Source of the DNA: Terriglobus albidus | GTDB taxonomy: Bacteria > Acidobacteriota > Terriglobia > Terriglobales > Acidobacteriaceae | Length of the DNA stretch: 64,000 nucleotides | Assembly: GCF_025685425.1 (NCBI RefSeq) | Contig: NZ_JAGTAS010000049.1 | Span: 1-64,000 of the forward strand | Reading direction: 5' to 3' | In this document: one piece after another, positions 1 through 64,000 of the stretch | Layout of the letters: each line of letters opens with the position of its first letter | Numbering within the stretch: the first letter of the stretch is position 1 | The notes under the pieces: model-generated | Told to the model about the DNA's origin: nothing | Databases searched by the model: none | Seen by the model: only the letters and a program-made list of their open reading frames with translations | Position numbers and translations under genes: made by a program

Positions 1-49
1 TGAGCGTCGGTCGCTGTGACCGCAGGATGAACGGGTGCCGTCCGCCCGC

Positions 50-75
50 GGGGGAGACGATGCCTCGTCTCCCCC
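50..75. terminator. GC-rich hairpin, terminator-like
   Basis: A perfect 11-bp stem (GGGGGAGACGA / TCGTCTCCCCC) closes a 4-nt loop. No U-tract follows, so it may be a bidirectional terminator or a repeat hairpin. It lies downstream of the minus-strand DUF2251 gene. Confidence 0.45.
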
Positions 76-150
76 ACCACAACAGTCTCTTACAAACTGC
101 CGCTACCTCAGAGATACAAGGATGACACCTCAGAATGATGGTGTTGGGAA

Positions 151-178
151 CCATTCAACCATTCAACTATTCAACCAA
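151..178. repeat. 8-bp tandem repeat array (TTGAATGG class), copy 1
   Basis: Three and a half units of the octamer CCATTCAA/CTATTCAA in tandem. The same octamer array recurs at 2005-2040, 18602-18633 and 22435-22466. The short lead-in GACACCTCA is shared with the copy at 2005. Confidence 0.7.
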
Positions 179-193
179 CCAACCCGTGAAGCG

Positions 194-610
194 TTAGCTG
201 TAAAGCGCTCCTTCGAACTCCTGCAGAACCTCGTCACTCCAGGCGTGGCTGGAGGTCCGCCAGGTGCTGAGCTGGTCTTCCATGAAGTTGGGGAAGTTGG
301 TGCGGCAATAGCCGCAGCGCTTCTGGAAGTCGAAGATGGCGTGGGCGTATCCGTTCAGATAGAGCACCGCCTTCAGACCGTCTGGTGACCAGACGATCGA
401 GGCGAGGTGTTCACGCTCAGCGTCGGGGATGTGCTTGACGTTGTAGATGAGCACAGCGTCCAGGATGCGGTCGTCGGAGTCTCCGCGGCGTGTATCGATG
501 GCGTAAAAATATGCTGTATCGCCCTCATCTTCAAAGATGACCGCCCATGGCACAGCCGGAGAGAGGGACGAGAGGTAGGCTTTACCGGGCCGGAATGAGA
601 CGGAATCCAT
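194..610 (-). CDS. DUF2251 domain protein
   Basis: A 138-residue soluble protein of unknown function. The N-terminal stretch FRPGKAYL and the segment VIFEDEGDTAYFYAID resemble the small DUF2251 family as I remember it. It carries a Cys pair (CGYC, about residues 99-102) near the C terminus. The open frame extends upstream to about 1024, but the start at 610 is preferred because a GAGGGG ribosome site precedes it and the upstream part is the antisense shadow of the next gene. It is divergent from the membrane protein at 677, leaving 66 bp for both promoters. No signal peptide or membrane segment is visible. Function is unknown. Confidence 0.75.
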   Translation of the reverse strand: MDSVSFRPGKAYLSSLSPAVPWAVIFEDEGDTAYFYAIDTRRGDSDDRILDAVLIYNVKHIPDAEREHLASIVWSPDGLKAVLYLNGYAHAIFDFQKRCGYCRTNFPNFMEDQLSTWRTSSHAWSDEVLQEFEGALYS

Positions 611-676
611 ACCCCTCACGATACACTCAAAGGGGACTCTGACCCGCGAGGTGCGCGGAAGAGCGCTTCGCTGGCA

Positions 677-1873
677 ATGACCCTTCCACGCATTCAGTTT
701 GGCCGCCCGCAGCAACTGGCTGCGCTGTTGCTCCTCCTTTTCTCTCTGCTTGGGCTTTACCGCATTGCTCATGCTCCGCTGACCGAGACCGACTATCGTT
801 ACGCCCGCTGCGGACGCGAGATGTGGGAGAGCCCTTCTCCGCTGCTGGGGTACTTCACTTCCTGCGGCAACATGCAGGGCGATGGCACCTTCGCCTATCG
901 CGTCGCCGGTCTGCCACTCAGCATGCAGCGCTGGACGTTGCTGGCAGCCGACCACTTCCGCAAGCCGGAGAACAGGCTCTATCCCGGTGACACGCTGAAC
1001 GGCTCCACCTGGGAGGCGCGCCACCAGTTGTCGTATGTGAACTGGCTGCTGCGGTTGCCCTTCCTCTGCTTCGGCGTATGGCTGGGCGGAGCGCTGTGGT
1101 GGGTGGCGCGGCGGCTCTTCGGCAATGAAGGCGGCTTCTTCGCGCTGGGGCTGTACAGTTTTTGCCCCGAAGTCCTGCGAATCTCAACCATGCCCAACAA
1201 CGAGATCCTGGCGGCCTGGGGCATCTTTGGCCTGATCTATACCGGCATTGGCGTGGCGCATGCCATGCAGGGACCGCGTCGCAAATGGAAGCCGCGCATC
1301 CTGCTGCTGACGCTGGCCCTGGGACTCACAGCGGCCGCGCATATTCTGGCAGCGGTGATCGGCTACATCGTGGCCTTCGTCCTGATGATCTATCTCGCGG
1401 AACGACGGCGCGGGCCGGTGATGCAGGCGATGGTGCTGGCGGCTGTGGGCGCCATGGCGATTGTCTTCGCCTTCTTCTCATTCCGCATCGGGCCTTTCAG
1501 CTATGTCTTTACGGCAGGCGCAGCCCGCTTCTGGTTTTCGCTGAATGGTGCAGGCCTCTTCTTTGCCAACTGGATGGAGAATGCGGCGATTGAGATCGCC
1601 TTGCTGGTGTCTCTCTTCCTCTGGTTCACGGTGCGCCGCTCACGCTACTTCGGCAACACGGTGCCGCTACTGGTTGCCTTGTTGCTGCTGCCGATGGTCT
1701 CGACGAGCGTACGGTCGGCTCCGTGGATATGGGCATTGCCCTTCCTGTTTGCCTTCGCGGGTGGAGTCTTTGCGGATGCGCTGGAGACGAAGTATCGGAA
1801 GTTGTTCCTTGCGCTGAGCGGGGCACTGCTGCTGACGCAGTTGCTGGTTGCTGCTACGTGGTTGGTTAGTTGA
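677..1873 (+). CDS. Polytopic membrane protein, possibly GT-C-like
   Basis: A 398-residue protein with about nine hydrophobic segments: one at residues 13-30, the rest spread from residue 125 to the C terminus. A hydrophilic, probably periplasmic loop of about 90 residues follows the first segment and contains a DYRYARCGREMW stretch. One N-terminal helix, a large outer loop and a helix bundle recall GT39/ArnT-like polyprenyl-phosphate sugar transferases. The usual catalytic acidic motif is not evident, so this is only a possibility. It is convergent with the stress-protein gene downstream and has no operon partner. Confidence 0.7.
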   Translation: MTLPRIQFGRPQQLAALLLLLFSLLGLYRIAHAPLTETDYRYARCGREMWESPSPLLGYFTSCGNMQGDGTFAYRVAGLPLSMQRWTLLAADHFRKPENRLYPGDTLNGSTWEARHQLSYVNWLLRLPFLCFGVWLGGALWWVARRLFGNEGGFFALGLYSFCPEVLRISTMPNNEILAAWGIFGLIYTGIGVAHAMQGPRRKWKPRILLLTLALGLTAAAHILAAVIGYIVAFVLMIYLAERRRGPVMQAMVLAAVGAMAIVFAFFSFRIGPFSYVFTAGAARFWFSLNGAGLFFANWMENAAIEIALLVSLFLWFTVRRSRYFGNTVPLLVALLLLPMVSTSVRSAPWIWALPFLFAFAGGVFADALETKYRKLFLALSGALLLTQLLVAATWLVS

Positions 1874-1911
1874 ATGGTTTCTTACCTGGGTTGAAGCTTG
1901 TGGCTTCCTTG

Positions 1912-1946
1912 CCCACCCTCACTCCGTGAGGGTGGGGCACCCGGGG
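1912..1946. repeat. GGGGCACCC repeat fragment (family D)
   Basis: A short hairpin-forming piece (CCACCCTCACTCC...GGGTGGGGCACCC) followed by GGGGTATGG. Related pieces recur at 6308, 13375, 15056, 17730, 47630, 48757 and 52310. Confidence 0.5.
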
Positions 1947-2004
1947 TATGGACGAATCTTCGTTGACACTCAGGGTGATACCCAAAGATCGGTGACACCT
2001 CAAA

Positions 2005-2040
2005 CCATTCAACTATTCAACAATTCCACCATTCAACCAT
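2005..2040. repeat. 8-bp tandem repeat array, copy 2
   Basis: About four and a half octamer units (CCATTCAA, CTATTCAA, CAATTCCA, CCATTCAA) between two convergent genes, directly beside the terminator at 2043. Confidence 0.7.
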
Positions 2041-2042
2041 CA

Positions 2043-2081
2043 AAAAAATCCCCCGCTCCCAAGACGATGGGGGAACGGGGG
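2043..2081 (-). terminator. Intrinsic terminator of the universal stress gene
   Basis: Read on the minus strand, CCCCCG pairs with CGGGGG around an imperfect stem and is followed by ATTTTTTT. This is a typical GC stem plus U-tract, placed 26 bp after the stop of the minus-strand stress-protein gene. Confidence 0.75.
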
Positions 2082-2106
2082 TGAGAAGGGTCCAACAGGG
2101 GAGCTT

Positions 2107-2994
2107 TTACGCAACCTCTTCCAGCACCGCTGGAGGAGAGCTGATCGTCAGGCTGCTGTGGGCGGCCAGTGGCACGCTGACAATGCCCGAGCAGCACTCG
2201 CGGAAGATGGAGCTGACTTCAGAACGGAAGAGACCGCGTTCGATGGCTGAGTTCTGGCTGACCATGAGCAGTTCCGCTCCACTGCTCCGGATGAGCTTGG
2301 GTAGCACACGGCGAGCCTTGCCCTGACCGACGTGAATCTCCACGCGCTGTGCGCTGTCCAGGCTGGCGGCCACCTGGGTCAACCATTCTTCCGCGTACTC
2401 CTCGCCCAGTGGCGCCTGCGTACGCAAGGTGTGTGTCAACGAGCCTTCATTCACATCAGGTACGACGTGTAGCAGATGCAGCGTCGATCCGGTTTGCGTG
2501 GCATATTGCGCCGCCTGACGGACGTGTGCGAGACCTTCCTCCGGGCTGCTGAGCCAGACACCGAGGTGACGATCGCTGTTGGCGGCCAGAGCCGAGCCGA
2601 CGAGCGTGCGGCCAAGCGTCCATATCGGAATAGGCAGCGTCTGAATCATGCGGGCACGCAGCGAGCGGTGCCACGGACGCGGAAGTCCGGTCTGGTCGCT
2701 GGGAGGTAAGACAAGTAGGGCATCGCGGTGTCTCTGGCAAAACTCCGAGATGCCCTCCGCCGGATCACCGCTCATCAACACACGCTGGCATTGAGGATAG
2801 TTATCGGCCTCGGCGAAAAACGATTGCAGCAACGCGTTAGCGTCGCGATAGAGAAGGCGGTCGGCGTTGTAGACATGCAGCAGGGTGAGCTTGCACTGGA
2901 GCATGTCCACCCAGCGAGCAACGGCTGGAATTGCAGCGTGGCAGGCATCTGAAAAGTTGGTGGCGAAGATGATGTGACGTGTGTGCTGCAGCAT
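2107..2994 (-). CDS. Universal stress protein, tandem UspA domains
   Basis: A 295-residue cytoplasmic protein made of two UspA-type Rossmann-like domains. Domain 1 (about residues 5-135) starts HIIFATNFSDACHAA and has LTLLHVYN. Domain 2 (about 150-285) has the LHLLHVVPD strand and ends SGIVSVPLA. The ATP-binding G-x2-G-x9-GS motif is not clearly preserved in either domain, so it may belong to the non-ATP-binding type. AAGGAG lies 8 nt before the ATG. It starts 14 bp after the bestrophin gene and is almost certainly co-transcribed with it. A strong intrinsic terminator follows. Confidence 0.9.
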   Translation of the reverse strand: MLQHTRHIIFATNFSDACHAAIPAVARWVDMLQCKLTLLHVYNADRLLYRDANALLQSFFAEADNYPQCQRVLMSGDPAEGISEFCQRHRDALLVLPPSDQTGLPRPWHRSLRARMIQTLPIPIWTLGRTLVGSALAANSDRHLGVWLSSPEEGLAHVRQAAQYATQTGSTLHLLHVVPDVNEGSLTHTLRTQAPLGEEYAEEWLTQVAASLDSAQRVEIHVGQGKARRVLPKLIRSSGAELLMVSQNSAIERGLFRSEVSSIFRECCSGIVSVPLAAHSSLTISSPPAVLEEVA

Positions 2995-3008
2995 CTGTGT
3001 TGCTCCTT

Positions 3009-3938
3009 TTAGAAGACGAATCCGTCGACGGGCTGTAGCTCGGCGAGCTGCTTGCGGAACTCACGAGGCAGACCTTCGTCGCCCATCTCTTCGCGCAGAT
3101 TGAGCTCAATGGTGCGGGAAAGCGCGGTCATGGGCGTGTCGTGGATGGTGTTGTCGAATGGGTTGGAGATCTCGCGGCTCATCAGGTCCGCAGCGATGAA
3201 GGTAAAACTGATCAGCGTACTGGCGATCGGTGTCATCAGGCCAAGATCCTCAACCAGCGCGAGCGGGAGCAACCAGCAGAAGGCATCGACGAGAATGCGT
3301 GGCAGATAGTCGAACTGGCGTGGCAGGGGCGTGTTCTTGATACGCTCGCAGGCGCCCTGAATGTTGGCGAGCATGGTGAGATTCTCATCGATGGCGGTCC
3401 AGCGGAAGCTGTCGATCATGCCTTCGTTACGAGCCTGCTTCAAGAGTCCGCCCATACGGACGAGCAGCGCGGCGGGAACGTTCTTGTACCGGCGCATCTC
3501 GTCGGCAATGTCTTTGCCGAGAATGGACTGGATTTCGGAAAACGGCGTCTGTTTGCGCAGGTGGCAACGCAGCACATGCGGGAAGGCGATCTGGTGCAGC
3601 ACGAGCTGCTTGCTCAGCGGGATGCGGTCCTTCGGCTCAAGCTCGTCATCAAGCATGGTGAGGAACTGCCGCGCCAGGGCGCGTGAGTAGTTGACGAGCT
3701 GTCCCCAGAGTGAGCGCGCCTCCCACCATCGGCCATAGGCAGCGTTGGTGCGGAAGGCGAGAAAGATGGTCAGCGCCGAGGCCAGGGGTGCAACGGGCAG
3801 ACCGTTCAGCGAGATCCAGTGATGTTTGAAGACGGTGTAGATGACGGCGACGGTGCAATCGAAAAACAGCAGGATAAGCAGACGGCGCCAGGCCTGTGGC
3901 CAGATACGTTTCAGTGGAAGTCGGTCACGGACAATCAT
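3009..3938 (-). CDS. Bestrophin-family anion channel
   Basis: A 309-residue membrane protein of the bestrophin (RFP-TM, formerly UPF0187) family, which forms pentameric chloride or anion channels. The family hallmark is clear in FRTNAAYGRWWEARSLWGQL (about residues 60-79). Hydrophobic segments are near residues 18-38, 43-60, 205-225 and 230-250. The C-terminal segment EISNPFDNTIHDTPMTAL matches the conserved NPF(D/G) region before the cytosolic tail. Start 3938 gives the usual family length; the frame is open further upstream but is not family-like there. It forms an operon with the stress protein and is divergent from the sensor kinase at about 4033. Confidence 0.93.
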   Translation of the reverse strand: MIVRDRLPLKRIWPQAWRRLLILLFFDCTVAVIYTVFKHHWISLNGLPVAPLASALTIFLAFRTNAAYGRWWEARSLWGQLVNYSRALARQFLTMLDDELEPKDRIPLSKQLVLHQIAFPHVLRCHLRKQTPFSEIQSILGKDIADEMRRYKNVPAALLVRMGGLLKQARNEGMIDSFRWTAIDENLTMLANIQGACERIKNTPLPRQFDYLPRILVDAFCWLLPLALVEDLGLMTPIASTLISFTFIAADLMSREISNPFDNTIHDTPMTALSRTIELNLREEMGDEGLPREFRKQLAELQPVDGFVF

Positions 3939-4032
3939 GGAAGGATGCGTTCCTCTCTTTGCATTCGATTGGACGTGAGATCGAGGGCTATCCCGGCCTA
4001 TCGTTCCATGGGTCTTTCGCCGCTGCCGGCGG

Positions 4033-5574
4033 ATGGTGACGAGACTATCTTTTGGACAAAGCCAGATGCATCGACGGATATGGTGGCGTCTAATAAAGGA
4101 GATGCCTACCGCCGCCGCACGACGCCGCAGACGCCGCCGTATCCGGATCAATAACCGGGTGCGCCGCTTCGCGTCGAGCCGGAAGCACATGCTGACGCTG
4201 GCCGGGGCAATGGTCGCGGTGCTGGCACTGCTGGAATGGATTTACAACTTCGACTTCTCACTGGGCATCCTCTATATCTTTCCAGTGGTGGTTGCCTCCA
4301 CCGTCCTGACACGATGGCAGATTGTGGCCGCGGCTATCTTCTGTGCCTACACGCGCGGCTTGTTCACCGCCGATGAGACCCAGCTCGAGCATATGTTGCG
4401 CTTCGCCATGGCGACGATTGCATATACCGGCTGCGGTCTGTTGATTTATCAGATCAACGACTCCCGCCGCGTGGTGCTGCTGCACTACGCACGCGTACGG
4501 TTTGAGCAAAAGTTACGGCGCAGGGCCGAGGAACAACTGCGGTTGATGGCCGAAAGCTCACCGGCGGCGATTCTTACGATCTCCGCCGATGGACGCATTC
4601 TGGCGGCAAACCGGGCGGCACATACGATGTTCGAACTGCGCGAGGAGCAATCGCTGCTGCAGCGGCCGATCCGCGACTTTGTGACCTTCTTCGATGATGC
4701 CCTGCGTCTGCCGGCGGACCTGGGACGCATCCGCACCAGCACAAGCACCTGGGCAAGCCGCGCGGATGGAACCCACTTTCCGGCGAGCGCGTGGTTCTCG
4801 ATCTATGGCGATGGAGAGCAGCGGCGACTGGCAGCGATCCTGGTGGATACCTCCAACGATGTACGCGAACGCGAGCATGCGCACTTCGAGCAGTTGACGC
4901 AGCATAACCGCGTGCTGGCGGGTGCGGTGTCGCATGAGATCCGCAACCTGTGTTCGGCGATTGCGGTGGTGTCATCCAATCTTGAGCGGCACGGGCATCT
5001 CTCGAAGGATCCGGACTTCGAGGCGTTGAAGAACCTGGTCTCCGGGTTGAGCAATATGGCATCGTTCGATCTGCGGAACCAGGCGCGGATGCAGCATCCC
5101 CCCGTACGACTAGCCTCGCTGGCAGATGAGCTGCGCGTGATCATCGGGCAGGACTGGGAGGAGATCGGCGGCAAGCTGGAGTGGCATGTGCCGGCAAGCT
5201 TTCCTCCGGTACAGGCCGAGCGCGATGGCCTGCTTCAGGTATTGCTGAATCTCTCGCAGAACGCTCTACGAGCCGCCGAAGAGACTGATGAGCCGCGGCT
5301 GACGATCCACGCTCTGGACCGCAATGGACGTGCGGTACTGCGGATCACCAACAACGGGCCGGCCATTGCCAACCCGTCCGCGTTGTTTCAGCCCTTCCGC
5401 ACGGCCTCGACTAACGGCACAGGTTTGGGCCTGTATGTGGCGCGCGCGATGGTGAAGAACTTCGGCGGCGAGCTGCATCATGTACCGACAGCGACAGGCG
5501 CAACCTTCGAACTGACGCTACGCTTTGCCGCTTCAGGTAGCATCGAACACGATGAAGCGGAGGTAGAAGCGTAG
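4033..5574 (+). CDS. PAS sensor histidine kinase, membrane-bound
   Basis: A 513-residue sensor kinase. An Arg-rich N terminus precedes transmembrane segments at about residues 53-70, 77-105 and 121-140. A PAS domain (about 168-275) has AAILTISADGRILAANRAA. A phospho-acceptor helix has SHEIRN with His301, and a HATPase domain shows LSQNALRAA (N box), ITNNGPA (G1) and GTGLGLYVARAM (G2). Start is uncertain: ATG 4066, ATG 4102 (AAAGGAG abuts it) and ATG 4189 are in frame. Its stop overlaps by one base the start of the response regulator, so the two form a cognate pair. The stimulus is unknown. Confidence 0.9.
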   Translation: MVTRLSFGQSQMHRRIWWRLIKEMPTAAARRRRRRRIRINNRVRRFASSRKHMLTLAGAMVAVLALLEWIYNFDFSLGILYIFPVVVASTVLTRWQIVAAAIFCAYTRGLFTADETQLEHMLRFAMATIAYTGCGLLIYQINDSRRVVLLHYARVRFEQKLRRRAEEQLRLMAESSPAAILTISADGRILAANRAAHTMFELREEQSLLQRPIRDFVTFFDDALRLPADLGRIRTSTSTWASRADGTHFPASAWFSIYGDGEQRRLAAILVDTSNDVREREHAHFEQLTQHNRVLAGAVSHEIRNLCSAIAVVSSNLERHGHLSKDPDFEALKNLVSGLSNMASFDLRNQARMQHPPVRLASLADELRVIIGQDWEEIGGKLEWHVPASFPPVQAERDGLLQVLLNLSQNALRAAEETDEPRLTIHALDRNGRAVLRITNNGPAIANPSALFQPFRTASTNGTGLGLYVARAMVKNFGGELHHVPTATGATFELTLRFAASGSIEHDEAEVEA

Positions 5575-6236
5575 TGAGCAGTCCAGGTGCAAGTTCGAGC
5601 ACGGTTACAAAGACAGTCCGCCTGTTTGTCCTGGACGATCACGCTCTCTTCCGTGAGGGCCTGTTGCGGCTGCTGGAAAGCGATCCCAGGTTTGAGATCA
5701 CAGGGCATAGCGGCACGCCGTCGACGGCGCTGCCGCAGATTATCGCGGCGAAGCCGGATGTGCTGATCCTGGACTACGACCTCGGCAGCCAGACGGCGCT
5801 CGAGTTCATGCGGGCGCTGCAGCGCGAGAAGTTCGAGGGCCGTGTACTGCTGGTAACTGCCGGGCTTCCGGATAACGATGCGCTGACACTGATCCGCCTG
5901 GGCATCTCGGGAATCTTCCATAAGCAGGACTCGCCGGAGTCGCTGCAGCGCGCGATCTTCGAGGTCTCGCAGGGGCGTGTGCTGATCGATCAGCAGTACC
6001 TGCAGACCATCGTCGCCGCGAACACGCCCCAGGATGCTCCACGATTTACTGACAGAGAACGGACGACACTGCGTTACCTGCTGCAGGGTTTAGCGAACAA
6101 AGAGATTGCCGCGGAGCTGAACATCTCAGAGAGTGCGGTGAAAGCGACGTTGCAGCAATTGTTTTCGAAGACGGGTGTAAGGACACGATCGCAGCTGGTG
6201 CTGTTGGCGATCGAGCGGTATCGGGCACAGTTGTAG
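5574..6236 (+). CDS. NarL/FixJ-family response regulator
   Basis: A 220-residue two-component regulator. The receiver domain (residues 16-130) has the acidic pair at LDDHALFREG, phospho-acceptor Asp67 in LILDYDLG, and the conserved Lys in FHKQDSPE. A LuxR-type helix-turn-helix (about 155-215) reads FTDRERTTLRYLLQGLANKE then ISESAVKATLQQLFSKTGV. It starts with GTG overlapping the kinase stop by one base (TAGTG), with GGAGG about 10 nt upstream, so translation is probably coupled. It should be phosphorylated by the upstream kinase. Target genes cannot be read from the sequence. Confidence 0.95.
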   Translation: MSSPGASSSTVTKTVRLFVLDDHALFREGLLRLLESDPRFEITGHSGTPSTALPQIIAAKPDVLILDYDLGSQTALEFMRALQREKFEGRVLLVTAGLPDNDALTLIRLGISGIFHKQDSPESLQRAIFEVSQGRVLIDQQYLQTIVAANTPQDAPRFTDRERTTLRYLLQGLANKEIAAELNISESAVKATLQQLFSKTGVRTRSQLVLLAIERYRAQL

Positions 6237-6307
6237 AACTGGTTGCTAGGTGTATCGACAATTCAAGATAGCCCATACTCTGGGCGCCTCCTCCATCGCA
6301 AATCACC

Positions 6308-6337
6308 CCAACGAACGGAGTTCGTCGGGAACCCCGC
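6308..6337. repeat. CCCCAACGAA...TTCGTCGGG repeat (family D)
   Basis: A short inverted repeat built around AACGAA and TTCG, followed by a CCCC run. A near-identical piece lies at 13389-13415. The rest of 6237-6520 shows no gene. Confidence 0.5.
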
Positions 6338-6520
6338 AAGACATTCGCACCTATGGTGTGAAACAGTTGCGCTATGTGCAACGGCTCCCTAACTGTCGAT
6401 TACGATATTCGCCGAGCAGATAATCCTGAGATGTGGTGACCTTGTCCGGCGTCGGTCGTCAATAAGGTCGAAACAATCGTAAAGGCTTTCTCTGACGATC
6501 GATGAGATGAGGGATGCGAA

Positions 6521-7363
6521 TTGCGGGAGAGATTCAAGGCATCGTGTACGACCATCGTGCTGACCGCATCCCTTGGGATGTCGCCATGGCTGTATGCACA
6601 GGCGCAGAAGACGCCGACTCTGGCAGAGATCCTGCAGCGGCTGGAAGTAAATTTGAAACGCTACGATACTCGCCTCCCCAGCCTCTTCTGCGATGAAGAG
6701 GTGGTCTCGAAGGTGGAACCTGGTCTTCCCAGCCAGAACACCGTAACCGACGCCATCTTTCGCCTAAAGCGAACTTCTAATTCTGACGGCACGACCTCTC
6801 TTGTCGAATCGCGCGAGATTAGGGGCGTGAATGGAAAGACGGCAGCGCGACAGAACGCGGAGAGTCCCACGTTGCTTGACGGAGCATTCGAAGGCGGGCT
6901 CGCCGTCGTTTCAGTCAATCAGGCAGCGTGTGTTAACTACACCTTGCAGCGAGCCAATAAGAAGCGACCGAGGGAGCCCTACACCATCCGTTTCGCTACC
7001 GTTCTCACATCTCAGGACTCCCCCAGATGTCTCCTCTCGGAGAAGAGCAACGGGATCGCCGTCATCGATCCTGACTCAATGGAGATCACGCACCTCGAGA
7101 TCCGAACACCACGTCACGTGATTCAACCGGGATACTTCTATCAATCGGCTGTTGTGGGGCAGCGTGTCATTACCATCGACTACGAACCTGTGGCGCTCAA
7201 TGGTCAGGCTTTCTGGCTGCCCTCTATGATCGACCTGCAAGTTACCCAGGGCGCCGGAAGCTTCCATAAGACCGTCTGGTCCTTCCACGCCACCTATCGC
7301 AACTACCATCAGCTACAGGTCACTTCCCGTATTGTTCATGAGCACGAAAGAGCCGTACCGTAA
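6521..7363 (+). CDS. Secreted acidobacterial protein, unknown function
   Basis: A 280-residue protein with a signal peptide ending near residue 27 (WLYAQAQ). The start is probably TTG 6521, preceded by a GATGAGGGA-like ribosome site; the ATG at 6514 is out of frame. The segment RYDTRLPSLFCDEEVVSKVE (about residues 47-66) resembles a motif common to abundant secreted acidobacterial proteins of unknown function. The rest is predicted beta-rich, with two widely spaced Cys. It might fold like LolA/outer-membrane lipoprotein-sorting proteins, but I see no decisive motif. It stands alone, convergent with the P450 gene. Confidence 0.7.
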   Translation: MRERFKASCTTIVLTASLGMSPWLYAQAQKTPTLAEILQRLEVNLKRYDTRLPSLFCDEEVVSKVEPGLPSQNTVTDAIFRLKRTSNSDGTTSLVESREIRGVNGKTAARQNAESPTLLDGAFEGGLAVVSVNQAACVNYTLQRANKKRPREPYTIRFATVLTSQDSPRCLLSEKSNGIAVIDPDSMEITHLEIRTPRHVIQPGYFYQSAVVGQRVITIDYEPVALNGQAFWLPSMIDLQVTQGAGSFHKTVWSFHATYRNYHQLQVTSRIVHEHERAVP

Positions 7364-7402
7364 CTTGTGCATTGTGAAGCAGGCCTACGCAGATGTGGTC
7401 GA

Positions 7403-8710
7403 TCACCTACGCTTCAGGCTGAAGTGTATCGATTCTTTAGGGCGAAGGGTGATCTGCGGTCGAAGCTCAACCTGCTGACCATCCAGCAGCGCTGGACTCC
7501 ATTGCTGCGCCAGTGTCGCAAGCACAAGAACACCCTGCATGATGGCGAAGTGTTCTCCCATGCACGACCGCGATGCGGCGCCAAAAGGGAAGTAAGCGAA
7601 TTGCGGACGGCTCCGCTGCCCGACAGGCTGCCATCGCTCCGGATCAAAGTCTTCCGGCTTCTGCCAGAAGCGCGAGTCCCGCTGGGTTGCGTAACTGCTC
7701 ATCGTGATCATGGAGCCTGCGGGAACCGCGATCTCTCCCAGCATGTATGGCGCAATGGGTTCACGGGCGATCATCCACGCCGGAGGATAAAGCCGCAATA
7801 CCTCGCGGAAGACCCATCCCGTATATTCCAGCTGCGGGAGATGCTCGAAGGTGGGAAGGCTCTTGCCGAGAACGGCATCCAGCTCAGCTTGCATTCTGCG
7901 TCCCACATCAGGATGCAGGGCGAGCAGGAACCAGGCCCAGGTAAGAGCGATGGAGCTCGTGCCATACCCTGCCAAAAAGAGAGTCAGAACCTCGTCGCGC
8001 AATTGATGTTCGGGCATGGAATCTCCAAACGATTCCAGCAACATGGAGAGAACGTCGCTATACGCTTCGGGATTTCGGCGATGCTCGTCGATCACCTTGG
8101 TGAGCACCCGATCCACCTGGCTTCGCACGAAGGCGGCCCTGCGTTCGAACCGCTTCCTCGCAGGGGCAAACAAAGCAACCATTGGGTTGAAGCCCGTAAA
8201 CAGGCTGTAGGCAAGTATGAGCGCCTGCGACACGTTCTTGTCGGCGCCGTCGCTGTCCGCCCCAAGGAGCGTAAGCCCGAGAACACGCAGACTAAGTTGC
8301 ATCATCTCCAGATCCATGGCGACCTGTTGGCCGTCGGCCCATCTTTGCTGATGGGCTTCCGCGCATTGCACCATGGTGGCCCCAAAGCGCGCGATACGCC
8401 CGTGCTGGAACACCGGCTGCACCAGGCGGCGCTGGCTCCCGTGAAGTTCGCCTTCGCTTGTCAGCAAGCCTTCGCCGAAGATGGGCTTCATCGCCTCTAA
8501 TCCAGCACCCTTCGTGAAGCTGCTCTCATGGGTTACAAGCACGTCGCGGATCAGGTCAGGATGGTTAATCACATAGATCCGTTTCGATCCCATCCGCAGG
8601 GCGCTGACATCGATCCCGCGTCGCGCCATCCCGGCGACGAAGTGAAGCCGGTTACGTCCGAAACGTAGGAACGACAGAAGTCCTTCAGCATGCTCCACCT
8701 GATAGCTCAT
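7403..8710 (-). CDS. Cytochrome P450
   Basis: A 435-residue soluble P450 monooxygenase. The heme-thiolate loop is FPFGAASRSCMGEHFA with Cys383; the I-helix oxygen-activation motif is AGYGTS (about 247-252); the K-helix ExxR is EVLR (303-306); the PERW region is DFDPERW. No membrane anchor is present, so it needs separate redox partners, which are not encoded nearby. The start at 8710 follows GAGAGGA; the frame is open further upstream but lacks such a site. It resembles the CYP110/CYP102-like bacterial group by eye, but the substrate is unknown. A small winged-helix regulator lies 195 bp upstream on the same strand. Confidence 0.95.
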   Translation of the reverse strand: MSYQVEHAEGLLSFLRFGRNRLHFVAGMARRGIDVSALRMGSKRIYVINHPDLIRDVLVTHESSFTKGAGLEAMKPIFGEGLLTSEGELHGSQRRLVQPVFQHGRIARFGATMVQCAEAHQQRWADGQQVAMDLEMMQLSLRVLGLTLLGADSDGADKNVSQALILAYSLFTGFNPMVALFAPARKRFERRAAFVRSQVDRVLTKVIDEHRRNPEAYSDVLSMLLESFGDSMPEHQLRDEVLTLFLAGYGTSSIALTWAWFLLALHPDVGRRMQAELDAVLGKSLPTFEHLPQLEYTGWVFREVLRLYPPAWMIAREPIAPYMLGEIAVPAGSMITMSSYATQRDSRFWQKPEDFDPERWQPVGQRSRPQFAYFPFGAASRSCMGEHFAIMQGVLVLATLAQQWSPALLDGQQVELRPQITLRPKESIHFSLKRR

Positions 8711-8791
8711 ATTCCTCTCGGAATGACAGCTTATCCGATGTCGCCGGATCGAGTCGCCCGGATGGCGACACACATGCGAAACACGGCATCC

Positions 8792-8814
8792 GGCAGCAAC
8801 GGGGAAAATGCTCT
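8792..8814. repeat. Partial end of 110-bp element (family A)
   Basis: The string CAGCAACGGGGAAAATGCT matches one end of the family A element (CAGCAACAGGGAAAATGCT) with one change. The rest of the element is absent. It lies about 80 bp upstream of the P450 start. Confidence 0.5.
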
Positions 8815-8905
8815 AAGCGTATGTCAGAACCTGACGCGCGCTTCCATTCGCGCCGGAAGCGCGTCTCCTTCTGCGGCCGTCCTCGAAGGCTCAGAGCCAA
8901 ATATC

Positions 8906-9334
8906 CTAGCTGGCGTGGACATGTCGATGTAGATGAAAGATGTCTCGAAACACATTGGCAACCTTCGCTCGCATTGGCTTCTTCTTTTCCAGGGGAAGCA
9001 GAGGCAGCGATGGATCGCTCGCCCATACAGGTTGGAGCGCAGCACGAGAGACACGATATCCGCGCTTAGGAATGGTTTCGATGTAGTCCGCCCCATTTGG
9101 CAAGCGGCCAAGAATACGCCGCAACATGAAAATGGTCTGAGTGATATTGTGATCTTCAACCGCCACATCAAACCAGACCTTGTTGAGCAGGTCTTCGCGG
9201 CTAACAACTTCACCTTGGGCATCGAGCAGGACTGACAGCGCTTGTAGCTGCCGTTTTGTCGCATTTACAACAACCAGGCCTCTTGTGAGGCTCAGCGGAT
9301 TCCGTTCTAATGTGTATTGTCCGAGGAACTGCAT
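8906..9334 (-). CDS. Stand-alone winged-helix (Trans_reg_C) regulator
   Basis: A 142-residue protein whose first 100 residues are an OmpR/CadC-type winged helix: TKRQLQALSVLLDAQGEVVS, REDLLNKVW, then VEDHNITQTIFMLRRILG and YIETIPKRGYRV. No receiver domain and no transmembrane helix follow. The tail is a short basic, His-rich stretch ending HLHRHVHAS. Acidobacterial relatives usually continue into a membrane segment and TPR repeats, so this may be a truncated derivative. It is upstream of and co-oriented with the P450 gene and might control it; that is inference only. Confidence 0.8.
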   Translation of the reverse strand: MQFLGQYTLERNPLSLTRGLVVVNATKRQLQALSVLLDAQGEVVSREDLLNKVWFDVAVEDHNITQTIFMLRRILGRLPNGADYIETIPKRGYRVSRAALQPVWASDPSLPLLPLEKKKPMRAKVANVFRDIFHLHRHVHAS

Positions 9335-9739
9335 ACTACCCCTCTCCGCTACGGCGTCCGTTCTTCATCCAACGGTGCTAGAGATGCTGGCGGATATGTG
9401 GGGTGAATGACAAGAAACAATGAGTTTTATAGCGAACTCTTTGGTTATCCTTTCGAGGTTACCTCGCGGCCAATCGTACGTGGATCCGATCGGTGAAAAG
9501 CCTTTCTTTCTTTCACAGAAATTAGCTTTACAAGGAAAAAAATCGTTTTTTCTCCGCTAAGTACCAGGTAACCACTTGTGAAGTCTTCATTCTATCTCCA
9601 TCAGCCAACAGAGCTGGCCGAAGGCTCTTGACAAGAGCCAAATGACAGGTAACGGGGGTTCGGGCGAAGCTCGAACTAAGTGAATTCCAAACGGCCCAGG
9701 CACCCGGTGCATGGGTTATATGGGGAAAAATCGATACAT
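9335..9739. other. Intergenic region, no gene seen
   Basis: About 400 bp with an AT-rich part at 9500-9570 (CTTTCTTTCTTTCACAG, AAAAAAATCG) that could hold the promoter of the minus-strand winged-helix regulator. A plus-strand frame opening at GTG 9680 is probably only the antisense of the reading frame at 9740-9997. A GAGCTGGC/GCCGAAGGCTC piece near 9611 resembles a repeat fragment at 19985. Confidence 0.5.
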
Positions 9740-9997
9740 TCAGGCGCTCTTGCGAAGATCTTCGTTATCCGTGGTTGCGTCGTCACGTTCATCTTCTGTG
9801 CGATACATGTATTCGGTCTCTTCGGCGGGGAGATGAGAAGTGACTCCCTGCTTTTTGCTCTCCGGTGTGAGGGTGCCGCGCTCTCTCATCTCGGCCGCCT
9901 CTGCGCGTTGCTGCTCCCGTTCATCATTTCCCGCCGTGCCGGCGTTTTGCTTCGTTTGATCTTGAGGAGTTGTGCGTTCGCCATCGTCTTCCTCCTT
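9740..9997 (-). pseudogene. Small hydrophilic protein, start out of frame
   Basis: On the minus strand a frame open from the ADOP stop (10061) down to TGA at 9740 encodes a very hydrophilic, Gln/Glu/Asp/Arg-rich peptide, with stretches such as AGTAGNDEREQQRAEAAEMR and GTLTPESKKQG. A strong ribosome site AAGGAGGA with ATG 9984 sits exactly where the protein should start, but that ATG is in a different frame and stops after 32 codons. The only in-frame ATGs are internal (EMRERG and YMYRTE). This looks like a frameshifted small gene, or a sequencing indel. The family is not recognised. Confidence 0.35.
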
Positions 9998-10060
9998 CGA
10001 GAATCTAGGACGCCAACGGCCGCCGTCGCGTTGGCGGGGTATTGTCTCTCTTTACAGGCC

Positions 10061-12802
10061 TCAATCTGCTCTGAGGGCCTTCATTGGATCAATGGAAGCC
10101 GCCCGGCGTGAGGGAATGAATCCAGCCACGGCGGCACAGATGGTCAGCATCGCCATCGCGCCGAAGAACGCCAGGGGATCATACGGCTTCACTCCATAGA
10201 GAAGGCTTGCCATGAAGTGACCCGCAAGGAGCGCCGCGGGGATGCCAATCGCCAGGCCAATCAGGATCTGCCAAAGTGCGCCGCGCAGCATCATTGCCAC
10301 CACACCGGAGCGCGCCGCACCCAATGCCATGCGGATGCCGATCTCGCTTGTCCGTCTGACAACGAAGTAGGACATTACTCCGTACAGTCCCACCGAAGCC
10401 AGGATGAGAGCCAGGGCTCCGAACCCGCTGGTGAGTCGCGCCAACAGTCTGTCCTGGTTGAAGTTGCCTGCGACCTCCGCATCATAGGGACTGAAGTGCA
10501 TGACGGGGAGATTGGGATCGATGGCGGCAAGTGTTCTGCGCGTCAGAGTCTCAACATCCGGCGGCGCCTGCACAAAGTCGAGAATGATGAAGTTGAGATA
10601 CATGGAGCTCTTTTCCGCGGCGTCGACGTCAGGTTCTTTGTAGCCAGGAAACAGCTGCGATGACGGGCGGAAGAAGAGTGGCCGCACCTCGCCGCGCGGA
10701 TCGGTCATCTTGAAGTCTGCAAAGACTCCTGCAATTTCAAAGGCGCCGGAGTACTGGATCGACCCTACGCCAAAGTGTTTGCCGATCGGATCCTGGTTGG
10801 GAAAGAAGTGTCTGGCGAAGGCCTGATTGACCAGAACGACCTGCTGCGAAGTCGCCGTATCCTGGGCGGAGAAGTTGCGGCCGCGCACAATCGGCACTCC
10901 AATCGATTCGAAAAAGCGGGTACTGGCGCGATCCCAGGCGGCGAAACAGGGGTCCTTCGGGCCGGGTGCAGTATGGCCTTGAGGAATGACGCAGGAGCCC
11001 CACATATTGCCGCCGAGGGGGATATAACGGACAAGGCTGACGTTGGCCATTCCCGGCAACGCCGCGAACCGGTCCTCTATCTGCTGGTAGAGCGCGGGAA
11101 GACGATCGACCGTATACCCCACACCTTTTGGGTCAATAGAAACTACATAACGGTTTCTGGTGGCAATGCCGAAGTTCTGGTGCTCCAGATGATGAAGTGA
11201 CTTTGTCATCAGCAATGCGCCTGCCAGCAAAACCATCGACAGCGCTACCTGAAAGACGATCAGAATACGTTGCGGCAAGGACGAACGATCGGCGGTGGAC
11301 CGATTCACTCCGCGAAGAGCATCGGCGGGGTGTGCATACGACGCCAGCCATGCGGGCACGGTTCCAAAGACAATGCCGGTAAGCACAGACACGACAAACG
11401 TGAACGCCAGGACGGCGGTTGAAGGAAGTGCCTGAACGGGCATGTTCTTCGCACTGGGAAATGCGAGGGTCAGCATCATGTACGAGCCGGCGTAGGCAAC
11501 AGCCAACCCTGCCGCGCCACCCATCAGGCTCAACAAGACGCTCTCGGTGAGAATCTCCCGGATAACTCTGAACCGCGATGCACCGAGCGCGATTCGTACC
11601 GCTACATCCGCACGGCGCGCGGTGCAACGAGCCAGGAGCAGATTAGCGACATTGGCGCAGGCGATGAGAAGGACCACTGTAGAAAGAATCATCATCATGC
11701 GCAGACCTGTGCCCGTCTGCTGTTGCAGTCTCTGAATGCCGCCACCGGCGGGCGCCAGAACGACATGCTGCCTTGGAATCAGCGCCACGCCGCCATGATC
11801 GGCATACGTCGGACGAGTGGTGAGCCATTGCTGCAACGCTACGGACAACTTCGCCTGCAGGGCCTGGATATTGGTAGCGGGACGTACTCTACCCAGCGGA
11901 TAGAGCCAAAGCTCATCGGTGTTCTTCAGTGCGGAGTTGGCGCCTTCGAGTACGGGCTCACTGGCAAGGGGCATCCAGAAATCAGGCGGATTGGAGATGA
12001 TGCGATCGCCGAAGAATCCCGGAGGCGCGATGCCCGCTACAACAAAGGGATGCAGCTGCACATAGATAGTGGACCCGACAATGGCGGGATCCGCGGCGAA
12101 GTCGGCCTGCCACGTCTTGTAGCTCAGCACCAGTGTCGGTGCGGCTCCGGCTGTGTCATCGTTTTCATTAAGAACTCGTCCCGCATACGCGCCTACACCG
12201 AGGGTTGCGAAATAGTTCCCGGAAACATATTCGCTTCGCATTGGCCGGGCCGGCTCAGCACCTTTGCGGACGCTGAATCCGTTGCCACCTGCTTCGACCG
12301 CAGCCAACTGCTCGAACTCCGGCGCCGTCTGCTTAAGGTGGAGATAGAGATCGTAGGAGAAGAGATCGAAGTCGCCATTATCGTTTTGATAGTTGTTGTA
12401 GTAGCAGCAATCGTTCTTGTCCCCAATGCGATAGAGGCGCGAAGGATCAGTCACCGGCAGGGAGCGCAACAGAATGCCCTGCACCAACGTGAAGATTGCG
12501 GTATTGGCACCGATGCCAAGCGCAAGGGTGAGAACAACGGTGAGCGTGAAAGCAGGCTCTTTGCGCAGTTGCCGCAGCGCGTAACGGACGTCCTGAAGCC
12601 ACTGCTCCAGGCGCAACCATCCCCATTGACTTCGGGTCGCATCCGCAATCATCGGCACGTTGCCGAACTCATGCAGTGCAGCCTTCCGTGCGTCTTCCGG
12701 CGATTGTCCGCGTGCCACCCGCTCGGTGATCGCCATCTTGAGATGAGTTTCGAGCTCTTCCGTCAGATCGGATTTACGCCGTAGAAATCGAAATAGTCTC
12801 AT
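10061..12802 (-). CDS. ADOP-family permease (FtsX/MacB type)
   Basis: A 913-residue acidobacterial duplicated orphan permease. The N-terminal prefix (residues 1-60) reads [20 protein letters not shown] and [11 protein letters not shown]. Then come a first MacB-PCD/FtsX module (TM near 80-105, periplasmic part to about 350, three TM to about 490) and a second module (TM near 510-530, periplasmic part, three C-terminal TM). No ATPase is encoded in the window, as is usual for this orphan family. ATG 12802 follows GAGGTGG; GTG 12814 is an alternative overlapping the PadR stop. It is transcribed after the PadR gene, which probably represses both genes through the operator at 13162. The transported substrate is unknown. 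Confidence 0.93.
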
Positions 12803-12810
12803 GTACCACC

Positions 12811-13158
12811 TCACTTCGCGGTCATGATTGCCTCAATGGTGGCAACCATCCTGCCCCAGCGTTCGTAGTCGGAAGCCAGTTGTTCCTTGCCCAGTTTTGT
12901 AATCCGGTAATATTTCGCCCGCTGATTGCTCTCGCTCTTTCTCCACTCGGCTTCGACCCATCCCTGGTGTTCCAGCCTGTGCAGCGCGGGGTAAAGCGAG
13001 CCGGTCTCCACCTGAAGCACCTCGCCGGAGCTCGCACGGATTGCCTGGCTGATTCCATAGCCATGCTGTTCGCCCCACTGAAGCGTCTTCAGGATCAACA
13101 TGTCCAACGTGCCCTGCAGAAGCTCAATCCGGTTCTGATATTTCGTCTTTGTCGCCAT
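12811..13158 (-). CDS. PadR-family transcriptional regulator
   Basis: A 115-residue PadR protein with an N-terminal winged helix: [49 protein letters not shown] and [13 protein letters not shown]. It is followed by a short dimerisation helix, the usual length for the group that accompanies ADOP permeases. Its stop lies just upstream of the permease start, so the two are translationally linked. Its own start is 3 bp from a large palindrome (13162-13200), which is a strong candidate for autoregulation. Confidence 0.95.
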
Positions 13159-13161
13159 AGG

Positions 13162-13200
13162 GTGTAGATCGCCTACATCAATGATGTAGACAATCTACAC
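13162..13200. promoter_or_regulatory. 39-bp PadR operator palindrome
   Basis: Two 19-bp arms around one central A: GTGTAGATCGCCTACATCA and TGATGTAGACAATCTACAC. They are complementary except at two positions and contain nested GTAGAT/CTACATCA half-sites. The palindrome begins 3 bp upstream of the padR start codon, so a bound repressor would block initiation or the promoter. GTGTAGA-type half-sites fit what is known of PadR operators. Confidence 0.8.
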
Positions 13201-13506
13201 CCCGGTCTTGGAACAAGCAAGGCTTGTCTTGCAAAAATCTCGAATGGGGTTTTTGAGGGTGGTTTAGCAGCTCCAAAGGGATGGGTAGAGAAGCAGATTT
13301 CTTCGCTCCCGTTCGTCGCTACGAAATGACAAAAAAGGCGAGGCCGAAAATCGGGATTTCCTAACTCACCCCTAGCGTTGCGAGCGCCCCCAACGAACAA
13401 AGTTCATCGGGGACCCCGAGGGTGGGGCAGCCTAGCTTTGACAAAGACGGTGGATTTCCAAAGTGTGAAGAGAGGCATCTGACATTCGAAGGAGGCAACT
13501 CCCCCC
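13201..13506. other. Divergent intergenic region with repeat fragments
   Basis: This 306-bp stretch separates padR from the sugar-dehydrogenase lipoprotein. It holds family D pieces (CCCCAACGAACAAAGTTCATC at 13389 and GGGTGGGGCAGCC near 13420), and a GGAGG at about 13491 serving the next gene. No further gene is visible. Confidence 0.5.
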
Positions 13507-14856
13507 ATGCGTCCTGTCTCACTGTCCATGCTGCTGGGGACGACACTGTTCTTCTTGTCCTGTACGAGCAAGCCTGCCGGCTCCGGCGATACAACGCCCC
13601 CAGCGACGCCGCCGGCCACGGACACGAAGACAGCTACGTCGGGCTGCACGTCTACCTTGACGGGGAGCTCCGCCTTTACTGATTACACAAAGCAGTCTCC
13701 TGGTGTGTGCCATCTGATCACTGCAGCCGACATGCCTGCACCCAATACAGCGTCTTCTGTTACCAACGAACCCACCGCCGTGCCCCGAAAAAGTGACCAG
13801 ATGCCTGCGGCGCCGGCGGGCTTCAACGTCCAGCTTTACGCGAAGGGTTTCAGCAATGCCCGCCTGCTCGCCACAGCGCCGAATGGCGATATCTTTCTTG
13901 CGGACTCCGACGGTGACGCTGTACGTGTGCTTCACGGCGTGAACTCCGATGGAACGGCGCAGACCGTAACAACCTTTGCCTCCGGGCTTAACTATCCCTT
14001 TGGCATCGCTTTTTATCCAGCAGGTTCCAACCCGCAGTATGTCTATGTTGCCAATACCGACTCCGTGGTTCGCTTCCCGTATCAGAGCGGCGATGCGACG
14101 GCTCGTGGAGCAGCACAGGTGATCGTCCCGTCGTTGCCTACGGGAGGTCACGGCACCCGCACGCTGACATTCACCAGAGACAATCGCCTGCTTGTCTCTG
14201 TTGGCTCAAGCAGCAATCTGGCCAATACGGACATCGACAAGAACGAAGTGAACCGCGCGGACGTGCTGGCGTATACCCCGGATGGCACGTTCCTGAAGCA
14301 GTATGCTACGGGCTTGCGAAACGCCGTCGGGCTCACCACCGACACCGCGGGTAACATCTGGGCCTCGGTCAACGAGCGTGACGGTCTGGGCGAAAACCTC
14401 CCACCTGACTATGTTTCCCGCATCCGTGAAGACGGCTTCTATGGATGGCCCTGGTATTACATCGGTTCCAATCCAGACCCGCGATTACCTGCCAGCCATC
14501 CCGAGCTCGCAGGTAAGACCATCGTGCCCGATGTTCTGTTGCAGGCACATTTCGCTCCCCTGCAGATCGGCTTCTATAGCGGGACGGTATTTCCGTCGAT
14601 CTACCAGGGTGATCTCTTCGTCGCTTCTCATGGATCGTGGAATAAATCGGTTCGCGGTGGGTATGAGATTCTGCGTGTCATTCTGGTGAACGGACAGCCC
14701 TCTGGATACTTTGAAGATTTCATCACCGGTTTTGTGAACAGCGATGGCACGGTCTGGGGACGTCCGGTTGGTATTACCACCGGGGCCGATGGGGTGCTCT
14801 ACTTTTCCGATGACGGATCTAATTCGGTGTGGCGTGTGACGTGGACAGACGGTTAG
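13507..14856 (+). CDS. Sorbosone/glucose dehydrogenase-like lipoprotein
   Basis: A 449-residue exported lipoprotein: the signal peptide ends in a lipobox (FFLSC, Cys19), followed by a Thr/Pro/Lys-rich linker. From about residue 95 the sequence is a six-bladed beta-propeller of the PQQ-dependent sugar dehydrogenase (GSDH / L-sorbosone dehydrogenase) superfamily, with typical blade motifs GFNVQLYAKGFSNAR, NGDIFLADSD, YPFGIAFYP, ATGLRNAVGL and GYEILRV. It may oxidise a sugar or alcohol in the periplasm, but no PQQ synthesis gene is nearby and the PQQ ligands cannot be assigned by eye. It is monocistronic. Confidence 0.88.
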   Translation: MRPVSLSMLLGTTLFFLSCTSKPAGSGDTTPPATPPATDTKTATSGCTSTLTGSSAFTDYTKQSPGVCHLITAADMPAPNTASSVTNEPTAVPRKSDQMPAAPAGFNVQLYAKGFSNARLLATAPNGDIFLADSDGDAVRVLHGVNSDGTAQTVTTFASGLNYPFGIAFYPAGSNPQYVYVANTDSVVRFPYQSGDATARGAAQVIVPSLPTGGHGTRTLTFTRDNRLLVSVGSSSNLANTDIDKNEVNRADVLAYTPDGTFLKQYATGLRNAVGLTTDTAGNIWASVNERDGLGENLPPDYVSRIREDGFYGWPWYYIGSNPDPRLPASHPELAGKTIVPDVLLQAHFAPLQIGFYSGTVFPSIYQGDLFVASHGSWNKSVRGGYEILRVILVNGQPSGYFEDFITGFVNSDGTVWGRPVGITTGADGVLYFSDDGSNSVWRVTWTDG

Positions 14857-14860
14857 AGAT

Positions 14861-15000
14861 CAAGCGCTGAAAGCGCGTTCTATCTCAGCCTGGGGCAACG
14901 CCCCAGGTGTCTGAGCCCATTGCGATCAAGGGCTGAAGGCCCGAAACCTGGGGCGTTGCCCCAGGCTGGTATAGAGCGCGCCTTCAGCGCTCAGAGCCAT
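14861..15000. repeat. Two head-to-head triple-hairpin repeats (family B)
   Basis: The first unit (14861-14911) reads AGCGCTGAAAGCGC, then CCTGGGGCAACGCCCCAGG. The second, oppositely oriented unit (14932-14994) has GGGCTGAAGGCCC, CCTGGGGCGTTGCCCCAGG and AGCGCGCCTTCAGCGCT. Each segment forms its own stem. Related copies are at 19872, 26002 and 44244. The remaining gap to 15267 holds a GGGTGCCCCGCCCTCGCAAC family D piece at 15056-15095 and no gene. Confidence 0.8.
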
Positions 15001-15267
15001 GGCACCTTGTTTGACATTTCGCAGCGAAGGGGAGAAATCCGCTTTTATTTCCTTCGCCCGGGTGCCCCGCCCTCGCAACGCTGGGGTGGGTAGGGATTAC
15101 CCAAAATTTCCAGCAGAGCACAAAACGAACGTTCGATAGCTGCTAACAAAAATCTGCTGACAACAGGCCATCGCTACGCAACGGGTTGGCATCACATCTT
15201 CGTCCGGTTGTGCAGGTAAGACCGACGCCGGTCGATCCCTCTGACGATTCGTACAGGGCAAAACAAT

Positions 15268-17691
15268 ATGAACCGCAAGCTGTGTGTCTTTCTTGCTTCT
15301 GTCTTCTTTCTTCTGGCTGCTCCCGTATTTGCTACCGTCACCGTTTCCAGTCCGCAGAACGGCTCGACGGTAAGCTCCCCGGTCAGTTATGTTGCCACGG
15401 CTACGGCCTCGACCTGTGCCAGCGGCGTTGCCGCGATGGGCATCTACGTTAATAATTCACTCGTCTATCAGGTGAATGGCGCATCGTTGAATACCAAGCT
15501 CACGATGAGCCCGGGCTCGTACTACACCGTGGTGCAGGAGTGGGATAACTGCGGCGGTGCTTCAACAACTCCGGTGAGCATTACGATTCCCGGCGGCAGC
15601 ACGCAGAACGGTGTTACCGTCAGTTCGCCCGCGAACAATAGCACTGATACCTCGCCTGTGACCTATACCGCAACGGCAGGAACCACGACCTGCGCGGCGG
15701 GTGTGGCGGCAATGGGTATTTACGTGAATAACACGCTTGCCTACCACGTGAATGGCGCATCGCTTAACACCAAGCTGACTCTCAATCCAGGCTCGTATAA
15801 CACCGTCGTACAGGAGTGGGATAACTGCGGCGGAGCGCTCTACACGCCGGTGAACATTACGGTCCGAAACCAGGCGCCGCCCACGGTCAACTTCACTGCG
15901 ACCTCTTCTACCATTACGGCGGGCGCCTCCTCCACGCTGAAGGTGGTCGCCAGTGATGCCACCAGCGTGGTCATTAGCGGAAACGACGGCTCCCATTACA
16001 CGCTCGCCTCGACGGGTGGAACGCAGGTTGTTACTCCGACGGCGACCACCAATTACACGGCGACAGCGACGAATGCCGATGGCAATACCTCAGTCGTTGC
16101 TACGGTTACGGTTGTGCCCGCAGCCGATCTTCAGAAGATCAATCACGTCGTTTTCCTGCTGCAGGAGAATCGCAGCTTCGACAGCTACTTCGGCATGCTG
16201 AACCCGTATCGATTGAGCAACGGCTGGAACATCGGCCAGGACGGTAAGACCTACGACGTCGACGGCATCGACGATAAGCTGGCCAGCATCAGCAACCAGA
16301 ATGATGAGGGTGTCTCCTATCAGCTCTTCAAGCTGAAGAGCAGTTGCATCGACGACGCCAGCTCTTCATGGCTCGAAAGCTATGGCGATGTAAGCCGCTA
16401 TGACTTCACGACACTACGTGGCATCAATCTTGATGGCTTTGTGCATACTGCCGAAGGCTTTGCGAAGTCGTGCCTGCAGTCCGGCGTATGCTCCGGCAAT
16501 TACAGCGATACCAACGGTCAGCGTGTGATGGGGTACTACGACCAGGGATTCCTGAACTACTACTATTACATGGCGTCGCAGTTCGCCGTCTCTGATCGCT
16601 GGTTCTCGCCGCTATCGAGCAAGAGCATTCCCAATCGCATCGCGACCTTTACCGGAGGAACCACGCAGGGCCTGGTCTTCGATCCGGGTTCCAACGATCA
16701 TCTGCCGCAGCTTGGTTTGACGACTATCTTCCAGGAGCTGGATCAATCAAGTGTGAGCTGGAAGGTTTACTACACGGTCACGCAGGGTTCCTGCCTCTCC
16801 GCGGATGACTGCACGGGAGGCGCGGCCGCGCAGTTCCCGGCTACTGTCCTCAGCTACTTCGGGTGGGCAAACAAATATCTCTACCAGAACCCGTCGGGCG
16901 CAACATGTGTGGCTCCGACGCAGAAGTCCAGTGTGGTCGGCGATGCTTCTAACTCCTTCTGCATCGATCCCAACCATGTAGCCCCACTCTCGGCCTACTA
17001 CACGGATCTGACGAACGGCACGCTGCCGAGCTTCGCCTTCATCGAAGCCGGCTATGGTCAAAACGACGAACATCCGGGCTCGGGCGGATCGAATATTGTC
17101 GGACAGGCGCAGGTCGCTAAGGTCGTCAACGCGTTCATGGCCAGCCCGGAGTGGAAGGACTCGGTCTTCTTCCTCAGCTATGACGAGGGTGGCGGCCCCT
17201 ATGATCACGTGCCTCCGGTGCCCGGTGCATCGAACGCCAATACTGATGCGGCACTCGGCTCCATTCCGGATATCGCGCAGATCTCCGTGAACGCCGACTC
17301 CTATAAGCCCTGCGTTCCCAGCGGTGGAGTGCCGACGACACACTGCGACCTGAACTCGAACGATCCCGGAGCCAACGCGGCCGATGCTCCGGCGAAACAG
17401 GGCTTCGCCGCCCAGCTCGGCTTCCGCGTCCCGAACATCATCATCTCGCCCTTTACGCGCAAGCACTTCGTCTCGCATACGCCGATGGATCACACGGCGG
17501 TGATCAAGTTCGTGGAGAACCGTTTCCTGGGATCCTCCGCGCATCTGACCGCACGCGATGCGGCGCAGCCCAATCTGCTGGAGTTCTTCGACTTCAATGC
17601 AGTTCCGTGGTCCACGCCACCGACACCTCCGGTACCGGTGAGTGCGCAGTCGCTTGGGTACGATCCGTGTACGCCTACAAAGATGTATTAG
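15268..17691 (+). CDS. Secreted phosphoesterase (phospholipase C type) with Ig-like repeats
   Basis: An 807-residue exported enzyme. The signal peptide covers residues 1-23 (cleavage near PVFA). Two nearly identical modules of about 95 residues follow (about 24-110 and 115-200), each with GVAAMGIYVNN, LNTKL and TVVQEWDNCGGA and two Cys. A third Ig-like domain ends near residue 285. The phosphoesterase domain (PF04185, phospholipase C / acid phosphatase) starts at KINHVVFLLQENRSFDSYFG and contains FFLSYDEGGGPYDHVPP and ISPFTRKHFVSHTPMDHTAV, the expected metal and substrate regions. It probably hydrolyses phospholipids or phosphomonoesters outside the cell. Confidence 0.92.
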   Translation: MNRKLCVFLASVFFLLAAPVFATVTVSSPQNGSTVSSPVSYVATATASTCASGVAAMGIYVNNSLVYQVNGASLNTKLTMSPGSYYTVVQEWDNCGGASTTPVSITIPGGSTQNGVTVSSPANNSTDTSPVTYTATAGTTTCAAGVAAMGIYVNNTLAYHVNGASLNTKLTLNPGSYNTVVQEWDNCGGALYTPVNITVRNQAPPTVNFTATSSTITAGASSTLKVVASDATSVVISGNDGSHYTLASTGGTQVVTPTATTNYTATATNADGNTSVVATVTVVPAADLQKINHVVFLLQENRSFDSYFGMLNPYRLSNGWNIGQDGKTYDVDGIDDKLASISNQNDEGVSYQLFKLKSSCIDDASSSWLESYGDVSRYDFTTLRGINLDGFVHTAEGFAKSCLQSGVCSGNYSDTNGQRVMGYYDQGFLNYYYYMASQFAVSDRWFSPLSSKSIPNRIATFTGGTTQGLVFDPGSNDHLPQLGLTTIFQELDQSSVSWKVYYTVTQGSCLSADDCTGGAAAQFPATVLSYFGWANKYLYQNPSGATCVAPTQKSSVVGDASNSFCIDPNHVAPLSAYYTDLTNGTLPSFAFIEAGYGQNDEHPGSGGSNIVGQAQVAKVVNAFMASPEWKDSVFFLSYDEGGGPYDHVPPVPGASNANTDAALGSIPDIAQISVNADSYKPCVPSGGVPTTHCDLNSNDPGANAADAPAKQGFAAQLGFRVPNIIISPFTRKHFVSHTPMDHTAVIKFVENRFLGSSAHLTARDAAQPNLLEFFDFNAVPWSTPPTPPVPVSAQSLGYDPCTPTKMY

Positions 17692-17729
17692 GCGAATCGC
17701 CAAATTCGGAAGCGGGTGGACACTTCGTT

Positions 17730-17795
17730 GCCCCATTCTTCGCAGTTTTATCGCGAAGGGTGGGGTCCCCGGCGAACTCGTTCGCCGGGACTTAG
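17730..17795. repeat. Family D hairpin repeat
   Basis: CCCCATTCTTCGC...GCGAAGGGTGGGG pairs with itself, followed by GGCGAACTCGTTCGCC, a second stem. The element ends directly at the first codons of the DUF4256 fragment. Confidence 0.6.
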
Positions 17796-17798
17796 CGT

Positions 17799-18029
17799 GT
17801 GGCGGCGGAGATCGGGATTGAGCCTTTGGACGAGGAGCAGTATCGAGAGCTGCAGAAGCTTGGGAGTTTTGATACCAAGACGCAGAGCTGGCTGAAGACT
17901 CCGGATGAGATTACCAAGCTGGGTGGCGCTCTCTTTGGTGATCGGCGCTACGGGCGGGTGTTTGTGTATCACAATACCGCGCCGTGCTTTTATCGCGGTA
18001 GGAGTTTTCGCGGGATGTTTAGGATTTGA
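17799..18029 (+). pseudogene. DUF4256 C-terminal remnant
   Basis: A 76-codon frame whose translation matches the C-terminal part of DUF4256 proteins (normally about 180-190 residues, by recollection): EPLDEEQYRELQKLG, FDTKTQSWLKTP, GGALFGDRRYGRVFVYHN and the terminal RSFRGMFRI. The N-terminal half is missing and the fragment begins at a GTG right after a family D repeat with no ribosome site. I read this as a gene decayed or cut by the repeat. Confidence 0.65.
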
Positions 18030-18062
18030 GCGGACCTTCAACGGCATAGCGAATGAAAGCTG

Positions 18063-18125
18063 ACCTCAGCGGCTGAAGCCGCTTGTACTTCAGTCTTCGT
18101 ACGGGACGGCTAAAAGCCGTCCCCT
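18063..18125. repeat. Hairpin repeat (family C type)
   Basis: Two stems, AGCGGCTGAAGCCGCT and GGACGGCTAAAAGCCGTCC, joined by TACTTCAGTCTTCGTAC. It has the style of the elements at 47467 and 52148. Confidence 0.6.
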
Positions 18126-18251
18126 TAAGCAATACATTCGCGCTACGCGCGAACAGGGCGAACCGGGCGGGAGACAAGATGAACTAATGGCTCGCCAAGG
18201 ATGGCGCGTTGCTGCTGAGGCGCCAGAGAGCGATCTCTGCCAAAATGGGGC

Positions 18252-18596
18252 ATGGTGCCATCGAATATTGCTTCCGACTGGATTGCGGCCTGGAACTCGC
18301 ATGATCTGGATCGCGTGCTTGCGTTCTATACGGATGACTTTGAGATGTCGTCTCCGCATATCGTGAACATTATGGGAGAACCTTCCGGTACGCTGCATGG
18401 TAAGCCTGCCGTTCGTGCTTACTGGGAGAAGGCTATGGGCCTGTTTCCGGGTTTGCATTTCACGTTGGAGACGGTTTACACCGGAGCGAACTCGATTGTG
18501 ATCTGCTACACCAACCAGGCAGGCCGTCGCTGTGGCGAGTTGCTCTTCTTTAATCAAGAGGGCAAGTGTTTTCGTTCCGCCGGGCATTATCAGTAA
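18252..18596 (+). CDS. SnoaL-like NTF2-fold protein
   Basis: A 114-residue small soluble protein of the SnoaL/NTF2 superfamily. The opening helix has IASDWIAAWNSHDLDRVLAFYTDDFEM, quoted here in parts: WIAAWNSHDLDRVL followed by FYTDDFE. Next come GTLHGKPAVRAYWEKAM and strands around LHFTLETVY. Such proteins are cone-shaped dimers used as isomerases, hydrolases or binding modules; substrate assignment is not possible. The 114-residue length is typical. It is monocistronic, between repeats. Confidence 0.85.
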   Translation: MVPSNIASDWIAAWNSHDLDRVLAFYTDDFEMSSPHIVNIMGEPSGTLHGKPAVRAYWEKAMGLFPGLHFTLETVYTGANSIVICYTNQAGRRCGELLFFNQEGKCFRSAGHYQ

Positions 18597-18601
18597 AGCA
18601 G

Positions 18602-18633
18602 TTGAATGGTTGAATAGTTGAATAGTTGAATGG
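18602..18633. repeat. 8-bp tandem repeat array, copy 3
   Basis: Four perfect-phase octamers, TTGAATGG, TTGAATAG, TTGAATAG, TTGAATGG, directly after the SnoaL gene. Confidence 0.8.
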
Positions 18634-18734
18634 CGCGTGACCGCCTGGCCGGCTCGAATAGTTCTCCCAAAACGAGCAAAAGCCGCTTCAAAAGAAGCGC
18701 GAGCGGGCTCGATTCGACCTATACTGGCGCTCAC

Positions 18735-19784
18735 ATGACCTGCGCGCACTCCTGCTGGAAAAAGTTCTTTGGTCTCGCGACAGCCACGCTTATGGCGAAC
18801 TGTGCGTTTGCTGCGTTGGGGCAGACCGTCCCTGCCGGCCAGCCGGGAGACTGTGCCGCCTATGCCTCCGTTCCGCTGCCCGCAGAGGCGGAGAAGGCTA
18901 CTGGGCCGAAGGTATTTCCGGCGTGCGCGTCGTATCGTTCCTATCGCGGGATTGGGCGCGCGGTGAACTACGCAGATGCGCGCGCCTGTGCCTGGCAGGA
19001 GCGGCTTGCGCAGAAAGCTAAGCTTGGGCAAAACCCGGATCAACCTACGAGCTGGGTGGTTGGCGGTTCGCTGATTCTTGCCGATCTCTATGTCAATGGC
19101 GCTGGAGTGCCGCGTAACGTTCCCTTGGCAATGCGGTTGGCCTGCGAAGCTGAGGAATCGATGGCGATGAGTGCGATGCCGGAGGTTGAGAAGCCCACCT
19201 CCGGCAGCCATGAACCGTTCGAGTTCTGCGATTATGCTGCGACGACTTTGAGCGCGACCTTCTGTAGTGACTATGCCTCCGAAATCAAGGATGAGCGCAG
19301 AGGGCGATATGAGAACGCGCTAAAGTCTTCAATGGTTGCTGAGCAGCAGGCAGCATTTACAAAACTACTTGCCGCCCGTGATGCATACCTCAATGCACAT
19401 GCCTATGAGGTGAATCAGGAAGGCAGCAGTCGCAATCTACGAGCGCTACGTTCACAGGAGATTCTCAGTCATCTTTTTCAGGCGGAGTTGACTCGCTACG
19501 AGCGTAAGCAGTGGCCTGCGCTTTCTGCGAATCAGATTGCTACCTCGGATGGGCTGCTGCAGCGTGAGTACGCGAAAAAGGTTCAGAGCTTGCGGACGCA
19601 GACAAAGGACGAGATCTATGAAGGCTCTGTCACGATCGACGGTCTTTCCAACGCGGAGAAGGCGTGGGAGGCTTATCGCGATGCCTGGGTTGCGTTTGCG
19701 CGAGTGCGTTATCCAGGTGCTGTTGATGCTATCCGTGCGCAGATCACGCTGGATCGATATCGGTTGGTGAAGACGATCTCGTAA
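18735..19784 (+). CDS. Secreted protein with LprI/DUF1311-like domain
   Basis: A 349-residue exported protein with a signal peptide (about residues 1-28, CAFAALGQ). The middle has Cys-containing segments (ADARACAWQERLAQ, LYVNGAGVPRNVPLAMRLAC) that resemble a single Sel1-like repeat. The C-terminal third (about 225-345) looks like the lysozyme-inhibitor LprI / DUF1311 helical domain: LFQAELTRYERKQWPALS, LLQREYAKKVQSLR and SNAEKAWEAYRDAWVAFAR. Start ATG 18735 is chosen because the signal peptide begins there; the frame is open upstream to 18630. A role in envelope stress or lysozyme resistance is a family-level guess. Confidence 0.75.
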   Translation: MTCAHSCWKKFFGLATATLMANCAFAALGQTVPAGQPGDCAAYASVPLPAEAEKATGPKVFPACASYRSYRGIGRAVNYADARACAWQERLAQKAKLGQNPDQPTSWVVGGSLILADLYVNGAGVPRNVPLAMRLACEAEESMAMSAMPEVEKPTSGSHEPFEFCDYAATTLSATFCSDYASEIKDERRGRYENALKSSMVAEQQAAFTKLLAARDAYLNAHAYEVNQEGSSRNLRALRSQEILSHLFQAELTRYERKQWPALSANQIATSDGLLQREYAKKVQSLRTQTKDEIYEGSVTIDGLSNAEKAWEAYRDAWVAFARVRYPGAVDAIRAQITLDRYRLVKTIS

Positions 19785-19871
19785 CGGATTTCTTTTGACT
19801 TCAGGATGACAGCGCAAACAGCTTGTCGCTGAACAAAAACAACGTTGGTTGCCAAAGACTGCATTTCTATG

Positions 19872-19967
19872 GAGCGGGCCTTCAGCCCTTGGGTTTCTTA
19901 ATGCCGCTAACCTGGGGCGTTGCCCCAGGCTGGTATAGAACGCGCCTTCAGCGCTATAAAAGCGAGT
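19872..19967. repeat. Triple-hairpin repeat (family B)
   Basis: GAGCGGGCCTTCAGCCCTT, then CCTGGGGCGTTGCCCCAGG, GGTATAGAACGCGCC and TTCAGCGCT: the same order as the copies at 26002 and 44244. It lies between convergent genes, where it could also end transcription. Confidence 0.8.
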
Positions 19968-20072
19968 CCTTCGTTGCACCGTCCCAGCCAGCAAAGCTGG
20001 CCGGAACTCAGTAAGACATGGCATGACAATAGTTCGGGTGAGCTCTTCTATTTGGATGAGGGCTCGACGCAG

Positions 20073-20714
20073 CTACTGCACGACGCCTGAGTCGTTGCCG
20101 GTGCTGCTGTTACCGGGCTTGGTGAGTTGCCAGCCCTGCGGAGTATTGGTCAGCAGCGCAGTCGTCGGCTTGGGTCCGCTGAGGGCGAACTGTATTGCGG
20201 GGAAGGCCATTTGGGTTTCGGGGGCCTGGGCCCAGTCAGGGACATCGCTGACGGTGTAGTGATAGTTCACCGTCGTGGTAGCGCCTGGCTGATCGGAGGT
20301 AGGCGTGTTGCTGTCAATCGATGCAACCTTACGATGGCCGTAGCAGAAGTTGCCGTAGCCGGGCTGGGATGGGTCTGCTGTCCAGGCGGAACGTCCCTTT
20401 TCGCTGATGTCATAGTTGTTCATCTGTTTGGAGACGATGATGATCTTCTTCTCGGCCGAGGTGCGGGTCAGCAGTCCCTGATCGACCAGAGCGTCGTACT
20501 GGCGCGTCTTGTCCTCGTCAGAATGCGCCACCTGGACAGGAAACTGCCGCGGCATAGGCCATACACAGAGAGGATGCGCGGCGTAATACGTATCGATCGC
20601 GCCGGCATAGTTAGGAGCGACGGTGGCGGTCCTCTTGCATGCCGTCATGACAAAGACCACCGCACTCACCGAGAACGCAGCTATCTGCAACGCTTCTTTT
20701 ACTCTCCGGTTCAT
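20073..20714 (-). CDS. Putative lipoprotein, unknown function
   Basis: A 213-residue protein with an N-terminal hydrophobic segment (about residues 8-25) ending in a lipobox (VMTAC, Cys26), so probably lipid-anchored. The mature part includes LCVWPMPRQFPV, YDALVDQGLLTRT, GNFCYGHRKVASID and VNYHYTVSDVPDWAQ. The WAQAP segment and two Cys are probably conserved features. I do not recognise the family. It precedes no co-oriented partner closer than the carbonic anhydrase 90 bp upstream, with which it could be co-transcribed. Confidence 0.7.
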   Translation of the reverse strand: MNRRVKEALQIAAFSVSAVVFVMTACKRTATVAPNYAGAIDTYYAAHPLCVWPMPRQFPVQVAHSDEDKTRQYDALVDQGLLTRTSAEKKIIIVSKQMNNYDISEKGRSAWTADPSQPGYGNFCYGHRKVASIDSNTPTSDQPGATTTVNYHYTVSDVPDWAQAPETQMAFPAIQFALSGPKPTTALLTNTPQGWQLTKPGNSSTGNDSGVVQ

Positions 20715-20804
20715 GCAACCTTAGTTGCCGGGCGCCGGTTTACAGTTGTCACGGGCATCGTCATTCTTTCGGCTATCGGGAGGAGAGAAACCAGCTTTGC
20801 ACCG

Positions 20805-21464
20805 CTACAGCAGCGTGACCACTCCGGTGGCAACGTCATAGAAGGCGGCCTGAATCTTCAGCTTGCGCTCATTGACCAAGGGCCGCAGCACAGTAGAGGT
20901 CTGGGCGAGCAGGTCTGCCTGGATCTGCGCATTTTTCTTGATGGCGCCCACCAGGTCTCCTCCTGCGGCCTCGACAGCAGGCTGCAGATGCGGATAGAGC
21001 GAGGCAATCTGACCGGGAACGGGTTTTTTCGCGATGGCCGCCTTGACCGCGCCACAGTTGGCATGGCCCATCACCAGAAGGACCTTTACGCCCAGAACGG
21101 CGGCTCCGTATTCAAGGCTGCCGATGATCTCAGAGTTGATGATGTTGCCGGCGACGCGGCTGACAAAGATGTGGCCGATCGTCTGGTCGAAGACCAACTC
21201 CACGGGAACGCGGGAGTCAGCGCAGGAGAGTACGGCCGCGAAGGGTTCCTGCTTGTCGACCGTATGTTCCTTCAGGACCTTGAGGTCCTGAGCGATGCTC
21301 GTGTGTTGATCTGCCACAAAGCGACGGTTGCCTTCCATGAGCCTCTGAAGCGCTTCATCAGGAGAGGCAGGCAGGGCTTCCTGTGCGGCCAAGGAAAGGG
21401 AAGGCGCGAAAGAGGCTGAAGCAGCAGTCAAGAGGAAGGTACGGCGTGACCAGGGTGTGCTCAT
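20805..21464 (-). CDS. Beta-carbonic anhydrase with Tat signal
   Basis: A 219-residue beta-class carbonic anhydrase, catalysing CO2/bicarbonate interconversion with zinc. Zinc ligands are visible as Cys in SCADSRVP and His-x2-Cys in GHANCGAV; the Asp-Arg dyad is in CADSR. The N terminus WSRRTFLLTAAS followed by a hydrophobic stretch is a twin-arginine signal, so the enzyme is exported folded to the periplasm. Start ATG 21464 follows GGGAGA; an upstream in-frame start at 21485 is less likely. It may form an operon with the downstream lipoprotein. Confidence 0.93.
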   Translation of the reverse strand: MSTPWSRRTFLLTAASASFAPSLSLAAQEALPASPDEALQRLMEGNRRFVADQHTSIAQDLKVLKEHTVDKQEPFAAVLSCADSRVPVELVFDQTIGHIFVSRVAGNIINSEIIGSLEYGAAVLGVKVLLVMGHANCGAVKAAIAKKPVPGQIASLYPHLQPAVEAAGGDLVGAIKKNAQIQADLLAQTSTVLRPLVNERKLKIQAAFYDVATGVVTLL

Positions 21465-21585
21465 CGGTGTCTCCCGGAGTGGCATGGAATGGCGCGGTAT
21501 TTTGCCCCTCGACTATACCCCTCTCCTGCTGCGTCGTCACGCATTCTGGCAGCGAATTCGAGAATTCCGCCGGTGATGGGGCAAG

Positions 21586-22566
21586 CTATTGCCGTCCATA
21601 CCAGCGCAGCACGCGCAGGGCGCGGAGCGTATTCCACCGGCTGGGTTTGCCCACTGTTTCTGCCACAGGGAACGGGAGCGCCTCGTCGTAAGCGCGATCG
21701 AGCAACCAGCGGCCATCTGGCTGGCGACGGCTCTCCAAGATACCGATTACTTCGCTGAGCCGAGGGTCAATGCGGTTGGCGGCTCGGAAGTAGTCAAGCG
21801 CGCGGAGGATGTCGTAGTGATAGCGCGGCGGGAAGGCGAGTTCCAGGAACTCAGCGTTTGCAACTTCGCCGGTCGAGAGCCGGCGGAAGAGGCTGCGCTG
21901 CAGCAGGTATTCCTCACCGCGAGCTCTGGCTGCGGCAATCTCTGTTGCCGGTCCCGCTGCGCGTTCGTACTCGAGCAGGCCTTCGAGAACGCAGATGGTG
22001 GTGTGAAAGGACGAACGGCTGCTCGTCGGAGCCTCACAGTTCCAGCCGCCATCTTCAAGCTGTTGTGAGAGAAGACGCTGTGCGAGGGATGAGGACGGAC
22101 GGCCGAAGTAGCCGCCGAGTGCGAGCACGCCGCCATTGATACAGGGCTCTTCTTCCCCCTCGAAGAACGGATTACCGCCTGGAGTGGGAGGCCGCAGATC
22201 CCAGAAGCCGGGATGGTCGTCCCAGCAGAGGCTGGTCTCGAGCCGGACGACGGCCGCATCGACGGTAGCATCGGCAGGATCGATTCCCATGGACCGCAGC
22301 AGAAGCATGGTTACAAGCGTTGATGCCCATCGGGGCTGGTCGGTCCGAAGCCATGAGCCATTCGGTTGCTGGCTGGAGAGGATTTTTGCTCCCAGACCTT
22401 CGTGCGGGATGCGGGCGCGATTGGCGAAAGCTGGTTGAATGGTTGAATTGTTGGATTGTTGAATGGTTTCTACTGCGGCCGGCATTGGAGGTGATTCCGT
22501 GAGATCACGCATTGCCTGCCAGCAGATGGCAGGATCGGATTCGAGTAGCCAGTCGAGTGCGGTCAT
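21586..22566 (-). CDS. Terpene cyclase-like (alpha/alpha-toroid) protein
   Basis: A 326-residue protein with repeats typical of the squalene cyclase/prenyltransferase alpha-toroid fold: LSSQQPNGSWLRTDQPRWAS, LSQQLEDGGWNCEAP and LESRRQPDGRWLLDRA (QW-like motifs). A DXDD motif of class II cyclases is not seen, and the length is half that of hopene cyclase, so enzymatic cyclisation is doubtful. Residues about 33-45 (TIQQSNNSTIQPA) are encoded by an 8-bp tandem repeat array that also occurs between genes, an in-frame expansion. It is followed on the same strand by the carbonic anhydrase gene. Confidence 0.75.
   Translation of the reverse strand: MTALDWLLESDPAICWQAMRDLTESPPMPAAVETIQQSNNSTIQPAFANRARIPHEGLGAKILSSQQPNGSWLRTDQPRWASTLVTMLLLRSMGIDPADATVDAAVVRLETSLCWDDHPGFWDLRPPTPGGNPFFEGEEEPCINGGVLALGGYFGRPSSSLAQRLLSQQLEDGGWNCEAPTSSRSSFHTTICVLEGLLEYERAAGPATEIAAARARGEEYLLQRSLFRRLSTGEVANAEFLELAFPPRYHYDILRALDYFRAANRIDPRLSEVIGILESRRQPDGRWLLDRAYDEALPFPVAETVGKPSRWNTLRALRVLRWYGRQ
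22435..22466. repeat. 8-bp tandem repeat array inside a gene, copy 4
   Basis: Octamers TTGAATGG, TTGAATTG, TTGGATTG, TTGAATGG lie within the terpene cyclase-like gene and are translated (antisense) as Gln/Asn/Ser/Thr-rich residues. Confidence 0.8.
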
Positions 22567-22610
22567 GTTTCCAGTTGCTGATTGCTAGTTGCTGGTTCCT
22601 GGTTGAATGT
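22567..22610. repeat. GTTGCTGGTTCCTGG repeat
   Basis: A run of GTTGCTGATTGCTAGTTGCT and GGTTCCTGGTTGAATG in the 50-bp gap between two minus-strand genes. A related run (TAGTTGCTGGTTCCTGGTTG) is at 24365-24397. Confidence 0.5.
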
Positions 22611-22617
22611 TTGGAAT

Positions 22618-23166
22618 TTATCGAAACTCGGTTCCGTATTTGAGCGCGATCTCGTGAATCTGTTCGCGGGTGAGTTGCTTTGATGGTGTTCCGGGAGCGG
22701 TACAGGTCTCGCGGAAGAAGGCTTCCAGTCCAGGAGGCGGGACGATCCAGAGCAGGAGCAGTTCGTGAGTGGGGTTCTGGAAACCGTGCCACGCATTGCG
22801 CGGAATGAAGATGGTTGCGCCCTTTTCGAAGGTATGGGGAACGTCGTTCAAAAGGAATCTGCCGCTGCCTTCCAGGACATAGAAGGCTTCGTCCATGTGA
22901 AGGTGGCGGTGAATGGGAATGCCTGAACCGCGCATTATTTGTTGTGTGCCGAGCGCGAGCTGATCGGAGCCTGTTGCCGGACTGGCCTTGATGACGATGG
23001 CGCCACGGTCGCGAAAGTGGATGAGGGTTTCGCCTTCGGCGGCTGCGAGCACATAGCCTTGATGCGTTGTGTTCATCTGAGCGGAAGCGGATGGTGGGAG
23101 CTGTGTGAGGCCAAGGCTGTCGGCGTCCACGGAGAATGAACGGCGTTGTGGGTCGAATGCATCCAT
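22618..23166 (-). CDS. Cupin-domain protein
   Basis: A 182-residue cupin. The metal-binding motif 1 is GIPIHRHLHMDEAFYVLEG (His, His, Glu) and motif 2 includes FIPRNAWHGFQN with the fourth His ligand. The barrel covers about residues 60-150, followed by a short helical tail. No signal peptide is present. ATG 23166 follows GGAGGG at good spacing; 23190 is an in-frame alternative. Single-domain cupins of this size include dioxygenases and isomerases, but no specific function can be given. It is co-oriented with the terpene cyclase-like gene, 51 bp away. Confidence 0.88.
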   Translation of the reverse strand: MDAFDPQRRSFSVDADSLGLTQLPPSASAQMNTTHQGYVLAAAEGETLIHFRDRGAIVIKASPATGSDQLALGTQQIMRGSGIPIHRHLHMDEAFYVLEGSGRFLLNDVPHTFEKGATIFIPRNAWHGFQNPTHELLLLWIVPPPGLEAFFRETCTAPGTPSKQLTREQIHEIALKYGTEFR

Positions 23167-23200
23167 CCGGGTTCCCTCCAAGCGTCGCATCGGATTCTAG

Positions 23201-23307
23201 AGCATTTTCCTTGTTGCTGGGTGTCTCGGAAGAGGAGTGCAGCGCGTTTCATTGCGGAAAACGCCAATCTATGCAGAAGCCCTACTCTACACCTCAGGGA
23301 AAAGCTC
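23201..23307 (+). repeat. 110-bp inverted-repeat element (family A), copy 1
   Basis: Ends AGCATTTTCC... and ...CAGGGAAAAGCT are inverted repeats. The centre has CGCGTTTC ATTGCG GAAAACGC, an internal stem. It lies about 110 bp upstream of the sigma factor start and is read in frame by an upstream extension of that gene. Confidence 0.8.
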
Positions 23308-23415
23308 TACGGATTGAATTACTGGAAGGATGAAAATTCATCCGTAACAAGAGCCGATGATCGCAGCTCCGGCAGACATCTGCCCACGAGAACCGCTACA
23401 ATCGACTTCGCTTCT

Positions 23416-24366
23416 GTGACCGTGGATATCAGCCAGATCGAGATGTATCGGCCTGCTCTGACGGGCCATTGTTACCGCATGCTGGGGTCTGTCTTCGATG
23501 CGGACGATGCCGTGCAGGAGACGATGATTCGCGCATGGAAGAGCCTTGAAAGCTTTGACGGCCGCTCCACCTTGAAGACCTGGTTGTACCGCATCGCTAC
23601 GAACGTGTGCCTCGATGAGCTGAAGAAGCGTGGCCGGCGCGCCAGACCGGTCGACGAGGGAGCTGCTTCTTCGGGTGCGCCTCCGTTGGAATCATTGACG
23701 CAGCAGCCGCAGGAGTACTGGATCGAGCCGATCTTAGATACGCAGGTGGTATCGAATGATGCTAGCCCGGCGGAACAGGTCGTACAACGGCAGAGCGTGC
23801 GGCTTGCCTTTATAGCTGCACTGCAGAATCTTGCTCCACGGCAGCGCGCCGCGTTGCTGATGACAGAGGTTCTGGGATGCTCTGCTGCCGAAGTGGCGGA
23901 GACACTGGAGACCTCCGTGCCATCCGTAAACAGCGCATTACAGCGCGCGCGAGCAACGCTGGCGAAACGCAGTGAGGAGCAGCCGGTCTCGCTGACAGCA
24001 GCACAGCAGGGAATGCTGCGGCGTTATGTCACTGCCTTCGAACAGTACGACGTCGCCGGGCTTACCGCGCTGATGCGCGAGGATGTCACGCTATGCATGC
24101 CTCCGTATGAGCTGTGGTTGCGTGGACCAGAGGAGATTCAGACCTGGATGCTGGGCCTGGGTTCCGGCTGCCGCGGGTCGCGGCTATTCCCGACTTCTGC
24201 CTCCGGCTGGCCGGCATTTGTACAGTACCGGCCGAACCCTGAGGGCGGACATAAGGCCTGGGGCCTGATCGTGCTGGAGCTGGAGGGCGACCGCATCGCC
24301 GGCGTAACCACGTTTCTGGATACGGAACGCCTGTTTCCCCGGTTTGGGTTTGGGATGACCGTCTAG
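23416..24366 (+). CDS. ECF sigma factor with SnoaL-like C-terminal domain
   Basis: A 316-residue RNA polymerase sigma-70 factor of the large ECF type (SigX5/SigG-like). Sigma region 2 (about residues 8-78) has GHCYRMLGSVFDADDAVQET and TWLYRIATNVCLDEL; region 4 (about 118-165) has LAPRQRAALLMTEVLGCSAA and SVPSVNSALQRARATL. A SnoaL-like domain (about 185-310) follows and probably tunes activity, as in other ECF factors without an anti-sigma factor. The start is uncertain: GTG 23416 and GTG 23422 are both possible. Three small genes follow (DoxX, VOC, SRPBCC) and are its likely targets or operon partners. Confidence 0.92.
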   Translation: MTVDISQIEMYRPALTGHCYRMLGSVFDADDAVQETMIRAWKSLESFDGRSTLKTWLYRIATNVCLDELKKRGRRARPVDEGAASSGAPPLESLTQQPQEYWIEPILDTQVVSNDASPAEQVVQRQSVRLAFIAALQNLAPRQRAALLMTEVLGCSAAEVAETLETSVPSVNSALQRARATLAKRSEEQPVSLTAAQQGMLRRYVTAFEQYDVAGLTALMREDVTLCMPPYELWLRGPEEIQTWMLGLGSGCRGSRLFPTSASGWPAFVQYRPNPEGGHKAWGLIVLELEGDRIAGVTTFLDTERLFPRFGFGMTV

Positions 24367-24397
24367 TTGCTAGTTGCTGGTTCCTGGTTGCTGGTTG
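24365..24397. repeat. GTTGCTGGTTCCTGG repeat, copy 2
   Basis: TAGTTGCTAGTTGCTGGTTC followed by CTGGTTGCTGGTTGG begins in the sigma factor stop codon. It is related to 22567-22610. Confidence 0.5.
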
Positions 24398-24478
24398 GAC
24401 CTGATAAATAAATTTTGGGCAGACCGATGAGTTTTGGCCGCCGGGAAAGTCAATGCGTTCGTAAGGAGAACACGAACC

Positions 24479-24910
24479 ATGACTGCACAGACCATTGCGA
24501 ACTCTGAGACCTTTTCAACCCATCCGGCTCGGAACACTATCTCCCGGACAAGCCTCTGGACCGGGCGCGTGTTGAGCTGGCTGGCCGCGGCTTTCTTCCT
24601 GATGGATGCCGGAATGAAGCTGGTGAAACCACCCTTTGTGGTGCAAGCTACCGTGCAGCTCGGCTATCCCGAGAGCTGCATTATTGGCCTTGGAATAGTG
24701 CTGCTGCTGAGCACACTTCTCTACCTGATTCCCCGCACCGCCATTCTGGGCGCGGTGCTGCTGACCGGTTATCTGGGCGGAGCGGTGGCAACGCATGTCC
24801 GCGTCAGCGCCGGTTGGTTCAACATTCTGTTTCCGGTTGTCTTTGGCGCGATTGCCTGGGCCGGCCTTTATCTGCGTGACTGGCGGTTGAAGACTTTCCT
24901 CGCCCGCTGA
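24479..24910 (+). CDS. DoxX-family membrane protein
   Basis: A 143-residue integral membrane protein with four hydrophobic segments (about residues 29-47, 62-82, 84-103 and 108-128), the DoxX-like topology. FFLMDAGMKLVKPPF after the first helix is typical of this family. AAGGAG lies upstream of ATG 24479; an in-frame start at 24434 is less likely. Function is unknown; DoxX-like proteins have been linked to oxidative stress complexes. It sits 112 bp after the sigma factor and 34 bp before the VOC gene, within one operon. Confidence 0.88.
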   Translation: MTAQTIANSETFSTHPARNTISRTSLWTGRVLSWLAAAFFLMDAGMKLVKPPFVVQATVQLGYPESCIIGLGIVLLLSTLLYLIPRTAILGAVLLTGYLGGAVATHVRVSAGWFNILFPVVFGAIAWAGLYLRDWRLKTFLAR

Positions 24911-24944
24911 AGTATCCCCTAAAACCAAACACCAGGAGATCACG

Positions 24945-25355
24945 ATGAAGAGCGTACTTGCATTTCTGCACTTTGAAGGTAACTGCCGTCAGGCGATGCA
25001 TTTCTATCAACAATGTCTTGGCACGGAGCTGCAGCTCACGCCGTATCCCAATGCCGAGGGTCAACCTTCGAGCGATGCCGATGCCATGGTCATGCACAGC
25101 CAGTTGAACTATAAGGGACAGCCCATTCTGATGGCCTCAGACTCTGCGCCAGGCGGCAAGGTCCACGCCGGGAACAACTTTACTGTCTCGGTAGACTGCG
25201 AATCGCTGACGGATCTGAACCGATTCTTCTCGGCATTTGCAGACGGTGGGGTGATTCGCCTGCCGCTGAGCGATATGCCGTGGGGTGCGCGTTTCGGCAT
25301 GCTGACCGACAAGTTCGGAATCCAGTGGTTCTTCAACTGCGCCCTCAATCAGTAA
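24945..25355 (+). CDS. VOC superfamily (PhnB-like) protein
   Basis: A 136-residue glyoxalase-fold protein of the PhnB/3-demethylubiquinone methyltransferase-like group: LAFLHFEGNCRQAMHFYQQC, the PILMASDSAPG strand, NNFTVSVDCES, and the terminal MPWGARFGMLTDKFGIQWFF. Such proteins are often encoded with ECF sigma factors and SRPBCC proteins. Metal ligands of true glyoxalases are not all present. It lies in the four-gene operon. Confidence 0.92.
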   Translation: MKSVLAFLHFEGNCRQAMHFYQQCLGTELQLTPYPNAEGQPSSDADAMVMHSQLNYKGQPILMASDSAPGGKVHAGNNFTVSVDCESLTDLNRFFSAFADGGVIRLPLSDMPWGARFGMLTDKFGIQWFFNCALNQ

Positions 25356-25388
25356 CGACGATTTCACATCTTCACCGCAAAAGGAGCA

Positions 25389-25874
25389 ATGGATTGTATG
25401 AGCAACACGACAACAGAAGCCAAAGGCCGTGACCTGATTCTTACCAGCGTGATTGACGCCGCACCGGAGAAACTGTTCCGCGCATGGACAGAACCGGAGC
25501 TGATGAAACAGTGGATCGCTCCGCTGCCATTCACCACACCGCATGCAGAGACCGACCTTCGTGCCGGCGGAGCAACATTGTTCGTAATGCGCGGCCCGGA
25601 CGGAACGGAGTTCCCCTGCCGTGGCGTTTACCTGGAGGTTGTGCCGAATGAGCGTCTGGTCTTTACCGATGCCTATACCGGCGCCTGGGAGCCGTCAGAG
25701 AAACCCTTCATGACCGTCACCCTTACCTTTGAACCATACGAGGGGAAGACGAAGTACACCGCGGTGGCACGTCATTGGACGGAAGCCGATCGCGAAGCTC
25801 ACGAGAAGATGGGCTTCCATGAGGGTTGGAAGATCTGCACCGAGCAGCTTGCGAAGCTGGTTGGTGGACTGTAA
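25389..25874 (+). CDS. SRPBCC (AHSA1-like) domain protein
   Basis: A 161-residue START-like ligand-binding protein of the AHSA1 group: ILTSVIDAAPEKLFRAWTEP, ELMKQWIAPLPF and the terminal AHEKMGFHEGWKICTEQLAK are hallmarks. The start may be ATG 25389 (close to AAAGGAG) or ATG 25398. It is the last gene of the sigma factor operon and is followed by a clear terminator 21 bp downstream. A hydrophobic ligand is likely but unknown. Confidence 0.92.
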   Translation: MDCMSNTTTEAKGRDLILTSVIDAAPEKLFRAWTEPELMKQWIAPLPFTTPHAETDLRAGGATLFVMRGPDGTEFPCRGVYLEVVPNERLVFTDAYTGAWEPSEKPFMTVTLTFEPYEGKTKYTAVARHWTEADREAHEKMGFHEGWKICTEQLAKLVGGL

Positions 25875-25895
25875 GGCACACCGTATCTCGAGAGA

Positions 25896-25928
25896 ACCCA
25901 TGTCCCATAGGGACATGGGTCCGTTTTT
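25896..25928 (+). terminator. Intrinsic terminator of the sigma factor operon
   Basis: ACCCATGTCCC and GGGACATGGGT form a perfect 11-bp stem with a 3-nt loop (ATA), followed by CCGTTTTT. It closes the sigma-DoxX-VOC-SRPBCC operon. Confidence 0.9.
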
Positions 25929-26001
25929 ATACCGCCAGAATTCTTCAACAGCACGAATGTAACGCTTGCCGGTGTTTTCGGACTCGCTTGGCATTGGGAG
26001 T

Positions 26002-26094
26002 TATAGAGCGGGCCTTCAGCCCTTAGTCTTCAGTAGGCATGGAAACCTGGGGCGTTGCCCCAGGCTGATATAGAGCGCGCCTACAGCGCTTATA
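26002..26094. repeat. Triple-hairpin repeat (family B)
   Basis: TATAGAGCGGGCCTTCAGCCC, read in two parts (TATAGAGCGGGC, CTTCAGCCC), then CCTGGGGCGTTGCCCCAGG and TATAGAGCGCGCC TACAGCGCT. The rest of 25929-26253 has no visible gene. Confidence 0.8.
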
Positions 26095-26253
26095 GTGCCG
26101 CACCGAACGCATCCGACGAAGCGACCGACAAGACAATTATTTCCTGGATTGGTTCGGCCCACTTCACGAGTGTAGTTTCAGAATGATACCAAGGATGGGT
26201 GGATAGCTGAGACGGAGAACATCCGCAATCCGGGCCTAAAAGAGAGATGCACC

Positions 26254-26904
26254 ATGGGTAGTACAGCGTATTGGATCAACCGCACCAAGCGGCACAGCTT
26301 GCTTGCGATAACCGCGATCGTCATCACCGCCGCTGCTTATCTTGCGACTCCTCCTCCAGACTTCAGACATCGATTCAGCATGGCGACGGCATATGCCAGC
26401 CTGGCCTTCTTTGTGGCTTCGCTATGGCTTGGTCCTTGGAATATTCTTCGCCGCAGGCCGAACCCCGTGAGTTTTGACCTGCGCCGGGATATCGGCATCT
26501 GGGCCGGAGTGCTTGCGCTCATCCATACGGCCGTGGGACTGACGGTGCATCTGCGAGGAAGGATGTGGATGTACTTCTTCAAGCGCCTGCATCCGTTGGC
26601 GATCCAGAACACGAAGTTCGGCTTTGCCAACTTTGTCGGACTGGGCGCCGCGTTGCTGTTCCTGGTGCTGCTGGTGATCTCCAATGATCTTTCACTACGT
26701 AGTTTCGGTGTGGGCCGTTGGAAATCCATTCAACGGTGGGCATACATTACATTCGGACTGACGATCGCGCATGGGATTGCGTACCAATTGATCGAGAAAC
26801 GTAAGATTCCGTGGGTGATTGTCTTTGCCTGCCTCAGCATTGCGGCGGTCGTGATTCAGACGATTGGGTGGAATGTCGTAAGGCAAAAGAAGCTGATTCA
26901 ATGA
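26254..26904 (+). CDS. Ferric-reductase-like transmembrane protein
   Basis: A 216-residue integral membrane protein with about six helices (near residues 13-31, 43-60, 78-97, 124-143, 160-178 and 187-206). It matches the ferric reductase-like transmembrane domain also found in MsrQ/YedZ: helices carry IHTAVGLTVHL (two His) and ITFGLTIAHGI (His), which would bind heme b. It lacks flavin and NAD domains, so it needs an electron donor. The neighbouring retropepsin-like gene follows by 33 bp and is probably co-transcribed. Confidence 0.85.
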   Translation: MGSTAYWINRTKRHSLLAITAIVITAAAYLATPPPDFRHRFSMATAYASLAFFVASLWLGPWNILRRRPNPVSFDLRRDIGIWAGVLALIHTAVGLTVHLRGRMWMYFFKRLHPLAIQNTKFGFANFVGLGAALLFLVLLVISNDLSLRSFGVGRWKSIQRWAYITFGLTIAHGIAYQLIEKRKIPWVIVFACLSIAAVVIQTIGWNVVRQKKLIQ

Positions 26905-26937
26905 TGGAAGAATTTGCATAAACCTGGCCTGCCAATC

Positions 26938-28176
26938 ATGAAGCGCGGTCGTGTCATCTACCTCTTAATTCTGCTGGACATCGCATCGTCGGTGATGCGA
27001 GCTCAGGTCTCATCCCTGACGCGTGACGAGCCGCTTGATGAGCTTGTCCGTCAGCGGCAGTGGAGCGAACTACGGGCAGCAGCCTCCCGGGATAGCAATG
27101 CAGGCTTCTACCGCGCCGTAGCGGCTGCTGTCTATAACGTGCCCGAAGCGGAGTCATTGTTCAAGCAGGTGATTCAGGATGCGCCCGCCTCAGAACATGC
27201 CTACGAAGCCTACAACTGGTTGGCGAACCTCTATCAGAAGTCTGGCCGATACCATAGCCTGGCCGTCATCCGCCAGGCACAGTGGAGATCATTTCCTGAC
27301 AGAAAAGAGATTGCCTCGCAAAAGCAGGAAGACGCACCTTTCATGGGCCTTCCTGACCAGGAAAATGGCCCGCGTGCCACATCCAGATTGCACCATGACG
27401 GCCATTCACTTCCTGCTCCCGCGACGATCAATGGGAAGCATGTCGAATTTTTCTTCGACAATGGAGCCGATCTCTCGTGCATCTCGGAGGATGAGGCAAG
27501 GCGGCTTGGACTGGCTTTTTCAAAGTCTGCGGGCGTTCTGGGGACCATGACACAGAGCGTCGGATTCCGCATGGCGACAGCAAAGCAGGTCACCATCGGC
27601 AAGATGCGTTTCCGGAACGTCTCCTTTGCTGTGTTTCCAGATGATCAGCCACCGATGTCTCTTGTGCCTCTGGGCCATCGCGGGATCATCGGCTTGCCTC
27701 TCATGGTCGCGATTGGGACCTTCCGCTGGGATGCGAACGGCACACTCGTTATCGGGGAGGAACCTCAGGAATTTGTACCGGAGCGTTCGAACCTCATCTT
27801 CGATGCAGGGGACCATATCGTATTGCAGGCGAAGTTTCAGGGAGAGCCTATATGGATGTCATTAGACTCCGGCGCGACCACAACTGATGTCTATGCGCCG
27901 TTTGCACGCCGGTTCTCTGACTATCTGCAACAACATGGCAACGCTGGACAGAATCAGATTATTGGACTTGGTGGTGCAGAGAGCCACGATTCGATTGATG
28001 TCCCGGAGCTCTCATTGCAGATAGACGGGAAGGACCTTACGCTCCGCCCCGCCCATATCATGACGAAACACCAGGACCATCGCGACTGGATCTTTGCCAA
28101 CGTTGGAAAAGATCTGTACATGCAAACATCGGCCTTTGTACTGGATCTCCACGCAATGAGATTGATGTTGAAGTAG
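26938..28176 (+). CDS. Secreted protein with two retropepsin-like domains
   Basis: A 412-residue exported protein. The signal peptide (residues 1-23) ends near VMRAQ, and a helical TPR-like segment (about 30-110) includes ESLFKQVIQDAPASEHAYEA. Two clan AA aspartic protease-like domains follow. The first has VEFFFDNGADLSCIS, in which the usual D-T/S-G-A is D-N-G-A, and GIIGLPLM; the second has MSLDSGATTTDVYAPFARR. The two halves may pair as in pepsins. The TTG at 26914 extends the frame, but ATG 26938 starts the signal peptide. A role in cell-envelope proteolysis is possible; activity is uncertain because of the DNG motif. Confidence 0.82.
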   Translation: MKRGRVIYLLILLDIASSVMRAQVSSLTRDEPLDELVRQRQWSELRAAASRDSNAGFYRAVAAAVYNVPEAESLFKQVIQDAPASEHAYEAYNWLANLYQKSGRYHSLAVIRQAQWRSFPDRKEIASQKQEDAPFMGLPDQENGPRATSRLHHDGHSLPAPATINGKHVEFFFDNGADLSCISEDEARRLGLAFSKSAGVLGTMTQSVGFRMATAKQVTIGKMRFRNVSFAVFPDDQPPMSLVPLGHRGIIGLPLMVAIGTFRWDANGTLVIGEEPQEFVPERSNLIFDAGDHIVLQAKFQGEPIWMSLDSGATTTDVYAPFARRFSDYLQQHGNAGQNQIIGLGGAESHDSIDVPELSLQIDGKDLTLRPAHIMTKHQDHRDWIFANVGKDLYMQTSAFVLDLHAMRLMLK

Positions 28177-28202
28177 ACCTGGAGCTCCGCCCAGGACCAA
28201 TA

Positions 28203-29768
28203 TCAAGATGCCATTGTTTTGACGGGGAGTTCAGAGACGGCGTCCTGCTCCTGATAGTCAGCATGTGCAGTCTCGTCGTGGTTGCGTTGGATGCCGGCGC
28301 GGTCAAGAAGCATGGATGTCAGCCACACGACGACAATGTTCGCCATCAGCGCCCAGATGCCGGCATAGAGCCTGACGCTTGTGCCGCCAATGTTGATCGC
28401 AAAGACGGAAGAGTGCAGGCGCAGCGCCGCAGCCATGGATGTTCCGGTGACCATGCCGACCGCCCAGCCGGCGATGAGCGCCTGGTGATGGAAGATCCTC
28501 CTCCAGAGGCCGAAGGTGATAGCGGGGAAGGTTTGCAGAATCCAAATGCCGCCAAGCAGTTGCAGGTTGATGACGAAGTCGTGCGATGAGGTAAAGACAA
28601 AGAGCAGGGCTCCAAATTTAACACCGAAAGAGACGTTCTTGGCGACGCGCGACTCCTGCTGTGCGGTGGCTTGGGGCCGGAACCAGGCGCGGTAGATGCT
28701 GCGGGTGAAGAGGTTGGCGGCTCCGATCGACATGATCGCCGCCGGCACCATCGCCGCCAGGGCAATGGCTGCGAAGGCAAGGCCGGTGAACCATGGCGAG
28801 AAGAAACGGGTCATCAGCTCCGGCACGACTCCGCTGGAGGTAGCGGGGTGAATTCCGGCAGCGACAGCAACCACACCGAAGAGAGCGATGAGCCCCAACA
28901 GGAAGGTATATGCGGGCAGCAGCACCGCGTTGCGGCGAATAACCTGGCCACTGCTTGAGGCCAGCATGGTGGTAACGGTGTGCGGATACATGAACGCTGC
29001 CAGGGCGGAACCCAGCGCAAGCGATGCATAGGCGGTGTAGTCCTTAGGAAGCAGAATGAGCGAGGCCGTACTATGGCGGCTCCAGACAGCATCTGCCGCG
29101 GAGAAGATATGGCTGTATCCACCGGCCTTGGCTGGGATGATGACGATTGCGGCAATGACGACAACGTAGATGAGAATGTCTTTGACGATGGCGATAATGG
29201 CAGGGGCTCGCAGTCCGCTGGAGTAGGTGTAGAGCGCGAGGACAAGAAAGGCGATCACAAGTGGCAGATCCTGCTGCACCCAGGAGTTGCCGGTGAGGCC
29301 AAGCTGTGCCAGCACCGCTCCCATTCCGGCGAGCTGCAGCGCGATGTAGGGCATCGTCGCCGTGATACCTGTGATGGCTACCAGTGTCGCCAGGGTGCGG
29401 CTGCCATAGCGGCCTTGCACGAAGTCAGCCGGTGTGATGTAGCCATGCTTGCGCGCGACGGACCATAGACGCGGCATGGCGAGAAAGACGAACGGATAGA
29501 CGATGATGGTGTAGGGCAGTGCGAAGAACCCCATCGCGCCGGTGCCGAAGACCAGCGCCGGTACTGCAATGATGGTGTAGGCGGTGTAGAAGTCGCCTCC
29601 TACCAGGAACCACGTGATCAGCGTGCCGAACTGGCGGCCTCCGAGGCCCCATTCATCGAGCTGGTCGAGATCGCCACGCTTCCAGCGGGCTCCGAGAAAG
29701 CCAAGCACAGAGACTGCGGCAAGAATCGCGAGAAAGACAAGAAAGGCTGAGGAGTGCAGGAGCTGCAT
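28203..29768 (-). CDS. Sodium:solute symporter (SSS family)
   Basis: A 521-residue transporter with about 13 predicted helices and the SSS family pattern. The unwound first core helix lies near GTLITWFLVGGDFYTAYTII, with FALPYTIIVYPFVF after it. The conserved GLAFAAIALAAMVPAAIMSI segment with its Ser/Ala positions lies around residues 330-350, near the Na2 site. It imports a small solute with sodium. It begins one base after the DUF3311 stop, a pairing commonly seen, and is the last gene of the seven-gene operon, so it probably takes up the released sugar or acid. Confidence 0.94.
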   Translation of the reverse strand: MQLLHSSAFLVFLAILAAVSVLGFLGARWKRGDLDQLDEWGLGGRQFGTLITWFLVGGDFYTAYTIIAVPALVFGTGAMGFFALPYTIIVYPFVFLAMPRLWSVARKHGYITPADFVQGRYGSRTLATLVAITGITATMPYIALQLAGMGAVLAQLGLTGNSWVQQDLPLVIAFLVLALYTYSSGLRAPAIIAIVKDILIYVVVIAAIVIIPAKAGGYSHIFSAADAVWSRHSTASLILLPKDYTAYASLALGSALAAFMYPHTVTTMLASSSGQVIRRNAVLLPAYTFLLGLIALFGVVAVAAGIHPATSSGVVPELMTRFFSPWFTGLAFAAIALAAMVPAAIMSIGAANLFTRSIYRAWFRPQATAQQESRVAKNVSFGVKFGALLFVFTSSHDFVINLQLLGGIWILQTFPAITFGLWRRIFHHQALIAGWAVGMVTGTSMAAALRLHSSVFAINIGGTSVRLYAGIWALMANIVVVWLTSMLLDRAGIQRNHDETAHADYQEQDAVSELPVKTMAS

Positions 29769-29963
29769 CTAGCGCGTCCTCCAGTAGACAATGCCGGTCA
29801 GTGCCGCGGTGAGAAAGACCCAGACGAACTGGTACCAGTAGAAGAATGGCACCCCAAAGATCTCTGGTGTGCGCCGCGCGTAAAGAAACGGCAGAAGAAG
29901 ACCGCCATAGGGAAGGATGAGCAGCCACATCCATCGGCTTTTATTATTTTGTGTGAGCTTCAT
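29769..29963 (-). CDS. DUF3311 small membrane protein
   Basis: A 64-residue protein with two hydrophobic segments (about residues 12-27 and 40-60), matching DUF3311: LLILPYGGLLLPFLYAR, FFYWYQFVWVFLTAALTG and the C-terminal YWRTR. In many bacteria this small subunit is encoded directly before an SSS-family symporter, as here, and it is probably part of the transporter. Confidence 0.9.
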   Translation of the reverse strand: MKLTQNNKSRWMWLLILPYGGLLLPFLYARRTPEIFGVPFFYWYQFVWVFLTAALTGIVYWRTR

Positions 29964-30011
29964 GTATGACTCCCAAAATGATGCATGATTTCAGCCGTGA
30001 TCGAGGCGGGA

Positions 30012-32198
30012 CTATTGGAAATGCACTTCGACGGTTTGCGGTGATGCATGTTGCGGGAAACGCAGCCATGCAGTAATGCCGTCTGAGCCGAAGGCGGTGG
30101 CGTCGAGGGTCATGCCGTTCACACGAACCCCGGTGATGGCGGATGCTGCCTTGATGCGGACTATCGCCGTGGAGCCTTCTATGCCGTCGGCAGAGAAGGT
30201 CAGCAACTTTCGCTCATCGTGCTCGTTGCTGATGCGCCCTGCAGATGCGATAACGGTTGGCGCTGCCGCGTTAACGGCTGCAACATCGAGAAGGAAAAGG
30301 TGTGCTTTTCCTTTGGGTTCGTAGGTATGCAACACATCCATGTTGGCACTGAAGAGATCGAGGTAGTATCCCGATGTTCTTCCGGCAGAGGGTGTCGCTG
30401 CTTCCGAGAGTCCCTTCGCAATGATGTATGGTCCACGGCGCAGGATGAGGCGATCGCTCTCTTCTAATCTCATCGACTTTGCTGCGAGTGCGGTCTTGAT
30501 ATTACTGAGGAGATGCTGCGACCCATTAGCCTGCATCGCCAGAGCCGCGGGTGATGCGGCCTCATGGAGCACTATCCCTTCGCCAACACCTACGACGCCA
30601 GTCTGAGTGTTTGCAATACCAAGCTCTTCAAAGAGCTCATCCATCGGGCGGGCATAGTGACGCGGTGCGGTATTCCACCAGTCTGAGACCGACTGATACG
30701 GATCTTTTCCGTCATCGATCACAACGAGAACTCCACCTGCCTTTACCCAGTGGACGAGTGCATGATGGAAGGCGATCGACGGCGGCTTCTGTCCTTCATA
30801 GGTAAGCAGGAGGCAGCGATAGCGGTCTGCAATCTTCGCCTGGTGGAAGCTTTCGATCTGCACCGGCTCTACCGGAATACCATGAGCCAGCAATGGCAGC
30901 GACAGGCCGAAGAAGGAGCTCAAGCGCTCGTCGGAAGCAGAAGGCGCGGTGCGTTGAAACATCAGCGTATCCGAAACCAGAACGCCGATTCCCTGCGAAC
31001 CGGCAGCGAGCCATTGTGCATGGCCTGCGCTCTTCTTCATCTGGCCAAGAGCATGGAAGACGGTCTGAAGCTCGGATTCATAGGCAGCCGCAATCGGAAC
31101 ACGCTTTCCCGGATCGGCTTCCGAAGGATAGATGCCTCGCGGGCCAAAGATGCGTTCGGGCCACGGCACCACCTCATAGTTGCTGACCTCCGGTTGGAAG
31201 AGAGAGGCTGTCAGCGTGCTCTCCCAGTTGAAGCGATAGTCTTCCCAGGTGTGGTTGGGATTGTCTTCGATGGGATCATTCAGATACCAGACCTTGCGAC
31301 CAGAGGCGCGTACGAGGTTCTGCATCGCGCCATACTCCAGGAATGCGGCTTCGAAGGTACGCTCCTGCACCTTGCCTTCGAGAGCATTGGGGGTGCGTGC
31401 CGTTCCGGTCCAGACCTGTGCGATGTATCCATCGGCACCCACATCGATGAGGGATGACTCCGGACTGACGATGCGCCATTGCGCGTAGTTCACCAGTGAA
31501 TGAGTGGCGACATAGCAGGGAATCTTCTTGTGATGCGTCTGGCCATACTGCTTCACCGCGGCGAAGACATCCGCGAGAGCACGGCGATAGAGAAAGTACT
31601 TGAGCTTCGATGCCCGATACTGCGCGTCGGGCGAGCTGTCGGGCGCCTGCCACGGAGTTCCATAGAAGGCCTGCCACTCACGTTTGAAGCTTTCGCTCCA
31701 ACCGGACTTCGCCCAGAACTCGGGCTCCTCCAGGAAAACAGCTTCCACACCGGCATCGAGAGCGCGGAGCACGCCGGCCGCCAGGAACTTTCCATACGAG
31801 GCCGAAGGAGCAATGTAAGGGATGCGTGGATTGCTGCCGTGCAAGACCATCTTTCCATCACGGTCCATCTGCGCTTCATCCCAATGCTGCTTGCCATCGA
31901 AGCGGCCGTCGAGGTAGTCGCTGTACTCTCCCCAGGAGACGCCGGTCATGAGAGCAACGTGATACCCGTGACTGCGCCAGCTTTCAACCCGCTGGGGAAG
32001 GGTGGCATCGATGCCGTAGACGATGGCCGTTCCGGCCTCAATGTTCAGCCGTGGTGACCAAAGGGCATGGGTCTGAAAGTTAATGGCATCTGCATCCTGC
32101 ACCTGGGCCTGACTGCGCCCGGGAGCGGTCATCGCAATGACGACCGCTCCCATGGTGAGGAAGTGCTTCCATCCTGATGGTCTTGTATCGACCGGCAT
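30012..32198 (-). CDS. Glycosidase-like secreted protein (GH-A/trimerization type)
   Basis: A 728-residue exported protein; the signal peptide ends near residue 32 (GRSQAQ). Residues about 45-330 look like a TIM barrel: GVSWGEYSDYL, ALDAGVEAVFLEEPEFWAKS (with an acidic pair that could be catalytic), KKIPCYVATHSLVNY and KVWYLNDPIEDN. Residues about 370-530 resemble the glutamine-amidotransferase-like trimerization domain of GH42 enzymes (ADRYRCLLLTYEGQKPP and HWVKAGGVLVVIDDG). The end is a beta sandwich. I cannot assign a known GH family, so it may be a new glycosidase-like group. It belongs to the seven-gene operon, 24 bp from the beta-helix gene. Confidence 0.7.
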   Translation of the reverse strand: MPVDTRPSGWKHFLTMGAVVIAMTAPGRSQAQVQDADAINFQTHALWSPRLNIEAGTAIVYGIDATLPQRVESWRSHGYHVALMTGVSWGEYSDYLDGRFDGKQHWDEAQMDRDGKMVLHGSNPRIPYIAPSASYGKFLAAGVLRALDAGVEAVFLEEPEFWAKSGWSESFKREWQAFYGTPWQAPDSSPDAQYRASKLKYFLYRRALADVFAAVKQYGQTHHKKIPCYVATHSLVNYAQWRIVSPESSLIDVGADGYIAQVWTGTARTPNALEGKVQERTFEAAFLEYGAMQNLVRASGRKVWYLNDPIEDNPNHTWEDYRFNWESTLTASLFQPEVSNYEVVPWPERIFGPRGIYPSEADPGKRVPIAAAYESELQTVFHALGQMKKSAGHAQWLAAGSQGIGVLVSDTLMFQRTAPSASDERLSSFFGLSLPLLAHGIPVEPVQIESFHQAKIADRYRCLLLTYEGQKPPSIAFHHALVHWVKAGGVLVVIDDGKDPYQSVSDWWNTAPRHYARPMDELFEELGIANTQTGVVGVGEGIVLHEAASPAALAMQANGSQHLLSNIKTALAAKSMRLEESDRLILRRGPYIIAKGLSEAATPSAGRTSGYYLDLFSANMDVLHTYEPKGKAHLFLLDVAAVNAAAPTVIASAGRISNEHDERKLLTFSADGIEGSTAIVRIKAASAITGVRVNGMTLDATAFGSDGITAWLRFPQHASPQTVEVHFQ

Positions 32199-32222
32199 GA
32201 TTGCTCGCCTGCCTCCTGGTGC

Positions 32223-35192
32223 TCAGTTAGGAATCAATACGGTTGCGCCTGTGCCACCGCCGGACTGTTGCCCGACCTTCGCGGCGTTGTTGCCGTAGAG
32301 GTCAGTCCCGTAGATGGTGTAGGCCGAGATCGAAGCGCCTGTCCCGAGAATGATTCCATAGTCCTGCAGGTTGGCGTTGATGGAAGCATTGGCATAGCTA
32401 GAGTTGGCGATCCAGCCATTCATGCCGCCGACAAAGATCGCGCTGCCCACCGACGATCCAACATACACACCGGAGAGCGGCCGTGTCTGCATGGTGTTAT
32501 ACGGCGTCCACAGGTTGGCATTGTTGCCGATCTGGCAGTTGATGAGCGAGACCGTGGTTCCACCCTGCAGGAGGAAGGCCTCGAAGGCTGCTCCGCGGCT
32601 TCCGGAGGTCAGGACCCTCAGGTTTCCGCTGACACCGCTCTCGGCGAAGAAGGCGATGTTACGGGTGTTGACCCAAGGCTCATCGAAGTCGATGTCTGTC
32701 GCCTGCTGCAGGTCGGCTCCGTAGACGTAAGCATGATCGATCGCGAACTTGAACGACGAAAGATTGTGCGGTGTTCCCTGATCGTTGGCGACGGTCTGGT
32801 ATCCCACCCTGCCTTCGATCAGGGTTCCTGAGTCGGTACGGAAGCGTGTCACGCCACCGACGAGACGGATCCACTCGAGGTCAGGAATCTGATCGGGCGG
32901 AAGTGTACAAGCGGTCGAGGTATTGCAGAACGAGGAGGACGACGGCATCCAGATATTTCGCAGGAACTCGCCGTAGACCTGATAGAAGCGGATGTCAGCG
33001 GTTGCCTCATTCGTCGTTGCCGTGAGGGTATACGCGCCCAGCGGAACCGTTGGCTGCGTGTTGTTCACGCCCATACTCGACATGTCGACGTCGAAGAGCT
33101 CAGAGTTGATCGTATCGACGATGGAGACGCCTCCACCCATGCCGTAACGTGCGCCGATGTTGGCGAGCCGGATCTGCGAGGTATTGGTGATCAGGAAAGG
33201 AGGAGCATATGTGACCGGCGTATTCGCCGGTGCTGTCAATGCAGCCGTCTTCGAGTAGAAGACGGTCAGACCGAAGAGGCCGCTGCCGGTTGAACCTGAT
33301 ACGACCTGAAATGCATTCTGTGTGGGAACAGCAACCGAGTCCGTGATCTGGGTAACGTTGCGGCCGTCCCCGAGAACCTGAATGGCCGCGTGGTTGATCA
33401 CGAGCGGATCAGATACGTTATAGATCTTCCGCGTGTACGAGCTGAAGCTGCTGTTGAAGTGCCCGGCAGGAAGATACAACACAGCGCCCTCCGGGAATTG
33501 GGTGGCTGCGATGCCTTCCCAATAGGTGAAGTTCGCCGCATTGATGTTGCCGGAGCTGTCCACCACAGGATGCGTACTGAGCGCGGACGAGGTGAGGTCG
33601 ATCCACTGACGATCGCGGATCTCAGGCAGGTCATAGAGATTGAAGCCTTTGACCACAGCCATCACGCCGGTTCCGACCGGATCGGTCGGCAGGTTCTGAA
33701 GCGACCACGTGTCCTCTGCCGGTGGATTGAAGTAGCCGGCGTTATAGAGCGTGTAGTATCCGCTGGGGTTGGTAATAGTAATGCCGGAGCTGCGCTGCGC
33801 TGTGGGAATATTGAGAAAGTCGATATTCGAGGCAATGATCGTCGGCGTGTGCCATGGCGTATAGAGCGGGCTGGTGGTGCTGACGTACATTCCCCAGTCC
33901 TCGTGAACCGTCGTTCCGTTGGCCGAGCCGAAACGTCCGCCGACGACATTCAGAGAAGTAACACTGGAGTCGACGGAGAGATCGGCGATGGGCAGGTCAT
34001 CAGAACTGGCGCTCGATTTGCGCTGACCGCTGTTCAACAACACCGCATTCACCAGGTTGATGTTCATGCCCCGCTGTACACGGATGGCGCTGAGACCGGT
34101 GTAGGAGGTCCGCAGGTTGGTGAAGGCCAGACCGCCATAGAAATTCGGCGTCACCTTAATGGCTTCCGCACCGGCGTAGTTGATGGTGGTGTCGCTGACG
34201 TAGACCTGTTTCGCGAAGTCCACCAGAATTCCCTGCGCATTGGTGTGCTGAATCAGCAGGGAGCGGAGATAGACATCGTTGGCGAAGGTGGTGGAGTCCG
34301 CGCCGGTGATGTGAAGTCCTACACCGCCTCCGGAGAGATTGCCGCCGATCAGCTCCATGTTCGCGGGAATAATCGCCAGTGTCGTACTGGTATTTCCGGT
34401 ACTGGCGGAGACGGTGAGCGCATGCATCTTGATTGCATCCGTATTGAACGTCCCCAACCGCGCACCGAAGGTTCCGCGTACACCGGAGATGTTGATATTC
34501 AAGAAGTAAGGGCTGGTGCTGTCACCGACGTCGAGGCCGTTGTACGCATTCGTAATGGTGAGATCACGGACGAGCGTCTGATGCGGCAGATTCATGGCCA
34601 CACCGGTGGCTGTATCTCCTTCGCTGCCTGAGCCTGCCGTTCCGGTAAAGGCCAGATTGATCCCAATCAGGCCGCCATAATTAAAGGTGCGGGTCCCGGA
34701 ATAATCAGCATTGCCATTGAAACGGATCGCGGCCGGCGTATCGATGAGTGAAACATCCACGCCGAGCGTCGTCTCGATGGCGCTGCGGTTGTCGTAATCA
34801 TCATCAACAAGCGAGTCATCGTAGGTCAGCGTGGGATAGCTTCCATTCTGGCCGGTGGAGGTAACGGCTCTGACGCCGACCAGGGTGACACCGCTGCCTT
34901 CGAGCTTCAGCGTGTGGGCAAGATAGTAGGTCCCTGGCGCAAGCAGAATGACACCGCCCTTAGACAACGAGGCGGAGGCCATGGTGTTGATCGCCGCCTG
35001 GATGGTGGCGGAAGCGTCAGCGGGAGCCGCAGGCGGAGTGAGCATAACCGAAGAGTTGAAGACGTAGTTCGTGGTTCCGGAGGGTTGATGCTTCAGAAGC
35101 GCTGCCGAGGGTATGGTCTGGCCAACCGCCAGTGGGGCTGCCAGAAGCGTGAGAGCTGCGATACCAGATAGAAAACGCACGTTTTGAGACAT
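32223..35192 (-). CDS. Secreted double beta-helix protein (pectate-lyase-like)
   Basis: A 989-residue exported protein with a signal peptide (MSQNVRFLSGIAALTLLAAP). Two right-handed beta-helix halves are visible. The first starts near residue 55 (SATIQAAINTMASAS, GGVILLAPGTYYLAHTLKLE, VTLVGVRAV); the second starts near residue 545 (FPEGAVLYLPAGHFNSSF, IQVLGDGRNVTQITDS). Both halves begin like the pectate lyase 3/GH28 N-terminal cap. Such proteins are lyases, epimerases, hydrolases or passive carbohydrate-binding scaffolds; catalytic residues cannot be named. Start 35192 follows GGAG. It is the fourth gene in the operon. Confidence 0.85.
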   Translation of the reverse strand: MSQNVRFLSGIAALTLLAAPLAVGQTIPSAALLKHQPSGTTNYVFNSSVMLTPPAAPADASATIQAAINTMASASLSKGGVILLAPGTYYLAHTLKLEGSGVTLVGVRAVTSTGQNGSYPTLTYDDSLVDDDYDNRSAIETTLGVDVSLIDTPAAIRFNGNADYSGTRTFNYGGLIGINLAFTGTAGSGSEGDTATGVAMNLPHQTLVRDLTITNAYNGLDVGDSTSPYFLNINISGVRGTFGARLGTFNTDAIKMHALTVSASTGNTSTTLAIIPANMELIGGNLSGGGVGLHITGADSTTFANDVYLRSLLIQHTNAQGILVDFAKQVYVSDTTINYAGAEAIKVTPNFYGGLAFTNLRTSYTGLSAIRVQRGMNINLVNAVLLNSGQRKSSASSDDLPIADLSVDSSVTSLNVVGGRFGSANGTTVHEDWGMYVSTTSPLYTPWHTPTIIASNIDFLNIPTAQRSSGITITNPSGYYTLYNAGYFNPPAEDTWSLQNLPTDPVGTGVMAVVKGFNLYDLPEIRDRQWIDLTSSALSTHPVVDSSGNINAANFTYWEGIAATQFPEGAVLYLPAGHFNSSFSSYTRKIYNVSDPLVINHAAIQVLGDGRNVTQITDSVAVPTQNAFQVVSGSTGSGLFGLTVFYSKTAALTAPANTPVTYAPPFLITNTSQIRLANIGARYGMGGGVSIVDTINSELFDVDMSSMGVNNTQPTVPLGAYTLTATTNEATADIRFYQVYGEFLRNIWMPSSSSFCNTSTACTLPPDQIPDLEWIRLVGGVTRFRTDSGTLIEGRVGYQTVANDQGTPHNLSSFKFAIDHAYVYGADLQQATDIDFDEPWVNTRNIAFFAESGVSGNLRVLTSGSRGAAFEAFLLQGGTTVSLINCQIGNNANLWTPYNTMQTRPLSGVYVGSSVGSAIFVGGMNGWIANSSYANASINANLQDYGIILGTGASISAYTIYGTDLYGNNAAKVGQQSGGGTGATVLIPN

Positions 35193-35304
35193 GGAGCTCC
35201 TTTCAGGAACACCGATCTGTCGCGAGATGAACGGCAAAGCGGGTGATACAACCAGCCATGGGAAAAGGAAGGAGACCGCCAGGATGGCGATCTCCTTTGA
35301 GGCA

Positions 35305-36915
35305 CTACTGGTTCAACACGTCTTTGAACTGTGTGAGATCAACCTCGAGGATGGCGTTACCGGAGCGCAGGCTCTCCTGCAATGCCTTGATATCGACAGC
35401 CTGCACGGCAACCTTATTCTTCACGGCGAGCGCAGCACCGGCACCGGCAGCCTGACCCAGAATCATGTACTGCGGCTCCATGCGCAGCGTGGAGTATGCG
35501 GCGTGGCTGGTAGACGGACAAACCGTGACCAGCAGATTGGTGAGCTCCGACGCTTTGGGAAGCAGAATGCGATACGGCATCTGGTAGGGGACGTGCTTCA
35601 TCCGTACCTGTTCCGTGCGCTGCGGAACACCTTCGGTAGCGACCTCACCTTTCTCATCCGCGAACATCTGTACCGGATGCACATCCAGGCCATAGCTGCC
35701 CAGTCCGACCGAGTCTGGCTTGGTGAGATTGTCTACAACATCCTGCTGCCGCATCACGTAATCGCCGATCAGGCGGCGAGCCTCCCGCACATAGACCTCA
35801 TACGGCCAGTTATTATGGTCGACAAACTCGTCTTTCGCCAGCCCCCACTCATTCACCGCGTTCTGAATTGCCTTTGGCACGCGAGGATCGTTCGCCATGA
35901 ACCACAGCATGCCCGCGACAAAGTCAAAGTGCTGCTGCCATATGCGTTCACGCTCGGCATAGTTCGCGTCGGGATAGTTCCAGCTTCCGGCGACGAAGTC
36001 GGCGTAGTTCAGGTCGGCCTTGTCGCTGGCGATCGCGAGGGCAGGCCAGAAGCCTTTAACTAGCCGCTCATCGGAATCATGGCTTGTCGCAAGCAGCATG
36101 CGATTCAGCAGTACATCGTAGAGATGCGGGTTGTAATGGGTTGGCTTGGGATAGGGGAGCTGGTTCTTTTTGTCGTGAGAGAGAACGACGCGGAAGTTGT
36201 AGGCCTGTGTCTTGTTATCACCGTCGCCGACGTTGCCTTCGCGGTGAGGCATCACACCTGCGAGCAGCTTACCTCCGGCGTCGTACGCCTTGATGTGTTC
36301 GGAGTGAGCATCACGCACACCAGCGGAGTATTCGCCGTACTGCTTCTGCGACTCGCGGCCGACAATGTAGGAGGCTCCGGCAAAGGCCATGAGGTCGCCC
36401 TCATAGGTGGCATCGATGAAGACCTTGCCGCGAAAGGTCTTGCCATCTTCAGTATTGATGGCAACGATCTGCTTGCCTTCTTTCCTGACGCCGCCGTGTT
36501 CTTTCAGCCTGCAGCCGGCTGCGACAACGATCTTCGCTTCTTTGAGCATGTCGTTGAAGATCTGCTCGGCGATGTGCGGCTCAGTATTCCACATGCTGGC
36601 ATGGGTGAGATGGTGCTGCTGGTAGTAGGCGTCGCCACGTTGCCAGAACTCATACGGAATGCCGCCGATGACGCTGGGGCGACCGACGTCGGTACGGAAG
36701 AGCCCGTTCGTCACCATGCCGCCGAGATGAGGATTGGCCGAGACCAGCGCAACCTTTGACGCTCCGTTGCGTGAGGCGCTGACCGCGGCGATGATGCCGG
36801 AGGCAGAGCCGCCATAGACCACAACGTCGTACACATCCTTCTCCGCAGCCATTAGGGGACGCGGAGTCAACAGCAGAGAGAGAAGCAGCAACAAGAGAAT
36901 TCGAGTGGGTCGCAT
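35305..36915 (-). CDS. FAD-dependent oxidoreductase 2 (FAD_oxidored)
   Basis: A 536-residue exported flavoprotein of the PF12831 group. The signal peptide ends near PRPLMAAE (about residue 24). The dinucleotide-binding motif is [20 protein letters not shown], then [12 protein letters not shown]; the FAD-site motif [19 protein letters not shown] lies about residue 165, and the C-terminal FAD contact [19 protein letters not shown] about residue 490. These enzymes are often co-located with polysaccharide degradation genes but their reaction is mostly unproven. It is paralogous to the upstream oxidoreductase, 41 bp away. ATG 36915 follows AAAGGAAA. Confidence 0.9.
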
Positions 36916-36956
36916 AGTTTCCTTTTGCAGTAATCGAGTGGATCTCATTCGCTGGG

Positions 36957-39152
36957 TTATTCACCGATCCATAGCCAGCGGATTGCTTCGATAGCGACGT
37001 CGCCGTCAGTGCCGGCGTTGCCAACGGTCACGGAGGGCGATTCCCCAGGAGCGATGTGGAAGTCGGCGAGAGGAACGAAGGCGAATGGGGTGTCCTTTAC
37101 CTTCTCGTTGAGGTGGAGCGTACGTGTCCCTTGATTTGTGGTCACCGTAATCGGAACATTCGTCGCTCGGCGGATGCTCTTGGGATAAGCAATCGCGAGG
37201 CGATAGGTTCCAGGCCGGGACAGCCTGGTTTCAAATCGAACTGACTTCTTGCCCTTGTCGTTGTTTAGATCGTGCCAGGCAACGAGATCCCGTTCATCCA
37301 GACCAGCGATGGCAGTCTTATCCCAGAGGCCATGTTCCTGCGCCTGCTCGTAGCTCAAGGTGACATCAGGTGTTCCGTCCGCCGCTGTTCCAATGGTGCG
37401 CTTGGCAATGAGCGAAGAGTTTCCGTCGGAATCCACCACGGTGAGGCTGACCGTACACGGCTTGCTCGAGGTGAAGGTCCACTTCGGCGAGGCATTTGTG
37501 CTCTGCACACTGCCAGATCCGTCGAAGTTCCAAAAGTACTGCGTAAGTGGTGATCGCACTTCCAATGTCTTTACATGGAACTGGACTGCTGCTCCCGGCG
37601 CGGCCGGACCGTCAGCTTCAATGGCGACACGCGGACGGAACATGGGCTCGAGCGGGACCTTCTGCTCACCGAGCCGCCTGCGTAACTCGTCGGTCGAGAT
37701 TGCCTGGACTGCAAGATTCTTCTCGATCGCCATGGATGCCGCCAGCCCCGCTGCCTGGCCAAGCTCCATGAAGACCGGCTCCATGCGGATGGTGCAATAC
37801 GCGATATGCGTTGCAGAGAGATCGACGGGAACGAGAAGATTGTCGGGACTGATCGGCGTAATGGAGCGATAAGGGATGCTGTAGGGATCGGTCCATCCGG
37901 CGATGTTGCCGCCCTCCTGGATAAGGCCTTTGTCCGTAAGGATGGTTTGCACCGGATGCGAGTCGATGACGTAGCTGCCGATGGCGATACCGTCGGGCTT
38001 GATGCGATCGTGCTGCACATCGTTCTGCGTCATCAGGTAGCGGCCGATCATCCGCCTGGCTTCCCGCACATAGAGCTGCGACGAGACGTTACCCGTATCG
38101 GTGAACTCGTCTCTTGGCAGGCCCCATTCTCGCGCTGTCTGCTTGAACTCATCGCTCAGCGATGGATCGTTCTGCAGCATGTACCAGAAGGTCAGCCAGA
38201 GATCGCGGGTGTGCTCGTATACGGCACGGCGCGTTACCCAGTCTGCCTCGACATAGTTGAGATTTCCATCGACATCGTCTGCCTTGTTCGGATCGGACTT
38301 TCCATTCACTGGTCCCCACTCGGGAACGTCAGGGAAGAGCTGCTGGAAGGTGTGAATGTTCTTCTGGTGGATGTGTGCGAGAAAGTCCGCAAACGCCTCC
38401 GGTGTGTAGTGCTGCGGCTTCGGAAACGGAATCCGCAGATCAGGGCGATTCGTAATCGTGGAACGAATGCTGTAGGCCTGCAGACGTTGGTCGCCTTTCC
38501 CGAGTAGCTCGCGCGGACCCCGGTTCATACCCGCCAACGATTCGTTATACTCCGCCGCGCCCTCACGCCCCACACGATAGGGCACATGTGCCGCCGCCAT
38601 CAGATCGCCCTCATACGAGGTATCGATGAAGACCTTGCCGGCAATCTGCTGCGTGCTCTTGTCCGGTGCCTGCACCGTGATCGACTGCAGATGGTTTGGG
38701 CCGAGGGATGCCGAAGTGAGCTGCCGGTCTTTGAGGACCGTGACCTTTGCCTCAGAGAGCATCTCTGCGAAGACCTGTTCGGCGACATGGGGCTCAAAGA
38801 AGATGCCGCCCTTGGTAGCGCGAGCCTGTTCGGAGTCTTTGCCGAAGGCGTGCTCATAGTTAGCCAGCACCCTGGAGAAGAACTCAGCGGGCAAGCCACC
38901 GATGGTCTCCCGCCTTCCGATGTCGGTCTTGGTCAGGCCTCCGGCGACGATACCTCCGATGTGCGCCGATGGCTCGACAAGAACGACATGCCTGCCTTCG
39001 CGTGCGGCTGCCACCGCAGCAGTAATGCCGGCCGGAGTGGCGCCATAGATCACTACATCCGTCTGTGAGGGTTGTGCGATGCTCACCTGCTGCATGGCGA
39101 AGGTCGCGATCGCACAGCTCAACATGCCTATCCGGATACGCTTGAATCTCAT
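36957..39152 (-). CDS. FAD-dependent oxidoreductase 1 with PKD and Xly-like tail
   Basis: A 731-residue exported flavoprotein of the FAD_oxidored (PF12831) type. The signal peptide ends near VSIAQ (about 27). FAD motifs are [57 protein letters not shown] and [19 protein letters not shown] (to about residue 480). A PKD-like domain (about 500-590: [31 protein letters not shown]) and a golvesin/xanthan-lyase-type C-terminal domain (about 600-731: [24 protein letters not shown]) follow, likely binding carbohydrate. It is the second gene of the operon, 56 bp after the receptor. GAGGA precedes ATG 39152. Confidence 0.9.
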
Positions 39153-39208
39153 CAGTCCTCTGCTTGTTTTTGAAGTCAATGGGTTCGTGGTTGCTGTTGG
39201 AGCGAGGA

Positions 39209-42200
39209 TCAGAACTTCACCTTCACGGCGAACTGGAAGGCGCGCGGGCGGTTTGCCTGCGTGGTCACGGTACCGAAGTTGGCCGACGTAGGCGTTCCGT
39301 TCGGAGCTGACATCTGCGGATGGTTGAGGAAGTTGTAGGACTCCGCACGCAACTGCGTCGTAATGGTGTGGTCATGCCAGCTTGCGGCGATGTTCTTTAC
39401 CAGGACGAAGTCAACGTTCTGCAGCATGTCGCTACGCACGTGCGGAATCTGCCGGCCCATATTTCCGAAGGAATAAGAGCCTGCACTGGTGATGACGCTG
39501 GTATCGAACCACTGCTGTGGCGTCGGATTGTCGAGGTGCGGATTAGCTCCCGGAGCAAGCACCGCCGGACGGGCGATGTTCACCGGGAAGCCGGACTGCA
39601 GACGGATGATGGTGTTGGCATCCCAGCCGCCAAGCGCGGTCTCCATCAGGCGATTCATGCCGTGGGCAAAGCGTCTTCCACGACCGAAGGGAAGCTGCCC
39701 GAGGAAGCTGATGATGGCCTGATGCGTAGCATCCTGGTCGGAGAGTGCATACTCTCCGGCGCGGTTGTAGGAGTCCAGCGGAACACCGAGGTTATCCATC
39801 GATTTCGCATAGGTGTAGGCAGCATTCACGCTGAGCGCCTTCGAGAAACGCTTGGTCACCTGCACCGTTCCCGCGTTGTAGTTGGTCTTTCCTGCGGGCT
39901 CGTAGACCTGCACCACTCCACCGTCACCGACATACTGCGGATAGGGCAGCAGCGACTGGCGGAGGGTGATGGTCTTCTGCCCGGGCGCCGACTGGTTGGC
40001 GAGCACGCCATAGAACGGATTGGGTACCGTAGTTGTCGTGAGCTTCGAACCGAGGCTCAGATATTGGTTCGGCAGCTGGTTCAGGTTCTTCGAGGTGGCG
40101 ATGTGCGTCCCCAGGTTTCCCCAGTAGTGCGTGTCGAGCACGAATCCGAAGGGAAGCTGCTTCTGGAAGTCGAGACTGAACATCTGCACGTAGCCGGAGG
40201 TGTAGTGATAGAGCGGGATGCTGATGGTGGAGCCTGCGCCGGTATTTGGATCGCGGTTATTGCTGGGCAGCGTCGCTCCCTGCGGGAAGGGATCAGTCAG
40301 TGAGTTTGTTGGGATCACACTGTCGATCGGCATCAATGTATCGACAGTTGTGCCAATGGCTCCTGCACCGCTGGCCTGCACGGACTTAGGCAGGAAGAAG
40401 ATGCCGTAGCCTCCGCGCAGCACTGCCTGATGCGGCAACTGATAGGCGAAGCCAAAGCGCGGATTGAAGTTGGTCCACTTGGTCTCCTGCTGATCTTTCG
40501 AGTGACCGCTGCCTGCCCATACGGCGACACCGGTGAGGTTTGGCAGATGAGCGGGACCGGCGAGAGGACTGGGAGCTGTGGGATCAAACCATGCAACGCG
40601 GTTGTACTTCTCGCGGTTGCCGCGGCTGAGGTCCCAGCGCAGACCGAAGTTCAGCGTAAGGTGTGACGTCGCGCGAAAGTCATCCTGCACGAAGAGAGCG
40701 GAGTACAGGCCTCCCGTGGAGATGGCCGCGACCTTGCGGATGTAGCTTCCAGCGGCGCCGGTTGTCGAACTCACACCCGACGGAATGCCAAGCAGGAAGC
40801 TGGCCAGATCATTACCCTGCGTCTTACTGGTAGCTGCGGTTGGGTTCTGCTGCGTGAAAGTGTGATCGAACTTCAGGGTGCCGGAGGAGTTCGCGTTCTG
40901 ATACTCGTTGAAGTTGAGGATCCAGTACTCCGCGCCGAACTTCCAGGAGTGGCGTCCGCGTGTATAAGTCAGCAGGCCGGTGGTGACGTAGTTGTTTCTG
41001 GGCTGATGCTGCTGGCCCACGGAGCTCTTCTGCGTGAGCGCACGGTAATCCGTCATCGAGATGATCGGAAGCTGCGGGGCAGCGGTAGAGGCAAAGGTAG
41101 AGGAAAAGCCCAGACCGGCAAGATCAACCGTAGGCAGACCGCCTGCCTGATTCGCCAGGCCGCGGGTGAATGAGGTCTGGATATTGGCGAAAAGATTCTG
41201 CGTGATGACGCGAGAGAGGCCGACGACGATCTGCGCATAGTGATCGTCGGTTACGGTGCCGGCGATGGCAGGCGGCATGGCTCCGGGGACGATGCGCGCA
41301 TCGGTCTGCCGTGAGAAGCGGCCAAAGACCGTTGTCTTCTCTCCGGGATGCAGATCCGTCCGGAGGTCGTACTTGTTGGTATTGGTGACCGAGTTGTCGG
41401 TGTAGATGAAGTTGTTGACGTTGGTGACGGCATTGCCCGCCTGGTTCGGCAGCGGGTACGACTTCAGGATGTTCAGTGCCAACGGATTGATGCGGTTGGA
41501 GGGAATGATGTTCCCCTTGAACGCCGTGCGTCGTCCAGTAGTGGCGTTATAAGTTGCCGGGTCATAGATGGTTACCTGCACCGGAGCACTCGCAGCCGAA
41601 GCCTGGTAGTAGGTCGAGGAGAAGTCGCCGGAGCGCTGTGCCTGTGTTGGCACGCTGGAGAGAGTGCTGACCGGAAGCTGCTGCCGCAGGGCCTCGAAGT
41701 CGCCGAAGATGAACCAGCGGTCGCGAAGGATGGGAAAGCCGACCACGCCGCCGGTCTGACGGCGATGATAGTTGGGCACATTGCCGGTTGCGAAGTAGTT
41801 GCTGGCGTCCATCGAGCTGTCGCGCTCGAAGTCATAGACACTGCCATGGATGTCATTCGTTCCGGATTTGGTAAGCACGTTGACGATGCCGCCTGAGGTG
41901 CGGCCGAACTGTGCGTCATAGCTGGTGGCCTGAACCTTGAACTCCTGCACGGCGTCGACCGGCGGGCTGATGACGGCACGGCTGACGTCGCCGGTGGTGT
42001 TGGGCGCTCCGTCGAGCATGATGGCCTGCGAGCCGCTGCGGCCTCCGCCGACGTTGAAGTCGGAGCGGAAGTAGTTACGGCCGATGTTGCCGCCGCCACC
42101 GTCACTGAAGTTCGATCCGAGCACGGTGCCGGGTGTCAGTGCGATAAGCCCGAGCGAATCGCGCAGGTTGAGCGGAAGCTCCTCGATCTCGCGCTGAGTC

Positions 42201-42730
42201 ACGACCTGGCCGAGCGATGCGTTGGCGGTCTCGACACCAGTCGACATGCTGGTGACGGTGACGATCTCCTTCACCTCGCCCACCTCCAGCGTGATGTCGA
42301 GCTGCAGTACCTGGTCGACCAGAAGGGTGACGTTCTCCTGTTGGAAGGCGCGGAAGCCGGGCATGGTGCACGAGATGCGGTAGGTGGATGGCTGGAGCGA
42401 CGGGAACCGGTAGACACCCTGTTCGTCGGACTTGGAGCTGATCGAAGTTCCCCGAGCCGTATCGGTCGCCACCAGGACGGCGTTGGGAACGATGGCTCCG
42501 GCGGTGTCCTTCACCAGGCCGGTGACCTGGGAGGTGTAGCTCTGCGCCTCGGCTGTCTTCGGCATGAGGATGAAGACCGTCAGCAAGGCGAGCAGGAAGA
42601 TGAGAGAACGACCGGTTGCGGACAGAGACCAGGAGACCGGGAAAACGAATTTTTTTGAAAACTGTGTATGGACGAACAAGTTGCAGGCCCTCCGTTGAGA
42701 CGTCGGCAAGGTTCGATCCCGAGGCTGCAA
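39209..42730 (-). CDS. TonB-dependent receptor, Oar-like with CarboxypepD_reg domain
   Basis: A 1173-residue outer-membrane receptor. A signal segment (LIFLLALLTVFILMPKTAEA, about residues 43-62) precedes a carboxypeptidase-regulatory-like domain (VTGLVKDTAGAIVPNAVLVA), a plug domain (about 165-300; IMLDGAPNTTGDVSRAV, FGRTSGGIVNVLTKSGTNDI) and a beta-barrel ending in AFQFAVKVKF with the terminal Phe used for outer-membrane assembly. This Oar/SusC-like form with no separate SusD partner is typical of acidobacteria and is thought to take up glycans. The start is uncertain: TTG 42730 leaves a long leader, and TTG 42679 is another option. It is the first gene of the operon and divergent from the regulator at 42821. 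Confidence 0.93.
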   Translation of the reverse strand: MQPRDRTLPTSQRRACNLFVHTQFSKKFVFPVSWSLSATGRSLIFLLALLTVFILMPKTAEAQSYTSQVTGLVKDTAGAIVPNAVLVATDTARGTSISSKSDEQGVYRFPSLQPSTYRISCTMPGFRAFQQENVTLLVDQVLQLDITLEVGEVKEIVTVTSMSTGVETANASLGQVVTQREIEELPLNLRDSLGLIALTPGTVLGSNFSDGGGGNIGRNYFRSDFNVGGGRSGSQAIMLDGAPNTTGDVSRAVISPPVDAVQEFKVQATSYDAQFGRTSGGIVNVLTKSGTNDIHGSVYDFERDSSMDASNYFATGNVPNYHRRQTGGVVGFPILRDRWFIFGDFEALRQQLPVSTLSSVPTQAQRSGDFSSTYYQASAASAPVQVTIYDPATYNATTGRRTAFKGNIIPSNRINPLALNILKSYPLPNQAGNAVTNVNNFIYTDNSVTNTNKYDLRTDLHPGEKTTVFGRFSRQTDARIVPGAMPPAIAGTVTDDHYAQIVVGLSRVITQNLFANIQTSFTRGLANQAGGLPTVDLAGLGFSSTFASTAAPQLPIISMTDYRALTQKSSVGQQHQPRNNYVTTGLLTYTRGRHSWKFGAEYWILNFNEYQNANSSGTLKFDHTFTQQNPTAATSKTQGNDLASFLLGIPSGVSSTTGAAGSYIRKVAAISTGGLYSALFVQDDFRATSHLTLNFGLRWDLSRGNREKYNRVAWFDPTAPSPLAGPAHLPNLTGVAVWAGSGHSKDQQETKWTNFNPRFGFAYQLPHQAVLRGGYGIFFLPKSVQASGAGAIGTTVDTLMPIDSVIPTNSLTDPFPQGATLPSNNRDPNTGAGSTISIPLYHYTSGYVQMFSLDFQKQLPFGFVLDTHYWGNLGTHIATSKNLNQLPNQYLSLGSKLTTTTVPNPFYGVLANQSAPGQKTITLRQSLLPYPQYVGDGGVVQVYEPAGKTNYNAGTVQVTKRFSKALSVNAAYTYAKSMDNLGVPLDSYNRAGEYALSDQDATHQAIISFLGQLPFGRGRRFAHGMNRLMETALGGWDANTIIRLQSGFPVNIARPAVLAPGANPHLDNPTPQQWFDTSVITSAGSYSFGNMGRQIPHVRSDMLQNVDFVLVKNIAASWHDHTITTQLRAESYNFLNHPQMSAPNGTPTSANFGTVTTQANRPRAFQFAVKVKF

Positions 42731-42753
42731 ATTGTCGAGTTGCGAGGGGTTAT

Positions 42754-42766
42754 GTTACGATGTAAC
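42754..42766. promoter_or_regulatory. Palindrome between receptor and regulator, site 1
   Basis: GTTACGATGTAAC is a perfect 5-bp-arm palindrome about 30 bp upstream of the receptor reading frame. One further mismatch-tolerant base pair extends it. It is a candidate operator of the divergent regulator. Confidence 0.5.
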
Positions 42767-42780
42767 GTCCTTTTTTCAAT

Positions 42781-42802
42781 AACCTACAAGGATTTGTAGG
42801 TT
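42781..42802. promoter_or_regulatory. Palindrome between receptor and regulator, site 2
   Basis: AACCTACAA and TTGTAGGTT are perfectly complementary 9-bp arms around GGAT, ending 18 bp before the regulator start. Placement suggests autoregulation or a small hairpin in the leader. Confidence 0.6.
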
Positions 42803-42820
42803 TCGCGGAAGGCGCGCGGC

Positions 42821-44137
42821 ATGACGACATCGTCTCTTCTTTCGGGTGCAGCGGAGAGCGCTGAGGGTGCTGTAGAGCTTCGCGGACCTCTGGCCAGCCG
42901 CCTGCTGGAGAAGTCCCCGGCGATGAAGCGCCTGCTGGTCTATCTGTGGGAGCACCGGACAGAAGAGCTGAACGAATACGCCATCGCCACTGAGGCACTG
43001 GACCGCAGATCGGACTTCGATCCACGAACGGACGCGGCGGTCCGGGTGCAGATAGCGCGCCTCCGCCAGAAGCTGAAAGGGTTCTACGACGACGAAGGCG
43101 CCCAGGACCCGTGGCGGCTCTCCATTCCTCTGGGCTCTTACCAGCTGCAGGCGGAACCCGTCTCCAAAGATGGTGTGGCACCTGATCTTCTGGTGCAGGT
43201 GAACCCGCCGCCGCTCGCTGCTCCGGTTGTGCCCGCGATAGTTCCGGAGCCCGCGGTCGCAAAACCGCCAGCGACTCGATACCTCTGGTTCTGTGTTGCG
43301 GCTCTGGGAACGCTCGCGCTTGGATGGCTGCTTGGTTCACGGTGGGAACGCCGAAGTCAGAACCTGGCGGCGGAGTCCTCTTCTGCGGCGGTCTCCCCCT
43401 TCTGGGCAAATCTACTGAAGGGTGGACGGCCAACACAGATCGTCTTTCCGAACCCGGTCTTCTTTACCTGGGTCGACAAGAACGGCGACACGCTGGTGGT
43501 GCGCGACCCGGCGGTGAACTCGTATCACGATCTCGAACGGTCACCCTCGTTGTCTGGGCTGGAAGGACAGCGTGGGAAGCCAATCCTGGCGCAGGACTAC
43601 ACGGTCGCGTCGGACACACGGGCTGTCTTTCGGTTGGCTCAGTATCTGCAGCCGCTGGGGACAAAGATCAGCCCGTCGAGCAGTACTGAGCTCTCACCGG
43701 AGTCGGCTGATAGCGCCAACCTGATCCTGCTGGGTACCGTGGGAACGCTGGCCCCGTATCAGGCGTATCTGGACAAGCTCCACTTCCGGATTCCGGAGCA
43801 TAAGCAGTTCATTGAAGACGCGACGCCCGGTCTGAAGGCGCCGGTGCACTTCGAGACGGTGCGTGAGTCACCGACGAGGATCGTGGCTCCGGGAATCGTT
43901 GCTCTGCTGCCGGGCCACTCCTCCGATAGCTTCGTCCTGGTGCTCGCCGGGTATCACACGAACGCGCTGATCTCGTACCTGACCTCGGTTAACGGCCTCG
44001 CCGACCTGCAGAAGGCTCGGGCTGCGCATGGCAATCCGGAGTTCTTCGATGCGGTGGTGCTCTCTGAGGTGAACGGAACCACACCGCTGCGAAGCTGGGT
44101 TGCAGCCCTCAGGCCGTTGGCTAAAGAGCCTCGATAG
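42821..44137 (+). CDS. Transmembrane winged-helix regulator of the receptor operon
   Basis: A 438-residue protein with an N-terminal cytosolic DNA-binding-like domain (about residues 20-110): MKRLLVYLWEHRTEELNEYA, IATEALDRRSDFDPRTDAAV, RVQIARLRQKLKGFYDDEG and LSIPLGSYQ, a pattern frequent in acidobacterial regulators. A Pro-rich linker (128-150) leads to one transmembrane helix (about 154-173) and a periplasmic domain of about 260 residues rich in beta strands. The topology suggests direct signal transfer from periplasm to DNA, as in CadC/ToxR. It is divergent from the TonB receptor with two palindromes between them, so it very probably controls the receptor operon. The ligand is unknown. Confidence 0.8.
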   Translation: MTTSSLLSGAAESAEGAVELRGPLASRLLEKSPAMKRLLVYLWEHRTEELNEYAIATEALDRRSDFDPRTDAAVRVQIARLRQKLKGFYDDEGAQDPWRLSIPLGSYQLQAEPVSKDGVAPDLLVQVNPPPLAAPVVPAIVPEPAVAKPPATRYLWFCVAALGTLALGWLLGSRWERRSQNLAAESSSAAVSPFWANLLKGGRPTQIVFPNPVFFTWVDKNGDTLVVRDPAVNSYHDLERSPSLSGLEGQRGKPILAQDYTVASDTRAVFRLAQYLQPLGTKISPSSSTELSPESADSANLILLGTVGTLAPYQAYLDKLHFRIPEHKQFIEDATPGLKAPVHFETVRESPTRIVAPGIVALLPGHSSDSFVLVLAGYHTNALISYLTSVNGLADLQKARAAHGNPEFFDAVVLSEVNGTTPLRSWVAALRPLAKEPR

Positions 44138-44243
44138 CGCGCCGTTCCGATGAACGGCGATCGCACTCGATCATTACTCGCTTCTTGAACTTATCTCAGA
44201 TTGCTCGTCAGGTCATTGAGGGATGCACCAAATACCTGCAGAG

Positions 44244-44338
44244 TTATAGAGCGGGCCTTCAGCCCTTTGGCTTTCAATGTGCCTGAGACCTGGGGCGTTG
44301 CCCCAGGCTGGTATAGAACGCGCCTTCAGCGCTCTCCT
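44244..44338. repeat. Triple-hairpin repeat (family B)
   Basis: GCGGGCCTTCAGCCC, CCTGGGGCGTTGCCCCAGG, and GAACGCGCCTTCAGCGC in the same order as at 19872 and 26002. The rest of the 307-bp gap shows no gene. Confidence 0.8.
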
Positions 44339-44444
44339 GCCAAAGCATCCTTGCAGTAGGAATTACCATGCTTTCAGCAGGCCTAGCATCGAATTTATCG
44401 ATACATGCTAGCGGGATATACTTCGCGGCGAGGTGAAAGCTGCG

Positions 44445-45572
44445 ATGCGTCTGTCTCTCTACCGTCTCTCCTGTGTAGTCCTTCTGCTGGCAACCTATGC
44501 GGGAGCGCCTGCACAGACTGCGGCGCCGGCCACGACACCTGCCCGGCAGCCGGCGCCGACACGCGATCCGCGCACCCCTGGCTACGTCGAGGCAAAAGAT
44601 TTGCCCGACGGACAGCTTCCTCCTGCGGACCAGGATGGCAACTTCATTCTCGGACCGACACATCAGCCGGCTCCGGAAGCCGTCGCTCACGAAGGAATAC
44701 CGCATGGCGACGTCGGCGAGTTTGTACTGAGCTCTGCCGACAGCAAGATCTATCCGGGCATCGCGCGCGAACCGAACACCTTCGGAACTCCTGATCAGAA
44801 CGATCCGGCAAAGCTGATCGTCACCACCAGCCATCCGGCGCCCTATACGCGCAAGGTCACGGTCTATGTGCCGAAGCAGTATGTTGCGGGAACAGTTGCA
44901 CCCTTCATCGTCGGCGCGGATGGGCCTGACACGTTGCTCTTCACCGTGCTCGATTCACTCATCGCGGCGCATAAGGTGCCGCCGATGATTGCCATCTCCA
45001 TCTCGAACGGCAGCGGAGATGCTCAGGGAAGCGAACGTGGCCTTGAGTACGACACCATGTCGGGACGCTATGCGGAGTTCGTTGAGCAGGAGGTCCTGCC
45101 AAAGGTGGAGTCACAGTTCCATGTAAAGCTGACGCGCGACCCCGAGGGCCGCGCCACCATGGGTGGAAGCTCCGGTGGCTCATGCGCGTTGATCATGGCC
45201 TGGTATCACCCGGAGCTCTACCATCGCGTACTGACCTACTCCGGCACTTACGTGAACCAGCAGTGGCCGAGTGATCCAAAGACCGCGCATGGAGCGTGGG
45301 AGTTCCATGAACATCTGATTCCGCAGTCTGCGCGGAAGCCGATACGTCTATGGATGGAAGTAGGCGACCGTGACCTTTTGAATCCGAATGTCATGCGCGA
45401 CAACATGCACGACTGGGTCGTAGCCAATGAGAATATGGCCCGAGTGTTGAAGGCGAAGGGATACCACTATCAATTCGTCTTCGCACGGAACGCCGGCCAT
45501 ACGGATCGGACTGTGAAACAGCAGACGTTGCCGGAGGCGCTGGAGTATCTGTGGAAGGAGTATAAGTACTGA
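44445..45572 (+). CDS. Secreted esterase (enterochelin esterase/Fes-like)
   Basis: A 375-residue exported alpha/beta hydrolase. The signal peptide ends about residue 24 (GAPAQ), followed by an Ala/Pro/Thr-rich linker. The esterase domain (about 130-370) has RKVTVYVPKQYV, APFIVGADG, the nucleophile elbow MGGSSGGSCA, VGDRDLLNPN (acid region) and the catalytic His in RNAGHTD. ATG 44445 is chosen because GAGGTGA lies 8 nt upstream; GTG 44433 is in frame. The family hydrolyses siderophore or carbohydrate esters, including acetyl-xylan-type substrates. It follows the glycan regulator in orientation but is separated by a repeat, so linkage to that system is uncertain. Confidence 0.88.
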   Translation: MRLSLYRLSCVVLLLATYAGAPAQTAAPATTPARQPAPTRDPRTPGYVEAKDLPDGQLPPADQDGNFILGPTHQPAPEAVAHEGIPHGDVGEFVLSSADSKIYPGIAREPNTFGTPDQNDPAKLIVTTSHPAPYTRKVTVYVPKQYVAGTVAPFIVGADGPDTLLFTVLDSLIAAHKVPPMIAISISNGSGDAQGSERGLEYDTMSGRYAEFVEQEVLPKVESQFHVKLTRDPEGRATMGGSSGGSCALIMAWYHPELYHRVLTYSGTYVNQQWPSDPKTAHGAWEFHEHLIPQSARKPIRLWMEVGDRDLLNPNVMRDNMHDWVVANENMARVLKAKGYHYQFVFARNAGHTDRTVKQQTLPEALEYLWKEYKY

Positions 45573-45649
45573 GTTAAAAGTTAAAAGTTGTAAGTTAAAG
45601 CGTTAATGCATGGGTTAGATCGAGAAACATTGCCCTCCTTACGCTGCAG

Positions 45650-46612
45650 TCACTTAAGGCGGGTAACGAATCTGGGACGCGATGAGGTAAGCAGCTTTCC
45701 GATCACGCTTTCCATCAGATTTGCGACCTCAACCATTCCTGGTGCATTGATCTTGTCGGCGGTATCGCCGGGCGTATGACGATCGTCATGCGATCCGCTA
45801 CAGATATAGAGAAACGGCACCCCCGCGGCGGCGAACGGCCCATGATCGCTATCGTCGGGATAGTCATCGCCGCCGCGCATCATACTCAGGTGCGAGGCTG
45901 TCGCTGCCTGATCGAGGATGGCGTCGAATGTGTCCCCGGATTTGTTGCCCGCTATCCCGATGATGTTCTCGCGCACCCGGCCGACCATATCGAGATTGAT
46001 CATTGTCGCGGTATCCGCCAGCGTCGCGAAAGGATGCGCAACGTAGTACTTACTGCCAAGCTCGCCTTCCTCTTCTCCTGAGAAGGCGATAAAGACGATG
46101 CGCTTATGAACACCAGCACCGGAAGCCGCGAAGTGCCGTGCGAGCTCCAGCAGCAGGGCGACACCCGACGCATTATCGTCCGCACCGGGATGCAGAGCAT
46201 GTTTCTGCTCCCCTTTTGCAAGCGAGAAGGCCGGCCCCGAGCCGAGATGATCGTAGTGCGCTCCGATGACGATGGTCTCCCGCACGGACGAGTCTGCAGG
46301 TTGCAGGACGCCGACAACGTTCTGCAGCGAGATCTCTTTCCCTGTTGATTTGTCAGGCGTGTAAGGGAATTTCTGGAAGAAGCTGCCGTCTGCCGCGCCG
46401 CTCTTAAGCCCGGCAGAGCGGAACGCATTGCGGATCAATTCTGCCGAACGCTGAAGGCCTTCGGTACCGACACCGCGACCCTGCATCGACGGTGCGCTCA
46501 GGGTCTCAATGGTCTGCTTCAACCGTGCAGCCGCATCGGTGTTGTTTTGTGAAAAGACCGGATTCGCTGCGAATGTGCAGAGCAAGATGCATAGAGATCG
46601 GCGCATCGTCAT
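45650..46612 (-). CDS. M28-family zinc aminopeptidase, exported
   Basis: A 320-residue peptidase with a signal peptide ending near PVFSQ (residue 22). The two-zinc site of clan MH is visible: His in GAHYDHLG (about 119), bridging Asp in HPGADDNASG (about 144), Glu pair in FSGEEEGELG (about 177), Asp in NLDMVGR (about 206) and His in DDRHTPGDT (about 283). Cytoplasmic-type accessory domains are missing, as in the short secreted members. It releases N-terminal amino acids in the periplasm or outside. ATG 46612 or 46606 could be the start; no clear ribosome site is seen. It is co-oriented with trhO, 61 bp upstream. Confidence 0.93.
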   Translation of the reverse strand: MTMRRSLCILLCTFAANPVFSQNNTDAAARLKQTIETLSAPSMQGRGVGTEGLQRSAELIRNAFRSAGLKSGAADGSFFQKFPYTPDKSTGKEISLQNVVGVLQPADSSVRETIVIGAHYDHLGSGPAFSLAKGEQKHALHPGADDNASGVALLLELARHFAASGAGVHKRIVFIAFSGEEEGELGSKYYVAHPFATLADTATMINLDMVGRVRENIIGIAGNKSGDTFDAILDQAATASHLSMMRGGDDYPDDSDHGPFAAAGVPFLYICSGSHDDRHTPGDTADKINAPGMVEVANLMESVIGKLLTSSRPRFVTRLK

Positions 46613-46673
46613 TGCCCAAATCTACATGGAGTATTCGCCGATCCCATTGAAAAAGTGAACCTGTCTTGCCCTT

Positions 46674-47414
46674 TTATTGAAAGTCTTCCCGGCCGACCGT
46701 CATGCGCTTATCGAAGATGTAGCACTGCCCCTGCCACTTGCTCTGCTCCTCCGGCACCTGTTCCAGGTAACGCAGGATGCCGCCACGCAGGTGATAGACC
46801 TCTTCAAAGCCTTCCTGGAGCATGAAGGCGGAGGCCTTCTCGCAACGGATACCGCCGGTGCAGAACATCGCCACCTTGCGATGCTTTGCCGGATCGAGGT
46901 TCTGGCGGACATACGTCGCGAACTCGGAGAAGCTGGCCGTCTGCGGCAATACGGCTCCTTCAAAGGTACCGACCTCTGTCTCGTAACTGTTGCGGGTGTC
47001 GAGGACCAACACGTCGTGTTGCGCGATCAGTTCATTCCAGTCTTCAGGCCTGACGTAGGTACCGGGCTGGTTTGGATCAACGTCCTGACGGAAGGTGATG
47101 ATCTCGCGCTTGACGGCAAAACGCAGTTTGCGGAAGGGCTCTGTTTCCGAAGTGGTGAATTTCACCTCGGCGCGGTCGAGACCGACCTTCTCGGTGAAGA
47201 TCGCCAAAAGCCGATCGATGGTTTCGGCAGAGCCGGCCATTGTGCCATTGATGCCCTCTGTGGCGATCAATGACGTGCCGCGCAGGTCCGAGTCCTGGAA
47301 AAGGTTACGTAACTCTGCCGCGAGAGCCTGGGGCTCTGCGATCGACAGGAAGCGGTAGAAAGCTGCGATGGTGTATTTCACGCTTCTGTTAATCATAAGT
47401 GGTGGTTTGTCCAA
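46674..47414 (-). CDS. trhO: tRNA uridine(34) hydroxylase TrhO (rhodanese domain)
   Basis: A 246-residue TrhO/YceA protein, which hydroxylates U34 of tRNA using oxygen, on the way to 5-methoxyuridine. The N-terminal acylphosphatase-like domain has GTSLIATEGINGTMAGS, and the rhodanese domain (about 115-225) has VLVLDTRNSYETEVGTFEGA and the catalytic loop FCTGGIRCEKAS. The sequence ends QCYIFDKRMTVGREDF; the Cys-rich C-terminal extension of the longer E. coli-type proteins (about 350 residues) is absent, so this is the short form or a C-terminally shortened one. ATG 47414 or 47396 could be the start. Confidence 0.92.
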   Translation of the reverse strand: MDKPPLMINRSVKYTIAAFYRFLSIAEPQALAAELRNLFQDSDLRGTSLIATEGINGTMAGSAETIDRLLAIFTEKVGLDRAEVKFTTSETEPFRKLRFAVKREIITFRQDVDPNQPGTYVRPEDWNELIAQHDVLVLDTRNSYETEVGTFEGAVLPQTASFSEFATYVRQNLDPAKHRKVAMFCTGGIRCEKASAFMLQEGFEEVYHLRGGILRYLEQVPEEQSKWQGQCYIFDKRMTVGREDFQ

Positions 47415-47466
47415 GGGCAGGAAAAACAGAAGATGCGCCGGCTAGTCGCGGGGCCGTCACAGCCGG

Positions 47467-47580
47467 GTGGGAGCAGCGGGCTTCCGCCCGCTGATTCAAG
47501 TTATAAAACGTCGGGCTTTAGCCCTGGGCCTCCGCTCGCTATTTAGAGAAGGCCCAGGGCTAAAGCCTACGGCTCCGCCC
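47467..47580. repeat. GC-rich hairpin cassette (family C), copy 1
   Basis: GGGAGCAGCGGGC TTCC GCCCGCTG is one stem; GGGCTTTAGCCCTGGGCC and GGCCCAGGGCTAAAGCC form a long second stem across CTCGCTATTTAG; a TTCGAGCTTCGCTCGAA stem follows at about 47580-47598. A close relative is at 52148-52301. Confidence 0.75.
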
Positions 47581-47688
47581 GTTCGAGCTTCGCTCGAATG
47601 CCCACATAACCTTCGCGTATGTCGGGCACCCGGGGTATGGGCTATTCCTAAGTCGCGACACACCTGGGGTCTTCGGCAGGCGTAGGCC

Positions 47689-48669
47689 TCAATGCGACAG
47701 AGACCCCGCCACAAGCGCAACAATAATGACGACGGCAATTACTCCGCCTCCTGCGGCAATCGCTGCAAACGCTCGATTCGCGAGGCGAGGCCGGTCATGC
47801 TCAACGAGGACGTGGCGTACGCCACAAGCTCCATGCACCGCGAGCGCCAGAACACCGAGGAAGTAATACGGCACCAGGCGAACACTCCATGGGTCCTTAA
47901 GCAGGTTATCGGCCGTCAGCCAGACCCAGTTGGTATCGATATGGCGGAGATATCTGGCCCGCATCACTGCACTGACGTGTGATGCGAAGAAGAGCAGGAG
48001 GTACATTCCGGAGGCGTTCTGTACCGTGCCGATCCAGCCGGAGAATGGCCTGCGCATCCTGTAGGCGAGAAGCACCCAGCCGGTTGCAACCTGAAAGAGA
48101 ACGCAGGCCAGCAACACGCTCTCTACCACTGGTGCGCGGTAGACCACACGCAGATGGCGCATAACAGCGATATGTGTTGATCCACCGAGAACCCCGGTCA
48201 GATGGTTGGCGAGGTGAGCGATGGCGAAGACGGTGATCAGCGCCGCGGAGATTCCGTGCGCAACCGCCAGCTTTGCTGGGCGTCCATCCGCATCGTCAGC
48301 AGCCGCCGGCCGTTCGATCAGAACCAGTAGCAGGAGAACGCACCAGAGCAGGACCCACACGCCATTGGCGCGATAGGGAATCCATCGCTGCGAATCGAGC
48401 CAGCCGCCAAGAAAGCTGTAGAGCGCCGGTGCGCCGATGGCGAAATAAGCAACCTTCGTCGCGCGGCGGTAAGTGTTTGTCTGCGCCAGCCGCGATGCGA
48501 GGTAGAAACACGCTGCCGGCGCAAGCAGCGTCAGCAGCAGAGCGAAAGGCGACCACGCCGCGATGGTCCAGACCAGAACCGGATAGAACAGACCAAGAAG
48601 GCCGGGAGCGGTCCGCAGACGAAGCGAAAGCTTCACGCTTTGGGCAGATATAGGTGCAGCCGATATCAT
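47689..48669 (-). CDS. Orphan cytochrome-b-like membrane protein
   Basis: A 326-residue protein with about eight hydrophobic segments. From about residue 135 it resembles the membrane anchor of succinate dehydrogenase/fumarate reductase (four to five helices with heme b): helices carry AVAHGISAALITVFAIAHLA and NHL, VYRAPVVESVLLACVLFQVA, FFASHVSAVMRARY and LAVHGACGVRHVL, supplying several conserved His. The N-terminal 100 residues add further helices. No catalytic Sdh/Frd subunit is nearby, so it is an orphan. A quinone-linked redox role is a family-level guess. Confidence 0.7.
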   Translation of the reverse strand: MISAAPISAQSVKLSLRLRTAPGLLGLFYPVLVWTIAAWSPFALLLTLLAPAACFYLASRLAQTNTYRRATKVAYFAIGAPALYSFLGGWLDSQRWIPYRANGVWVLLWCVLLLLVLIERPAAADDADGRPAKLAVAHGISAALITVFAIAHLANHLTGVLGGSTHIAVMRHLRVVYRAPVVESVLLACVLFQVATGWVLLAYRMRRPFSGWIGTVQNASGMYLLLFFASHVSAVMRARYLRHIDTNWVWLTADNLLKDPWSVRLVPYYFLGVLALAVHGACGVRHVLVEHDRPRLANRAFAAIAAGGGVIAVVIIVALVAGSLSH

Positions 48670-48756
48670 CGGGAACCGACTCTCCTGTACTTCTAAAGAC
48701 CGAGGCTACCGTATTGATCGGTACCACGGACAGCTTTGTTGGGAATTATTGCCACT

Positions 48757-48795
48757 CCCACCCACTTACGTTGCAAGGGCGGGGCACCCCCAAGC
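48757..48795. repeat. Family D repeat fragment
   Basis: CCCACCCACTTACGTTGCAAG followed by GGCGGGGCACCCCC; in the 256-bp gap before the serine hydrolase stop. A family A end-like string GGAGAAATGCTCTA is at about 48893. Confidence 0.45.
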
Positions 48796-48925
48796 TTCGA
48801 TCCATCCAGTGAGCAGGGCGAACTTCGCATCGTCATCACGGACAATGGGGCCGCCATCCTGATTCCCGAGCAAAGCTCCGCTCTATACAGTTAGGAGAAA
48901 TGCTCTAGCGATGGCGGATGACGAG

Positions 48926-50368
48926 CTAGTGGCTGGATGTCTGCCCAAGTTTGTTCAGCATCTGCCGGGCATTATCGGCATGGGCATCGAGCTGGATGGC
49001 CTTTTCGTAGTTCGCGATTGCAAGGGGATTATTGCCCGCATCCATGTAAGCTTCGCCCAGGCTGTCATAGCAGTTGCTGGATTGGGGGTGAAGCGCGACG
49101 TTGCGCTGGAAGACGGCAATGGCTCCATCGAAGTCTTTCGCGGTGAGGAGACGGTAACCATAGGCGTTCATACTGCCTTCCGTAATGCTTCCATCCTCAA
49201 GCGACATAGTGAAGGTCTGCAGGGTATCTGTGACGGAGTGGTGCAGGGAATACTGCATGAAACGCATCGCCGGTGAGTCATAGGTGTCATACTTCACCCA
49301 TGAGAACGAGGTATGTTCTCCACCAAGAGCCGTCTGGGTAATAACAGGAGCCATCGCGAGACCGTCGCGGCTGTTGGCGAAGTACACAACGGCATCCCGT
49401 CGCTTGAGGTCAACCGAAACGTAGGCCTTGAAGACGCCGTTGTCACCGTAGTGCCAGAGATAAGTACCGGAGGAGTTTTTCTCGATCGCCCAACCCAACC
49501 CCCAGAAGAGCTTGTCGGAGAGCCTGCCGGGCGCTTGATCGGTACAGATGAAGCATGTGGGATCGACGGCAATCTGCGGTGTCTCCATCTCGCGGAGCGT
49601 GGCCGGCTTCAGCCCCTTGCCGCGGAGAATGGCCTCAAGGAAACCCGCATAGTCCTGCGGTGTGGTGATAAGACTGCCGGCGACTCCCGCGACCTTCGCA
49701 TGGAAGATGGGATAAGGCGCACCTCCACTCTCATATCCAGTGGCAACCAACGGCGCCCACTCTTCATGCCAGACATAGCTGGAGTGCTTCATGCCCAGGT
49801 ACTGGAAGACCTCTTCCCGCATGACGTCTTCCATCTGCTTGTGCGTAATGGCTTCGATCGCTGCCTGCAGATAGACCATGCCTTCACCGGAGTAGCTGAA
49901 TCGTTCTCCCGGCGTGAAGTGAATAACCAATGGGCCGTCCTTATCCGGCCTCCAGTTAGGAAAACCGGTGCGATGGCTGAGCACAATGCGGGCGGTGATC
50001 TTTTCCAGGCGCGGCTCGTTGGGAATATAGGGCTTCGGAAGATAGTGCGTGAGCGGTGTGTCGAGATCGAGCTTGCCCTGGTCGACCAGACGCAACACCG
50101 CGTACGAGAAGACGACTTTACTGAGCGAGCCGACATTGAAGATAGTCTGCTGTGTGACCGGACGGCCCGAAGCCACGTCAGCCATGCCGAAGCTGTGAAG
50201 CCACTCGGTCTTGCCGTGTCGCACCAGCGCGATGGAGACACCGGGAATACCGGCCGCCTGCATCCACTGCGGAATCCCTTGTTCCAGTTGCGGGATAGCT
50301 GGATCCTTGGCTTGCGGAAAGAGGAAGACGGGCGACAGCAGCAGTAAGAGGACCGCTAGCTTCTTCAT
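48926..50368 (-). CDS. Class C beta-lactamase-like serine hydrolase with TPR tail
   Basis: A 480-residue exported protein. The signal peptide covers residues 1-19, followed by a serine hydrolase domain (about 25-350): nucleophile motif SLSK (Ser81, Lys84) in FNVGSLSKVVFSY, the tyrosine motif altered to YSG in RFSYSGEGMVY, and the third motif HYG in LWHYGDNG. From about 400 a TPR-like pair of helices (DFDGAIAVFQRNVALHPQSS, NPLAIANYEKAIQLDAHADN) ends the protein. Such proteins are peptidases or esterases acting on envelope peptides, rarely true beta-lactamases. It is head-to-head with another serine hydrolase at 50534, sharing a 165-bp region with two palindromes. Confidence 0.93.
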   Translation of the reverse strand: MKKLAVLLLLLSPVFLFPQAKDPAIPQLEQGIPQWMQAAGIPGVSIALVRHGKTEWLHSFGMADVASGRPVTQQTIFNVGSLSKVVFSYAVLRLVDQGKLDLDTPLTHYLPKPYIPNEPRLEKITARIVLSHRTGFPNWRPDKDGPLVIHFTPGERFSYSGEGMVYLQAAIEAITHKQMEDVMREEVFQYLGMKHSSYVWHEEWAPLVATGYESGGAPYPIFHAKVAGVAGSLITTPQDYAGFLEAILRGKGLKPATLREMETPQIAVDPTCFICTDQAPGRLSDKLFWGLGWAIEKNSSGTYLWHYGDNGVFKAYVSVDLKRRDAVVYFANSRDGLAMAPVITQTALGGEHTSFSWVKYDTYDSPAMRFMQYSLHHSVTDTLQTFTMSLEDGSITEGSMNAYGYRLLTAKDFDGAIAVFQRNVALHPQSSNCYDSLGEAYMDAGNNPLAIANYEKAIQLDAHADNARQMLNKLGQTSSH

Positions 50369-50416
50369 CGAAGCCTCCGATGGAAGGAGGATATACGAAG
50401 ATTTACGTAGAAATCA

Positions 50417-50525
50417 ACGAATAGATTCGTACATCTCTAAGTTCGCCGAGAAGTGAGCAGAGCTTTTCCACCCTGCGCTGCTCATAGGGCTGCTGAACGG
50501 AACCAACCTACGAATTAATGCGTAG
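50417..50525. promoter_or_regulatory. Two TACGAAT palindromes between serine hydrolases
   Basis: ACGAATAGATTCGT (50417-50430) is a perfect 6-bp-arm palindrome. CTACGAATTAATGCGTAG (50508-50525) is a 5-bp-arm one ending 8 bp before the plus-strand start. Both contain TACGAAT or its complement, so one regulator could bind both. Confidence 0.5.
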
Positions 50526-50533
50526 ATGCACTT

Positions 50534-52018
50534 ATGAAACTTCCTCGCATATTCGCTCTTTGGCTGCTTGCCGTTTGCTCTGCCTTTCTGACTGGCCAGG
50601 TTTCCGCACCCGCATTCGATGTTTCTACCGTTGATGCAGATGTTGCGCACGCGATGCGGGTGTTTCATGCTCCCGGTGTGGCTGTTGGCATTCTTGTCGA
50701 CGGCAAGGTTGTGCTGGCAAAAGGCTATGGAGTCCGCCGCGTGGGCTCGCCGGAGGCGGTTGGTGCCGACACGCTGTTCGATATCGGTTCGGTCACGAAG
50801 TCGTTTACCGGAATGGCCGTAGCGGCGATGGTCGATGACGGGAAGCTGGATTTTGATACGCCCGTAGTTCAATATCTACCCGGCTTTCGCCTCTACGATC
50901 CGATTGCGACGCAGTTGATTACGCCGCGGGATCTTCTGGGACATCGGTCCGGACTTTCACGCTACGACTTCATCCGCTACAGCACTCATCTCACGCCCGA
51001 TGAGCTTATCCAGCGTTTGCGCTACCTGGAACCGAACCATACTTTTCGCGAGACCTTCCAGTACAACAACCTGATGTATGTCGTGGCGGGCGACCTTGCC
51101 GGCTATGCGAACGGTACGAGTTGGGAACAGCTCTTTCACGACCGCATCTTTGTGCCTCTGGGCATGATGCACTCCAATACTTCAGCACGCGAGATACAGC
51201 AGAGTCCGGACTTCGCCGCGCCGCATGAGATCACGAAAGATGTAGCCGCACCGATTCCGTTCTACGACTATCAAGCCTTCGGCATCGGTCCAAACGGAGC
51301 CGTGAACTCGTCGATCAGCGATATGTTGAAGTACCTTGCCTTCCACATGGGCGACGGTACGGTGGACGGCAAGGTGGTGCTTTCGCCAAAGCAGTTTGCG
51401 CAGATTCACCGGGCCATCTCTGCCGACGGCGACCTCAGCTATGCGATGGGCTGGATCATCGAACACCGCGCCGGATATCGTCTGCTGCTACACGACGGCT
51501 CTATTAATGGATTTACGACGATGGTGGCTCTGATTCCAGAAAAGCACACCGCCATCGTGGTGTTGAATAACGCCGAAACAGCGCTGCCCAAAGCAGTGAC
51601 GGAGAACTTTCTCAGTCGCTATCTCAACCTCCCATTTCACGATCAGATCGATGCCGTCAAGCAGCGCAACGATGCGGCACGGCAAAAGAGCGCCGCTGCC
51701 GATGCGGCGTTCGAAGCAGGACGCCTGCCTCACGCACCCGCGACGCTGCCGCTTTCCGCATATGCGGGAGAGTGGTTCCATCCTGCGTTCGGCAAGGTGT
51801 CTATGACGGTGGAGGGAGAGGTACTCGATCTTCACTTCGACGCGCTCACACTGCACTTCCATCATTACAACTACGACACCTTCGCCGCGACGGATCCGCT
51901 AACGGGGCGACTGGTTGCGAGCTTTCGTCTTGACGCTCAGGGTAAGGTGACAGAGCTTGCGATTCCTTTGGAGCGGACGGTGAAGCCGTTTGTGTTTACT
52001 CGGGGAGGAGGTAGATAG
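50534..52018 (+). CDS. Class C serine hydrolase (beta-lactamase/PBP-like) with DUF3471
   Basis: A 494-residue exported enzyme. The signal peptide ends near residue 25. The hydrolase domain has SVTK (Ser86, Lys89) in FDIGSVTKSFTG, the Tyr motif YNN in ETFQYNNLMYVVAG, and the third motif HDG in LLLHDGSINGF. A lipocalin-like DUF3471 domain (about 400-490) begins LPLSAYAGEWFHPAFGKVSM. Typical of D-aminopeptidase/esterase/penicillin-binding families. It is divergently transcribed from the other class C hydrolase. No operon partner follows. Confidence 0.93.
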   Translation: MKLPRIFALWLLAVCSAFLTGQVSAPAFDVSTVDADVAHAMRVFHAPGVAVGILVDGKVVLAKGYGVRRVGSPEAVGADTLFDIGSVTKSFTGMAVAAMVDDGKLDFDTPVVQYLPGFRLYDPIATQLITPRDLLGHRSGLSRYDFIRYSTHLTPDELIQRLRYLEPNHTFRETFQYNNLMYVVAGDLAGYANGTSWEQLFHDRIFVPLGMMHSNTSAREIQQSPDFAAPHEITKDVAAPIPFYDYQAFGIGPNGAVNSSISDMLKYLAFHMGDGTVDGKVVLSPKQFAQIHRAISADGDLSYAMGWIIEHRAGYRLLLHDGSINGFTTMVALIPEKHTAIVVLNNAETALPKAVTENFLSRYLNLPFHDQIDAVKQRNDAARQKSAAADAAFEAGRLPHAPATLPLSAYAGEWFHPAFGKVSMTVEGEVLDLHFDALTLHFHHYNYDTFAATDPLTGRLVASFRLDAQGKVTELAIPLERTVKPFVFTRGGGR

Positions 52019-52147
52019 TTCTGGCAGGGTTTGAAAGTTGAAGCGTTAAGACGGTGGTTATTGAACAGCTTGCCGCAAGATGAATGGGAACTCCTGAACC
52101 AGGGTGTATCGACAAATTCAATTGATCTGATAAAGCATGAGGGACTG

Positions 52148-52301
52148 GTGGGAGCAGCGGGCTTCAGCCCCGCTGATAAAGGCGTAAAAGTAGACGGGCT
52201 TTAGCCCTGGGCCTCCTCTGTTTATAAGTGAAAAGCCCAGGGCTAAAGCCCATTTCTATATTGAGCCGATAGACCGTGGGCTGAAAGCCCACGGCTCCCA
52301 C
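52148..52301. repeat. GC-rich hairpin cassette (family C), copy 2
   Basis: GCAGCGGGCTTCAGCCCCGC, GGGCTTTAGCCCTGGGC and its complement GCCCAGGGCTAAAGCCC, then GTGGGCTGAAAGCCCAC. The 409-bp gap 52019-52427 is otherwise filled with family D pieces (52310-52392: TTCGAGCTTCGCTCGAA, CGACGAACTTCGTTCG, GGGCACCC); no gene is seen. Confidence 0.75.
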
Positions 52302-52427
52302 CCATTCGAGCTTCGCTCGAACATCCCACCCATCGCGTATCGGGTCCCCGACGAACTTCGTTCGGTGGGCTGAGTTGCGTTGGATAGGGCACCCATAGTA
52401 TGGCTATCTGGAATTTGTCGATACGCC

Positions 52428-52691
52428 CTATGGCTCTGCAAGTTCCTCTTCTTCTTCAGACGAGCGGTCTAACTGACTTCCCGGAGATGGCTTTTCAAAC
52501 GCGAGCAGGTCGCCCGGCTGGCAATCGAGAGCTTCGCAGAGCAGTTCCAGCGTGCTGAACCGGATCGCTTTCGCGCGGCCGGTTTTCAAAACTGACAGAT
52601 TTTGTGGCGTGATGCCGACCCGTTCGGCCAGGGTGTTCAGCTTCATCTTGCGGCGGGCGAGCATGACATCGACATTCACAACAATAGGCAC
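52428..52691 (-). CDS. XRE-family helix-turn-helix regulator (YozG-like)
   Basis: An 87-residue DNA-binding protein. The Cro/C1-type HTH fills residues 5-65: VDVMLARRKMKLNTLAERVG, ITPQNLSVLKTGRAKAIRFS and TLELLCEALDCQPGDLLAFE, followed by an acidic tail. It starts 22 bp after the DUF2975 gene on the same strand. The pair is widespread and probably autoregulated; a palindrome TTATCG(N5)CGATAA at 53321 upstream of the operon could be its site. Confidence 0.93.
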   Translation of the reverse strand: MPIVVNVDVMLARRKMKLNTLAERVGITPQNLSVLKTGRAKAIRFSTLELLCEALDCQPGDLLAFEKPSPGSQLDRSSEEEEELAEP

Positions 52692-52713
52692 CGCGAACGC
52701 TCCTTCAGTCAGG

Positions 52714-53241
52714 TCAGATGGTCAGTTCGTTTTCTTCTCGCATCGCCGCAGCCATCTCCATCAGCCACGAGATGACAATGACCGTCGCGCCAATGGCGAT
52801 GGAGTCCATGCGGAAGTAGAACGAATGGGGAAGATGCCGCTCGGTCAAGGTAAATGCGGCGGCGATCCATACGAGATTGGCCGCTGCCCACAGGAGAGCA
52901 GTGACACCCAATTGCCGGATCTCGCTTGCGGATGCGACGGTAAAGATCTTGCCTTCTGCATAGTTTCGGAACAACCGCTCCAGGTGGTACAGCCCCTTGA
53001 TAGGGACAGCAATTGCGAGCACCGCGACCAGAGCCATAAGGATGCGTTGATACGCCCCAAGTGTGCCTAAGGGAATCGAGATATCGAATGCCCGGACGAT
53101 GTTGCCCTTTCCAATGCAGATGCCGGCGATACAGACCAGCGTCAACAGGAACATGACCAGCAACGCTGCCTGGCAGATTCGCCTGAGGACTTGGCTGAAC
53201 GACTGAATTCTATGCAGCTTTTTCTCGAGTTCCGGACGCAT
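52714..53241 (-). CDS. DUF2975 membrane protein
   Basis: A 175-residue integral membrane protein with four hydrophobic segments (about residues 19-40, 63-83, 107-128 and 143-162) and the DUF2975 pattern between helices 2 and 3: LYHLERLFRNYAEGKIFTVA. ATG 53241 follows GGAGGG; the frame is open to 53367 without such a site. Function is unknown. It pairs with the XRE regulator downstream, a common arrangement. Confidence 0.88.
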   Translation of the reverse strand: MRPELEKKLHRIQSFSQVLRRICQAALLVMFLLTLVCIAGICIGKGNIVRAFDISIPLGTLGAYQRILMALVAVLAIAVPIKGLYHLERLFRNYAEGKIFTVASASEIRQLGVTALLWAAANLVWIAAAFTLTERHLPHSFYFRMDSIAIGATVIVISWLMEMAAAMREENELTI

Positions 53242-53752
53242 ACCCAATCCCTCCCTGGCCGACCAAATCATCGCTACAGAAGCAACGATAGGAGCAGGTG
53301 TATGCTTTGTCAATATATTTTTATCGTTTTTCGATAATTGTTCACTACGAGAGGATGAGCAGGACACTCGACGGGACTTAGGAGAGAGGAACGGTCACTT
53401 GTGGAGAGCGAGTTGTGGGACGATCTCGTATCGCAAATCCCGAATCTGTACGCTTCGGCAGTGAGACGGGGTTTTATCTAAGCTGTCAGGGACACAAGAC
53501 TTTCACACGTTGAGAGCAGAGCGGAGGATTTGTTCATAGAATGCGCCGATCTCTTCTCCCGCGCTTTCTCGAATGATCCATGCCCCTGCGTAAGTACAAC
53601 CTTGCGAGATAGTTCCGCAATCTCATGAATCGAATTTTCCTGCCTCGAAAGAGGAAGGAAGGGTCCTTGAAGAAGTTCTAAGGTGTGTCCTGGGACGCGG
53701 ATGAGGGGACTCATTCGCGTCATTTTTTTGACTCACCAGGAGGAGCTGCGTG
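53242..53752. other. Intergenic region with palindrome and micro-ORFs
   Basis: This 511-bp stretch separates the DUF2975 operon from ppa. It contains an AT-rich promoter-like part (TGTCAATATATTTTTATCG) with TTATCG TTTTT CGATAA at 53321-53337. A 26-codon frame (GTG 53401 to TAA 53481) with a good AGGAGAGAGGA site encodes ELWDDLVSQIPNLYASAV, recalling the start of some sigma-70 factors; it may be a relic. Two GGAGG sites near 53740 serve ppa. No larger gene is seen. Confidence 0.45.
53321..53337. promoter_or_regulatory. TTATCG-N5-CGATAA palindrome
   Basis: A perfect 6-bp-arm palindrome inside an AT-rich stretch about 80 bp upstream of the DUF2975-XRE operon; a candidate operator. Confidence 0.5.
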
Positions 53753-54283
53753 ATGAAGGTATTGGCTGATCCCAGTGCGCTATCTCCGACGAATGGAGAC
53801 GACGATGTACTGCAGGTGATTATCGAGACGCCAGCAAAAAGCCGCAATAAGTTTGCTTTCGATCCCGAGCAGGGAATCTTCTCGCTGAAGAAGACTTTGC
53901 CGGCGGGCATGGTGTTTCCCTATGACTTCGGCTTTGTACCGAAGACAAAGGGTGACGATGGCGACCCGGTGGACGTTCTTCTGCTGATGGATGAACCGGC
54001 ACATCCAGGAGTTGCGGTAAAGGCTCGCATACTGGGTGTCATTGAGGGCGAACAGCTCGATGGCAAGAAGAAGATCCGCAATGATCGGCTGGTGGCTGTC
54101 GCGATAGCGTCGCAGTCCTATGCGAGCATTCAGAGCGTCGACGACCTGCCAAAAAAGTGGCTGCGGGAGGTCGGGATGTTCTTCGTGAATTACCACAAGC
54201 TTGAGGGCAAGGAGTACCGGCTGCTCGGATGCAAGGGGCCGAAGACAGCGAAGCGCCTGGTCACCTCTTCCCAGGCCAAATAG
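53753..54283 (+). CDS. ppa: Inorganic pyrophosphatase, family I
   Basis: A 176-residue cytosolic enzyme that hydrolyses pyrophosphate to phosphate with magnesium. The family signature is DDGDPVDVLLL, preceded by FPYDFGFVPKTKG; further conserved residues are RIRN-like KKIRNDRLVAVA and the C-terminal MFFVNYHKLEGKEYRL. GAGGAG precedes ATG 53753; a GTG three bases earlier is in frame. The sequence is somewhat divergent from hexameric bacterial PPases (start of the sheet is VLQVIIETPAKSRNKFAF). Two small DUF3147 membrane proteins follow in the same direction. Confidence 0.93.
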   Translation: MKVLADPSALSPTNGDDDVLQVIIETPAKSRNKFAFDPEQGIFSLKKTLPAGMVFPYDFGFVPKTKGDDGDPVDVLLLMDEPAHPGVAVKARILGVIEGEQLDGKKKIRNDRLVAVAIASQSYASIQSVDDLPKKWLREVGMFFVNYHKLEGKEYRLLGCKGPKTAKRLVTSSQAK

Positions 54284-54297
54284 TTGAGGTACGTCGT

Positions 54298-54642
54298 ATG
54301 AGCGAGTACCTGATCCGATTTGTGATTGGAGGAGCCGTTGTCACCGCATTTGCAATGATTGGGGACGTTCTGCGGCCAAAGAGTTTTGCCGGCCTGTTCG
54401 GAGCGGCTCCCTCGATCGCGCTCGCCACTCTGGGTCTGACGATCAGACATAAGGGACCGCAGGTGGCTTCCATTGAAGGGCGATCGATGATTCTGGGAGC
54501 GATCGCTTTTCTTGTCTATGCAGCCGCGGTCAGTTGGATCATGCGCCGCTTCCGTATAAGCGCCTTGATGTCGACGGTGTGTCTGATGCCTTTGTGGTTC
54601 CTTGCTGCGTTCTCTCTGGTTGCTCTCTTCGGAGGTTCGTGA
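54298..54642 (+). CDS. DUF3147 membrane protein, copy 1
   Basis: A 114-residue protein with four hydrophobic segments. Its N-terminal part RFVIGGAVVTAFAMIGD and SFAGLFGAAPSIALATLGL match the DUF3147 family. It starts 14 bp after ppa, with TTGAGGT before ATG 54298, and is followed 2 bp later by a paralogue with the same RF..GGA..TA..GLF.A.P.I..A pattern. Function is unknown; such two-gene arrangements often form hetero-oligomeric small transporters. Confidence 0.85.
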   Translation: MSEYLIRFVIGGAVVTAFAMIGDVLRPKSFAGLFGAAPSIALATLGLTIRHKGPQVASIEGRSMILGAIAFLVYAAAVSWIMRRFRISALMSTVCLMPLWFLAAFSLVALFGGS

Positions 54643-54644
54643 TC

Positions 54645-55121
54645 ATGGTCGAGGTAAGACTACGAGCCCTCAAAGATGCGAAGCTTCGTGAGTTCCTCCT
54701 CCGATTCGGCTTCGGGGGAGCCTGTACAGCACTCGCCGGATTCATCGCCCATCGTTACGGACCCGTGATCGGCGGACTGTTTCTAGCCTTTCCGGCGATC
54801 TTTCCGGCAAGTGTGAGCCTGGTGGAGTCGCACGAACGTGCCCGCAAACGCGAGATTGGATTCGATGGCACACAGCGAGGACGGATGGCCGCGGCCATCG
54901 ATGCCGCCGGAGCAGCCCTGGGATGCGCCGGTCTCGTGCTGTTTGCCGTGGTTGTCTGGAAGCTGCTGCCGCATCTCAATGCCGTGCTTGTCATTGCGCT
55001 TGCCTGCTGTGTCTGGCTGGCAACTACCCTGCTGCTATGGGAGGTGCGTAAGCGCCGGTTCTTCGGAAGGTCTAGACGAAGTATGAAAGAGCGGAATACG
55101 AATTATCAAAGGTCGGAATGA
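54645..55121 (+). CDS. DUF3147 membrane protein, copy 2
   Basis: A 158-residue protein whose first 60 residues parallel the preceding gene (REFLLRFGFGGACTALAGFI, GLFLAFPAIFPASVSLVESH) and which has a longer hydrophilic middle (HERARKREIGFDGTQRG) before two further helices (about 88-135). GGAGG lies 10 nt before ATG 54645. It probably acts together with copy 1. It is convergent with accD. Confidence 0.85.
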   Translation: MVEVRLRALKDAKLREFLLRFGFGGACTALAGFIAHRYGPVIGGLFLAFPAIFPASVSLVESHERARKREIGFDGTQRGRMAAAIDAAGAALGCAGLVLFAVVVWKLLPHLNAVLVIALACCVWLATTLLLWEVRKRRFFGRSRRSMKERNTNYQRSE

Positions 55122-55169
55122 TTGAAGACGTGTCGTGTGAGCAAGGTTCTCACCTGCCCATACAGGACG

Positions 55170-55199
55170 TCTTCAACTTTCAACGTTTAACTTTCAACC
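55170..55199. repeat. CAACTTTCAACGTTTAACTTTC repeat
   Basis: A short run of ACTTTCAAC/GTTTAACTTTCAAC units in the 93-bp convergent gap. Sibling runs are at 45574-45605 (AGTTAAAAGTTAAAAGTTG) and 52029. Confidence 0.45.
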
Positions 55200-55214
55200 T
55201 GCTTTTCTAACGAT

Positions 55215-56060
55215 TCAGGCCGGCTGCATGAAGCTTAGAGCGCGGATGAGGTAGTCCTTCAGCTCGCGGCGAGGAACAACGGCATCGAGGAAGCCGTGCT
55301 CCAGCAGGAACTCCGCGCGCTGGAAGCCTTCGGGGAGTTTCTGGCGAATGGTCTGCTCAATGACGCGGGGGCCGGCGAAGCCGATCAGGGCTCCGGGCTC
55401 GGAGATATTGAGATCGCCGAGCATGGCGAAGCTGGCAGTAACGCCGCCGGTGGTGGGATCGGTCATCAGGGAGATGAACGGGATCTTCTCGGCGTCGAGA
55501 CGCGTAAGAGCCGTTGAGACCTTGGCAAGCTGCATCAGGGAGGCGATGCCTTCCATCATGCGCGCTCCGCCGGAGGCCGAGATGATGATGAGCGGCGTCT
55601 TCATCTCGTAAGCGCGGTCCACAGCGCGAGCGATGGTCTCACCCACGACCGAGCCCATGGAGCCGCCGATGAAGCCATATTCCATTACGGAAAGGACGAC
55701 ACGGTGCGGCCCCATCTGACCGATGGCATTGATAATGGCATCGTTCAGGTTGGTCTTACGCCGAGCTGCCTGCAAGCGGCTGCTGTAGCTCTTAAGATCG
55801 GTGAAGTTCAGCGGGTCGGTGGAGCGCAGATCGAGGTCGACCAGCTGATAGCCGGGCTCAAGCAGCAGATTGATGCGCGAGCGGGCATCGAGGCGGAAGT
55901 GCTTGCCGCACTTGGGGCAGACCTGCAGGTTCGCTTCGAGATCGGCCTTCCAGATGATCTGCCGGCAACCTTCGCACTTGATCCACAGACCTTCCGTGCG
56001 GACTGTCTTCTCGGTGTCGTCGTTGATGATCTCGTTGTCTTCGCGCTTAAACCAGGACAT
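55215..56060 (-). CDS. accD: Acetyl-CoA carboxylase, carboxyltransferase beta subunit
   Basis: A 281-residue AccD, which with AccA transfers the carboxyl group from biotin to acetyl-CoA for fatty acid synthesis. The N-terminal zinc ribbon has Cys29, Cys32 (CEGC) and Cys48, Cys51 (CPKC). The crotonase-like domain has MGSVVGETIARAVD, IIISASGGARMMEG, FISLMTDPTTGGVTASFAML and GFAGPRVIEQTIRQKLPEGF. ATG 56060 (MSWFKRED) is the family-like start; the frame is open upstream to 56276 but that part is unlike AccD. No accA is nearby. Confidence 0.97.
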   Translation of the reverse strand: MSWFKREDNEIINDDTEKTVRTEGLWIKCEGCRQIIWKADLEANLQVCPKCGKHFRLDARSRINLLLEPGYQLVDLDLRSTDPLNFTDLKSYSSRLQAARRKTNLNDAIINAIGQMGPHRVVLSVMEYGFIGGSMGSVVGETIARAVDRAYEMKTPLIIISASGGARMMEGIASLMQLAKVSTALTRLDAEKIPFISLMTDPTTGGVTASFAMLGDLNISEPGALIGFAGPRVIEQTIRQKLPEGFQRAEFLLEHGFLDAVVPRRELKDYLIRALSFMQPA

Positions 56061-56085
56061 CCTGTTCGTAACCGCCCTGGTTATT

Positions 56086-56838
56086 TTACCGGAGCGGAGC
56101 GTACGGTGCAGAACGGCGGAAGAAGAGGCCGCCCGCGGCGCAAAGAACAAGGCCCCAGGCGATGGCAAAGGAGAGGCGCAACGCACTTTCCCGGCGCTCA
56201 AAGGGAAGCAGGCTTTGGCCGGCAACGATGTAATTGCCGTTGGGAAGTGGACGAACGGTGAGCGCGAGACGGACACGATTCTCCGGCTGCCAGGTGATGA
56301 CTGTGCGGCCAGTCCGCCGGATACGGGGAAAGATCACGCTGGGCGGATGCGGAAAGGCTCCATGCAGCGTGGCGCTGGCAGCAATCGGTTCGCCGGCAGG
56401 GTTGTAGATGGCTGCAAAAGTATGGTCCGAGCGCAGCCAGTCGAGATCGCTGATCTCTTCGCGCGGCTCGAGAATATGTTCGTCCCCTCCCGCTTCCAAC
56501 GTGACGGCAATGCTCGCTACAGCCTGACGCGGCTTGATATCGGCCTGACGTCGCACAATCTGCTGTGCGCCAACCGCCATCGCCAGCAATACGAACGTGG
56601 CAGCTCCAGTGAGCAGGATGGCGTGCAACGGCCGTAACGGTGTCGATACCCGCTCCCACAGCCCGGAACCCAGGCTATCGCGCAGATAGGCGAGGAGGAG
56701 CCGGCCGTGTCCAAATTCCCGTTCGCCATAGGCCTGACGCGCGGCATCGAGAAGCTGCTCGCGATACCGCTCGCGAAATGTCTTTGGATAGAGATGCAGG
56801 GAAAGAGCGTAGATGCGGAGAAAACGATCGAGCTTCAT
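56086..56838 (-). CDS. Membrane protein partner of PadR regulator
   Basis: A 250-residue protein with an N-terminal cytosolic helix-rich part (RFLRIYALSLHLYPKTFRER, YREQLLDAARQAYGE), a transmembrane helix about residues 75-93, a predicted extracytoplasmic beta-rich domain (about 100-215) and a second helix about 222-240. The N terminus recalls the prefix found in PadR-associated permease-like proteins. It overlaps the PadR gene by 4 bp (ATGA), so they are an operon. Function is unknown. Confidence 0.75.
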   Translation of the reverse strand: MKLDRFLRIYALSLHLYPKTFRERYREQLLDAARQAYGEREFGHGRLLLAYLRDSLGSGLWERVSTPLRPLHAILLTGAATFVLLAMAVGAQQIVRRQADIKPRQAVASIAVTLEAGGDEHILEPREEISDLDWLRSDHTFAAIYNPAGEPIAASATLHGAFPHPPSVIFPRIRRTGRTVITWQPENRVRLALTVRPLPNGNYIVAGQSLLPFERRESALRLSFAIAWGLVLCAAGGLFFRRSAPYAPLR

Positions 56839-57176
56839 GCCTTCACCTCGATGGGGCGTATGCCTTTTTCATGAGCCATGGAGACCGAACGCTGCAGCCG
56901 CGCCGTCTCTGCTGTAAGCACCCGCTTTCCGAGCGGGGTCACGCGATAGTAGCGGCGGCGCTCATCTTCAGAAAGCCTCGTCTCCACGACCAGGCCGGCG
57001 GCCAGCAGGCGGTCGAGCGTTCCATACAGAGTGCCCGGTCCCATGGAGACGTGCTCTCGAGCCTCCTGCATGATGGCATAGCCGTGCTTTTCGCCATCGG
57101 CGAGGGCAAGAAGGATGGCAAAGACTGCCGGCGTCAGCGGAAGATGGTCTTCGGGCGAGGTCCTGGCGGTGCTCAT
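56835..57176 (-). CDS. PadR-family transcriptional regulator
   Basis: A 113-residue PadR protein with the winged helix TPAVFAILLALADGEKHGYA, MGPGTLYGTLDRLLAAGLVV, RRRYYRVTPLGKRVL and a C-terminal helix. Start 57176 (ATG) is favoured over GTG 57185. It overlaps the downstream membrane protein gene by 4 bp. Two GATATATC/GATATATT sites lie 25-47 bp upstream and are probable autoregulatory operators. Confidence 0.94.
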   Translation of the reverse strand: MSTARTSPEDHLPLTPAVFAILLALADGEKHGYAIMQEAREHVSMGPGTLYGTLDRLLAAGLVVETRLSEDERRRYYRVTPLGKRVLTAETARLQRSVSMAHEKGIRPIEVKA

Positions 57177-57200
57177 GGAAGGCACTTTACATCAGAAACG

Positions 57201-57223
57201 GATATATCTGCAACGGATATATT
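57201..57223. promoter_or_regulatory. Paired GATATAT sites upstream of PadR gene
   Basis: ACGGATATATC and ACGGATATATT recur 15 bp apart; GATATATC is itself a palindrome. Position 25-47 bp upstream of the padR start suggests an operator. Confidence 0.55.
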
Positions 57224-57226
57224 GGA

Positions 57227-57335
57227 ATATTTTCCCTGTTGCTGGGTATTCCGGAAGGGGCGTGCAGCGGCGTTTTCATTGCGGAAAACGCCCACAGATG
57301 CCGAAACCCTACTCTACACCTACAGGGAAAATGCT
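57227..57335 (+). repeat. 110-bp inverted-repeat element (family A), copy 2
   Basis: Ends TATTTTCCCTGT and ACAGGGAAAATGCT are inverted; the middle carries GGCGTTTTC ATTGCG GAAAACGCC, a perfect 9-bp stem. It is tandem with the next copy, about 50 bp from the PadR start on the other strand. Confidence 0.85.
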
Positions 57336-57341
57336 CTAATC

Positions 57342-57450
57342 GCATTTTCCCTGTTGCTGGGTATTCCGGAAGGGGCGTGCAGCGGCGTTTTCATTGCGGA
57401 AAACGCCCATAGATGCAGAAGCCCTACTCTACAGCTACAGGGAAAATGCT
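57342..57450 (+). repeat. 110-bp inverted-repeat element (family A), copy 3
   Basis: Almost identical to copy 2 (differences mainly CACAGATGCCGAAA versus CATAGATGCAGAAG). Ends GCATTTTCCCTGT / ACAGGGAAAATGC. It abuts the stop of the zinc-ribbon gene. Confidence 0.85.
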
Positions 57451-57456
57451 ATATAG

Positions 57457-58137
57457 CTAGCTGGCGATCCGGCGACTGCTCTTACGGACCATACCCGAGA
57501 TGGCGCCGACGAGGGCGAGAAAGGCCGTGATGAGGACGGCGCGCATGGCGAACCCCGAGAGCATCTGTCCGGCGCGCATCTCAGGCGTATTCATCAGCGC
57601 TAAGTAGATCTGCTGCTGTTTCGCATCGAGGCCCATCTTTTGATACAGATCCGTCACGGTTGTCATACCGGCAGTGAAGACTGCGTCTATCTCTGCTCCG
57701 CGATGCAGGACATAGCGCTGGATAACCATCAGCAGCGCGGTAGAGAAGGTCGTGAGGAATGAGATGGCGAGGCCGGTTACGGTCCCAAGACGCGCGCCGA
57801 TGCCGCCGTCCATAGGACGGTTGGGCGCCGGTTTGAGATAGAACCAGAGCGTCGTGGTGGATGCCGTGAGAATCCAGAGAAAACGGGCGATGGAGAGTAC
57901 CGGCACCAAAACGGCCAGGGCAGAGAGCACGGCGGCAGCAGCGGCAACGACCAGCGACGAGATCAGAGCCCGGTGCCAGTCGATGCGCGAGACACGCTGT
58001 AACGGAGGCAGGCTGCCGGCGGCAGCTTCATCCTCCATCTGCTCTGCGGTGACATAGAGCTGCGCCGCTCCGCAATGAGGGCAGAAGGCGGAGTCCGCTG
58101 GGAAAAACTGATGACACCGATGGCAGGTTGCTTCCAT
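57457..58137 (-). CDS. Zinc-ribbon membrane protein
   Basis: A 226-residue protein. The N-terminal zinc ribbon has CHRC (residues 5-8) and CPHC (19-22). It is followed by a short linker and four hydrophobic segments (about 58-82, 83-100, 115-138 and 198-215). No known family beyond the ribbon is recognised. It is co-oriented with the YVTN propeller gene 26 bp upstream, which starts at 59141 and ends at 58164, so these two are probably an operon. Confidence 0.8.
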   Translation of the reverse strand: MEATCHRCHQFFPADSAFCPHCGAAQLYVTAEQMEDEAAAGSLPPLQRVSRIDWHRALISSLVVAAAAAVLSALAVLVPVLSIARFLWILTASTTTLWFYLKPAPNRPMDGGIGARLGTVTGLAISFLTTFSTALLMVIQRYVLHRGAEIDAVFTAGMTTVTDLYQKMGLDAKQQQIYLALMNTPEMRAGQMLSGFAMRAVLITAFLALVGAISGMVRKSSRRIAS

Positions 58138-58163
58138 GCTGCTAAAAGGCTAGCAGACGAACG

Positions 58164-59141
58164 TTATTTCGCGGAGACCAGCACCATGCCGTCGGCGCCT
58201 TTGCCCGAGAAGATGCTCCTGACCTTCTCCTGCTTGGCCACATCCAGCTCATCGATCGTTCCGGAGTGCAGGCTGGAGACAAAGGCGCGCTTGCCGTCTT
58301 TCGTGATCACGACTGCCTGCGGGTATTCGCCTGCCGGAATGACCTTCGTGACCTTCATCGTCGCCAGGTCGAGGAAAGCGACCTGGTTGGCATGGACCAG
58401 GCAAAGGATCAGGGTCTTGCCGTCGGGCGTAATGGCGCCGCCGTAGCCGGCGGCCGGCAGCGGGACGTAGTTCTTTACTTTATTGGTGGCGGTATCGATG
58501 ACCGCGAGACGCGGCTCCACCTGATCTGAGGTGAAGACATACTTGCCGTCATTGGTGATGGTGATGCGCTGCGTGTTCTTCGAGATCGGGATAATGGTGA
58601 CGAGCTTCTTCGCATCCAGATCGAGCACCGAGACAGTACCGGGGCCAACATTCGCCGTGTAGGCGCGGTGGCCATCCGGAGAGAGCACCAGCATGTGCGA
58701 CTCAGCCTGGCCGGTCGGGATGGAGTAGAGCACCTTGTAGGTCTTGGGATCGATGGCGGTGATGCTTTGATCGAGCTCAGTCGTCACCCACAGAACATTG
58801 CGATGCGTGTCATAGACAGGCTTGTGCGGACGGACGCCGTGACCAAGATTGATGGTGTGGATGATCTTGTGGCTGGCCACATCGACGACCTGGATCTCTG
58901 CGCCGTCCGTTCCCGGCCTGCCGACACCGGCATTGCCATACATGGGAACGAAGGCGATTTTGCCGTCGGGCGTCGTGGTGATCTCGTGTCCGGTGACACC
59001 GTTCTCGGGAATCGTGTCGACAACCTTGCCGGCCACCGTATCGATGTAGGTGAGGCTCCGGTCCGTCTGATTGGTGACCAGGAGGGTGGACTGGGCCAGG
59101 GCAGAGGTAGCGAAGAGAGTAGCGGCAAGTGCGATTTTCAT
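58164..59141 (-). CDS. YVTN beta-propeller protein, exported
   Basis: A 325-residue secreted protein with a signal peptide (MKIALAATLFATSALAQ) and seven YVTN/NHL-like blades: LTYIDTVAGKVVDTIPENGV, DGKIAFVPMYGNAGVG, VVDVASHKIIHTINLGHGVR, HRAYTANVGPGTVSVLDLDA, DGKYVFTSDQVEPRLAVIDT and DGKRAFVSSLHSGTIDELDV. Start 59141 is favoured because the signal peptide begins there; an upstream extension to 59237 runs into a family A repeat. Such propellers bind ligands or partner proteins in the periplasm; function unknown. Confidence 0.9.
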   Translation of the reverse strand: MKIALAATLFATSALAQSTLLVTNQTDRSLTYIDTVAGKVVDTIPENGVTGHEITTTPDGKIAFVPMYGNAGVGRPGTDGAEIQVVDVASHKIIHTINLGHGVRPHKPVYDTHRNVLWVTTELDQSITAIDPKTYKVLYSIPTGQAESHMLVLSPDGHRAYTANVGPGTVSVLDLDAKKLVTIIPISKNTQRITITNDGKYVFTSDQVEPRLAVIDTATNKVKNYVPLPAAGYGGAITPDGKTLILCLVHANQVAFLDLATMKVTKVIPAGEYPQAVVITKDGKRAFVSSLHSGTIDELDVAKQEKVRSIFSGKGADGMVLVSAK

Positions 59142-59182
59142 GGCAGGCAAGGATAGCAGGAAAACCGGAGCATTTGCCGTAG

Positions 59183-59290
59183 AGCATTTTCCCTGTAGGG
59201 GTTGTGTGGCTTCCGCATCCATGGGCGCTTTCCGCAATGGAGCGGCCGCAGCACTCCTCTTCCGGGATATCCAGCAACAGGGAAAATGCT
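59183..59290 (-). repeat. 110-bp inverted-repeat element (family A), copy 4
   Basis: Ends AGCATTTTCCCTGT and ACAGGGAAAATGCT with GGGCGCTTTCCGC in the middle, in the opposite orientation to copies 1-3. It lies between the divergent YVTN and M13 peptidase genes, 36 bp before the latter's start. Confidence 0.85.
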
Positions 59291-59326
59291 ATGAACCGGT
59301 ATAGTGAGGCCATTGAGGAATTTGCC

Positions 59327-61333
59327 ATGAAATGGTTTGCCGCGGCCGCGCTGGGTTGTACTCTGCTGCCATTTTCCACCGCCGCCCAGCAGGGCGCACG
59401 GGTTCAGGACATCGACAAGTCGCTCTCACCGTGCAGTGACTTCGATGACTATGCCAACGGGCAGTGGCGGAAGCAGAACTCGATGCCCGCAATCCAGACG
59501 TCCTGGGCACTGCGGACCGTAACCCAGGAGGAGACGACAGCGAAGCTGCGCGGCCTGCTGGATGAGGCCTCCTCGAAGAAGCAGGCGGCGGGCAGCACCG
59601 AGCAACTGATCGGCGACTTCTATGGTGCGTGCATGGACGAGGCCGCTGTCAATGCCGCGGGCCTGAAGCCGCTGCAGGCAACACTGGCCCGCATTGACGC
59701 TATTAAGGATGCTCGCAGTGTCCAGGCGATGATCGTCGACCTGATGAAGATCGGCATCCGGGCTCCGCTCGATATCAGCTCGTCGCAGGATGCACATGCT
59801 CCTCTGGATACCATCGCCGAGATCTCGATCCGCGGCCTGGGCCTGCCTGACCGGGACTATTATCTGCGCAACGAACCTCGCTACAAGGAGATTCGCGAGA
59901 AGTACACCGCACATGTAGAGGCGATGTTCAAGCTCGCGGGCTACAGCGAGGTCCAGGCAAAGGAAGCGACCGATGCCGTGCTGAAGATCGAGACAAAGCT
60001 GGCCGAGGCGCGGCTGTCGCGCGTGGAGCTGCGTGAGCCGAAGAACACCGACCATCCAATGCAGTTCAGCGAGCTAACGAAGCAGTACCCTGGCTTCAAC
60101 TGGGCAGCCACCTACAAGTCGCTGAATATCCCTCCTGGCAAGCTGAACCTCAGCCAACCGAAGCTGACCACAGCTTTCCTCACCGAGTTGCAACAGGCAC
60201 CTGTTGGCGAGTGGAAGGCCTATCTGCGCTGGATGGTGCTGCACGCCGATGCTGCCTACCTGCCCACAACTTTCGTGGATGAGAACTTTCGCTTCTTCGG
60301 GACGGTGATGACGGGCGTGAAGGAGCAGCGGCCGCGGTGGCAACGTTGTTCGCGTCTGGTGGATTCTCAACTCGGCGAAGCCCTGGGAAAGAAGTACGTC
60401 GAGGTGTACTTCTCACCCGAAGCGAAGGCTCGCGCGCGCGAGATGGCCGTCAATATCGCCGAGCAATTGAAGCTGAGCATTATCGGCAATGACTGGATGA
60501 CGCAGGCAACCAAGGCCAAAGCTCTGGAGAAGGTGGCCGCGCTGAATATCAAGGTCGGATATCCGGACAAGTGGAAGGATTACTCGAGCGTGAAGGTTAC
60601 GCGTAGCGAGTTTCTATCGAATGTGATGTCGACGCAGGCCTTCGCGGTACGGGATGACCTGGGCCGGATCGGCAAGCCATTGGACCGGGGCCGCTGGGAT
60701 ATGACTCCGCCCACGATGAACGCCTATTACAACCCGCAGATGAATGAGGTGGTTGTACCGGCGGGATACCTGCAACCGCCCGGCTTCAATCCGAAGGGTC
60801 TGGACGCCATCAACTACGGTGCAATTGGAGTAACGATTGGTCACGAGATCAGCCACGGCGTCGACGATGAAGGTGCGCAGTTCGCCGCCGATGGATCTCT
60901 GACAATGTGGTGGACACCGGAAGACTTTGACAAGTTCAAGGCCAAGACGGCGTGCACGACGCAGCAGTACGACAACTACTTCATCGAGCCCGGCATCCAT
61001 CACAACGGAAAGCTGGTAACAGGCGAAGCATTAGGTGACCTGGGAGGCGTAAACCTGGCCTTCCGGGCGTATGAGAAGTCACGCGAGGGCAAGGGGCCGG
61101 AGCCGACCGTCGATGGGATGACTCCGGAACAGCAGTTCTTCCTGGCGGAGGCGCAATGGCGCGGGGCCCTGGTAAGACCCGAGGCAGCACGCAGCCAGGT
61201 GCAGGTGGACCCGCATCCGCTGGGAAAATGGCGCGTGCTGGGCCCGTTATCAAACATGCCGGAGTTCGAGAAGGCGTGGGGGTGCAAGAAAGGTGACCCG
61301 ATGGTGCGCGCAGAGACGTGCAAGGTCTGGTAG
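59327..61333 (+). CDS. M13-family metallopeptidase (neprilysin/PepO-like), exported
   Basis: A 668-residue zinc endopeptidase with a signal peptide (residues 1-19, LLPFSTAAQ). The N-terminal M13 domain begins SPCSDFDDYANGQWRKQN and the catalytic domain holds HEISH (His506, Glu507, His510) in VTIGHEISHGVDDEGAQFA and the third ligand Glu567 with Asp571 in GEALGDLGGVNLAF. NAYYNPQMNEVVVPAGYLQP is the substrate-binding NAFY-like segment, and the protein ends CKVW as is typical. GAGGAA lies 6 nt before ATG 59327; an upstream extension runs through the family A repeat. It degrades peptides outside the inner membrane. Confidence 0.96.
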   Translation: MKWFAAAALGCTLLPFSTAAQQGARVQDIDKSLSPCSDFDDYANGQWRKQNSMPAIQTSWALRTVTQEETTAKLRGLLDEASSKKQAAGSTEQLIGDFYGACMDEAAVNAAGLKPLQATLARIDAIKDARSVQAMIVDLMKIGIRAPLDISSSQDAHAPLDTIAEISIRGLGLPDRDYYLRNEPRYKEIREKYTAHVEAMFKLAGYSEVQAKEATDAVLKIETKLAEARLSRVELREPKNTDHPMQFSELTKQYPGFNWAATYKSLNIPPGKLNLSQPKLTTAFLTELQQAPVGEWKAYLRWMVLHADAAYLPTTFVDENFRFFGTVMTGVKEQRPRWQRCSRLVDSQLGEALGKKYVEVYFSPEAKARAREMAVNIAEQLKLSIIGNDWMTQATKAKALEKVAALNIKVGYPDKWKDYSSVKVTRSEFLSNVMSTQAFAVRDDLGRIGKPLDRGRWDMTPPTMNAYYNPQMNEVVVPAGYLQPPGFNPKGLDAINYGAIGVTIGHEISHGVDDEGAQFAADGSLTMWWTPEDFDKFKAKTACTTQQYDNYFIEPGIHHNGKLVTGEALGDLGGVNLAFRAYEKSREGKGPEPTVDGMTPEQQFFLAEAQWRGALVRPEAARSQVQVDPHPLGKWRVLGPLSNMPEFEKAWGCKKGDPMVRAETCKVW

Positions 61334-61340
61334 ACCTAAG

Positions 61341-61386
61341 GGCATGACATCAAACTCCTCCCAGTCAACATCGGGAGTTTGATGCC
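61341..61386. terminator. Hairpin between M13 peptidase and nadD
   Basis: CATCAAACTCC (61348-61358) and GGAGTTTGATG (61374-61384) form a perfect 11-bp stem with a 15-nt loop. No U-tract follows, so termination is likely but not certain. Confidence 0.55.
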
Positions 61387-61407
61387 ACCCCCTAATCAGG
61401 AATATTC

Positions 61408-62007
61408 ATGCGACGTATCGGTATCTTCGGAGGCACCTTCGATCCTCCACATTCGGGCCATATTGATGTAGCAAAAGCAGCAGCGGACAGCTTTGCTCTT
61501 TCTGAGGTTTGGTGGACTCCGGTTGGACGCCAGCCATTGAAGACAACGCCTCCTCAGGCGTTTTATTCCCAGCGGCTGGCAATGGTGCGCATGGTATGCG
61601 AGGCGGACTACCGCTTCGTCGCCAGCGGCGCTGACGCTCCGCGCGGCGACGGACAACCGAACTTCACCATTGACCTGCTGCAGACGCTGCACGGGGAAAA
61701 TCCCGGTTGCAGTTGGTGGAATATCGTCGGCGCGGACAGCTTTCTTGATCTCCCCCGCTGGAAATACCCCGACCAGCTTTTGAACTTTGCCCAATGGATT
61801 GTCGTCTCGCGCCCGGGTTTCGACCTTTCGCGGATTGACGCCATGGGTCTGACCTCGGCTCAGCAATCGCGTGTGCACCTGTTGACGGATATCGAGGAAC
61901 CGATCTCGGCAACAGACCTGCGGGACGCACTGAAACGCGGTGAGCATCCGGCAGCGGTGCCTCCGCCGGTACTTCGCTACATCGAAGAACATGGGCTGTA
62001 CCGGTAG
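61408..62007 (+). CDS. nadD: Nicotinate-nucleotide adenylyltransferase
   Basis: A 199-residue NadD enzyme joining ATP and nicotinate mononucleotide to form deamido-NAD. The nucleotidyltransferase motif GGTFDPPHSGH is at residues 8-18 (H15 and H18), WWTPVGRQPLK is the following strand, and ISATDLRDAL is the (I/S)-S-x-T-x-(I/L)-R signature. Length is typical. A family A repeat follows immediately. The usual neighbour rsfS is found 1.7 kb downstream. Confidence 0.96.
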   Translation: MRRIGIFGGTFDPPHSGHIDVAKAAADSFALSEVWWTPVGRQPLKTTPPQAFYSQRLAMVRMVCEADYRFVASGADAPRGDGQPNFTIDLLQTLHGENPGCSWWNIVGADSFLDLPRWKYPDQLLNFAQWIVVSRPGFDLSRIDAMGLTSAQQSRVHLLTDIEEPISATDLRDALKRGEHPAAVPPPVLRYIEEHGLYR

Positions 62008-62118
62008 AGCATTTTTCCTGTAGGTGTAGTGCGGGGCTTGTGCATCTATGGGCGTTTTCCTCAATGAAAACGCCGCTGCGCCCCTGCTCTCGACTACCCA
62101 GCAACAGGAGAAATTCTC
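62007..62118 (-). repeat. 110-bp inverted-repeat element (family A), copy 5
   Basis: Ends GCATTTTTCCTGT and ACAGGAGAAATTCTCT, degraded relative to other copies, with GGCGTTTTC CTCAAT GAAAACGCC in the middle. It fills the gap between nadD and the metallophosphoesterase gene. Confidence 0.8.
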
Positions 62119-62134
62119 TAGACTGTCGAATGTG

Positions 62135-63178
62135 ATGCGTCTCCTAACCACGTTGCTGATAGCACTCTGCTCTGCCGCCCTCTATGCCCAGGAGCCTGTG
62201 CGTTTCTTCCAGTTCACCGACGCGCATCTGTTCGATGACGGGGATAAGCTTTCGCGGGAAGAGGCGTTCAAGGTTGCCGCGGAGGATCGCCGCAGCTTCC
62301 GCTGGGCGATTGGAGCGATGAATGCCAGCGGCTTTCAGGCGGACTTTGCGGTCTTTACCGGCGATCTGGGACTGCTGAACGTGGACTTCTCGCAGTCACG
62401 GTGTGCAGCGACGCCGGTACCTCTCTCCTCTACGGGTCTGCCGCCCTTCCGTCTGGACGCGGCCGTGGAAGAGGTAGCTGACCTGCTGGCTCCGCTGAAG
62501 GTGCAGCGAATTTACTTCGTAGCGGGCAACAACGACGTGATTCATGAGCGCATCGCCGACTCAGGACGGTTTCCATGCTTTATGGCCCTGCTGCAGGAGC
62601 GCATGAAGGCGAAGCATGGGCCCGACGTGTATCCACTGCTGACGAAGAATGCATTTGTGATCCGCGGACTTCGCTTCGCCGGCATGGATACGGTCAGCTT
62701 TAAGTCGAAGGAAAATTATGCGGCGCCCTGTGCGATTGAACCGGAGCCGGTGAACTGCCCGAAGGAACAGATCGCGCTCATCGGCGATCTGGCGGACGAT
62801 TCCCCGCAGCCGCTCGTGATCTTCACACATGAACCGGACCTGATGGATCCATTCCGCAAACATCCCGTGTGGGAGATTGATGAGGCTTTACGGAAGGACT
62901 GGGAGAAGACCGCATGCGGGCCGAAGGTCCTGGGCATCTTTGCCGGCCATTTCCATGACGAGGCGAAGAGCAGCTATGCGGCTGCGGACAGCTCGCTTGC
63001 AGTGAATCCCTGTGTTGCGGCAAAGACGCGGGTGGCGCCCCCGTTGAGCGAGAAGAACCAGGTGGGTGAAGCGGAACAGGCACGGGGATTTTTGCGTGTC
63101 GTGGTGAGCACGGCAGGCATCCAGAGTGTAGAACCCACGTGGTACGACATGCATGCGGTTGTCCCGCCGGCACAGTGA
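62135..63178 (+). CDS. Calcineurin-like metallophosphoesterase, exported
   Basis: A 347-residue protein with a signal peptide (LLTTLLIALCSAALYAQ). The metal-binding motifs of the calcineurin phosphoesterase fold are seen in order: D-x-H in FQFTDAHLFDDGD, GD in VFTGDLGLL, GNN-D...H in FVAGNNDVIHERI, H in VIFTHEPDLMD and GHFH in GIFAGHFHDEA. ATG 62135 is used; GTG 62132 is equally possible and no clear ribosome site is present. A phosphomonoester or phosphodiester hydrolase; natural substrate unknown. A 12-bp gap separates it from the next gene, suggesting an operon. Confidence 0.9.
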   Translation: MRLLTTLLIALCSAALYAQEPVRFFQFTDAHLFDDGDKLSREEAFKVAAEDRRSFRWAIGAMNASGFQADFAVFTGDLGLLNVDFSQSRCAATPVPLSSTGLPPFRLDAAVEEVADLLAPLKVQRIYFVAGNNDVIHERIADSGRFPCFMALLQERMKAKHGPDVYPLLTKNAFVIRGLRFAGMDTVSFKSKENYAAPCAIEPEPVNCPKEQIALIGDLADDSPQPLVIFTHEPDLMDPFRKHPVWEIDEALRKDWEKTACGPKVLGIFAGHFHDEAKSSYAAADSSLAVNPCVAAKTRVAPPLSEKNQVGEAEQARGFLRVVVSTAGIQSVEPTWYDMHAVVPPAQ

Positions 63179-63190
63179 AGGAGATACAGA

Positions 63191-63655
63191 ATGCACGAAG
63201 AGCGGATTCGATATGGAACAGCCTTTCCGGAAGGCGTGAAGGCATTGCAGCAGCTTGGACGCATCGTGGATAACAGCGGCCTGGAACACAGCCTGCTGGA
63301 ACTGGTGAAGATGCGGTCTTCGCAGTTGAATGGATGTGCCTACTGCCTGGACATGCATAGCAAAGATGCCATGGCCGCCGGAGAGACCGCACAGCGCCTG
63401 TTCGCGCTGGGTGCCTGGCGCGAGACGACGTTCTTTACCCCGCGCGAGCAGGCAGCATTGGCATGGACTGAGGCGATTACCAACATTCAGCAGGGACATG
63501 CTCCGGATGCCGTGTTCGCGCAGGTGAAGGCGCAGTTCAGCGAGGAGGAGATCGTGCGACTCACCTTTGCGATCACACAGATCAATAGCTGGAACAGGAT
63601 CGCGATTGCGTTTCGTCCGGCGGTAGGTGATTATCAGCCTGCAAAACGGGGCTAG
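63191..63655 (+). CDS. Carboxymuconolactone decarboxylase/AhpD-like protein
   Basis: A 154-residue protein of the alkylhydroperoxidase D-like family. The active-site CxxC is CAYC (Cys49, Cys52) with His56 in LDMHSKDAM. The helical core continues with LFTPREQAALAWTEAITNI-like segments (FFTPREQAALAWTEAI). This is consistent with peroxidase or disulfide-reductase activity. AGGAG (63179-63183) precedes ATG 63191. It follows the metallophosphoesterase and precedes rsfS. Confidence 0.95.
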   Translation: MHEERIRYGTAFPEGVKALQQLGRIVDNSGLEHSLLELVKMRSSQLNGCAYCLDMHSKDAMAAGETAQRLFALGAWRETTFFTPREQAALAWTEAITNIQQGHAPDAVFAQVKAQFSEEEIVRLTFAITQINSWNRIAIAFRPAVGDYQPAKRG

Positions 63656-63732
63656 GCTGCTATTTACGCTGGCAGCCAACCGGCGCGATTGGGTAGGATG
63701 TCCTATCCTTGGGAATGTATTGAAGGAGGATG

Positions 63733-64000
63733 ATGGCAACGAACGAGAGCAAGCAGTTGGTTCTGGCCGCCGCAGAAGCGGCCGACAGTAAGAAGGCCGA
63801 GGACATCCGTATCCTGCAGCTGGACCCGTCCGAGAGCGGGTTGTGCGACTACTTCCTGATCTGCAATGGCACCAACGAACGCCAGAACGACGCGATCTCC
63901 GATGAGATTGAACTGCAGTTGAAGAAGCAGTTTGGTGTCTATGCGAACTCCGTCGAGGGCCGCAAGCAGGCCGAGTGGATCCTGATGGACTATGTGGACT
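63733..64000 (+). CDS. rsfS: Ribosome silencing factor RsfS (partial)
   Basis: The first 89 codons of RsfS (Iojap/DUF143), which binds uL14 and blocks subunit joining under starvation. The family pattern is clear: LVLAAAEAADSKKAEDIRIL, CDYFLICNGTNERQNDAISD and VEGRKQAEWILMDYVD. ATG 63733 is preferred (AAGGAGG upstream); ATG 63730 is in frame. The gene continues past the window end. Confidence 0.96.
   Translation, partial: MATNESKQLVLAAAEAADSKKAEDIRILQLDPSESGLCDYFLICNGTNERQNDAISDEIELQLKKQFGVYANSVEGRKQAEWILMDYVD

Follow-up and report, generated by a model that had tools for sequence, protein, structure and literature searches.

A conserved eight-gene cassette of Terriglobus albidus possibly dedicated to taking up and degrading a glycan fragment or glycoside

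The CUT loci of Xanthomonas, according to the accessible part of their description (PMC1790865), bring together a receptor, degrading enzymes, an inner-membrane transporter and a regulator in one locus without SusD. The SusC/SusD PULs of Bacteroidota likewise combine outer-membrane import and exported degrading enzymes under local control. A cassette resembling both was analyzed here in a 64,000-nucleotide stretch of Terriglobus albidus DNA (hereafter the window). As in CUT-type loci, a TonB-type receptor, a regulator (weak match only) and an inner-membrane transporter are found in one locus, while the candidates for a carbohydrate-degrading enzyme are a protein that is glycosidase-like at the fold level only and a beta-helix protein matching PF12708 in one half. 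The cassette differs from the CUT loci as covered by that text in having no CAZyme family that can be named by sequence, two flavoenzymes, a monocarboxylate-type instead of a sugar transporter and a regulator with a CadC-like layout recognized by eye, and from the PULs in the lack of SusD, the Oar-type PF25183 receptor and the lack of any named glycoside hydrolase or lyase family. With moderate confidence, we read it as a self-contained, regulated catabolic cassette driven mainly from a single promoter region, which imports and degrades a glycan fragment or glycoside and yields an organic acid. The initial annotation had pointed to the absence of SusD, known glycoside hydrolase families and sugar kinases, and this was confirmed in Pfam for the full set of eight proteins and in NCBIfam for seven, the DUF3311 protein being left out; in particular, the Pfam scan of the eight proteins gave no SusD-like protein beside the receptor. 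However, loci outside Bacteroidota ordinarily do without SusD, as stated in the same part of the CUT paper (PMC1790865), and its absence is not a notable trait.

All eight reading frames were recovered as initially annotated, with seven genes on the minus strand (28203-42730) and the divergent regulator gene at 42821-44137. In our own reading of the frames, and given ATG starts, the intergenic gaps of the seven-gene run are 0-112 bp. The frames do not stem from chance, since all eight are under strong purifying selection (dN/dS 0.040-0.089, two genomes compared). The same eight genes are present with 86% identity at another location in a sister genome, G135, and the homologous block corresponds to positions 28249-44140 of the window, its limits coinciding with the first and the last gene. 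The left flank of the window stops at 28176 and the right flank restarts at 44412, while both abut in G135 (contig C1, 727482/727468), leaving an empty site of 13 bp where the window has the 16.2-kb cassette. This empty site sets the limits of the whole cassette at 28177-44411 (16,235 bp, no strand assigned). The eight genes are therefore conserved together and form a single block in each of two distinct locations. The right-hand flank of the cassette copy in G135 has no syntenic match in G000. Identity to G135 is similar in the cassette (86%) and in the main matches of the flanks (78-89%), so that old presence followed by relocation is indistinguishable from loss and gain at separate sites. 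Horizontal gain was also considered on the basis of base composition and rejected, because the GC content of the cassette (about 0.58-0.62) resembles that of the remaining window (0.53-0.61).

The regulator (42821-44137, plus strand) is a membrane-anchored winged-helix protein with an N-terminal DNA-binding domain, one transmembrane segment identified by eye and an extracytoplasmic C-terminal part. Its winged helix gave a weak match to Trans_reg_C (18.9 bits), below the Pfam cut-off of 26.2. It would detect a ligand outside the cytoplasm and turn on the divergent operon. Conservation within the cassette peaks over 100 bp (42670-42769, no strand assigned) that take in a portion of the divergent intergenic region together with the beginning of the receptor frame. 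This stretch is 100% identical to G135, against a mean of 86% (sd 5%) over 1585 windows, while two internal spacers reach only 60-64%, the one preceding the DUF3311 gene having 60%. The conservation peak at the divergent promoter, along with the block at two places and the empty site in G135, bears out the initial proposal of one regulated unit. The same intergenic region carries a perfect inverted repeat with 9-bp arms and a 4-bp spacer (42781-42802, no strand assigned), which is imperfect in G135 and possibly serves as an operator. A family-wide operator role was rejected, as the exact pattern with arms trimmed to 8 bp occurred in 0 of 184 loci; furthermore, no inverted repeat with arms of at least 7 bp was found upstream of the regulator genes in 10 loci or in G135. 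Scans for terminators and promoters returned counts near those from shuffled sequence.

The first gene of the operon encodes an Oar-type TonB-dependent receptor (39209-42730, minus strand; PF25183 E 8e-198, and CarboxypepD_reg) whose frame opens with TTG, the true start probably lying further in. The receptor is predicted to carry an oligosaccharide or glycoside through the outer membrane. It is followed by two FAD-dependent oxidoreductases with signal peptides recognized by eye, namely FADox2 (36957-39179, minus strand, ATG start at 39152), which also has PKD and Golvesin_C domains in Pfam, and FADox1 (35305-36948, minus strand). Both exceed the PF12831 cut-off over their full length (333.6 and 334.3 bits versus 27; E 1.8e-99 and 2.9e-99), and judging from the fold these exported flavoenzymes may oxidize the imported oligosaccharide or glycoside. 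The oxidation of a polysaccharide put forward in the initial annotation is conjectural; among the best 60 of 62 PDB sequence matches to the PF12831 proteins, none extended past the FAD-binding first part. The domain initially called Xly-like proved to be Golvesin_C in the Pfam scan; this family points to no substrate, and xanthan, suggested by the former name, is a mere guess.

Relatives of FADox1 at E <= 1e-50 occur in 77 of 299 genomes of the class, the own genome counted. In 8 of 20 FADox loci from 19 genomes, the PF12831 gene has homologues of the regulator and the receptor nearby, whereas such homologues were seen in 2 of 22 control loci (Fisher p 0.022, one-sided), the FADox loci having been picked non-randomly from best and tandem hits and the control stretches differing in length. 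In the remaining 12 of the 20 loci, some of them truncated at contig ends, this trio is incomplete; tandem PF12831 genes occur in six of the 20, and a further trio lies elsewhere in the own genome (L127). The neighborhood comparison suggested in the initial annotation thus had a mixed outcome: the receptor-oxidoreductase-regulator trio recurs, the complete set of eight was found in only one other of the genomes searched (G135), and glycosidase-like and symporter genes stand elsewhere without the other genes; with two genomes, the function cannot be read from many contexts. The genes near PF12831 relatives include Hepar_II_III_C/alginate-lyase, GH2, GH28, RhaT and GDSL families, thinly spread so that, among the 25 families listed out of 113, none is shared by more than 5 of 79 proteins. 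In locus L151, genes for the regulator, the PF12831 enzyme and the receptor are followed by one for a Hepar_II_III_C/alginate-lyase protein, and the substrate of this lyase would hint at that of the receptor. In the accessible part of the literature, nothing on this combination was found for PF12831 with polysaccharide utilization, for FAD-dependent oxidoreductases with polysaccharide utilization loci or with Acidobacteria, or for Acidobacteria with SusD. The same partial texts mention the PF12831 family by name and, in passing, FAD-dependent oxidoreductase genes, one beside a SusC/D pair and another near a GH3 gene.

Downstream of FADox1 lies the gene of an exported double beta-helix protein (32223-35237, minus strand, ATG start at 35192; dN/dS 0.053), a near-orphan found at full length only in G000 and G135 among the genomes searched. 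The description of this protein as double is borne out only in part: the first half reaches the PF12708 cut-off (31.9 bits versus 27), and the start of the second matches the same PF12708 region weakly (13.6 bits). No Pfam family matched the full-length protein at E <= 1 or the second half as a whole at E <= 10. The AlphaFold model was unusable (pLDDT 31.8), and a GH55-like twin beta-helix, also considered, found no sequence support, with no PDB match at E <= 10. The PF12708-type beta-helix and the polysaccharide-lyase, GH2 and GH28 neighbors of the PF12831 relatives favor polymers. They speak against a system for small molecules other than glycans, in which the core would handle a phenolic glycoside or a secondary metabolite from plants or microbes, with a sugar stripped off by the glycosidase and the organic-acid part imported by the symporter. 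Such a system would agree with the recurrence of the core in several loci where no evident glycan enzyme is its immediate neighbor, as well as with the diverse neighbors of the PF12831 relatives, and we hold it to be rather unlikely.

The next gene encodes an exported glycosidase-like protein (30012-32198, minus strand) with a GH42/GH164-type three-domain fold (AlphaFold pLDDT 86.9) and no named sequence family. The model, which includes a trimerization-type middle domain, matched GH42/GH164 structures over its whole length in Foldseek (TM about 0.4-0.56). According to the accessible part of the structural report (PMC7105311), the GH164 beta-mannosidase Bs164 and GH42 beta-galactosidases share with it a barrel, a trimerization-like domain and a beta-sandwich in the same order; however, identity to them is 8-11%, the full-length rmsd is about 7-15 A, the solved sequences give no profile match, and the catalytic residues are candidates only. 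In clan GH-A, glutamates are located at the ends of strands 4 and 7. With strands counted by hand on the model, the invariant E157, E158 and E160 follow strand 4, and D308, E311 and D312 follow strand 7. Membership in GH164 or GH42, taken up after the fold search, was ruled out at the sequence level, since a profile of 33 relatives gave no credible PDB sequence match (best E 0.21, unrelated). NCBIfam gave no match to the protein at E <= 0.1, and its sole Pfam match was DUF4350, far below the cut-off. By fold-level resemblance, the beta-helix and glycosidase-like proteins would cut the substrate either within the periplasm or on the cell surface.

Relatives of the glycosidase-like protein also occur in Bacteroidota, Planctomycetaceae, Hydrogenedentota and one alphaproteobacterium, and a GH92 gene is near them in 11 of 38 sites; among the loci scanned, GH125, GH84-type and ROK genes were found in one and a GH76 gene in another. 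These neighbors and the GH42/GH164-like fold uphold the carbohydrate link proposed in the initial annotation. In the 24 named loci around glycosidase-like relatives from other phyla, neither the regulator nor the receptor of the window has a homologue at E <= 1e-5. The same GH92, GH125, GH76, GH84-type and ROK genes would suit a conventional glycan locus, which frees neutral sugars from a mannose-containing glycan, with the oxidoreductases as accessories and a symporter that imports sugar or is irrelevant. That the operon symporter is a divergent member of its family fits such a locus too, and yet the cassette includes neither a sugar kinase nor GH92 or anything similar. The absence of GH92 and other mannan enzymes from the cassette, and of any GH92 frame from the 64-kb window, also weighs against the catabolic cassette that we favor.

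The symporter (28203-29768, minus strand; SSF in Pfam), first read as a sugar symporter, also argues against the conventional locus, which we consider fairly improbable. With 705.5 bits it exceeds the equivalog cut-off of 625 for the MctP-type monocarboxylate:sodium symporter (NCBIfam NF046076), a monocarboxylate permease, and preceding it is the gene of a DUF3311 small membrane protein (29769-29963, minus strand; PF11755 E 1.1e-13), likely its partner. The first reading was dropped with this match, and the inner-membrane sugar uptake of the initial annotation is consequently unsupported. Identity of the symporter to eight relatives is no higher than 51-57%, so its substrate may differ from theirs. 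According to the accessible part of a study in rhizobia (PMC9100948), mctP of the same symporter family forms an operon with one other gene, which we infer to be the DUF3311 gene, as that text names DUF3311 twice, and a two-component system controls it there for the use of pyruvate; in the cassette, by contrast, mctP ends a receptor-enzyme operon. In line with an organic acid as product, genes of the 2-hydroxyacid- or lactate-dehydrogenase type lie no more than 4 kb from three MctP relatives (L163, L164 and L166), while of two large genes adjoining such relatives that were scanned, one (L169) encodes PEP carboxylase instead of a dehydrogenase. These dehydrogenase neighbors, the MctP genes without the other seven genes in the eight relatives' loci and the poorly conserved spacer before the DUF3311 gene could indicate that the pair is a separate housekeeping unit merely downstream of the operon. 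However, the pair starts only 48 bp behind the glycosidase gene and lies within the shared block, the last gene of which is that of the symporter, and a second MctP gene is present elsewhere in the own genome; we thus believe a separate unit to be very unlikely. In the self-contained cassette that we favor, at least one useful product would be a monocarboxylate (lactate, pyruvate, another 2-hydroxy or 2-oxo acid, or a sugar acid) entering through the DUF3311-MctP pair.

The cassette includes three types of enzymes for which no activity was found on record, namely the exported PF12831 flavoenzymes, which recur in the class with the same types of receptor and regulator, the glycosidase-like family with a GH42/GH164 fold, to which Pfam, NCBIfam and PDB offer no named family by sequence, and the near-orphan double beta-helix protein. 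It is conceivable, if quite doubtful, that the trio is the core of a widespread and undescribed oxidative uptake pathway of the class, in which flavoenzymes oxidize sugar units of a glycan that is acidic or bears mannose, making it cleavable by a new glycosidase family and by an orphan double beta-helix enzyme, and sugar-derived acids instead of sugars are imported. Identification of the substrate would point to the activities of all three enzyme types, and the monocarboxylate symporter predicts an end product that can be tested. Finally, the block in one genome and the empty site in the other constitute a natural experiment that isolates the gene set for one probable uptake-and-breakdown function.

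Our analysis revealed that the eight genes of the cassette form a discrete unit, which occupies different positions in the genomes of two sisters of the same genus, T. albidus (G000) and G135. All eight reading frames proposed in the initial annotation are present in the window, and the gaps in the seven-gene minus-strand run are indeed 0-112 bp when ATG starts are used. In order of transcription, this run encodes an Oar-type receptor (39209-42730; PF25183 and CarboxypepD_reg in Pfam), the exported FAD oxidoreductases FADox2 (36957-39179; PF12831, PKD and Golvesin_C in Pfam) and FADox1 (35305-36948; PF12831 in Pfam), a double beta-helix protein (32223-35237), a glycosidase-like protein (30012-32198), a DUF3311 protein (29769-29963; Pfam) and a symporter (28203-29768; SSF in Pfam, MctP in NCBIfam). 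The regulator gene (42821-44137) is divergent from the other seven, and its Trans_reg_C match is weak, under the Pfam cut-off. Signal peptides and the membrane segment of the regulator were read by eye; likewise by eye, no twin-arginine signal was seen in the cassette proteins.

The strongest new result on the unity of the cassette, previously proposed as one locus, is the comparison with G135, which carries all eight genes in identical order. When the window was compared by blastn with 68 kb around the G135 copy, positions 28249-44140 matched the copy region in two pieces, the block extending 3 bases beyond the stop codon of the regulator and falling 46 bases short of where the symporter gene ends, and the remaining matches were short and mostly dispersed repeats. 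The flanks of the window are also present in G135, in reverse order at 690-749 kb, about 240 kb from its cassette copy, where they abut at an empty site. Window position 28176 corresponds to 727482 and 44412 to 727468, with 13 unrelated bases between the flanks in G135 versus 16,235 in the window. The left junction is adjoined by an aspartyl-protease-like gene (26914-28176), whose G135 counterpart (81% identical) adjoins that of the right-flank esterase gene (44433-45572). Given the abutting flanks and the copy elsewhere in G135, the cassette was either inserted in the window or deleted in G135, and its eight genes travelled, or were retained, together as one block. A genome-wide search of G000 with the right-hand flank of the G135 copy (10.6 kb) gave only short matches, the longest 0.9 kb at 75% identity. 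There is no transposase among the eight genes. A dispersed repeat of ~95 bp, palindromic and REP-like by eye, was observed at 44240-44336, 25997-26091, 19868-19955 and 14862-14991, the first of these falling inside the insert, beyond the regulator but short of the right junction, and at several sites around the G135 copy; a second one of ~110 bp occurs at 57230-57453, 59177-59290, 62005-62120 and 23198-23312, with many copies in G135.

Between the window and G135, the dN/dS of the eight genes ranges from 0.040 to 0.089, protein identities from 87.5 to 95.6%, and DNA identity over the whole block is 85.9%. Among 1585 overlapping 100-bp segments (mean 86%, sd 5%), the most conserved, at 100% identity, is 42670-42769, which straddles the start of the receptor frame: its first 61 bp belong to this segment, together with 39 bp from the divergent intergenic region. 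The receptor/FADox2 and glycosidase/DUF3311 spacers are 64% and 60% identical, respectively, and the other three (24-112 bp) 82-92%. This pattern is consistent with a single main promoter but is no proof of one. A perfect inverted repeat at 42781-42802 is broken in G135, which counts against a role as an essential operator.

Relatives of FADox1 (E <= 1e-50) were found in 77 of 299 class genomes, own included. Twenty loci from 19 genomes, picked from the best and tandem matches, contained a regulator homologue in nine cases, a receptor homologue in nine and both in eight, while two or more tandem PF12831 genes occurred in six. Regulator and receptor were found together in 2/22 control loci (14 with the glycosidase-like gene, from the same class, and eight with MctP; one-sided Fisher p 0.022), in a small, non-random comparison of stretches differing in length. 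The expectation that the genes stay together in other genomes holds in part: the full set is present in G135 and the trio of regulator, receptor and PF12831 gene recurs in eight FADox loci, while 12 of the 20 do not have both partners. In the own genome, four genes match PF12831 over the entire profile; the cassette contains two of these, and another (L127) is located between homologues of the regulator and receptor. Matches of the PF12831 proteins to PDB sequences do not extend beyond the first part, which carries the FAD motif. A scan of 79 neighbouring proteins, with 25 of 113 families listed, showed two Hepar_II_III_C proteins, of which one carries an alginate-lyase domain, five GDSL esterases, and GH2, GH28, RhaT and aldose epimerase. 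At another locus (L144, 6227-12837), a tandem PF12831 pair is followed by a 161-aa frame and an 839-aa peroxidase-family protein, which may hint at hydrogen peroxide as a by-product.

Concerning the beta-helix protein, it was found at full length only in G000 itself and in G135 (2/299 class and 2/19 genus genomes), with short matches of 57-107 residues in four other class genomes. Its first half exceeds the PF12708 cut-off, the same motif recurs weakly at the start of the second half, and a model from two sequences reached a pLDDT of only 31.8, too low to be usable. Relatives of the glycosidase-like protein occur in 15/299 class genomes, own included, and at 24 loci of a named genome collection, mostly Bacteroidota, the exceptions being one Planctomycetaceae, one Hydrogenedentota, one Novosphingobium and one other bacterium. 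Its AlphaFold model (33 sequences, pLDDT 86.9) has a beta-1,2-glucosyltransferase, GH42 enzymes and the GH164 beta-mannosidase Bs164 as top Foldseek matches. These span the entire protein, with TM about 0.4-0.56, an rmsd of about 7-15 A and 8-11% identity, so that domain order agrees better than fine geometry; the family profile gave no credible match among PDB sequences. By our own strand count, invariant acids follow model strands 4 (E157, E158, E160) and 7 (D308, E311, D312), the strands that clan GH-A uses as described in PMC7105311. A GH92 gene, absent from the cassette itself, was detected by phmmer from one Pfam-confirmed member near relatives at 11/38 sites (the 24 named loci, G135 and 13 class genomes; many loci < 20 kb), plus an edge fragment at one further site; seven GH92 genes in the 6.1 Mb own genome serve as a rough yardstick. 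In Novosphingobium guangzhouense (L028, 1560-22153), the relative is surrounded by GH125, GH92, GH84-type, ROK, GH3, GntP permease and receptor genes, an array resembling an N-glycan utilization locus, and a PF12708/GH28-type beta-helix gene lies nearby in five loci of Mucilaginibacter and one of Chitinophagaceae. Such neighbours tie the glycosidase-like family to glycans, often mannose-bearing.

The symporter was assigned to the monocarboxylate permease MctP (705.5 bits versus a cut-off of 625), which three relatives, canonical ones included, likewise exceed. Rhizobial mctP is described as mediating uptake of pyruvate, lactate and alanine and as sharing its operon with a single further gene (PMC9100948); we infer this partner to be the DUF3311 gene, both being named there. 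MctP relatives (E <= 1e-60) were found in 11/80 family genomes, own included, and the own genome has a second copy. The cassette symporter is divergent: it shares 51-57% identity with eight relatives, and seven of these are 64-81% identical to one another; DUF3311 was not found beside those seven within the locus stretch examined, and the eighth (L166), divergent itself, has it. In L164 the MctP relative is adjoined by a 977-aa FAD/Fe-S oxidase, resembling YdiJ at a score under its cut-off, and then a 2-hydroxyacid dehydrogenase; such a dehydrogenase adjoins the second own copy (L163), and an Ldh_2 gene lies ~3.7 kb away in L166. Of the two large neighbours scanned, that in L169 is a PEP carboxylase, which counts against a link to 2-hydroxyacid or lactate metabolism. 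Family match and neighbours make an organic acid the likely cargo. One in-frame TGA was observed in the MctP relatives of L157, L159 and L161 (genomes G281, G087 and G345).

We believe, with moderate confidence, that the cassette most likely serves the regulated uptake and degradation of a glycan fragment or glycoside, yielding a monocarboxylate. It would work like a CUT-type locus, described as comprising receptor, degrading enzyme, inner-membrane transporter and regulator (PMC1790865), but its permease is of the organic-acid rather than the sugar type, and its enzymes, except for PF12831 and PF12708, lack a named sequence family. The absence of SusD pointed out in the initial annotation stands: the cassette is not a SusC/SusD locus, and SusD is described as specific to Bacteroidetes (PMC1790865). 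Finally, in L151 (2630-11780) regulator, PF12831 enzyme and receptor stand in a row, with the Hepar_II_III_C/alginate-lyase protein directly after the receptor, and this locus offers the best clue to which substrate the receptor-oxidoreductase core handles.
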